Origin: Zygnema cylindricum
Taxonomy: Eukaryota > Streptophyta > Zygnematophyceae > Zygnematales > Zygnemataceae
Length of the DNA: 64,000 nucleotides
Assembly: GCA_037447655.1 (NCBI GenBank)
Contig: JBBHKE010000697.1
Location: forward strand, 217,224-281,223
Direction: 5' to 3'
Positions 1-64,000 of this stretch are shown in pieces; the stretch's first letter is position 1, and each line of letters starts with the position of its first letter. The notes below the pieces were generated by a model. The model saw nothing but the letters and a program-made list of their open reading frames with translations, was not told where the DNA came from and searched no databases. Made by a program: the position numbers and the translations under genes.

Positions 1-7963
<7,963 letters not shown>

Positions 7964-10772
7964 CCTGGTCCAACGATTGCCAAGAGAGAAGCTAAAGAAG
8001 ATAGTCAGGACCTTAAGGTAACCTGCTTATGCAGAACATGGCCATAACAACATGGCCTCAATAGCTAATAGTAACCGAAATTTTTGGTTCCACCTTTTAA
8101 TTATCTAAACAAAGCTTAAACAAAAACAATTTAAAACGCTACAGTACACCGTGAATCGTTATTAGCCTTATGTACTCTATATCAGCACCCCAAAATTTTG
8201 ACATTGATACCTTAAATATAATAAACTACACTATTTAAGGAAGTGGACCATAATCTGCCACGTCTCCTGGCACTAAATTAGAATGAATGACGCTAATTTT
8301 TTCTTTACACTAATAATTTCTATACGCTAATAACGATTCAAGGTGTACTGTACATGTGGTATTGTGGTTTATTCAACAGTATTATACGCGTAAATATGAG
8401 AAACCACAGATAGTGTTTCCAATCGTTTTTCGCACATTTGAACTGATTTTTCGCTTCCCGACAAGTTCCCAACGATTTCGAGAAATAGTCGGATTGACAC
8501 ACCGATTCTAACCAAAGTTCGAACGTTTTCTTTCGTTTCAAATATCCGTACACGTCTCCCTATACAAAAGAACATCATTATGCGCGCGAACGAGAAGCGA
8601 GCGAAATTCAAACTGAAACCAAAGGGCGCCAAAAAAATTGTCGCGCTTTCTTTTGATGTTTCAAAAGTAGAGATTTTAAACTTTTGATGCGGCACGACAT
8701 CTTATTCCTCTAAAAGAAGGAAACAAACTCCCATGGTTTTTTGTTCTTTTGTAAACAACCCGGGCTAGATTATTGGCACCGACATTCTCTGTTATTTTAG
8801 AAAAGCTCTTTTCGAACCAGAAACATATTTCAAAACCTGAATTTGGAGATGACTGCCCGCCATATATTTACACTAAGAAGTCATTCTCAATACAAACCGA
8901 CTAGTTATGGAGATACTGTATCTCTCATTTAAGGTCTTTCCTGAACAAGTCTAGGTAATAATAGGTCTATTAGTTGGGGAAACTCAGTTGTAGGTTGATT
9001 CTGTTCTTGCATGACCAATGGTCTCAATAGGAAGTAGGCATTGTTTTCAGACTCTTCTAAATTAAATTGCTAAAATATGAATGCTTTCTGCCAAAAAATC
9101 GGGTTTATGCCATCCTCATGTACCCTTTGTACCCGTTGTGCCCATCAGCATTCTCAGTTTTGAAGTCATGTAAAGACAATTTCCAAGACCTTATTTTTCA
9201 TGACCTTATTCACATGATTTTTGTCTTCGCCGAGGCATTTCTGACTCTAGTATTGCCTGCAGTATTCACTGTAAGCACAGGATATATCATCGAAAGTGTG
9301 AAAACAAAAAATTGTAAAGATGACATGTACATCAGGAGTGCATTTTTTATGAAAGCAGTTAAAACATTGGATAAAGGCTTAGTTGTGGGATGAAGACTGT
9401 GGCCGATTCCTTGTGAACCAATAGACCGGTTTTTTTTATCATCAGAGGTGAGCTCCACAGTCTCATGATTAGTCGAGTAATCACCTTTCTTCCCGAGCAG
9501 TCTTTGACTTAATATTTGTAGTGTGGTGACAGGTGCATATAGTTTGGAGTATTCGTATTATGGGGCTTTAGTGCTCTTTCAATTTCTGTCAACCACGCGA
9601 GAATGGCTTCATTTTTTCTCTCTCGGTTTTGAAGTTAGTGAGCAACACTGTCAAAGCAGTAAGAAGATATTAGTAACTTAGTATGACGTAGTGGCATTTA
9701 GAGTTCCAGACCAGCAACTTACAGTACTCCTATTTTGCTGCTCAGACTCATCCACGGCCCACGACGATAATGTGACATCAGGTTCAAAAGCATCCTCCCT
9801 AAGAGATACATATTATTCACCGAAAACACAAGTAATGAGACCCGTATGGATATATTTTCCATTAATAAACATACTACAAATTAACCTTGTCCAGGTAGAG
9901 AGTTGAATGGCACGAAATTATCGGTTGTGGTTGTTTAAAAGCTGAGGAGAATGCACTTGAGAGCCACATGCTCTGTTTGTATGGGAGCCTGTTGCTCTTG
10001 GGGATTTAAGACTTTTAAGCGCTTCTCAGAAGCCTACATTGCGTTTGAATGAATGCCCATCGTTTTCCCGATTGCATTGCCATATCACGTTACACTGAAG
10101 GGCTGCCAGCACTTAGTGTGTTTCTGCAGAACCTATGTCTCCACGGTCGTTCGTAATAACCATGCTCGTGAACAAAACTGTTTTTAACAGAGTACCTGTG
10201 ATGGCTTTGCTCCAAACTAGACGGTTCATACTCAGAAACCACGTACATTTCATTATTGTGTTATGCAATTGTGCAAAACAATGTCATGCACTTTAGTTTG
10301 AATTCGTACCGTAAAACAACAGCGACAAATTTCAGACTCTTACAGGTGGTCAACAAAATCAACAAAAAGAGGATGAGGAACATAAATACATAACATTTGT
10401 TTGAACATTTTTTTCAACAAGAGAATCCTGAAGGAGGTGCTCCTTGTCTTGAATATATACCAAGTTCCTGCTAACGTTTGCCATATTTTCAGATTTAATC
10501 AATCAAATACTCTTATCTTTAACCTGGACAAGTCTTCCAATCCCTTGACACTTAGTAAATATTTGTTCACCTAAGAACCACTGCTCCCTTGTTAACTTAC
10601 ATCACTAAAACACTTTGAGTTGACCAGGGTTGCCCTTGCTATTGAGAGGGCAATGATGACAATGATAGTCATCGGATCATCTATTATTTTTTTAAATGGG
10701 CACATGTAAAGGCTTACATGGCAAGCCCTCCAAAACAACCCGCAGAGCAACTATTTTCCAGTATTATCCAAT
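7964..10772. other. Intergenic: CHD3 promoter/5' UTR and kinesin 3' flank
   Basis: Both neighbours are on the minus strand. This spacer therefore holds the CHD3 upstream region (7964 to roughly 8800, including a MITE) and the kinesin 3' UTR and terminator. A 108-codon plus-strand open frame at 9067-9393 has no recognisable domain and looks like chance. Confidence 0.6.
8142..8350 (+). mobile_element. MITE copy A, TA-flanked, in the CHD3 upstream region
   Basis: A 209-bp element with TIRs beginning CAGTACACC[GT]TGAATCG and TA on both flanks, as expected for Tc1/mariner (Stowaway-type) insertion. Internal sequence, including CCCCAAAATTTTGACATTGA and AATGAATGACGCTAATTTTT, reappears in reverse orientation at 54673-54877. 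It lies about 180-390 bp upstream of the CHD3 start codon. Confidence 0.85.
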
Positions 10773-13700
10773 TTACACATTTTCTTTATTATATCCTCCA
10801 TGCGATGACTTTGTCACGGATCCTATATCTGTAATTGCCCCTTGGTGTCCCTTATTGCATGCCTTGTGCTGTGAAACATTCGCTTCTTTTGTCGAAACTG
10901 ACACGTCTGTCTTCGTCTCCCTTGCTGCCTTTGGAGGTATCGAAGAGGTAAAGCTTGAATTGACGTTCTCTTTAGCTGATGTGCTGAGAACTCCCGAATG
11001 CATCAGGTTTCTCTCCGAAAGTGGTGAATCGTTCTGGAGACTGTGAGAATTGTGGAGTTTCTCAATTGGTTGAGACCGAAGAAGATATGTATATCGAGCG
11101 GATAGTCGTCGGACCTGGAAGGAAAAAACGAACATTATTTACAACCATGAGTGTGATCCACACCATGTATGAACTACATACATCTATGCGATAGTTTTCT
11201 ATTTGAGACTGATTGGCCAACTTTTTTTTAGCATAAGACACACCACATCTGGGATAAATGTTATAACATTAGTTTTGATCTTCAATGATGATTCAAACAG
11301 AACATCAACGCTTATCCTTACGGTGCATGTTTTATGCAAAGTAATCACTCATAAGTTAATGACTGAAATGCAAATAACACACTTCTTCGATCAGTGAATA
11401 GTATCTCACGCACCTGGAACTAAAAATGAACAAAGGACACAAAGTGCTTACGATCAGCTCTGCCGATATTCTCATCTTCAACTTTTTGCATTAGGATAGA
11501 AAGCAAGGCCAATCAAGGACAACTTTCATGTCAGGGCTACAGTTGAGGTTATGGTGCCTCACGTCTGTTTGTAAACCATTTCTTTCTGCTGTCACCGTCT
11601 TCAATTGAGCCTCAAGCTGCTTCATCTGTCTCTCCAATTGCAACTGTCGAGCACTGCTGGCGGTCTTCTCCATTTCCGACTCACGGCGACTCTTTTGGAG
11701 GTCATCCATCAACGAAGAAATTTTTTTCTGCAATAATGTTATGTACACGAACATGAACTTGACAAACCGAATCAGAATTTTGATATGAACAAGAATATGT
11801 GGAAGGCATTCTGACTCTTGGAAAGGTTAAGCAAAAGATACCCGCAAAGCCAAAACTCCTCACCTCCATCAGCTCAGATGAATCTTGCTGACCGGCTGCC
11901 AACTGACGTCGTTTCAGTTCTTCTTTCCATGCCTGTCAGTCAATACAAATTAGGGCTTGAGTAAGCAGCTTAAGTAAAAGTGGTAAAGAAAGCTGTTTGA
12001 AACAAACATGACTGTGTTTGCCGGTTGAGCACCACTCACTTGGGCGCATCGCCTTTGCTCTTCAATTTTTTCGAGTTTTTCCGTCAGAATTCGATTCTCC
12101 TCCATTAGCTCCAAAACTTGAGCTTCTTTTTGCAAATCTTCAATCTTGATTTCTCCAAAAGCCGCCTCGTTTTCTGCATCTCCACTGTTCCATGCCAAAG
12201 CAGCTCCTGTTACTCAGGTTTTCAACAAACTTGGTGAACTGATTGACACTACGAGGCAAACATAGAGAACGCTTTGGGCAACAGAAACTGTTTTTGTAAC
12301 AAAGGAACACCGTTACAAAGCTTCAGGAGTCTGAAGCCATAAACTCATAAATTTCGACACCGACAAGGGCTCTGCACCAGAGGCAAATTCAGCAACAGGT
12401 AACTGAATTCGTGAGGAAACGGAACGTCAACATTACGGCAACACACGGAACACGCAGAAAACAACTCTTGGATCCGTTTCCATGGCGATTCACATTAACA
12501 ACCTTACTCATTGGTAAGCGAGTCTATGTGAAACAAAATTAAGAGTACTCAGGATCGTCAGGACGATTGGTCTCAAGGATCCATACTCCTTTGATTTAAG
12601 AAATGTACTATTTTGTGCCTTCTTCCAGAGCACTGTTGTCGACTTGAAGAAAAGTTGATAGATTCTATTCTTCTTAAAATGCTGCATAGAAGCCCACACT
12701 AACAGACCAGGTACTTAAAAAAGGCATCGAGAAAAATGAAGAAAGAAACAGGACTCACTTTGAGCGTCCAGTATCAGGTGTCACCATTTCTGCGACCGAT
12801 GTCTCACGCTGCAAAAGGAAGTGGAAAGGTGAAAATTGACTCAGTTTGAGTGAAAGCCCTGACAGCCCCCATGGGTGACTGTTCTATTTACTGAACCCTA
12901 CTATGCACTACTATTCTACTGTTATTATTATTATACTATTCTACGTTAATTGAACCTTACTGACTTGTCAGAGAACATCAACAATCCAAGAAAGTCAAAT
13001 CCTATTCTTCACACCAATCACCTTATTTTAAAAATCCCAGGCTACTTCCACTCTAGTCATAGTTTCCCTCTTTTTCGCTCCCCTCCCTCTCTCCCACCCT
13101 CCCCTCTCCACCTACCGATCCCTGCATTGGTTGGCTCCTATCTTTTTTTTGCACAGATTCCCCCTCTCCTCTACTTCCCTCGTCCTCTCCCTCCCTCCCT
13201 CGCTCTCTCCCTACCAGCGCGATTGCTGCCATCTTGTCGCGTAGATAGCACTTTTCTCGGTCGGCCTTTGCGAGACGATCCTCAAACACTTCGAGGCGGC
13301 TCTTGGCGGCTTCAAAGGCAACCTCCAGCTTTGTGTTGGCCGTACAAAACTCCTTCTGTTCCTGCAACAGTAAAGGATTCAAGGCATAATAAAGGATTCA
13401 AGGCACAATAACGGATTCAAGGCACGATAACGGATTCAAGCAGTTAGACAGTACGGCTGTCAACATTTAAAGCTGGAGCTTCTCAAGGTTTTTGAAGGTT
13501 TTCAGGGTACGTTTTCAGTGTTTTTTAAAGGCATACAGTGTAGGCGTAGGATGTTAGAGAAGAATGGAAGGACACAAGGAGATCAACAAATAAAAAAATA
13601 CATTAGAACTCCCGCGTGACTGTGAGTTTAATGGAAACAAAGGAAGAAAAACAAGAGCCCTTGTTTGTTCTTTACCTCCAACATTCGTTTCTCATTCTCC

Positions 13701-16700
13701 TCCATTTTCTTCAAATGAGTCGTCATTTCCTTCAGCTTCTCAGACAAGTTTCTGTTTCTTGCTTCCATCATAATCAGCTTCGCTTTGCTGCAAAATCCCC
13801 AAAAACACAAACACACAAAAACCTCAACCTTGTCAGCAATTTGTAGTAATGATAACAAAGAGAGTCCTCGGGTGCTGCAAAACTACTTTGAAAGGAGCAA
13901 TCCTCTAAATTGCCCAAAAAAAATTTGAAAAAAGACCTAAGAAACTCTTCAAAGTAGAATCTGAGAAACAGCCCAGCAGACATCAAATTATTGAAATTAC
14001 CTTTCTTTCCGGGTAGATTCAGCCATTTCTTCTGTGTCTTTGAGCTCTTTTTGAACTTCTTGTAGTTGGTCACTCAAAAGCTCAATTCGTGCATCAAAAA
14101 CATTCACCTGCCCAAAAAAAAAAAAATGAGAAACTGTGATAAAGACCTCACTCGCTCAAATCTTTTGTGGTATTAATCAAATTTACATATGATCCACTCT
14201 CTAGCTATGGTTCTCCTTTATTGCAAATACATCCAATGAGTTGCTTGAAACATCTCCTGCCTAAGCCTCATTCAAAAAACGTTTCTTCTTTTTGTTTTCT
14301 TGTTTTTAGAACCGGTTTTCTATGTACCTGATTGGCGTTCTCAAGTGCCATTTGCTCCTTCTCGATCGCTATGGAGTTCTCTAATTCTGTGAGCGTTTGC
14401 TCTAACAGTTCCTTAACCGTTTTCTCCTCTTCAAGCTGATCCTGCAACTGCAGATGACAATTCCACCACAGTCAAATCGTAACACCACTCTCTCCCTTTT
14501 GTCCACACTATTTATAGCACAAGTCCATTTTACGATCAGCTTTATCGGTACCTTGTCGCCTTCACTTAGTCTTTCACTTCACCTTTGAACTCAGATAGGT
14601 CTTCATTGTTTTTAAGAAAATCGATTTTGTTCACCGATGTTTTAAGATGAAAAAGCTGAATCTGTCAATGTCCAAATATGAGCGAGTGCAACAAATGCGG
14701 GAAGGGGAGGGAGAGGGGGAGGGAGAGGGAGAGGAAGAAGGAGAGTGAAAATTGAACAGGCATTCATGCTAATCATCAAGAAGGCCGAAGCGGTAAACTT
14801 TCCTACACAATTCCCACTAAGCGGTCAGCTGCGTCCTGGGCGCCATGAGTGTAAGGAAAACATACAGCAAGAAGAACTTACCTCCTTAGCTTCTTTAGTA
14901 CAAGTTTGTACTTGAACCTCGAGTTTTTTCACCGTTTCTTCAACTTCCGCCAATCTAATAACCATCTTTTGTTTTTCAAGAGCAGAAGCCATTTGTTGAT
15001 GGATAAATTGTGATTCCTTTTCTTCAAAAATGTCCTGTGTTTTTGACAGCAGCTGAGAAACCTGCGGTTTCCAAAGTTCAAAGTCAAATATGTTTCACAG
15101 AAAAAACAAGAAAGGGTGCAGATGACTCTCTGATGGTATAGTTTGAAGATATCGGAAACAGGCAGACAATTTTGTCAGCTACCGCCAAGTAAGAAAAACT
15201 GGTGCTTTACTGTCGTCTTATGACAAATGTGTGAGAAAGAAAGTCACTATAGCAATAACAGGCAGTTCCCACACACACATTAGCTCATAGAATCTCTGTT
15301 TCTAGGTCTCTAGAACTACCTTGACTGGCTCTTACAAACAACGTCTAATTACTCAGCAAAATACCCAACGTTTTTCTTCAAAACAACAAAAAACTTATCA
15401 AAATACCCAACGTTTTCCTTGAAAACAATGTACCGGAAACAGATTTTGCCTTCAATATGCAGCTACCTTAGAATGTAACAGAGACATATGGAGTGAAGTT
15501 TCACCTCATGAAGTTCTTTTTGTACAGCGGGAAGTTCAGCAGCCTTTGCCGAAGCTTCTTTGAGAGTCTCTTCCCTCGTTTGCGCTATTGATAGCTGCAA
15601 CCAGAATCAAAAGGTTTCTTCATCAATTTCTAGAACTTAGCCGCTAAAGGGAACTGAAAAGTCTGACTGCATAGAACCACACTTTCCAAAGATACTTCCA
15701 CAAACGATAAACAGGGCTGACCGTCCTTCACTGCCTTAACAAGCAGTTTTGCAGGCTTGGAATACAAACCAAGCGTGTGTACTCTTCTCGAAGAGAGGTC
15801 ACTTCAGCTTCCGCTTGTTGTAACTCTTCCTTCGCTTTCTCAAGCTCCAACTGAAATCGCTGAGAAGATTCTCCACCACTGTTCTGAAGCTCTCCAATAA
15901 GATCTTCCTTCTCCTGAAGCTTCTTCTCCAAAGTGGCACTGCATTCCTGGAGCTCGTTATGCGCGGTTTCCAATCGTTCATGGGCTTCCTGCCAGCATTG
16001 TAGGAGTTCCCAGAACCAAAATAAGCACAAAATCTATTACGGAGACTGCTATTGACTTTATTGCAATGAGAGGAAAGACTTTGCTCTAAGTCAAGGCTCT
16101 TACCTGAAGCATTTGCAGCTCAAACTGCACCTTCTCCAGTTCATTGCTTTTGTTCTGAAATCTATGCTCAATTGTGGAGGACTGACGCTTTGCGATTGTA
16201 AGATTATGCGCCAATGACTCTCTCTTCTTCCCTGCGACAGATTCACGCTTGTTGATGTCTTGAGCAAGCAAATTGCTCTGTCGTAGCTTTTTCAGTTCAC
16301 GTTCCATGTTCGCTTTCTCCGTCTGTTGAAAAAATTCATCATAAAAAGAGGAAACATATCACGATTCAGGACTGATACGATCAACGCATTTACCATTTGA
16401 TTTATGTCGGGGCACATTGCAAGGATTTACAACGATTGACAAAAATGAACGCCCATCTATTATGCTTCACCTGAATGGTGGTTCTCTCTTGAAGAGCAGT
16501 CTTTAACTTGGCTTCGGTATCCTTCAATTTGTTTTTAATCTTTACAAGTTCCTTCTCCACCGCGTCTTTCTCCTTCGCCAGAGCCGCGGGCATACTTTTG
16601 GCGCTCACCACATCCTTCCTCAGTGAGGCGAGTTCACTCCTGAGCTGCGCTGTTTCGTGAAGATGCTGTTGCCGGCACGCCTGCAAGGTCCGACACAGTA

Positions 16701-19700
16701 CACAAAGCAGTGTACAGAAGTGTGAAAATAACTGTCAGAAATAACCTATCAAACACGAATATAAAAGTGCACAGTCCGATACAGAAAACAAACACTGTAC
16801 CGATGTTGCAGAATCACGCCAATAGCTCACTGGGGAGAAAACTAATGAAATGTTGAAGAAAAGAAAATAATAATCATACACAAGGGCACTCAGCACACAG
16901 CAGAAGCGCCAAGCGCAATTAACTGCAAACAAAGATTTTCAATCGGACCTCAAGTTATATTGCAAGTCCAATCGTACCTCCAAGTTACGCACAGCATCCG
17001 AAGCAAAAGCCTTCTCCTCGATCAGTTGATGTTCTAGTTCCTGAACCGCTTTTGCCAAGGAGCCCTGCAAGTTATAACATAAGAAGCCCTCTATCTTGTC
17101 CATTAGCAAAAGGAAAAGACGGCAACTTTTGCAACAAGGTCAACGGTACTTTCATAAGAGAGTCATGACATGGGACCTTGCTCACTACTGACCAAAAAAG
17201 GATGACAGAAATAAAAATGCCCGAAATAGATAGTTGCATTGGAAGCCTGGAAATGGACATACTTTTTCTTTCTCGATCTCCATCAACTCTCGCACGATCT
17301 TTTCACAGTGTTCCTCTCTCTCAAGCAGCATTTTATTGTAGCTTTCCATCTGAGCTTGTGAATCAGCTTCTAAAGTTTGTACAGCCAACTCCAGCATCTG
17401 CTTTTCCTGTTTTAACGGAACCAGCCCACTTTCCAAAGTTCCCAAACGTTCCTCCATTTCAGCAATCGTTCTCCTCTTTTCTTCTCTTTCTTCCTCCAAA
17501 CCCTGACGTAAACTTGTCAGCGTCTCTGTCAATCCCGCATTTTCAGCAGCAAGCAGCTCAAGCCTTTGAAGGATCTTGGCCTTTTCTTCTTCTTGTTCAT
17601 TCTTTTCAACTTGTAGCTCCAAGGCCTGCTTTTCCGAAGTTTGCAGCATTTCCTGAAGGCGAGTTTCTTCAGCCTTTGAAGAAGTCAGCAAAACCTCTAG
17701 TTGCTTCTTTTCTTCCATGTTCGATTCGTTCACTTTTTGCAAATTTTCTTTCTGCTCGACCATCGCATCTAATTCAGCAGCTACAGCCGCCTTCTTGGAT
17801 TCAAGCTCCTTTATTACAGATTTTAACCTTTCCGTTTCATTATCCTGGTCCTCTAAAGCTGACGCGTGTTTTTCACCTTCATTTTCTAACAAGCAACAGT
17901 ATTCGTGAATTTCTTTCTTGGCGTTTTCCAGTTTGTTCCGCTCTTCCTCAAGGTCTTGAGCCATGGTTTCCTTTGTCTCTTGCAGCAACTCTAGCTGTTG
18001 CTTGAGTTGAGTCAGTTCTGCAGAAGTCGCAGATTTGAGAACATTCAATTCATTTTGAGCAGAAGCGGTTTCGTCGCTTTGTTCAGCTTCTAACTCCTGA
18101 AGACGATAAAGTGCCTTTGCCTTTTCTTGTTCACACGTGTATTTTTCTGATCGCAGTTGTAATACACGCTCTTTCAAGCTCTGCAACTCTTCCTGTAGAC
18201 GAGCTTCCTCAGCTTTCGATTGAGCAAAAAGTTCGTCAATTTTCGTTCTGGCTTCCATTTCTAATTTACGTTCTTTTTCCAACTCCATCTTTTGCTTACA
18301 AATGATTTCAAAGTCAGCAGTCAAAGTAGCATTCCTTGTTTCAATTTCCTCAACCTTATCCGTTAACCTCACCATTTCAACGGACGGTTCAAGAGCAGCT
18401 ACATTACTTTTAGGATCTTCTTCCGAGAGATTGTGATCGTGGATCACCTTCATGGCAGCTGCAAGCTTTTCGCTAACCACTTTAACTTCCTGACCCAAGA
18501 TATCTTTATTCATTCTTGAATCCTCCAGTTGCTGCTTTAGCTGTAAGAGCTCTCCAGATACTGCTGAGAGGGTTTTTGTTTTCTGTCCTTCATCTGACAT
18601 TCTTTGCAGATCATCAACATCTGTTGATGCTTCTGTTCTGAGAGTTTCACGATCGACCTCTTCACATTCAAACTCATGGCAGGTTTTCCTCTCAGATTTT
18701 TCTTTCATGTCAGGCTTAGTAGGTCCAACGTTCCCTTCTCGATCACATTCAAGCATGGATGAACCTGTTTTAGTACTCCGTACAAGATCTTGTCTGGCCA
18801 TTTGGAGCTCATGATCCTCCTTCCGAACCTTCATGTTCATCCTTTCAATAAGTTGCCTGGCTTCTCGAAGTTCCGATAACAATCTGCTGTTCTCGGCCTC
18901 CAACTGCCTTGTTTTGTCTTCCTCATGCATCTTCCTAACGCCAACAGTAGTCATGGCTTCTTCGACCTTGATCCCAACATCTGACTCCACTTTTTGAGTT
19001 TCCAACTGTTCATGCGCTGAATCTAGCTTCTCCATCATGGCACCTCCAGACGATTTCGACTCACTAATTTGCATATCTTCTCTACCTATCAGTTGGCTCT
19101 TCTGGGGACTCAAGATGTTTTCATCTTTCTTCTCTAACGGCCTCCGAGCAGTCAAGGCTAGCTCTTTATTTTGAGTATCTCTCTCCATCGGCTTTACTGA
19201 CTCAGCTTCTTCTTTTGAATTAAGTGATAGCTCCTCGGTGGATAGCTCTAACGCCCTTTGTTTACATCCTCCACAAACCGTGTGTTCCTGCATACACTAC
19301 CCAGAATACTTTAATATGAGGAAATGATTGGCACTCTCTAATAAAAAACATACTCACAAGCACACTGTCAGGGATAACTTCAATTCAGTTAAGAGTGCTC
19401 CAGAAACTCATCGGTGATCTGTTTACGATTTTCTTTTGAATCTTGGGATTCCAGGAGAAAAGCATATACTATTTTATTTTCCTTTGAGCAATGAGGCTGA
19501 TCTGGTTATGTTGACCCTACATTTCAAGTTTCGACTGAAAAAGGCACCGCAAAGGAGGACAAAGAAACTTGAAATTGCAGCATTCAAGTCAAATTGGCTC
19601 TTTTCAACTCTCAGGTCAAGTCACAACCATGACACAACTACGTGAACATATTGTCATTTGGAAACGGATATCTCAAGTGAGAACCTTACGACCTAAATCT

Positions 19701-22700
19701 GAAATTCCTTCCCTGATTAGACCTTTTTGCTGACACATGACGCTCTTCCAGACTGGAATAGGAAGAACAGTGTCATGACTCCCTAATAAGGAAAAATACA
19801 TACAACATAGACTGTTGTATGTGGATGTTGTTCTGATAGCTGTCAGAGCTCATTTAACATACCTTGAGGACAGCAACTTCATCTTCAAGCATAGCAACCT
19901 TCTCCAGTGCCATCCTCAGTTCACTTTGGGACTCCTCAAAAGCCACTTTGCTCTCTTGTAGCTCCTGCTGAAGCTGTAAACCGACATGAAAGGCTAACTT
20001 CAAACGCTTGTTTTTACAGAAACAAACACCAGAAAAACAAGACAAAAGCAGTTGCCGGCTGCATTCCCCTAAGATGATGCCCTGCATCCTAATAGGATGA
20101 TGACAGGTTATGCAGAAAATTCGATTATCTATGCTTTCAATAGATATTTCTAATAATATTTCGGCATAATATTTTCTCACCTCATTGCGCTCCTCGTAGG
20201 AAGCTCTTGACTGAGTCTTCAGCTCATCCGCCAAATCATCCAGCTGACGCTCCATAAAAGACTTTTCGAGGTCCAAGGATCGAATCTGTAAAGAGGACAA
20301 AAATATTCATGAAAATCAATCTTCACTGAACCACGCTAATTATGACCCACTGCAAACCGCTTTTGGAGAGGTGGTGTCCTCACAGGACAGATTGATAAGG
20401 AGAAGACACATTGCTTGAAGAGAATAAAAGAAAAAAGAAACAAAGAGCATAGAATTTTACACCTTTCTTCTCTAAATCCATGCCATACGAGTCATTATGG
20501 TAAAACAGCAAACCTGGGCCCGAAGATCGTCGATAGTGGATTCCTTGCTGTCAAGACTTCTTGCCCTCCTGTCAGAAATATAAAGCTCTAACTCCTCATT
20601 TCCATCTGTGACATCTCCCTCCTCCTGTAGGGAACTCAACCGTCCATTTCTTTTTTCCTGATTCTGCAGAGTTTTAAAAAGGAACAGATATAGAAACTAT
20701 AAGACATAGAGAGTGTAAAGAGGAATTTTTGCAAAAAAAATTAGAAACAAAGAGACAGGCAACTTGAGATGGCCCGTTGCCATGTTCTTAAGAATTTCCT
20801 TTGTCATTCAAGGTTTTTGCTACACGTGGGAACCTCACCACAAATGGGAATTTGCAACTTTCACTGACTCTGAAACAATTCCATGATGACACATATTCGA
20901 AACAAATATTCATTTTTTTCTGGTTACCATGTCGTCCATGTCTTTACAGTGAAAAGAAAAAATGCAACATCAACATTGCAAAGTGGCAAACATCCTGGTA
21001 CACTGTTTCAAACACCTTGACTTTAAGAAAGAAAAATGATTTTTCAAAGACCTCGAGGCCACCAACTAATAATGTATAAGGGACTGCTAAGGGACTGCTA
21101 AAATGTTTTCCACGCGAATCTTTACCATACTGCAATTCACAAGTCATCAACTTACCAAACCGGATGTTAAAGGTCTTGGATTCTCCTTCCGTGTTCCGTG
21201 TCCCGTTGAGGTGTTACTTGGAAAGGGTTTAGGAATTTTAACAGGTGACTCCGACTTTCTTGCCACACTGGAGGTGCTGGAGACCCATTGACGGGCTCTC
21301 GACCGTCCCCCTATTGTGAAGGCAGCTGAACTCTTGGTGACTGGAGATCCAAATGTAGATGGAGAGGAGTCACTTCCTGGAGAAGCTTCGTTCTCACTCT
21401 TTTCTGCCACTCTTGTGAAGGGAGGGACAAACGGCGCTGGTCGAGAACCTCCTCTCGGCGGAAGAAGAGCTTCAGAATTGCAATTCGGTCCGCCGGAGAC
21501 CTACAACGCAACAGTAACAAGTTCAGGATGTGAACGTGACTCTTCGTAGCATCGTGCACATTTCTTGACTGAAAGAGCATTATACAGAAGATGAAAAAAG
21601 AGAAGAAGAAGAAGAAGAAGAAGGAGAAAGCTTACCCCGTTTGGAGGTGCCAGCTGCACAACACGAGGTGGACACCATGTTTGTCGACGATTGCCCTGAA
21701 CAGTTCAAATAAGCATTAATTAAGATTGGTCCAACAGTCAAAGGAATCTCTCAAGAATTATCCCGATAGCAGCAAACCCATCAGATACGTGGAAAGGCAT
21801 GTACACCTTCTTGTCTCCGAGATTCCTGTCATCGACCGCGGAGTTGATCATCTTTATACTCAAATTTGCTATCCTTTGCTCCTGTTCCTTCATTCGTTGC
21901 TCGTGTACCGCTTTCTCTTCTTGAAGTTCAATGATCATTCTCTCCCTCTCAAGTTCCGTCTGAAGGAACAAAACAATACGCATTAATCAGATGAAGGAGG
22001 GACCAAGAAGAGGTGATTCTCTATGCACTCATAAAACAGAACAAACATCCTTCAGATAACTAGTTTCTACAAAATATGAGAAGCTCACCTGCAATAGAGC
22101 GTTTCGAAGATTAAGAACTTCTTCTTCCAAATGGGGCGAGTGATTCTCCTGCAATATGTCAGATAGAGATGTTAGTCGATGGACATTCTCCACTACCCAA
22201 ATAGACTATCGTGTGAACAAAAGTCAACCAAAAAGGCATTATATCTATCAATGAACAATCATTATTCATCTTGAGCACACGGATACGGAATTCTTGTATC
22301 TGTGATTATCAATGCACTTGTTAAAGTGAAGCGAAGTTCACCTGAAGCTTTGCACGGAGCTCCTCAATTTCCTTCTTTTGTCTCTTGAGTAGGGCTTCAT
22401 CCGTCACGATCTGCAAAAGTACCATGATTTTTTTAGAGCTTCTCGGTCAAAGAGGATGAGCAAATAGTATGAAAACAATAGGAATGTATCCCGAGACAGA
22501 ATGGCAAATGTGTGAGTAACATATTTACCTCATTAACTTGAGCACAATTAGTCACCCGTTTGGCACGAGTTGCAAACAACAGCGTACCCTTCGTCTCATC
22601 TGCGTGCATCTGTGGAAAAAAACCATACACAACAAGAAATTAAGTGTTTTATAATTTACCGCCTCTTTAAAATTTCCTCAGCAAGAAAAACAACATTGGA

Positions 22701-25689
22701 GCAGCAAATCCACATGAACATACACCTAGCAAAAGAATATGGACCATGATCGGATGAGAGTGTAGCTTCCTCACTTCCAGCAACAGGGGAGTATTCTTCA
22801 AGTCGATAAAACAAAGATGTTTATGTCATTAAGGGTGGATGTTCGACGAAACAAGTAAAGAACAAATTCTAGCACAAAAACTTACCGCTGCAGGTGTCAC
22901 GCAACAGATAATCGCTGTCTTCGCATTTCCTCCAAGAGATGGTTGTAAGATGCGAGTTAGTTTGCTGTCACGGTATGGTACATGACCCCTGCATAAAAAG
23001 TTGCAAACAGTCCTTTTCTCATTATGTCCACAGGTAGCTATCGTTCAAAACCAGAAACCAACTTCAGAGTGATCAAAACCTCGTCAAAATAAGGGTGCTG
23101 GAAGTTTCTAATAAAAATAAATGTTTCACAAGTGGAAGACTCACCCTGTCCTTTCGACTCCATCGGCAAGCTTGTTGATCACAGTCCCTAGGGTCATGAG
23201 GCTCTTGTTTATGTGACCACCTTCCTTGAGACGAACTCCCTCAGCCCCTGTCTTTCCAACTCGTTCAGAGCCAGCTAAGTCTACCAAATTCTGCACAATG
23301 TTTAATTGAAATTAGTTGAACTCCTCACTTCTTGTGGTTAACTTGCAACACACATCCGAAGGAGATCTGACAGTCTGGACTGGAAAAAAGAACAATTTCA
23401 GACAGATCGGTTTGAACCGGTACAAACTGCAAAAATCATGCCATCAAGACAACTTATGAACAACTTTGGCTAGATAGTAGAGAATCTGGAAATCTTACCA
23501 ATGTTGAAACTCTAACTGCATCCAAATTGTCGTTGCCGGTTACACTTTTCTCTCTGCTTTCTATAACCTGTTATATGTCACAAGGAACACATTAAAACGC
23601 CATGTCAACAACGGCTGCAAAAATTTGACTGCCATTCACTATAAATAGGCAGCCTTTTAACCGCGTCATGTGGTAAAACTCTCTAAACATGATAATGTTT
23701 TTATACATACCATTCGGAAAATCGTATGCGATCGTGAACTGTAAATGTTCATATTTGTTTCCCCCACATGGCGTTTCTCTGGTCACAACAGGTGCAAGAT
23801 GGTGTTAGACTATCCGTTTTGAATGCCAATTCTAAGTACTCTAGATTAGTATCTCTAGACAGAAACATGACATGAAGATTCCAGGTGGACTTTGACCCTT
23901 AACTGCAAAACTAGAAAGCTATTTCTGACACGAGTTTGTCGAACAGGTATATGCAGATGTTATTTGTATATCGGAGCTCACCTTGTCCTGCATCAAGCAT
24001 TTGTAAAACTTGGTCTGGGTTTACCACAATTTCCTCTCGTAGACCAGCGACAAAAATGGCTCTCTGTTTCAACGTACATCAACAACGAGAAACCACATTC
24101 AACAATTCACAATAAACAGAAGGGGAATCACACTTGCTGATTAAGAATCCAAGAAATCACGATCTGGCTGAGCATGGACCAAGGCAAAAGAGAAAAATCA
24201 AATGCACACCTCTGCACTTTCATGAACTTGTAACTTGCGATTTTCTGGAGCCAGGAGATCATTAATTTCTTCATTGTAGATTTCCATATAAGAAACCCGC
24301 AGAAGAAACTCTCGATCTGTTGCCTGCAAAACATGAAAAAAATCATTATTAACATGAGCACATCCCCTCTAGTTAGCAGGCAAACAATTTTGAACATGGG
24401 CAAATGAATTTTGAGCGTGAACAAAAAACATCATTGTTTTCCACAAATTAACCCCCGGTTGTCAAGTGATAGTGCATACGTTATTCTCCACAAATAGTGA
24501 ACCCACCTAAACTACAAGACAGGAATAGGAGCAACAAACCTGCCCAATCCGGTTGAAGACATCATAAATGGCCAGTGGTGTAATTCCTGGATGTTGCGGT
24601 GAACCTCGCATGCTAAATGTTTTTCCACTGCAACTCAATAGCGAAGTATTTTCATCAATAGCATGGAGAACGAAGGGGGTGTTCCTATTTCTGAAGTCAT
24701 GCATACATAACACTCACAGGGACACGATTTCAAAACTTGATTGCAGCACCATTTTACAAACACTGGGATGCAACATAGGTGTATAAGGTTCAGTTACCCA
24801 CCTGCTTGTCTGGCCATAAGCAAAAACTGTGCCTGCATCAAGAATCATAAGCATCCCAAACAGTTGTTTTCTCAGTTTAGAATCTGATGAATCTATTTTT
24901 ACCACATACCCCACCTAAACAATTTCTTGTGCACAAAATTGCGCGGTCAATATGTGAACAATCAGGATGGATATTATTTTTATTTAAGCCATAATTGAAG
25001 ATGGTTGATAATGCCTGGCATTCCTCTAGGAGTTGAGTCTCATATGGGTGATAGCTGATGGTCAATTTCGGTTCAATAAAAAAGCCAAGTGTACTAAGGA
25101 ACAATTTTTTTCCATGTGTACAAGTGCATGTTTTACAAAATTTGATGATGAATTTCTACAAGTAGCTAATCCAGGCAGAAAAATTGAAGTACAGGATATA
25201 TTCTTTTAGGTGAGTACATAGAATACAGCCACACAGCACGAGAATTTCGTTTGGTGGGCTATGCTCACCGTTGAAACCATCTACAGTCGAGCATATGATT
25301 TCTTTTGTGTGGGCTTCATAAACTTCTATGGTTGACGCTTGTGGTGCAAATACATTATCTGGAAGCATTACAAACAGTCAGACTTGAAAGAACGGCACAC
25401 CAGAAAAAAAAAAAAAAAGCTTTTCCATTCTGTTCTGGTATCGAACAGCTGGAATTTTGAGTGAAAATTAGGGCAACAAAAATGATCACTAAGGAACCAA
25501 TCTCCCTCTGAGTCTGTCCGTACATCAAGTAATCGAGCACATACCGAACGAAAATGATTGGCCAGAAACCGGAATTCCAGATTGGGAACAGAGAGTTATT
25601 GTGTTCGACTCCAACTTCCAGGGACTCGGAGGAACCAACTCATTTTTTGCCAGAGGCCTGATCCTAACAGAAACTGAAATCGTTTCCAT
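10773..25689 (-). CDS. CENP-E-like kinesin-7, large multi-exon
   Basis: A plus-end-directed microtubule motor with a very long rod. At least 35 exons give about 2,100 residues: motor 1-339, then nearly continuous Glu/Lys/Leu/Gln-rich coiled coil, then a basic tail ending NKENV. Start is the in-frame ATG at 25689 ([13 protein letters not shown]), matching kinesin-7 N-termini; no earlier in-frame ATG is near. Exons after the motor: 22342-22410, 22089-22148, 21807-21959, 21636-21695, 21156-21500, 20514-20663, 20181-20285, 19863-19973, 17263-19287, 16978-17064, 16471-16680, 16104-16322, 15770-15988, 15505-15594, 14882-15061, 14328-14447, 14001-14107, 13676-13787, 13215-13361, 12759-12808, 12040-about 12205, 11864-11932, 11563-11727, 10773-11114. 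Phase closes everywhere except 12759 to about 12205, where a micro-exon may be missing. A role in spindle or phragmoplast function is inferred from the family. Confidence 0.92.
17263..19287 (-). other. 2,025-nt single coiled-coil exon of the kinesin
   Basis: One uninterrupted exon encodes 675 residues (about 691-1365) of the rod, whereas all other exons are 31-345 nt. It opens with a CGGC-containing segment and is then heptad-rich, with repeated LEEER, LKQQLE and LQE blocks. The donor is GAAAAA/GTATGT and the acceptor TATGCAG/GAAC. Confidence 0.9.
21601..21623. repeat. (GAA)n microsatellite in a kinesin intron
   Basis: Seven to eight GAA units, inside the intron between exons 21636-21695 and 21156-21500. 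Confidence 0.9.
22529..25689 (-). other. Kinesin motor domain, 11 exons
   Basis: Exons: 25545-25689, 25269-25358, 24802-24832, 24540-24627, 24210-24323, 23982-24063, 23711-23778, 23499-23567, 23145-23290, 22886-22988, 22529-22609. Nucleotide-binding motifs are intact. The P-loop GQTSSGKT falls at residues 85-92 and is interrupted by an intron after its serine. Switch [12 protein letters not shown] is at about 192-202, and switch [14 protein letters not shown] at about 230-241. [23 protein letters not shown] and the neck-proximal [10 protein letters not shown] follow. The 31-bp third exon is very small. No motif is lost, so the motor should be active. Confidence 0.93.
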
Positions 25690-25916
25690 TTCCACAATAT
25701 CAAATGATGACCGAACTGCTGGCAATATGCAAGAAGTAATGCTCCTTAGAGTGTACGATAATTGACTTTCTTGTGATAAGGTCCAATGATCTCTCCTGTT
25801 TTAGCGCTTAGAAGAAGTAGAAGCAATTGCGGATTTACTGTTCTACTATGCCACGGTAGCGAATCAGGCATTATGAGCTCATGTGATTAAGCGTTGCAGT
25901 ACACTGGCGCGTACTT

Positions 25917-25947
25917 CTCTCTCCCTCTCTCTTCTTTCTTTCTCTCG

Positions 25948-25992
<45 letters not shown>

Positions 25993-26012
25993 TCTCTCTC
26001 TCTTTCTCTCTC
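25917..26012. repeat. (CT)n tract upstream of the kinesin
   Basis: About 95 bp of nearly pure CT, GA on the kinesin sense strand. It starts about 230 bp 5' of the kinesin ATG, so it probably lies in the 5' UTR or core promoter. CT/GA tracts are common around plant transcription starts. Confidence 0.85.
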
Positions 26013-26388
26013 GGAGACGCCGCCCGAGGCGTGAGCCATCACTTGCTCCTCCACTTCTGTTCACACGTCCCAACGGCTCTCCGAGAATCCGGGGGAAGCT
26101 TCGAATGTAAACTGATTTTGAAATGCTTGATGTCACGTCACAAAGCGTCGGCAGTTAATTTGACCTTCTAAGATTTGGTGAATTCACACTTGCAAGGACA
26201 CACTGCCTACCGACCTATCGATATTACTAACGATTTTTAAATTAATAAATTATCAGCGTTAAGGATTTTAATAGAATGCGAAAATAGAATACATGGTATT
26301 AGTTTAGTCATGGAGACGTGGCAGATTGAAGTCAAACTCCCCTAAATAGTGCTGCTAACATTATCCTAGGAATTTCGGCTGAAAAAAT

Positions 26389-27335
26389 TAGTGTTGTGAT
26401 CGGTAAAAAAATTATCGCGATAACACCGATATCGATTGTTATCGGTTATCGAACGGTTACAGGTACCGATATATCGGTCCGAGACCAACAAATTCCATAT
26501 CGGCGATAACTTTAAAAATATATAGTACGCATACTATAGTACCTTATTGTATACTGTATTATACTTTTACATTATATAGCATGGCATGCCACGTATTCGA
26601 ATCTGTTCCGTAGCTTTATAACTGAAAATGTTTACGGGCAACGCATCACAGAAAACGCTGTCTAGTTAACTGAACAGAAATTTTACAGCAACGTACGGCA
26701 TTATACCGACAAACTGGTGAACATGGAACGGAAAAAGGACGGCGGACACAGTACAATGGACGCAAAACAACATTTTGCGCGCCGCCAGAATCGAACGGAC
26801 GACTTGGAATGAGAAAACCGACGGCCAGCGTGAGCGCCGGCATCCCGGAATGGCTCTTTTGGCGGCTTACGCCAAAAAAGCCGACAATTTGACACGTGGC
26901 AGGTCTCCAGTGGATCCCAAGGAAGAAAGGGACCAAGCCATGGCGTCGGATGTGAAAGGTACATCGTTTTATTGTATCCGTACCAAAATCGTACACACCT
27001 CATGGCGGCTACTGTACCTTCTGTGCTTGTACAACTGTACAACAACAGTGATCTGATTGGTAGACACCTCAGTAGATAGGGGTTGTGAGTTGAGCACGTC
27101 CGGGGAATATGACGTACAGTTCAGTGTACGTCATACGTACATTTATGTGTACGGTCCGTATACATATCGCCGATAGTTATTGATATCGGTGTTATCGCCA
27201 ATAGAACCGATAAATATCGGGTATTTATTGGCGATAGTACCGATTGCGATATATCGTACCAATATATCGATTATCGGGTACCCGAAAAAAGGTCCATATC
27301 GGTTATCGGCAAATTCTTACCGATATACAACACTA
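26389..27335. mobile_element. Non-autonomous hAT element with intact 8-bp TSD
   Basis: A 947-bp element with termini TAGTGTTGT...ACAACACTA, flanked on both sides by the same 8-mer GAAAAAAT (26381-26388 and 27336-27343). An 8-bp TSD and a TAGNG terminus are the hAT signature. Both subterminal regions, about 100-150 bp each, are packed with ATCGG/CCGAT motifs, as expected for transposase binding clusters. No full transposase is present. A plus-strand open frame at 26775-27056 occupies the more GC-rich interior and is unrecognised. The element sits in the divergent spacer between the kinesin and prolyl-tRNA synthetase genes. Confidence 0.92.
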
Positions 27336-27436
27336 GAAAAAATCTATTGTTTTGAAAAAGTCTCAACCGAAATAGTTGTTACCGACTCTAATAACGGTGG
27401 CCATTGTAGCAGTACATCTGTACAGTAGTTAACTAA

Positions 27437-32364
<4,928 letters not shown>

Positions 32365-33594
32365 GTTTTAGGGAATAGTGAACATGGTGATGTAGCCTAT
32401 TTGTACCGGTACTTTCTTTCTCATTGACCGGCAAGTTATTTTTCAGCTTTCTTGGTTCATTACCTCATCGTTGTCATTATGATGTTGTTCGAGGAGAATT
32501 AGCATTCTAGTAAACTAGTGAGATACGATACTACGCTTATTATTGTTTCTGGATCTTCTACCCTCGAAAGCATCTATGTTTTGATTTCCCAGTTTGCACA
32601 TTAGTTATGATGGGGTTTAGAAAAAGAGTTGTCGAGAACTGATAGATATGGTGACGACTGTCCTTGCTTTTTCAGACGTTCTTGTCTTAGGCACTACCTC
32701 TGCGTAATGTAGACATTTATGACAACTTAGTTTAATTACGGCAGTGGTAACCCTTTAGTGGGATAAGAGGATGATAATGTCGATGGAGGAATGTGAGGTG
32801 GTAATTGAGACAAAATGTTTTAGGCTTGTTACAAGTGGACCTATTTATCTAATCATTTTTCATCTTTTGCAGGCCTTTCTTCAACTTCAGGAAGTATGTG
32901 AGTGTAAACCTCTTTACTTCACAGATTTGGCACTTTTCTTGCACATTGAATATGTTGAAAATTCTTTAAGTATCTAGTGACATATGTATGAGGTTTGGGA
33001 AAGATTCGTTCAAAACAGCCATCTTCCCACCGAGTAAATCCCATATTATCGTCATTGTCTATACCCAACATTGTGAATTCCCTATTATAGGATGGAGAAA
33101 GTGATAAACCAGAAATCATTAGGTAAGCATTCAACACTCATTACTAATATTGCGAGAAGCTTTTCCACACCAGATTTAGTAGCAGTAAGTTGAATGTCAA
33201 TTCATGGCATTTTAAACTTGGAAGCAAGACAGATTTATATTTCGCATAGAGCGAATCTGGAAAACTTGTTGCTTTCAGCAATATGAAGTTTCTTCCTCCT
33301 CTTTCTTCACGAGCACATCCTAAGCAACCAACTTGTGGCACACTAGCTGTCACTCCTCACCAAACTGCACTGCTTTTATACAGAAAAAGTAGCTCATATC
33401 CTATTTTGTAAAATTGAGAGTCAGGTAACTGCAATTACAAATTCTAAGAAAAATTCTACTTAATGGCATACAAAACAAAGTTCCAAGACAGCAACATAGA
33501 ACGTTTGACATAAATAAAAACATGATGACAAAAAAAAAAAAAAAATGCAAACAGAAATTTGCGGGTTCCAACTCCTCGTATCACGCGGCTGAGA
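32365..33594. other. Convergent intergenic spacer
   Basis: The 3' flanks of prolyl-tRNA synthetase (+) and the PsbP-domain gene (-) meet here. AT-rich, with an A-run at 33531-33545. No gene or element recognised. Confidence 0.6.
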
Positions 33595-36009
33595 TCAGCT
33601 CAGAAATTGGAACGACGTCACCGCCTGCAATAGCAACAGACCAGAAAAGTTTGAATATGGCGCACAGACAAATGCTACAGTCACACACGTCAGATGTCAT
33701 GAAAGAGACAAGTATAAAGTGCAGCCAGTTTCACCTTATCGATTGCTTTCCCGTACAGGTTGGCCTCCTCGTCCAAATACTGCATGCAAAGAGAAGCATG
33801 CTCTATGTCAAAAAACTTTATATGTTAACTGTTTTATGACAGCTACCTTTGCACATTATAAGTTTTATGAAAATAGCTTACACATTTTATGTTTGATGTC
33901 AACGAGCTTTACACCATTCTTCACAGCCAACAAAACAAAACAGGATGCAAACACAGGAAAAGTTTTGTACAAAAACAAACTCAAAAACCTGCCCAATCAT
34001 CAAATACCAGTCCTACAAAAAGCTTCTAGATAAAATTTAAAGGAGAAGGACCCAACATGTGTCTAAGTAAAGTGAGAGGGTACATATATGTGCACACCTG
34101 TCCAGTAACTGTGAAGAGCCGATTGTAAATCCCGTTATCTCGAAGACCAACGACTGATACAAAATGTTGTTTCGGCATACTCACTCTGTGGATCGTGTAC
34201 TCCACAAAATACAAATCTGCAGAAGCCAGATTGCTACATGTAGATGAGGCGACTCATATGGCTACCATTTCACCCTCAGTGAGAAAAAGGAATGGAAAAA
34301 TGGAAAATAGGTGAAGACGTACAGTCAACAAGTGTCCACGATTGAAGTCGTGAACACTTACACTTAAAACTTAAAATTAATCTGGCAATGTTATAGCTGT
34401 TTCTGGTACTCAAGCCAATGCATTTGATAAAGAAGAGGGTGGAAAATGGCGTCTCATGCTGAAATGCCAGAAAATACTTTTCTAAAAAAGAAATCTTTCT
34501 CGTTCCTTTTCCAGAAAAAAAGACTCTCGTAATCAATCCAATTCATGTCACTGGGAAGTTGGCAAAAGTTGATTTGTCAGATGGAAGATTATCAACTTTA
34601 AATGGATGTTGACTGAGAACGCTTTTCCAGCCAGGAAGACACACATGTCAGCAAAAAAAAAGACACAGAAAAATCACTAGAGATTGAGAATTCTCCCTTG
34701 CAATGATGGGATAAAATTAGTATTTGGGTGGCTTAAATGCCATATGCAAAAGTCACTAAATCAGATTCAAGATTTCAGATAAGCAGACGAACCTCTTTGT
34801 AGAAATGATAAAAAAATTGCCTTAATCCCCATTAACTAACCGTGCAATGTATACCGTAAAATTCTTCGCGTGATGTAATAACCGTCTAACTAAACTGCCG
34901 CAACTATTCAGTATAGAACCTTGATAAGCTCTGTAAAATAAATTGATGGAAGTGAAAGCAGTCTAACAATTGATTATTGCCTCAGTTGTCATAAATTATG
35001 TGCATATTGAAAACGTCGAAGGATTTTTGGTGCTTCCAACAACATAGTTTGCTGCTTACAAGAAGGAATTTCATAACAATGCTCAACTCATGCACTAATT
35101 GCTATAGCGCACAGCGATAATATAATTTAATCCAAAGATACCAGTACGGCTCTGTCACAAATGGATCTACGAAGGTATGTTACTTCCAGCAAACTGCAAA
35201 GAAAACCTTTGTCTTCATGGCCAAAAGGTAGTACAAATCAGACAATTACACAAACAAAAGCATGGCTCGAAAAACAGAACCTGAAGGACCTAAAGAAATT
35301 TGCACTTTACGTATAAATAACCTGATATGATGATCGTTGTTGTTATTATGACAGTATATTGTGTAAGGAGAACGCACCTCCAATTTGTTTGGCACTAATC
35401 AGCTTAGCCGCCTGTCCAGGGGGACGCTTCCAGCTCCGGTCTAAACCATTAACCTATTTTCATAAAAAAATGAGGGTGAGGAACCTGGGAATAAAAGTTG
35501 GGCGCCAATAATGTAGCTTTTCTCATCACATTTAGGCCCAGAGCGACATGTTTCTCACCAGAGTTTCTCCAAAGTCCTCCACAGAGCCAAAAGATCCTAG
35601 TGAAGTGTAGTCAGCTCCCACCATGGTTATGACCACATTCACTGCAACCAAGACCTCCAAACCACATTGAGAGGCTTTCAATTTTCACATGTTTTGCAAA
35701 ATTGTGGTTTTAAAGTGAATCGGTTCCCCTATCAGACAGCAAATTTAAACCAGTTAAGGAGGTGAAGGAATTATCTCAGTTCTTTGAGATACCATTATTA
35801 TCATTTCTCGGTCACTGAACAGAAATTGCATGCCTAAAAGAGCCAGCATCATCTTTAAACAACCCTCTTGCAAAAAGAACTCTCACCATTTGTGTTTCGT
35901 CTGTCCGTGCCTTCCTCCGTTGGATAAAATGCGAGAACTTTACGGGTGCCAGCTTTCCCTTCCCCGCTCTCCCACCCTGTTTACATCCAACATGAGCCTC
36001 TCCCACAAG

Positions 36010-36040
<31 letters not shown>

Positions 36041-37558
36041 TCGACAATCTCCGTTCTCAATAAGACAGCAACAGACGCTATCAGATATCCTAGTCCAAAA
36101 CATAGAGGCGAGATCCACCACAACAAGTCGTCTTATTGGAAGTGGAATCTGTACCTTGTGGGACCAGCAAAGAAAAATTGTCCTTGCTGTCAGTGAACAG
36201 CGAGGCTTCCTCTGCATAAAACCCCCATTCTCCATCGATTATGAAACTGCCAACTTTTGCACAAGTTAAGGCATGGTGTGCTGAAATTGAATTCCTAAAC
36301 AAGAACAGTAAAACATGAATAAAATCATTTCTAACATAAATAATAAATTGATACACTCACCACAAGGCGTGACGCAAAAAAAAAAAATCTTTGAACTGAC
36401 AATACAGAAGTTGAAGTCGCAAGGTGCAAGACTGAGGTTGCTTGAATGGGAACGGAATCTGCAAAATGGCTGTAAAATGAGGAATGGAGCAAGGGGAGAC
36501 CTGATTTCGCTGGGCCAATGAAGGAGAAGAAAGGGGCGGTCAAAGCTGTCGAGCCTCCTGCCAGAAGTAGTGATCGGATGACATGACTCCGTCCAGTTGG
36601 GAGCTGGGACAATGGGGATCCCCTGCAACAAGCCAATGCACGCTCAGGATTCACATGATACAAAACATAATCATAAAGATTGATGCTTATAATCTCAACA
36701 ACCATAGGGAGGACAGACTCTGGAAGGAGGGGAGGAGTCATTGGAAGTTTAGGGGCTCAGAGAGGTTACTTGACAAATGGATCAATTGCTTAAAATGTGC
36801 AAATGTGTTGATGGATGCAGAGTGCAAAACAGAGAAGAGAAGCCAAAACGGTAGCCTCAAAACCTCAACCAAAGCCGCTAACAAGCACGCGTTGCTAGAC
36901 CTAAAAAAAAAATGAAGAAGGAAAGAAAAACTTAAGACTCAAATTTTCTGCAGTGTCACTACAGACCCTTGACAACTGCATTAACCTTCTACCTCGATGG
37001 CCTACGTCAACATTTCTACAGGATATTTTGAAAAACAATGCCTTCACGAGTAGCTTATACTCATTCGTGATAAATCAAGGAGGTCAAAAGAAGACACTTA
37101 CTGAGGCTCTGTAGCCCGTGATGCCTTCACAATGTGCTTTCCAAGCCGCCTACTGTCTGCCGAAGCAAATTTCATATGAGAGGCGAGATAAAAAAAAACA
37201 AAACAAAAAGAAACAAACAAGACAGAACATAACAGAACAGAACTGAACTGCTAGGCACTGGGCTGGCTCAAATCCTGCTACTGAAGTTAGAACAACGCAT
37301 TGTAGTGAGGCTTAGCAGAGACTACAAGCAGAGGAGACAAATTCAGCAGGCAAAAAAGAAGCATATTAAAAGATAAAGGGGATGATTCATGCGGACAAGG
37401 CAAACATAATAGAAACTAGCAAGGATGAAACACATACGGCTCGAACTAGAGGTTAGCGGAAGCTGCAGCTGATTGCTGCTCAAACGTTTCGACCCGAGGA
37501 GCCTCTCTGGAAGGAGACTACAGCCATCCAGGTGGCGGGAGAGGACAGGCGAAGTCAT
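33595..37558 (-). CDS. PsbP-domain thylakoid lumen protein (PPD family, PPD4-like)
   Basis: Ten exons in phase, 265 aa: 37438-37558, 37102-37156, 36501-36622, 36155-36211, 35887-35976, 35559-35641, 35378-35453, 34098-34216, 33735-33779, 33595-33624. Residues 1 to about 60 are a Ser/Leu/Arg-rich chloroplast transit peptide. Residues about 75-95 (IRSLLLAGGSTALTAPFF) form a hydrophobic lumen-transfer segment before a probable processing site near AKS. The mature part is a PsbP fold with TDSKDNFSLLVPQGW, VVITMVGADYTSLGSFGSV, RSWKRPPGQAAKLI and NRLFTVTGQ. PsbP-domain proteins work on photosystem assembly in the lumen; assignment to PPD4 rests on length and remembered similarity and is tentative. 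The exon 4 acceptor (TTTATGCAG/AGG at 36211) is the least certain: an in-frame acceptor upstream would add about 16 residues. Confidence 0.88.
36010..36035. repeat. (AAC)n microsatellite in an intron of the PsbP-domain gene
   Basis: Eight AAC units in the intron between exons 36155-36211 and 35887-35976. Confidence 0.9.
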
Positions 37559-38074
37559 GGCGCCTCACGACTTTCTTTGTAGAGTGAGAGAGTGAGGGAG
37601 AGCGAGAGTGGGGAAGCTCGAGCGAGAGGTCTTGCGGGAATGTAGTACTGTAGTACATGTACAGTACAGTACTGTACTTGTTTCCAGCTGAAAGTTCAGT
37701 TTTACGTCTATGTTCATCGGGGTGAAAATCGGGTCACATATTAATTCAAATTTAAGTCATTTACAAACATCAAAATAATTATTCTAAGTGCAGTTTTCGC
37801 ACCAATTCCAATTACATGTTTTGTTTTTATTGATTTCCTGGAAAGCATTAAACGTTTTTGTTCAACCTTCATGAAAACCACTTCTCCAGTTTTAACCCAC
37901 CATTTTTCATCTTAAAATATGCCAAGGTTTAAACCACGGTGTACAAGAAATCTAATCATGGAATTGGTGGAATATATATACTCCCTCTAATTTTTTCTGT
38001 TGTGTATAGAGAGCCTCTTGCCTCTATTCCAAACGTACCTTTTTTTTACCCACCGATAATTTATATATACGTCT

Positions 38075-38390
38075 AGTACATCGATAAGGCTAATATCACG
38101 ATAAAATATCGAGAAAATTACAATATATCGCGATATGTTATCGTGTCAATAACTATCGCAATACCTCTGTACTCTGATACCAAGTGGATTGTCCCCCCTC
38201 CTCTACCCCCTTCGAGGTAGAATTGTACTTTATTTTTGTGCTTTATTGTTGTACTACAATTGTACGAGCTCCCACCTCCCACCAAATGTTTTCCTATAAC
38301 TTTTGTTAGTCTCGGAGCAATATATCGGGCCTTGTCACCATTCAATATTTGGATATATCGATATTGGACTTATCGCGATATAAATTTCCC
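38075..38390. mobile_element. Probable hAT-like remnant (ATATCG-rich inverted ends)
   Basis: Two blocks (38075-38165 and 38315-38385) carry many ATCGAT, TATCGCGATA and TATATCG motifs in opposite orientation around a unique core. This resembles the subterminal structure of the hAT element at 26389-27335. I could not find clean TIRs or an 8-bp TSD, so this is a degraded or different family member. Confidence 0.45.
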
Positions 38391-39180
38391 ATTAATTAAC
38401 GCTAGTAATTATTCACATGACCAATTTTTCTCTTAATGGTGGCCATATTTCTAAAGCTTGCCCGCTGATAACACCTATTTTCTCCACTCTACGTGTCACG
38501 CATGTTTTATTCACCATTAACCTTAAGTTTAGGCTTGGCATCCCTCATCCTCTTTACTCAACGTTCTCATTAACTAATGTGCCCATGTCGTTCAACTTGA
38601 TGACTTTCATTTGCTTCATTTCTCCCTTGAGAGAAAGTTAGTTTAAGCACATGGTGTTTGTGGCATTGGCGAATCATACTTGCGAGGAAGGAATTTAGTT
38701 TGTCAAGGTTTTCAAACACTATCATTTCGCGACATCTTGGTATTGTTTTGCTCGATGGTGCCCATAGCGTTTTTAGTGCCATTGTTTTACCAAACACTGT
38801 CTCGATTACATTTATTGTCCAGGCGGCTCAAAATGTCGAAATGGTCGCTCGTGACTGTTATAGATAGAAGGATGTGTGATAGTTTAATTCAATCCAATCT
38901 CCTCCTTGGACCTATTCTTAGCAATTAATTTTATTCCTAATGGCATACAGTTTATCTCTTTCTTGTACTTTATTTTTTCATATCAAATTTTCACTTGAAA
39001 TATAATAAAAAATAGTTGCACGACGGCAATGTATTAACTCGAATAAATGAGCATGTCAAGCTCAGTGGTTCTCATATATGATATTGATTGATAATAACAC
39101 ATATAAGTATAATATAATATTATGATATTGATTGATATTTGATACCAAAACACATATGTATAATATAATATTACATAAAC

Positions 39181-39257
39181 ATTCATATATATACATATAT
39201 ATATAACGATAGATACATATATATATATGTATCTGTGTGTATGTGTGTGTGTGTATC
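39181..39257. repeat. AT/GT microsatellite
   Basis: A run of TATATA with ACATATAT interruptions, then TGTGTGTATGTGTGTGTG. Confidence 0.85.
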
Positions 39258-40189
39258 AAAAACGGCGGAGGGCGACGTGCACGCTTTCGCTTTCACGAGG
39301 GGTACCTCGGGGCTCCGGGGTCTAGCTGGGCCCCAAAAGTCGCAAGATTCAGACTAGTACGGAGAGGCTCAACTACAAAACGAAGTTTGTGCGTTGACTT
39401 ACGGTTGAACCCGGACTTACTCTAAAATGACGGAAGTTTGGCAGTTTGCCCATCCATAACCGCTGTACGAACCGTTATCTTCACCTCCGCGAAGCGTTTG
39501 CAGTTTGCACAAGTGAAATCCATTTTTTTAGGCGTGAAGATGCATGTGAAGCCGCCCAAATTCCATCAGTTAGTCCAAAGTCTTTCTATTAGTTTTTTTT
39601 GCATGAATTACCAAGGAGCTTAGGAATGTGTTGACTTGCAATCTACTCTTTCCTCTGACATCTAGCCTATCCTTTTCCTTCTCCCTCTCGCGCTCCTTCT
39701 TAGTACTGTTAGCGGCACTAGTTTTTCAAGGTACGGTTTAGTTTTTGATTGTGAAATTGCGGAAGTTTCATTAATGGTACTGTAGTTGTATGTGCAGATG
39801 TGCTGACTTTTTCCATAGAAACTAACTTTGTTGATTATTTCAATCGACCTTAATTTGCCATTGCAGTTGTTGATGTAACAAGTTTTAATCTCGTACAAAG
39901 ATTTTGTTTCCAGGCAATTAAGAGGATAATGCTGAGTCTAATGTACGGTTGTACTGAATACTTTTAATTACTCATTTATGAGCAGGGAAGCAAACAAATT
40001 TCCGCCAAGATTTCAAGTACATCAACCTTTTCTATATTCAATTACGAGTCCAAGTCTCATATGTAAGTTTTAGTACCTGTAGGAGCTAATTCTGCAAACT
40101 CTCGTCTTTTATGTTTCTTGTTCTCTTCACTGTTTTTTTGCAGCAACAGTTACAACAGTTACAGTTTGCAGTTTTTTTGGAGGTTAACA

Positions 40190-40283
40190 ATGTCCCATCA
40201 GAATCTCCTGGTGGTTGTATTCATTGCTATTCCAGTCGCCCAAGGATTCTTAAGTGCAAATCTTTGGGGCGGTGGAAACTCCG
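40190..40283 (+). CDS. Candidate alternative first exon of TSPO
   Basis: This open exon starts ATGTCCCATCAG, encodes 31 residues rich in Val, Ile, Leu and Ala, and ends AACTCCG/GTATGG. The annotated TSPO first exon, 104 bp downstream, ends AATTCCG/GTAAGC. Both leave one base of phase, both encode a single hydrophobic segment containing an AIP tripeptide, and both end in N-S before the split glycine/glutamate codon. Either could therefore splice to the exon at 40948 and encode the first membrane helix. This looks like a diverged tandem exon duplication; expression is unknown. Confidence 0.55.
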
Positions 40284-40387
40284 GTATGGACCGTCAAACA
40301 CGTTTTAAAAAACACTGTATTTTTTGTTTTGTTTTTCTTGTTGTTGGTTATTGGATGTGACAACAGAAGCTTTTGCAATTGTGAATC

Positions 40388-43145
40388 ATGGAATTTGTGG
40401 CCCTTATTATTGCTATTGCCATTCCCTTGGGAGGGTCCCTTGTAATTCAGTGTTTTGTACCATCGCCAAATTCCGGTAAGCTTGGCAACTTAGGTTTCAC
40501 CTATAAAATGTCAAATGTTCCATCTTCAGACGTACAAATAGAGTCGGCAGCTTTTCATTTTTATTTCAGCATAGTGTTTTTGATTTCTATAAGGACTTTC
40601 CAACGTTCTCTAACTCAGCAACACTTGTTTGCGTTAATGTTTCATTTTGTGTTGTTTATTTGTGTACATTTCACCTATCTTTTGTTTGGGGAAAGGGTGT
40701 ACCGATTTCAACTTTCTAAGCTAAATGATATCCATGCTTTTTCAGTCAGCATATTGGTAAAATAGCGGGGTACTTATTAGTTCATCTAGATTCAACTTTT
40801 GAACCGACTTTCATTTTCAGCTTTTCGTTCTTTACAGAATTTTGCACACTACTTGCTGACAATATTGGTGTATCAAAAATGCTGGCACATGCAAGCAATC
40901 AGCTTCATTTTGCCCTTTTTTTTTCTTGGTATGATTGGGATGGACAGAATGGTATAAAAACTTAAGGAAGCCGTCATGGACACCACCAGTAAGTGTTTGT
41001 TTGTGGTTTATTGAATCTAGTAGACTCAGGCCAAAATTCATGTCATACGGTGGAACACCGAAGGTGATACAATGCCGTTTTTAATGCGAATTTGCAGTGT
41101 TTGTTGCTTGTTTCTAAAACCATGGGAGAGTTGTTTCTGGATCTGGACTCCACTTGTTAAGATAGGAAGCAAAAAGATGTTGAAAGTAGAACCGGTAATA
41201 CATCAGCAGTAGTTGTTGTTGCTTCTAGTTTCTTTTCACTGCCAATTGGGCTTATTTTGTTTCAAAAATCTGACTTGGTCCTTTATTTATTTTCGATTTT
41301 ATACAGGGCTGGGCATTTCCCGTGGTTTGGACTATTCTTTATGTCCTCATGGGTATTGCATCATGGCTTGTATGGAAGGAAGGAGGTAATCCCCTATCTT
41401 TGCCTTACCGGGAAAAGTGTTGTATTGCTGAAATAAATGGGCAGAAATTCGTTTATTCTGTACTGTTAGATATCCATCATTGAATTTCTGAAAAAAATGC
41501 ATTTCTGTGCCTCCCTCTCATTGCTTTCTCAATGTTTTCACTTGTTTTTGATTTGTTTTCAGGCTTTGATAAAAGGTGGCGTCCTCTTGCTCTTTATATC
41601 CTTCAGGTAAGCAAAAATTATTGATACCTGTTACAGTATTCACCAACTCACTTCATAACCTTTCTTCTCAATCACACTCATGAATTCAACATTTAGCCTC
41701 GTTCATCTTGCGTTTGATGCTCGTTTGATTTTTTTTTGTTTCAATATTGGTTTTATATTTGCTTTTGAATAGCTAATTGTTTAGGCTATTCTTGAGACAT
41801 TGGGGTCTTTGCAAGGAGAGTTGTTGTCTACATCGACGAGGCGACATTGCGTTTGTTTCTGTTTTTCTGTTCATAGAGACCTTTATTGTGATGTATATGC
41901 AGGTTAGTGTATGCAGATATATCTTTCTCTTCAGGATTTTATGCATATACGTATACAGACATACATACATATTATATATAAAGATATATACATCTATCGA
42001 CACACATATATCGTGGTGCTTGTTTAGTTTAGCTCCTAACAATGTCTACTTTGGGATGCAGCTTGCTCTGAACTTCGCATGGACCCCCATTTTCTTTGGT
42101 TTTCGCAAAATTGTGAGTCTCTTCTCAAGCTTGTGGTTGACATTTCTGCTAAACTCTGAAAATGAGCAAATCTCTCAATCAGTTACTTCCTGGATACTGT
42201 CTTTAGAAGAGGTTAAATAAGAGAGGTTTTTTGCCCATCATTCTTTGTATTTTCTCGCAGTCATGACTCTTTTTTTATCTTCCATCTTCTTACACCCATT
42301 TACCTTCTTACACCCATCGGTTGTGGTTTGGTTTCAGGGCCTTGCCTTCATAGAGATCATTATTTTATGGGTGGCAATTCTTGCGACGGCTGTCGCCTTC
42401 TGGCCGGTCTCTAAGCTCGCTTCCCTCTTGTTGGCACCCTACTTACTATGGTGAGAAAAATATGGGGGTGGGAAAAAAAATGGGGCTCTAAATAATAAGA
42501 ATTTCGTTTTTTTCCTGGGAGATCGTTCTTACTGGTGGAGGCCTGTAAGCAAAGCAGTTAGATATGATTCACCATGGAAAACTTGTAAGTCTAGAAGTTA
42601 GTTTTGTCAGTTGAACTTTTTTGAACGCTGTTTAAAAAATCGGAACATAAGTCGGGTATCGATTGGTCGGTACTGTGGGGGCTGTTTTCATCAGTAATTG
42701 GAATACTTTATTTATGTATTATATAAGTATGTTACCGTAGCACTTTGAATCCAGAGTTGCTTCTTGTGGAAAATGTGTTCCAAAACTCTGGAGCAAAAAC
42801 ATGTTATAATACAAATCGTCCGTTGTTTTTCGAAAAAATTTGCGAGCTTAATCGTTTGTATGTATGTATGGATGTCTACGTGGTACTCTTTTTTAGTACT
42901 TCAAAACTATCATTTCAAACACATACTCTACGACACATTTTAGTATAATTTCCCTCAGAAATTTTCATGGGGTTTCTTGTTTCATTTGTGTCCCCATTTT
43001 GTGACGGATTTTTATTAACTTAAGCTCAATATTGATTTTTTTCCCCCTTTTTTCTTTTCGCAGGGTTGCTATCGCAACCTCTCTCAATGGCTATATTTAC
43101 TTCAACAATCCAGCTGGTGGAGGCCAAACTGTATCAACTTACTGA
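40388..43145 (+). CDS. TSPO: TSPO/MBR family membrane protein (translocator protein)
   Basis: Seven exons, 165 aa: 40388-40475, 40948-40988, 41307-41385, 41563-41606, 42062-42112, 42338-42450, 43064-43145. It is a five-helix membrane protein of the tryptophan-rich sensory protein family, which binds tetrapyrroles and is stress-induced in plants. Diagnostic segments: WYKNLRKPSWTPPGW (loop 1), PVVWTILYVLMGIASWLVW (helix 2), LALNFAWTPIFFG (helix 3), FIEIIILWVAILATAVAFWPVSK (helix 4) and LLLAPYLLWVAIATSLN (helix 5). It lacks the long N-terminal extension of many flowering-plant TSPOs. The intron at 41607-42061 carries TATA/ACATAC microsatellite-like DNA (41935-42010). It converges on the SMP gene. 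Confidence 0.94.
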
Positions 43146-46100
43146 GGAGAGAGATGTACGAAAGTTTCTTCTATCTCAAAGTAAGAAAGATAAGTCTCAA
43201 GGAGAAATTTTTTAGTTAACATAGTTTCTTAAGTTTCTTAATGTGTCTTTTAATTTTGTGGGCTTTAGTCGACTGATTAAATAGAGTGTGCATAACATGT
43301 TGAAATGGAAGTTGAAGAAATATCACATTTTTGCTAATGAGCAAATATAGAGTCAAACTTGTTGTAAATGCTCTTAAGGCAGATTTTAATTAACTTTGCT
43401 GTAATTTTGTTTTAGCTAAAGTTTTTCCACCTAAGTTTAACTAAAAGTTGTTTTAGCTTAAAGCTGTTTTAACTAAAGTTTTGTAACTATAGTTGTCTTA
43501 AGTTTTGAACTATTGAACTAATGTTTGGCTTAATGGAACATGACGACTAAATTTTGTAGTAGTGCTAGGGTTTAAATTAGATAGTCCATTCCGGTAAATT
43601 CTAAGTGTGTAAGTTGCTATACCTTACGTTAGGGATAGTGAACCAGTTTAATGGAGTGAACTCGAACTGCGGGAATCGTAAAAGCCTATAATCAAGTTTT
43701 TAAGCTTGTAATTATGTGTATTAAAAGGTGTTTAAATGGTTTCAAATGCATTGGGTTTCAAGACTCTCATAATTGTTTCGGACATTGAGAAACTTTGTGA
43801 AAATATCTTAATCGGTTGGTTTTCAGTAGTAAACTCAAAACTATTCTGGAATCCGAAACCTTGTCAAATATCTTTAGTCATTTTAGAACTATGCGTTGGA
43901 GAGGGAGAGGGAGAGAGAGGGGGTTTGGGTTTGGGTTAGGGAGAGGGAGAGGAGAGTGGAGGGAGAGGGAGAGGAGAGTGGGAGAGGGAGAGGGAGAGGA
44001 AAAAGAAGAGGGAATAGGAGAGTGAGAGAGGGAGAGGGAGAGGGAGAGGGAAAAGGAGAGGAAGAAGAGGGAGCAGCATAAAGCACCCTACCTGTGTCAG
44101 AATATAATGCGAAAGGATGTGAAAGTGTTGCAATTTGAGTGAAAGAGGATCTTAAGAGATAAACACTTTGCACCTGGTGGCATGAATCTAGTACATTTCT
44201 GACCAGGATCCAAAAATTGACTTCTACCATGGGGTCATAGAATGCTTTATTCATGGGATGTTCTTTTTTTAATGTCTATCTTATTGTCACAATCAGAAAT
44301 TGGTACTCATCTTTCCATTGGTTTACTAGCTATTGATTACCTACACATATGGCAAATATCGTCCTCAGATATGAGGGTTTCCTATCTAAAACACAAGCAA
44401 CAATTAGAGGAGTATAGTATCTTAAATGCTGTTTTTCCTGGTCAAGTTCCTTAAACTTTGTGTGATGCCAACATGTTTATATGGATTTTGTTGTGACAGT
44501 CGATGTTTTTGAAAGCATTCTATCCACGGGACGATTGTATTGTAGGTAAGTTTTTTTTTGGTTTTCTTTAACGCTTTTGGCCCACGTGTGGTGTACTGGT
44601 GATCAAGAACATTACATTGGTGCTTCTTTCACTAAAAAGAAAAGGTCTTGAACTGTTTGCCTCACGGGTAATAGACGATTCTTATGGCTGAAATGGCATT
44701 TAGTGGACATTCAGCAGAAATATGAATTCTCTCCCTAGGGGTGTTCCGCCATCTGTAATCCTTGGAATCTGTTCTACACGGGCAAGTACCCAGAAGACAA
44801 ATGAGTGTGCTAAAGCTGAGTTTTGACACGTCATACAAGACATTAATGATAATGAGTTGTAAAATTGCTTTTAAGGATAACAAATTGAATAGATGGAAGA
44901 TAACTTTTGCATTGTTATTTTGTTACCAGCCTTAGATTCTGTTTCCCGCGGAAGATATTATAGCAGAATTTTTCATTAATGTATGTTGTACGGGCTTAAT
45001 AATCTTTTGACTAACATATGATTGAGTATTGTACAATTTACGGCATAAAAATACAAAGCATTGTGCATTCCTGTATTTGTTTTAAGGATGACATGTGAAG
45101 ATGCCAACGTTAGTGGGCAGCATAAGTGACAGTCAACACAGTGACAGCTTCACCATTACAAGAGAGTCAACAAGAAAAAAGAAAGCCTCTAGAAGAAGAT
45201 AGTAATACAAACTTGAATAGCAAGAGGTAGTGTTGCTGTTGTAAATTTTCTTTTTTCGACTTTAGTTCATGGCAGTACAGAATGTGTACGACGCTGACCA
45301 TGCCACCAAAGAAATAGATGGTAGTGGACATCAACTGTCTCCAGTACTCCTTGCTTATGATGCCCATTCTTAGTGTAGTTGCTTTCATCCATTCTGGCAA
45401 CAGATAACAAAGAATGCAATACACATTCCTATGTTGTGATAAGCCATCAAACATGAACGACCTGCAAAGGTGCAGTCTGGCAGCGAGAATCAAACAAGGC
45501 ATAGGATACTAGAGAGGCAAATGCCCAAGTCCTTGATTTTTCACTGCATGGAAAACTTTTCAAGCCCTGGAAAGCTTCCTTTGTGTTTCGTGCCTGTTTC
45601 AAGGTGGTCTCTCTCTCTCCCAGTATTGTAGCAACTATTTTATCCTAAGTTAACAAAAGAAATGAACAAGTCATCTCGCAATTGCTGTTTACGAGTCAAG
45701 AAGGGACAGATTGGTTGTGTAAACATTTTTTGAATGCTCAAAAATGACACACCTTAATGCAAGAAAGAAGTCCAGTTTATTGCTGGCCAATAACTTTACT
45801 GATGGAGAACACTTTCAAAAGTGCAAAAAACATTGCATATCTTATGGAAATATTCCAACCCAATCAATCGATTCTCTTCGTAGTGTTAGTGTTTGGTACA
45901 TAACGTCTTTCAATTGGTCCCAGTTTATTTGGCATTCACCAAAAGAACAATAAGAGTCCAATGTCCCATGTTGCAAATGGTGTACGTAGACAAGTTACCA
46001 TCTTCCTGACACGGATTGAAAGAAAGTATTCGTTCAAAGCCTACAAAATCCTTTGTTTTCATTCTTACAGGTAATGACATACTTAGCAGCTTAGCTTTAC

Positions 46101-46263
46101 TGCCACAAGTTGCCTTCTGAGAGGGTCCCAATGAAAACAAAATACCCCGATGAACAAGAGGCGGTTTTCCAGACTTTGTGACCATCCGCTACTCAGGCCC
46201 ATCAAACATTGCTGGTATCCTAATGCTACACCAGATGGCATGCCTTTGATTCAAGCTTCGACC
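43146..46263. other. Convergent intergenic region between TSPO and the SMP gene
   Basis: AT-rich, with a purine-rich (GAGAGG)n tract at 43897-44070. A 111-codon minus-strand open frame at 45167-45502 is Leu/Ser-rich without a recognisable domain; I do not call it. Confidence 0.5.
43897..44070. repeat. Purine-rich (GAGAGG)n minisatellite with TTTGGG units
   Basis: About 170 bp of GAGAGGGA-type repeats on the plus strand, interrupted at 43920-43940 by GGGTTTGGGTTTGGGTTAGGG, which resembles a few degenerate plant telomere units. It creates spurious Glu/Arg and Ser/Pro/Leu frames on both strands. Confidence 0.85.
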
Positions 46264-47326
46264 TTAGGGGTTATTAGCAGTTGCTGCTCGCTGCTCGAGT
46301 GCCCCAACGCCAGACTTTATTTCCTCAAAATTTGGATCGTGTTTCTTTTCTGTTCGTATCACATCATTAGCCTCATGTTGCTCCACATCTTTGTCGTGAG
46401 CTAGCTTATGCTTGGCATCCTGCCATGAACATCATATAATCCTGCGTTATTGTTTAGTAGAGGGCGTGTTGGTAAATGGCGCGTTGTAAACCAATTCTTT
46501 ATCTATCGTTATGCTAAAAAATGAAGAACAACTCTCTTCAAGCTATCCCCGTATCCAATTCTTGAAAGCATAGAAAAAAAAATATTTCATTCAGTTTTAC
46601 AAACTTTGTATAATTTTATGATAAATATAGAGTAGAATACATACAATTTAAGTATTTACCGTACAAAAAAATAATAGTAGTACAGTACGTATTTGCACTT
46701 TTTTCTATGCTTGATAATTCACGATGATGTTGCCAGACAAACCTACAAAAAGCTGCTGCAAATTAAACCTTGAAGTTGATGTTGCAAGACAAACCTTCAA
46801 CACGTCACGTAACGTCTGTGGTGTTTCCGGAGTATATCCTGCATCATTCTTGTCGGCAGCTGCTTGAGCCTCTGCTCCCAAACCGCCCTTTGGTCCCGGT
46901 CCTCCGAGAGCCTTCGCTTCCGCACTCCGAATGGCAGCAGCCTCCGCTTGTGTCACTGGAAGATGACCGGCTTCTTGCATCACTCCCTGTATCATAAGCC
47001 ATAAGAATTCGAGTTAAGCCGTCTGATTCAGAGGAAAATAATAAAAACTCGAGTGACAAAAAACACATTACACTGGTACTAGTTACTGTCATTGATTTAA
47101 AAATGCGTTTTTCTAGCACGGGCTTTGACTGGAATTAAAACCTCCTCTTCATACAATAGCTCATCACACACCAAGGATGTATTTCAAGTAGTATTGATTC
47201 TAAGGGCTTCTTTTTCAAACTTGCCTGAAGAACATCCCCATGGGTAAACTTATTCTCATCACTTTTTTCTTTCTCCCGGCCTCCCCTTGCAACCGCCTGC
47301 ATTGGACCTCCCTTAGCTGACTGCAT
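46264..47326 (-). CDS. Late-embryogenesis-abundant protein, SMP (seed maturation protein) family
   Basis: A hydrophilic desiccation-associated protein. Three exons join in phase: 47225-47326, 46795-46986 and 46264-46419, the last too short for a simple ORF search. Exon 2 carries the SMP repeat (LPVTQAEAAAIRSAEAKAL, then GGLGAEAQAAADKND and LRDVLK). Exon 3 begins DAKHKLAHDKDVEQHEAND and ends RAATANNP. Exon 1 has MQSAKGGPMQAVARGG, similar to SMP MQSAE/KGGP blocks. Intron 1 has a GC donor (CAG/GCAAGT), matching the GC-AG consensus. The 5' end is uncertain: the frame stays open upstream of ATG 47326 to a possible acceptor near 47352, so another N-terminal exon may exist. ABRE-like boxes lie 300-370 bp upstream. 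Confidence 0.85.
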
Positions 47327-47622
47327 ATCAGCAATTACTGTTCCTTTCGCCTACTTCAATTGCTCACACTATTTCGACACCACCTCTCTTCTACTTCTAA
47401 AGGATTTCTATACCAAAAATTATGCAATTCTTGTTTCTCCTATGGCTGACTTTTTAATCTCAGTAAAACAATGCTCCTAAGCTCGTGCCACCTTGAAAAC
47501 TGATTTTATAGCCGTAAAACTGTCAATGTGCAGCATTTGGAGCTAGATATTGAAGTGCCTCCTTTTGCTGTTTCTTTATTGCCGGAGGCGAAAGCACTTG
47601 GTGCATGACCGCTGGATAGCAC

Positions 47623-47632
47623 CACACGTGTG
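47623..47632. promoter_or_regulatory. Palindromic CACACGTGTG (ABRE/G-box-like)
   Basis: An ACGTG-core palindrome about 300 bp upstream of the SMP first ATG. bZIP factors of the abscisic-acid pathway bind such cores, which suits an LEA gene. Function is inferred. Confidence 0.5.
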
Positions 47633-47692
47633 ATAAAGGCGTCTCCATTGACTGTGAATCGCTAGATACGATGAGCGCCACGATTGCACGAT

Positions 47693-47700
47693 GACACGTG
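47693..47700 (-). promoter_or_regulatory. CACGTGTC ABRE on the SMP sense strand
   Basis: GACACGTG on the plus strand reads CACGTGTC toward the SMP gene, the classical abscisic-acid response element, 60 bp from the other ACGTG box. Paired ABREs are the usual arrangement in ABA-responsive promoters. Confidence 0.5.
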
Positions 47701-48189
47701 CGGCAATCTTTTGCCGCGACTCACAAGTCACACGCGTCTGGGGAAAGCGGGGAAAGCGGGCACAAATCAGGAAGGCAATAAAAGGTGCCGCCGGTCAACG
47801 GACAAACGGAAGAGAAAACTGTCAAATTGGGCAAATTATCCCTTGGGTGCAAAACGCAACAAGCGACCGCAGTTTCTTAAGTGCGGAAAGTGCGGCAGAC
47901 CGTATCCATATTATACGGGGTTTTTACTCAGTGGAGCTCGACTTAATGTTTTTGAAAAAATGCCCGTTTTGCACTTTCGATAATTTCGAAGAGCGAATCC
48001 TGACCGCCAGTTGAAAGCGTCACAATTTTGAATTTTACACATCGTATGACGTCACAGTGAATCGTAGCCATACACGTTTCAGCGAACACCATGAAAGTGG
48101 CACCTGGAACCGTGTATCGTAATTTAGCGTTAAAGTTTTATTAGCGAGAGGGGTTTATAATGTCTATAATTTTATATTAGTGCCACAGT

Positions 48190-48482
48190 TCAAAAGTAGG
48201 TGAAAGTAGGCCCATACAATATGCCTATTGTATGCAAAACATACAATATGACCTTAAGTCCCATATTGTATTTGGACCTATTCGGACCAATTAAAACATT
48301 CGGACCAAAAATTGGACCAATTAAAACATTCGGACCAAAAAAAATATTTACACCGTCAGATTTCTGACGATCGGACGGTCGCTGATCAAAGTAGCGATCA
48401 AAGAAGATCACATGAAAGCCCATAACACAGCTTACGATAAAGGCGCCGACCAAACACCTACCATAAAAACGCCTACTTTTGA
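48190..48482. mobile_element. Small TIR element with internal direct repeats
   Basis: TIRs TCAAAAGTAGG...CCTACTTTTGA bound 293 bp. Inside are repeated ATTCGGACCAATTAAAAC-like units (48276-48342) and a short inverted pair TACAATATG/CATATTGTA. The TSD is not clear, so the superfamily is unassigned. Confidence 0.55.
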
Positions 48483-48504
48483 GCCATGATTAGTGCAGTT
48501 ATAA

Positions 48505-49234
48505 GGGCGAAGTTCCATTAGGACATTCTGTAATTGTACGGCCAACATTGCAGAATGCTACAATTTGAACGAAGTTCCATTGCTCGGAGTTCTGTAATCC
48601 ACGTGTTCATAATTTAGTGGTACCACATGAGCTAAGGTCGGATGTTAAAAATCGTCAATGATTTTCACACCGACCAAAAATCATCATTTGCGTACCATGT
48701 ACGTGCGTAATAGGTCATCGTTCAACACAACTTTTGTACTCTTTGCAGACGCCTTGTCAGATACCACCTCAATTTTTGTAGGGTTCCGGTTTTTTCGCGT
48801 GACGAATGAGCGCTGCCATAAATAGTGTGACGAATGGGCGCTAGCAGAAATAGCGTGACGAAAGTGCGTTACGACATTTCGTTTGTATTCTTTGTTGGAT
48901 TTTTTAATGCGTATATCTTATGCGATTTTTTTTTTATTTCAGTTGGTTGTCTTATTGACATTTGTTCTCATTATCCAACGTGTCGTGGCTTAAAAAAACG
49001 TGTAATTGGTGATGTACCTCGCGAGGTACATCACCAATTACATAAACTTTTGAAGCGAGTGCTTCGCGAAAAAATATCCAACGGCCATTTTTAACTCCCA
49101 AACTTTTGGAGAATATTGGCAGTATTCTCTGTAATGTTGTTTTCATCATAAAAACAAAATAGAGGTACTACGTAGTACGGAGAGGTCCGAATTTATGTAA
49201 ACAACCTCACTTTTGGTCAAATGGAACTTCACCC
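48505..49234. mobile_element. PIF/Harbinger-like non-autonomous element 1, TSD TAA
   Basis: Ends GGGCGAAGTTCCATT...AATGGAACTTCACCC (15-bp TIR, one mismatch), flanked by TAA at 48502-48504 and 49235-49237. A 3-bp TWA TSD and GGG-starting TIRs are PIF/Harbinger traits. 730 bp, no transposase. It contains a perfect 42-bp palindrome. Confidence 0.8.
49001..49042. repeat. Perfect 42-bp palindrome
   Basis: TGTAATTGGTGATGTACCTC is followed by its exact reverse complement around a central GC (CTCGCGAG). All 21 base pairs match with no loop, so it can extrude as a cruciform or hairpin. Confidence 0.97.
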
Positions 49235-49364
49235 TAATTCCCTAATTCTGTAAAGAGTGACTGGCTGGTTTTTAACCATTTATACTAATAACGTCAATAA
49301 AAATTAGTGTCACATTATTTTATTTCGAATGATAAAATTGGAGGGCACCGATCATTAAAACATA

Positions 49365-50470
49365 CACGGTGTGCTTTTTTATGTACGGATGAAGCGTCAT
49401 AGCTCATAATTTAAATAGTGTGCAGTAATCAAAACCTCATGTGGTCAGTTCCTTGTGTACCCCTATTAGTGTAGATATAGTTTTAAATTGTTAATCCGGC
49501 TGTTTCAATCAAAAACTAAGATTCTCACCTTCCGATTGGCGGTTTACAATTGACAATCGGACATGTGTGCACGGGGAAAAAAAACGTTTTTTTTCACTTA
49601 GGGTGGCTTTCCATAAGGGAAAAAGTGGGGTTTTTTACTAACGACCGTACCATTTCGTATAGGTCCGTACAATTTTTTTTTTCTTATATAAAAATGTCCA
49701 AGGTTGTAGGCGTAAATTCGAACCGTCAGATGTCGTTACACTTTTTATCCGAGACGCCACGTCACCAACCCTACATTTTGTTAAGACCGTGCACAGGGAG
49801 GACAATTCTCAAAGACAGAACGAGTAAATATGGACCACGTGGAAAAGGAAAAAAAATCCACGATGAGCGCGCGCGTATGTGCGTACACGTCGCAAGGGCC
49901 ACGTGCCTTCCGCCAGGGTGGTTGCGAATCCGCTGAAATAATCCCGTCACGCTCCCACCATCAAAGTTTACCGCAACAATTTTGTCGTTGTGTTTTAAAA
50001 TTTTGGGTAGTACATTTAATGCCCTCTGTATGAGTCATTAATTACCTCGTCTGGTACAAATATATCTTCCGCTCGTACAGATATTTCCTACGCTGGTATA
50101 GATATTACCTCGGTTCATACAGATATTGCGTTCAGACTTTGCATTCTAAGATTCTAACAAGATTTTAAGCACCTAATATTAGCCTACGTGTTACCAACCA
50201 TAATGAGCCACACAAATAAAAAATGGTTTACTGACGCGACCTAATGGAAGGCACGCCCCTTCAATAAAATTTTCCGTACAAATGTTGAGACGCCTAATGG
50301 AAGTCCACCCTTAAGACATTTATTTTATATCCAAGAATGTTAGTGTGCACTAAAAAAAGATGTGTTGAGTGGCGAATAAAACATTAACACTAGGGACACA
50401 CGGGTACTTTCTTACACATTATTTAAAATTTGTATTGTGACGCTTCATCCGTACAATACAGTACACCGTG
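49365..50470. mobile_element. TA-flanked mariner-like MITE split by a nested Harbinger element
   Basis: Outer ends CACGGTGTGC...GTACACCGTG are flanked by TA (49363-49364, 50471-50472). Inverted arms of about 60 bp share GTACGGATGAAGCGTCA and TTTAAATA. Removing the nested 49601-50310 insert leaves about 400 bp. Confidence 0.75.
49601..50310. mobile_element. PIF/Harbinger-like non-autonomous element 2, TSD TTA
   Basis: Ends GGGTGGCTTTCCATA...TAATGGAAGTCCACCC with TTA on both flanks (49598-49600, 50311-50313). 710 bp. The TIR resembles element 1 (GGGYGRMKTTCCAT). Inserted inside the TA-flanked element, so it is the younger of the two. Confidence 0.8.
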
Positions 50471-50549
50471 TACGTTTTTACCGTCATAGACAGTTAGAGA
50501 TATTATCGCTCTTCAACTTTACTACTAGAATCTTCGGGAGCACTAACGC

Positions 50550-51071
50550 TACAGATCACCACAAATCGTAATTAGAGTTATGTACGCTAATTCCGTCATC
50601 CCAAAATTTGACTCTATCACTATAAATAGAGTACATTATTATAAATTATTATTCACGTTATTTAAGGTACTCTTTGAATGAGCGTCAATAACTCTATTAC
50701 AGTGCCATTTTAAATGGTGTGGCGTACGGTCGGTGTCTGACCGTGCAAAATCGTACTTTAGTAAGTAAAAATGTACAAATAATGATTTAGTGCAGACCGT
50801 TTTCATTTAACTGCGTTGTAACGAACCGCGTAATGCAAACGTCATAATGACGTGAAACTGTACGTTTTGTGAGATTTTGTACTTGCACTTAATATACAGT
50901 GGATATTTTCAGCGCCCAAATTTACACCCAAATTAGAGTTATTGATATACTAGGGTAAAATTCCTTTTTGAAAAAGTTATATCACACAAATTAGAGTTCA
51001 TAACTCTAATTATTATTTTTTATTTTTTCTCTACTTTTGTCTTTACTCTAATTACGATTCGCGGTGTAATA
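50550..51071. mobile_element. Diverged relative of the TA-flanked MITE family
   Basis: The left end, CACCACAAATCGTAATTAGAG then TTATGTACGC and CCCAAAATTTGAC, aligns with MITE copy A (CACCGTGAATCGTTATTAG, TTATGTACTC, CCCAAAATTTTGAC). The right end, CTAATTACGATTCGCGGTG, mirrors it. Overlaps the foldback at 50787-51465, so the interior is rearranged. Confidence 0.5.
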
Positions 51072-51465
51072 GTAACTCGTAATAAGAGTAAAAAAAAAAT
51101 TAGAGTAAAAAAAGAAAAAGAAAACATTAGAGTTATGAACTCTAATTTGTGTGATATAACTTTTTCAAAAAGGAATTTTACTCTAATTTATCAATATCTC
51201 TAATTTGGGCGTAAATTTGGGCGCTGAATATATCCACTGTAAATTAAGTGCAAGTACAAGTGCAAGTACAGAATCTGACAAAACGGAATCTGACAAAACA
51301 TACAGTTTCACGTCATTATGACATTTGCATTACGCGGTTCGTTAAAACGCAGTTACATGAAAACTGACAAAACAGAATCTGACAAAACATACAGTTTCAC
51401 GTCATTATGACATTTGCATTACGCGGTTCGTTAAAACGCAGTTATATGAAAACGGCCTGCACTAA
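50787..51465. repeat. Long foldback (about 245-bp arms) with an 89-bp tandem duplication
   Basis: Starts TTAGTGCAGACCGTTTTCAT and ends ATGAAAACGGCCTGCACTAA. The arms run inward through the CGCGTAATGCAAA block, a TTTTTGAAAAAGTTATATCA block and AGAGTTCATAACTCTAAT. In the right arm, about 51272-51360 is repeated as 51361-51449. RNA from this locus would form a very long hairpin. Confidence 0.85.
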
Positions 51466-52288
51466 GGGCGTGTTCCCATGTGTTCAAGTAAGGGTTTTTT
51501 TCCGTCGTTATCACAGAAAATGGGACTTCCAACGAGAAAATATTACGCCGTACGAAAAATGGGCAAAAACACAAGTACATTTTGCGTCATCTTGGAACTT
51601 GGAAGGTACGGCAATTTGGCGTTATTATCATCACGACCCACTTCCAGCTCATCTTCACACTTGCACTGGAATCAGATCGCGATCTGATTTTAGTCAAAAT
51701 ACTACCCCATTGACGAATGGAAAACCTGGATTGCACGCGCCAACGTTTTCAACTTTTTTTTTGCGGTTGGGAGAGTACACTAAAAAAAAGGTGTTTGTCC
51801 GTTTGCTTATGTTGTCCACTTGTGGGCGTCTACAAATGTCATTTTGTAGACGTAGGCGATCGCTTATGTCGTTCACGTGTGGGCTTCAACAAATGACAGT
51901 TGGCGTCGACAATTGTCCCAGTATGTCAGGAGCTTTTTGCGGCGTACAAATGTCCGCAGTTTGTTCCGAGATCGTTGGCGTCTACAAATGTCAGCAGTTT
52001 GGGTTTCGCAAGTATTGGCGACGTGTACAGCTGCCACATATTCAAAATAATGAAGGCATAAAAAGACACTTAACATTATTGCACACACATGTGAATGTTC
52101 ATTGGAAGAAAGAGACGCAAACTCGTCGACAAAAATCACGTTCTCATATGTTCGTCCGTCGACCGTGTGAACAACACGACGGCGTAAAAATTGTCAGATT
52201 TTGTACGGGTACACATATAACTGTAGACATCGAAAGGGCGGGTATTTATTATTCAGGACAACCCAAATTACAATTAGGGATTAATTAG
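51407..52288 (+). CDS. 293-codon open reading frame, unrecognised
   Basis: The longest uncalled open frame in the window. It begins in the right arm of the foldback and continues through unique DNA. The product would be rich in Arg, Cys, His, Phe and Thr, with several CGLQM/VYKC-like blocks from a degenerate repeat (CGTCTACAAATGTC at 51830-52000). No fold, signal or zinc-finger spacing is convincing. It could be a transposon-derived gene or a chance frame in less AT-rich DNA; I favour the latter slightly. Confidence 0.25.
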   Translation: MTFALRGSLKRSYMKTACTKGVFPCVQVRVFFRRYHRKWDFQRENITPYEKWAKTQVHFASSWNLEGTAIWRYYHHDPLPAHLHTCTGIRSRSDFSQNTTPLTNGKPGLHAPTFSTFFLRLGEYTKKKVFVRLLMLSTCGRLQMSFCRRRRSLMSFTCGLQQMTVGVDNCPSMSGAFCGVQMSAVCSEIVGVYKCQQFGFRKYWRRVQLPHIQNNEGIKRHLTLLHTHVNVHWKKETQTRRQKSRSHMFVRRPCEQHDGVKIVRFCTGTHITVDIERAGIYYSGQPKLQLGIN

Positions 52289-52384
52289 TATAAATATATT
52301 TAAAAAAACAAAAAAAAATCCCGATAAGTGTTAATAACACTACTTTTTTTTTCGCTATTTATTCCTTTACTCTAATAGCGGCGA

Positions 52385-53265
52385 ACATTTACGGTAACAA
52401 AATTGCGGCAACCACATGTAAATAAAAGTGTCGCAGACAATCACTTTTTGTCGTTACGTGAGCTCCACAGTGAGAGCACTTAGCCGCAAAATTGAAATTT
52501 AATCGTTTAAACTTTACATAGAACTTATACGCAAAGTGAAACAAAACCTCTTTAAACTGAATTACCATAAATCTAGTACGAAAATATTAAAACGCACGAA
52601 ACAAAATAAACTTTGTATACTATAATAAAACGAACCGGCGTAAAGATAACAATTGAAATTAAATGAATAAAACGCGTGTCGTCAGGCGCGACGAAATTGA
52701 GCCACACTATCTACGAATAACCATTCTTACATTGACAGCGAAAGGTTAGGATATCGTGCGAATCGACGTCAGCCAAATCGCGCTGTTAAATGTGTTATTC
52801 GGTTCGCGTCAGTTATGTTTTGTTTCGTTCAATACAGTACTGTACTTTTGTGTCGGTTCGGTTTGGTACAAGCGATATTCATTTGTACGAATTGCACGTC
52901 GGTCGATTTCGAAGAAATGTTGCAGCTAAAAGTACTCTCACCGTGGGGCTCACGTAACGACAAAAAGTGACTGTCTGCAACAGTTTTATTTACATGTGGA
53001 TGCCGCAGTTTCCTTACCGTAAAAGTTCCCGGCTGTGTGAATTGCTAATTTTTTTATGACGGTCGACGTTCGCACGCACGACAAAATTTTAAGTGGTTGA
53101 CACAATATTTTGAAAGTCAACGTTGTCCAATTGATTAACCGTCAAATTTGTACCCAACGGTGCCTTATTTGTACTTATGTGTACTTCAAACGTACATATT
53201 TTGACAAAATGACGTAAGTGACTGTGCGCAACCAAAAAAGTCACTGTCATGAACAATTCCCTATT
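52385..53265. mobile_element. Diverged Mutator-like foldback, member 0 (left arm truncated)
   Basis: The 52385-52495 arm (GGTAACAAAATTGCGGCAAC, CACTTTTTGTCGTTACGTGAG) is inverted at 52918-53030. The sequence continues 53040-53265 as a diverged version of the arm of the members below (TTATGACGGTCGACGTT, GTGTACTTCAAACGTACA) and ends CAATTCCC. Its outer left end is missing. Confidence 0.6.
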
Positions 53266-54181
53266 ATATACTTTGACGAATACGGAATACGAAATCCACA
53301 GTAGAGTACAGTATCTGTTCGGTAATAGTTCAGTACTGTACAATGTTGGCACCTTTAGATTACTCCACATAAATCTAAGCCACGTACGCATTTCAGAATA
53401 TTATGAATAGGGAATTGCTAATCGCAGAGACGATTTTTGCTGCGCGCAGGTAGTTGTCAGAAATTGAACGTTTAAAGTACAGTTTTGTACAAGTGACGTA
53501 CCTTTAACTTTGACTGGCGGAATATTGTACCGGCGGTTAAAAAAGTGTCGCGCTTGCAAACGTCGACCGTCATAAAAAAAAAAAACAATTCACACGGCCG
53601 GCGCAGGTTTACTACTTTACTGTAACCAAACTGCGGCAACCACATATAAATAAAATGGCTGCGCGCAGGTAGTTTACCGCAAAATGAAATCAAACTCGCG
53701 AACCGTTACATTGAACTTGGACACATATTAAAGGACGACATACAACATGTGTAAACTCGCACGAAACGAAATAAACTTCGTACAAAATAAAAAAGCGTAC
53801 CCGCGTATAAATATCGATGAAACTAAAATGACACGTCGTCACGTCCACGGTGGACGTGACGACGAGTTGATTTCATTTTTGCGGCTAACGTGAAGTGATA
53901 AACTACCTGCGCGCAGCCATTTTATTTATATGTGGCTGCCACAGTTTGGTTACAGTAAACCTGCGCCGGCCGTGTGAATTGTTTTTTTTTTTATGACGGT
54001 CGACGTTTGCAAGCGCGACACTTTTTTAACCGCTGGTACAATATTCCGCCAGTCAAAGTTGTTTGACGGATTGACCGTCAGATCTGAACTTAAAGGTACG
54101 TAGCTTGTACGAGACTGTACTTCAAATGTACAATTTCTGACAACTACCTGCGCGCAGCAAAAATCGTCTCTGCGATTAGCA
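52886..54181. repeat. 1.3-kb duplicated segment, copy 1
   Basis: Nearly identical to 55650-56943 (offset 2,764 bp, shrinking by 2 through small indels). Both start TACGAATTGCACGTCGGTCG and end TCTCTGCGATTAGCA. It includes the right arm of foldback member 0, about 140 bp of spacer, and a whole foldback member. Confidence 0.95.
53410..54181. mobile_element. Mutator-like foldback, member 1 (right end truncated)
   Basis: Starts GGGAATTGCTAATCGC after TTATGAATA; inverted arms of roughly 300 bp. A 31-bp near-palindrome lies at the centre (53834-53864, CGTCGTCACGTCCAC and its complement around one G). The right end stops at GCGATTAGCA, lacking the final TTCCC and the TSD seen in member 2. Confidence 0.85.
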
Positions 54182-55649
54182 CCTATTTATTTTCTCAAAA
54201 TGCCATGGTGCCCAGGAAACAAAAGCAAAATCAAAAAAGCAAAATGCTTGTCGATTTTCCAAAAAATATAAAGACGTTTAGATTCAATATCACTTCAACG
54301 AGGTGGCTTATTCCGAAACACATGGAAAAAAATATTAGCCTTCACAGTTTGAAGTTACACTAAATGGATGTGAAAACTTCTTTTATGTATGGAAATATAG
54401 AAGAGGTTATGTATGTGAAGCAGCCAAAGATGTACGAGGAAGCAAGAAATCCTTGTATGGACTAAAACAAGCCTCTAAACACTAGAATCTAAACCAACCA
54501 AGGTTTACTTGATATACTCCCTTCATTCACACCTGCATCAAAGGTAGCAAACGATGGAAACGATAAAATGGTTAAAGTTAAAATTGCTCTCACATCGTGT
54601 TGGAAAAGTTTTCCATGACAATATACACTGCATTTGTAATCGACATGATTGTTCCTCGACTTGCCCACTCTAGTACACCTTGAATCGTTATTAGCGTATA
54701 GAAATTATTTGTGTAAAGAAAAAATTAGCGTCATTCATTCTAATTTAGTGCCAGGAGACGTGGCATATTATGGTTTTCTTCCTTAAATAGAGTAATTTAT
54801 TATATTTAAGGTATCAATGTCAAAATTTTGGGGTGCCGACATAGCGTACATAAGGCTAATAACGATTCACGGTGTAGTAGTTAAGTTGAGGATGGGAAGA
54901 ATAATCAGAGGGAAGAACCTCGAGAAGCTCGGATCGAATGGTAGAGAAAACCTCATCAAAGATTAATGCTTCCACACGTCTAACAGGCTTTCTAATAAGG
55001 GAGAAGAAAATAGACTCCCTCCCTCGCTCCCTCTCTCCCTGCCTCACTCCCTCCCTCCCTCCCTCCCCTCCCTCCACCAAAATCCAAATTGTTCCTTGAT
55101 TATGAAATTTTAGCCCCAAAAGAGAAAAACATCTACGCCGAAAAAATTGAGTCTCAGAAAATCTAAATTCAGAAAACATTTTGAGGCTCAGAAAAACACT
55201 TCGAAGGACAGAAAAATATTTCAAGGTTAGCAATTTTTCTTCGGAGGCTCGAAAATAGATATGAAAAAATATTCCGCGGTTTCTACGCTTTCAGTCCACA
55301 AGTACGAAGAAGTTAAACAAAATACATAAAATGAACTGAAAAGACTATAAAAAGAAAAGTTTTAAGAACATTTCACAAAATTAACAAACAAATTTTCATA
55401 AACCGACACAGTTTCACACCTACACCGAAGACAAAAATTGAAGGATTTATCCTTTTTTCAATTTACAAAACAATTTCCTCGTTTATCAACTGTCAAAAAC
55501 TCAAATATATCATAAAACACAAACAGAGAAATGTGAACCTCGAAACCAACTCTCGTTTTATTCATAAATCTCAACAACCTTCCACATAATAATAGGTATA
55601 TTACATTCTTCTTTTTTCTTTCCCTGGGATTTACACCCGATATCATATT
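54182..55649. other. Spacer between the two duplicated segments
   Basis: AT-rich. It holds MITE copy B and a (CCCT)n tract at 55014-55078. No gene recognised. Confidence 0.6.
54673..54877 (-). mobile_element. MITE copy B, inverted relative to copy A
   Basis: About 205 bp, TA on both sides, ends GTACACCTTGAATCG...CGATTCACGGTGTAG. Reverse complement of most of 8142-8350, with only scattered differences. Same family, no coding capacity. Confidence 0.85.
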
Positions 55650-56943
55650 TACGAATTGCACGTCGGTCGATTTCGAAGAAATGTTGCAGCTAAAAGTACT
55701 CTCACCGTGGGGCTCACGTAACGACAAAAAGTGACTGTCTGCAACAGTTTTATTTACATGTGGATGCCGCAGTTTCCTTACCGTAAAAGTTCCCGGCTGT
55801 GTGAATTGCTAATTTTTTTATGACGGTCGACGTTCGCACGCACGACAAAATTTTAAGTGGTTGACACAATATTTTGAAAGTCAACGTTGTCCAATTGATT
55901 AACCGTCAAATTTGTACCCAACGGTGCCTTATTTGTACTTATGTGTACTTCAAACGTACATATTTTGACAAAATGACGTAAGTGACTGTGCGCAACCAAA
56001 AAAGTCACTGTCATGAACAATTCCCTATTATATACTTTGACGAATACGGAATACGAAATCCACAGTAGAGTACAGTATCTGTTCGGTAATAGTTCAGTAC
56101 TGTACAATGTTGGCACCTTTAGATTACTCCACATAAATCTAAGCCACGTACGCATTTCAGAATATTATGAATAGGGAATTGCTAATCGCAGAGACGATTT
56201 TTGCTGCGCGCAGGTAGTTGTCAGAAATTGAACGTTTAAAGTACAGTTTTGTACAAGTGACGTACCTTTAACTTTGACTGGCGAAATATTGTACCGGCGG
56301 TTAAAAAAGTGTCGCGCTTGCAAACGTCGACCGTCATAAAAAAAAAAAACATTTCACACGGCCGGCGCAGGTTTACTACTTTACTGTAACCAAACTGCGG
56401 CAACCACATATAAATAAAATGGCTGCGCGCAGGTAGTTTACCGCAAAATGAAATCAAACTCGCGAACCGTTACATTGAACTTGGACACATATTAAAGGAC
56501 AACGTACAACATGTGTAAACTCGCACGAAACGAAATAAACTTCGTACAAAATAAAAAAGCTTACCCGCGTATAAATATCGATGAAACTAAATGACACGTC
56601 GTCACGTCCACGGTGGACGTGACGACGAGTTGATTTCATTTTTGCGGCTAACGTGAAGTGATAAACTACCTGCGCGCAGCCATTTTATTTATATGTGGCT
56701 GCCGCAGTTTGGTTACAGTAAACCTGCGCCGGCCGTGTGAATTGTTTTTTTTTTTATGACGGTCGACGTTTGCAAGCGCGACATTTTTTTAACCGCCGGT
56801 ACAATATTCCGCCAGCTAAAGTTGTTTGACGGATTGACCGTCAGATCTGAACTTAAAGGTACGTCACTTGTACAAAATTGTACTTCAAATGTACAAATTC
56901 TGACAACTATCTGCGCGCAGCAAAAATCGTCTCTGCGATTAGC
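55650..56943. repeat. 1.3-kb duplicated segment, copy 2
   Basis: Near-identical partner of 52886-54181. In this copy homology stops inside a foldback whose true right end and TSD are preserved, so this copy looks ancestral. Confidence 0.95.
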
Positions 56944-56950
56944 AATTCCC
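56174..56950. mobile_element. Mutator-like foldback, member 2, perfect 9-bp TSD
   Basis: A 777-bp element, GGGAATTGCTAATCGC...GCGATTAGCAATTCCC, flanked by the identical 9-mer TTATGAATA at 56165-56173 and 56951-56959. Long TIRs with a 9-bp TSD are typical of Mutator-like (MULE) elements. The inverted arms fill almost the whole element. No transposase. Confidence 0.9.
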
Positions 56951-56959
56951 TTATGAATA

Positions 56960-59456
<2,497 letters not shown>

Positions 59457-60346
59457 TTGATTCTTGCCGGCTCACTTTTTATCCAGCTCCTAGGTCATAC
59501 TACCCAGTCTGAGCTTACAGTTTCATCTGGCTCGAGATCTGGTAGTAGCACCACCTATGGATCTACATCATCTGTCTCTTCGTCCAAAACCCACAGTTGG
59601 AGGGAAGTCTCGGACATAGACTCCATTGATTTTCAAGATCTAAATCTACCGCCTTCGCGTTTTTCGTTGGGCGGGACCATACACGCTAACTCCGGTCCCT
59701 TTTTCTTGGACATGGCCTCGTCCATAGACTCTGGAGGAGGTGAAAATCAGTTTTGCTTTGCGGGGATCAATGACACTATGTCCTTGTCACACTTTCGCAT
59801 GTTTTTGTATACCGAGATGCGCGACCTCGCATTCCGGTTTCAAGACCGTTATGATTTACAGGTGGCTTTTTCGTTACTTTTGCGATACCTTAGGGGATCT
59901 GCCCTATCTCTATATACACGGAAATATGTGGCAATTTGTGATATGACCGAAATGGCACCCGCGTATTCTAGATCCTCACCCATAACTAGCAGCCCATAAA
60001 TTCTTTTCCAAGCCGCGGTACCCGCAATGTATGACTCTGCAGGTAAAGAAATTTCACCTGAAATACATGAGGTCCAGCTGGGGCAGCAATCCCAGCTCGC
60101 TCTGCAATGCTGGTTCCTATAAGGGATCCGGTGTCGTTTGTCTTCAGTTTACTACAAGAAGAGTACCGAATGTAGAATCTCGATCAGGTCAAAGAACTAA
60201 TGAATTTTGAAGGGCGACTAGACAAAACCGCCCCGACATTGCGAGCACGTATGGAAACATTACGTGAAGCACTGCTTGACCTCATGCTAGACGCAGAAGA
60301 CGCGGAGGCAGTTCAAAAATTTGTGGTGCAATTTCCCACCCAATCT
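59457..60346 (+). pseudogene. Retrotransposon gag-like segment, broken
   Basis: The open frame at 59457-59999 begins with a Ser/Gly/Thr-rich stretch. Further on it has FRMFLYTEMRDLAFRFQDRY and FSLLLRYLRGSALSLYTRK, which fits the retrotransposon gag fold (the L-x-G-x-A-x-x-x-Y pattern). After stops, a second piece at about 60189-60346 (LRARMETLREALLDLMLDAE) looks like the C-terminal half of gag. Frame changes show it is not functional. Confidence 0.6.
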
Positions 60347-60367
60347 TGACGTTTCATTCAAAGCCAT

Positions 60368-60700
60368 TTGACTGAGGCATATGGCCTCAAATTTACTTTC
60401 GAGCAGGCTGCAAAGTATGCTGTATGGTATGAAATAAAGACCAGCCGGTGGGACGCTCATAAGCGACCTAAATCTTCTCTTAATAAAAACCCGAATCCTA
60501 ATCCTAATCCACGCAACTCATGGCCCAATCCAAGACCTCTAAGGGCTCTTGCCATGGGAACATTACCAAGAAACCCTGGTGTTCGTACATGCTTCTGATG
60601 TGGTAACACTGGTCACGACGCACGCAGCTGTATGGATAAGACCGCCACGTGTATTCATTGTATTCAACAGGTCATTATGTACATCGATGTCACATAAAAA
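60368..60700 (+). pseudogene. Nucleocapsid region with two decayed zinc knuckles
   Basis: A linker with (NP)n repeats leads to a CX2CX4HX4C knuckle at 60590-60631 in which the residue before the second Cys is replaced by an in-frame TGA (60596-60598). A second knuckle at about 60653-60695 is split by a one-base frame offset. Two knuckles after a basic linker are normal for plant gag. Confidence 0.65.
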
Positions 60701-60836
60701 TTCCCGATTTCAGTTATCAAAATCAAATCAAAAACGGTGGTATACCTACTTGCTCGGCAAAATTGGTCACTCCACCCAAAGGGGTAAAGGAAGACAACCC
60801 TCCAAAAATCAGTAGAAAGACAGAGAGAAAACCGAG

Positions 60837-61757
60837 ATGCAGGCTACCGCGGCGTCCATGATGAAGGAGCAGTTTGCCGCGCTTATGGCACAGGTCAAAC
60901 CGCAATTAACTGGAATGGCTCGAACTGTGGTCCATATGCCCTCTTTTGCTGGGCGATCTCTTCGCGAGTTCATTGTTCAACAGCGGACAGCTCAGTTTAA
61001 AGGGACTCCCGATCATAATCGCAAGTCAAAATCCATTAACACGCGTATCCCACTATCATTTGCTAAAGAACCCAGCTCCCCTATTCTAGAAACAACCTCA
61101 AGCATCACCGCTGAAGCATTAACAATTTTAGAGAGGAGCATACAAGACACCTATAAGGTCAAATAACGTTTGTCCATCCTGTCCACCATGCTTCCTGAGT
61201 TGGATAGCAATGAAAAAATCGTAGATCTAACTCCTTCAGCAGTTGCGTTACAAGCATTACAAAACCATCGTAATTCACTCTCCCTTCAAGCTATTACTCT
61301 TGAAGAGCACTCTAGCCTCACTCCTCACATCAATTTTCTAGATAACAAATTGGGCGTGTTCATAGTTAATGGGTTTGCCATAGCACTTCCTCTCATGGAT
61401 ATAGTTGTAAAGCCACTTATCCTTAGTTCCGAGTTTGACATCGAAATAGGTCTTATAGCTGATAAGCTACAACCCACTCCCACACGTCTATTGACTTCCG
61501 GAGGTACCACAGAGCTAGTCCTCGGTATTACGATAGAACCAATCTGTTTTCAGTTTCGGACTCAATCAGTGACCAATTTCGCAGAAAAATATGCTCACGC
61601 CTTGGTCACCAAGTGTAGTGACTATGAATGCTTGGTCGGTCAAGACGTTATTTTCCGAGTTGGGGGGGGGGGGGTTGATATGCATGATCAAACATTTTCG
61701 TACAGACTAAACAACTTTCCGCAACGTAAAATTTGCTTACCCCTTATCTCGGCCTGA
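60837..61757 (+). pseudogene. Retropepsin-like domain, catalytic aspartate lost
   Basis: Two consecutive frames (60837-61166, 61170-61757). The second has the spacing of a retrotransposon aspartic protease: a flap-like PTPTRLLTSGGTTELVLGIT and a terminal CLVGQDVIF (the usual L-[IL]-G-x-D). At the catalytic position (about 61365-61376) the D-[ST/G]-G motif reads V-N-G-F, so the aspartate is gone. A 12-G run at 61663-61674 is a likely slippage site. Confidence 0.6.
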
Positions 61758-61763
61758 CAACCC

Positions 61764-63060
61764 ATGCCTACTACGGCCCATTCAGCGCTGATCTTGCCAA
61801 CATATGCTGTAGTTGGCATAGGTGCAGACATCTTTGAAGCATCTCTAACAGCAGATGAAATCTCACCTGATCCCCCAGGTTTACCAGAATTATTTAGTAC
61901 TCCCGGATTTACCATTGACTTTTCAAATTTTGACCGACTAGACAAATTAACTATACCAATTCCCTTATCTAGTATTCGAGATCCACCCTTTTTTACGATA
62001 GGTCCTTCCGAGTTTGTGCCTATTAAATGGAAACTGGTCAATTTACAACCTCACTCGAATGGTCTCGTTATCTTAGACTTTTTCATAGGAATCGGTACTT
62101 CACTTCTCTCTTGCCTGCGGAACACGCTTCCTATTAAACATTATTATTCGGTAGATATTGATCCCTTGGCAAGGCGCCTTCAGATACATCACTGTCAAAT
62201 ATTGCATGAACAATATCCACACGTTTTACCCAGTCCGCTTTTTACGACATGCATTCGGCTCTTCCACAGGATATTCGCCTAATAAGATCACCATTTCTTG
62301 GAATTAGAACCAATCGATCTCTTTTTGCGGGATTGGAAATGCCAAGGTATGTCCAAAGTCGGGAAAGGTTTAGGTCATATAGATCCCCGTACTAGCTTGT
62401 TCTTGAGGTGGTTCGTCTTATCCACTCCCTCTAAAAACATGACCCTCCTTTTGGATACGTCTTGGAAAACGTTGCAGCTTATAATGACGCGCAACCCACA
62501 GTTCTCGCAGATTACAAATGCATTGAATCATTAAGTGGACCACCAGTGATCATTGATGCCATAAGCCACGGTTCGCTAGCCCATTGCGTTCGTTCTAAAT
62601 GGACTAACCTGGTGGACATAGGCCAAATTCAAGAAGTTAACCTCGTTGTTGAAATTGTATGGGCTCCATTGCCACACAGAATTCGCAGATCAAAAGAAGC
62701 TAATCTAGATAGTACTGACTCCAACTTGATATAAACCCTAATGATTGACCAATTGACAATCATAACCCCATTACAGCTTCACCCTTGTGAAATAAGACTT
62801 TATGTGTGCTCAATTCCACCACAGAATGCAAAGTTAGAATATGAGATTTGGACACATTCACCCACTTTGACTTTCCCTTACAAATGCAGCCACCCAGGCA
62901 GGGAAAGACTCTGACCGACTACACCTCTGTGTAGCTTGGACTCCCCTGAGTTCGGAGCAAAAAGAATCACTGAAAATGGTCTACTGAATTGATAGGTATG
63001 GCTGGCCAAAGTGTGCCATTTATACAAAGTGCTCTCTGGGAGAGGCAGCTACCTACCAGA
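61764..63060 (+). pseudogene. C5 cytosine DNA methyltransferase domain in the retroelement, decayed
   Basis: Motifs appear in canonical order. Motif I is LDFFIGIGTSLL (about 62073-62108). Motif II is YYSVDIDPLARR (about 62143-62180). An ALPQDIRLI helix follows in a shifted frame (about 62252-62285). Motif IV is KCQGMSKVGKGLGHIDPR, with the catalytic Cys at 62340-62342 and the usual Pro before it replaced by Lys. Motif VI is LENVAAYNDAQP (62462-62497). A motif VIII-like HGSLAHCVRSKWTNL lies at about 62567-62611. Motifs I and IV share a frame but are separated by a stop at 62280-62282; motif VI is in another frame. Possible C-terminal remnants (TPLSSEQKESL) run to about 63000. This is not an intact enzyme. 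The normal motif order rules out the rearranged DRM arrangement. Confidence 0.75.
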
Positions 63061-64000
63061 AATATTCTAAGTCCTAAACCCCTCTCTAAACCCTCTAGTT
63101 CTGAGGTACGGACCAATCAAATTACTGTATAGAACATAAAGGTACAGGTGCCGGTGTACCTTTTGTACGGCAATAATACGACATGGCAAAAAACTTAACA
63201 CATGTCTTATCTGGATCCGCTCTTATAATCCCCAGAATTTCTGCTTCCAAATCTTATCCCTCCACGTGGCGCTAGGTCATGCCACGTCAGAAAAACGGTA
63301 CCGTACATAAAGTACAAGTACTGGAGTACTTTCTGTACGGACATTGTACGATGATGTTATAATGTGACATTTGTCACATTTGGATGTGTTATGTTCCTTT
63401 CCAGAGATTTCGCAACCTGTACAATCTCGCCACGTGTCATTCAGAGTGGTGACGTACGCAAACGCCAAAAAACCTGTTCCGCAATCTCGACATTTATCGC
63501 GGCCGTCCGATTTAAACCGGCATTCAATTTTAGCCGTCGAAAATTGGTGCGCAATATTTGTTTCGATAGCGAAACAAATGCGCGGTATCCGTTCCGTCCT
63601 TGTACCATACTCTGTACTAAATTAAATTGTATTTATGTATTAAGTATCTATTTCCCGTTAAACGAATTAATCTACTTGTAACTATTTATATATTTATCGA
63701 ACTCTTTATATTCAACACTAGTTCTAGACTTAACGGTTAAAGCTAACGGCAACGTTGACTTGACCGACGGCAAGTACAAGGATCAATTCCTATGTCTGTC
63801 AAGTACCTTTTGGTTAATCAACCTAATCCACCCCAATCAACCTAATCCACCCTCTGTCTTCTCTAGAGAGTTTAGGTAGCCATGGCTCTAGCTCCCTTTC
63901 CAGCCTTCAGTGACTACAATAAGTGTGGGGGCTTGGTGAGGGGAGTTAGACACAGACCGCCTCAGCTCTTTTTCTATCCTAATACAGACCTAGAAAATCC
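63061..64000. other. Non-coding right flank
   Basis: No reverse transcriptase, RNase H or integrase is visible. Two related palindromic motifs occur at about 63137-63175 (AAAGGTACA...TGTACCTTT) and 63307-63345 (AAAGTACAAG...GAGTACTTT), each followed by TGTACGG. CAACCTAATCCACCC is directly repeated at 63820-63853. Confidence 0.5.

Follow-up and report, generated by a model that had tools for sequence, protein, structure and literature searches.

A Gag, protease and methyltransferase unit on the + strand

The window, by which we mean the whole 64,000-nucleotide stretch of DNA analysed, carries at positions 59712-62713 of its + strand a degenerate coding unit made up of Gag, CCHC knuckles, a retropepsin and a C5 cytosine methyltransferase (DNMT). 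A sequence-only reading of this DNA had placed an element with these parts at 59457-63060; the element is there, but the coding match is narrower. Its parts are listed here with the evidence for each, where P0001-P0004 are four distinct relatives in a protein database, outside the window, counted as four records since their longest contigs differ in length.

59712..60065, + strand: N-terminal Gag-like part; the matched frame has its first ATG at 59712 and the match begins at 59751, 32% identity to P0002 residues 11-114
60089..60589, + strand: Gag-like C-terminal part in a different frame; tblastn match with 33% identity, starting at residue 132 of P0002
60590..60694, + strand: two CCHC-type knuckles; frame readings and alignment to the Cys-rich P0002 residues 306-333, weak zf-CCHC match (E 0.29)
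61263..61754, + strand: retropepsin-like protease; within the tblastn match to P0002 residues 436-973, where P0002 has gag-asp_proteas (PF13975)
62028..62713, + strand: C5 cytosine methyltransferase domain that occupies two frames and runs from motif I to motif VIII; 44% identity to P0001
62061..62099, + strand: motif I, GLVILDFFIGIGT (relatives GYVVLDLFSGIST); sequence and alignment
62142..62165, + strand: motif II-like YYSVDIDP; sequence and alignment
62328..62345, + strand: motif IV RDWKCQ (relatives AGWECQ), catalytic Cys codon at 62340-62342; sequence and alignment
62450..62473, + strand: motif VI FGYVLENV (ENV at 62465-62473); sequence and alignment
62579..62608, + strand: motif VIII-like AHCVRSKWTN (relatives AHRLRAFWTN; DNMT3C/3B AHRARYFWGN); alignment

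The names of motifs I, II, IV, VI and VIII and the catalytic role of the Cys follow general usage for C5 methyltransferases.

With the whole window as the tblastn target, P0002 aligned collinearly with 59751-62713. The Gag matches were 59751-60065 (P0002 residues 11-114) and 60089-60661 (residues 132-333), with a sum E of 6e-29, and the matches running from protease to DNMT were 60948-62402 (residues 436-973) and 62399-62713 (residues 982-1074), with a sum E of 2e-56. Control queries (20 shuffled and one reversed P0002) reached at best 29.6 bits against the same window. Since the match to this unbroken protein is collinear and the controls score far lower, we take the order Gag, knuckle, protease, DNMT to be inherited rather than accidental, and protease followed by methyltransferase to be a trait of the family. 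The comparison establishes, at the level of sequence, the homology and order of all the parts. The Gag-like, knuckle, retropepsin and methyltransferase segments are thus all present in the order and on the strand first proposed, and alignment to the relatives bears out the succession of motifs I, II, IV (with the catalytic Cys kept), VI and VIII, with II and VIII best described as motif-like.

The frame breaks, and the fact that no Pfam match in the window stretch lies above cut-off, might be read to mean that a Gag-protease remnant merely lies next to an unrelated methyltransferase pseudogene. Such a chance juxtaposition is hardly credible: a single unbroken protein aligns collinearly through both protease and DNMT, and it is ruled out by P0002 and P0004, in which the same order occurs without a break.

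Unbroken relatives in the protein database

The database held about 5.8 billion proteins, and the query was the window DNMT domain read across frames, with X at the joints. P0001 (176 aa, carrying PF00145) was the only relative among 230 candidates, at E 3.8e-27 and 44% identity (68/156); the single ORF 61758-62279 gave none among 34 candidates at E 0.01. A search started from P0001, with the permitted lengths widened, yielded P0002 (1279 aa), P0003 (503 aa) and P0004 (565 aa) among 704 candidates. Scans of viral contigs and of genome contigs returned no confirmed locus.

P0002 holds the unbroken version of the unit, one protein with a Gag-like N-terminus, two Cys/His clusters, a protease and a DNMT. 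Pfam places gag-asp_proteas (PF13975, E 1e-6) at its residues 605-700 and DNA_methylase (PF00145, E 4.4e-9) at residues 924-1055; its Gag label comes from position and knuckles, no Pfam capsid family having reached E 1. P0004 has protease and DNMT in one unbroken protein, with gag-asp_proteas and DNA_methylase both above the Pfam cut-offs. P0003 starts with the end of the protease and goes on through the DNMT to what we take to be motifs IX-X, and P0001 consists of the DNMT alone. The sequence-only reading had staked itself on the existence of further copies in which gag or protease adjoins the methyltransferase; they occur in other records, in P0002 and P0004, and in the same order.

Within the DNMT, identity to P0002 is 70% for P0003, 70% for P0004 and 57% for P0001. 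The core of the domain keeps motif I, the catalytic Cys and ENV throughout the family, and motif VIII in the three relatives that reach that far, which suggests selection for activity. Over 131 shared columns the counts for the window copy were 65 with P0001, 61 with each of P0002 and P0004 and 56 with P0003, and P0001 was nearest to it in only 668 of 1000 resamplings. The P0002 cluster has six member sequences with a contig count of 1, figures that do not settle the copy number.

The profile match across motifs I-VIII that the sequence-only reading had asked for was not obtained with the window copy, but the relatives pass the Pfam cut-off. DNA_methylase scores of the relatives were 31.8-37.2 bits against a Pfam cut-off of 22; the window DNMT query reached 13.2 bits (E 0.059), below the cut-off and over query residues 78-125 only. 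Pfam searches with eight separate window ORFs gave neither a DNMT nor a protease match.

Type of methyltransferase

Against solved structures the window DNMT query had no significant match (best 3g7u at E 0.052, then DNMT2 at E 0.59), and two single window ORFs had no match in PDB at E 1. For the family, the best solved-structure matches by sequence were DNMT3C, 3B and 3A (P0003, E 1.7e-5; family profile, E 1.1e-9), followed with the profile by the bacterial enzymes M.HhaI (E 2.2e-6) and M.HaeIII (E 6e-5). Weak matches were seen to 4onj, a chain named DNA methyltransferase (E 0.013), and to DRM2 (E about 0.8), and no DNMT1 appeared among solved-structure matches up to E 1. In a fold search the best 50 of 1274 matches (E 10 or less) were all DNMT3-family structures, on a poor fold model: the AlphaFold model of P0004 has a mean pLDDT of 39 and is fairly confident only in the first part of the DNMT. 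From this similarity in sequence and fold the family enzyme is likely of DNMT3 type; the label is not proven, because phage C5 methyltransferases score equal or higher.

The phage comparison used four enzymes picked from the best 20 of 287 records, and a DNMT3C stretch of 130 residues. P0003 scored 41.6, 31.3, 29.3 and 28.7 bits with the phage enzymes and 27.4 with the DNMT3C stretch, and the family profile gave 42.9-54.9 bits against 35.9 (41.2 for the whole DNMT3C chain). The phage enzymes thus outscore the DNMT3C stretch with both queries, and the family reads CQG at motif IV as the phages do, where DNMT3 has CN; one could accordingly suppose that a phage or bacterial C5 enzyme, and not a host DNMT3 gene, was the source of the captured methyltransferase. 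We think this origin unlikely, though not negligible. Motif VIII of the family, AHRxRxxWxNL, resembles AHRARYFWGNL of DNMT3, whereas one phage enzyme has SRRRLYWTNI, and the comparison is a narrow one of similarity scores for four phage proteins and a single DNMT3 stretch of 130 residues. To return to the DNMT3 assignment, in both sequence and fold the family has its closest solved-structure relative in the eukaryotic DNMT3 catalytic domain, which differs at motif IV (WECQG in the family, SPCND in DNMT3), and the DNMT3 scores are weak (27-41 bits).

Decay of the window copy

The decay of the copy is plain from its letters. The four matched stretches contain nine stop codons between them, of which three fall where frames overlap at 62.28-62.43 kb; 59712..60065 has one in-frame stop and 60089..60589 has two, and the reading frame shifts about five times across the copy. 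The double zinc knuckle of the sequence-only reading is recognisable in both its halves, but the first, CFxCGNTGHDARSC, contains a stop, and the second begins as CIHC and continues as GHYVHRC in a different frame. In the protease the active-site triplet is lost (DTG of the relatives is D-I-V in the window, from 61398 onward) and LVGQDV is retained.

In the methyltransferase the catalytic Cys and ENV survive, as does part of motif VIII. All four relatives agree at 68 DNMT columns; in the window copy 44 of these are kept, 20 are altered and 4 read as gap or X. Another 35 columns are invariant in the three longer relatives, and the copy retains 17 of them. Both counts of kept columns lean high because the frames were picked by eye to match the relatives. 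Motifs IX-X, in the stretch after motif VIII of P0002 and P0003, were not found downstream in the window, P0002 residues 1060-1279 scoring 37 against 62601-64000, a score reached by 16 of 100 shuffles. The CpG observed/expected ratio of the copy is 0.84 against a median of 0.69 in three-kb tiles; CpG is not depleted, so the copy bears no mark of heavy past methylation. Judged from these lesions, the window copy is a pseudogene, a dead remnant that makes no Gag-protease-methyltransferase protein.

A probable retroelement family and the parts not found

We consider it highly probable that what survives here is one degenerate genomic copy from a family of retroelements in which Gag and retropepsin share one frame with a C5 methyltransferase that follows the protease. 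As the sequence-only reading had remarked, no reverse transcriptase is visible: Pfam found neither this domain nor RNase H or integrase in the six frames of 49-64 kb. For the rest of the window Pfam was run on 18-33 kb in the three - frames, on 3-18 kb in one - frame and on ten long ORFs. The integrase and LTR checks that had been proposed alongside were carried out with negative results in that same interval and in the window respectively, with no LTR pair between 56001-59750 and 62600-64000 and the window ending 1.3 kb downstream of the DNMT. Scans of the window with Rfam (at gathering level) and for tRNAs found none.

As no reverse transcriptase, integrase or LTR pair was found, the term retroelement rests on the Gag, the knuckles, the retropepsin and the existence of several divergent relatives. 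Of the Ty3/Gypsy hallmarks, a Gag with CCHC knuckle (the Gag recognised by its match to P0002 and its position) and a retropepsin are present. We do not class the element as Gypsy because reverse transcriptase, RNase H and integrase were not found; the remainder may lie beyond the window.

Two other accounts start from long proteins of this kind that carry no reverse transcriptase. Domesticated Gag and protease genes are known, and a Gag-protease-DNMT protein could likewise serve the cell, with the window holding a pseudogene of it; the contig count of 1 for the P0002 cluster would fit. An element family is the better fit for four divergent relatives that come from four records, though these could be orthologues of one gene, and we judge domestication improbable. 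The second account supposes a split, non-autonomous element, whose Gag-protease-DNMT unit never had a reverse transcriptase of its own and depended on a partner for mobilisation in trans. Pfam finds no reverse transcriptase, RNase H or integrase domain in P0002, which runs to its end, about 230 aa beyond motif VIII, without one, and 49-64 kb of the window has no reverse transcriptase either. P0002 may, however, be a clipped gene model, and the window copy may be truncated, the window stopping so soon after the DNMT; moreover, a published element, KnitGypsy-Dnmt3, is described in the available text of its report as having its DNMT in the Pol ORF (PMC5890265). A split element is a tentative and less likely reading.

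Relation to known elements and proposed function

That retrotransposons of charophyte algae and dinoflagellates can carry cytosine methyltransferases had been pointed out in the sequence-only reading, and the precedent is real (de Mendoza et al. 2018, PMC5890265). In the available part of that paper, KnitGypsy-Dnmt3 belongs to the charophyte Klebsormidium nitens and is an LTR Gypsy retrotransposon with Dnmt3 in its Pol ORF, no introns, conserved key residues, a Gypsy domain composition and DIRS-like repeats, and its DNMT is under purifying selection (Ka/Ks below 0.2). The Symbiodinium SymbioDIRS-Dnmt3 enzymes carried out de novo CG methylation in yeast, and SymbioLINE-Dnmt is a LINE-borne cytosine methyltransferase of the same genus; the K. 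nitens and LINE enzymes showed no activity in yeast, a result considered inconclusive by the authors, who proposed methylation of cDNA, escape from recognition or slowed transposition (PMC5890265). A 2025 survey, in its available part, again names streptophytes and dinoflagellates, giving LTR Copia and DIRS in place of the Gypsy named in 2018 (PMC12344493). A 2019 opinion paper states that land plants such as tracheophytes have no transposon-encoded DNA methylases (PMC6338049, available part), and the available part of a plant DNMT3 paper makes no mention of transposon-borne enzymes (PMC6453930). Among the matches listed, judged by titles and the starts of abstracts, no paper announces a Gag-protease-DNMT element.

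Retroelement-borne DNMTs are as a kind known since 2018, and the window element is another member; a land plant as host would make it a more novel case. It shares with KnitGypsy-Dnmt3, as described, a C5 methyltransferase (of Dnmt3 type there) within a retroelement polyprotein, and differs in that the enzyme sits in a Pol ORF there and after Gag-protease here, with no reverse transcriptase, integrase or repeats seen. P0001-P0004 could be KnitGypsy-Dnmt3 itself, and the K. nitens element may share the Gag-protease-DNMT order. SymbioDIRS-Dnmt3 and SymbioLINE-Dnmt are likewise retrotransposon-borne cytosine methyltransferases, but on DIRS and LINE backbones, for which the available text describes no retropepsin-type Gag-protease unit.

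In the unbroken relatives a single polypeptide unites Gag and protease with a DNA methyltransferase. In working members the enzyme would be made as part of a Gag(-Pol) polyprotein, packed with Gag into the particle and freed by the protease, after which it might methylate de novo the cytosines of the new cDNA or of the integration site. An incoming copy methylated in this way could resemble host heterochromatin or be shielded from surveillance. A bolder version, which we regard as doubtful, would have a lineage outside the published hosts keep the methyltransferase with Gag and protease as their structural partner, in a frame separate from the reverse transcriptase and in many copies per particle, acting on cDNA before integration, in effect a self-methylating particle. 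If the hosts do differ, retroelement capture of epigenetic enzymes extends past the single published charophyte element, and P0002 (1279 aa) offers a concrete protein with which to ask about travel in particles and methylation of cDNA.

Other features of the window

Two intron-containing host genes lie on the - strand. At about 22436-24632 there are kinesin motor exons (pieces at E 3e-14 and 5e-34), and we infer that the 703-aa ORF at 17185-19296 encodes the coiled coil of this kinesin gene. A second DNMT-like match, at 16725-16489 on the - strand (E 0.003), falls among coiled-coil exons assigned to the same gene and is probably due to chance; as a yardstick for it, one shuffled P0002 control reached E 0.033. 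The other gene, at about 3011-4248, has a Chromo domain (E 4.5e-10) and SNF2 exons below cut-off, one of which has CHD4 as its nearest relative among solved structures; by these domain matches it is a CHD3/Mi-2-type remodeller. The two genes show that the host is a eukaryote and, set beside plant PICKLE and plant kinesins, make it probably a streptophyte.

Several repeats were also noted. Just upstream of the element, at 58466-58671, is a perfect dinucleotide run, (AT)103. A short dispersed repeat probably accounts for an inverted pair of 205 bp (8145-8349 and 54672-54876; 95% identical, 46 kb apart). Direct copies of 1.3 kb at 52867-54181 and 55632-56944, 98% identical, 1.45 kb apart and with internal inverted repeats, look like another mobile element, and the tiles around them, from 48001 to 57000, have CpG observed/expected ratios of 1.31-1.65.
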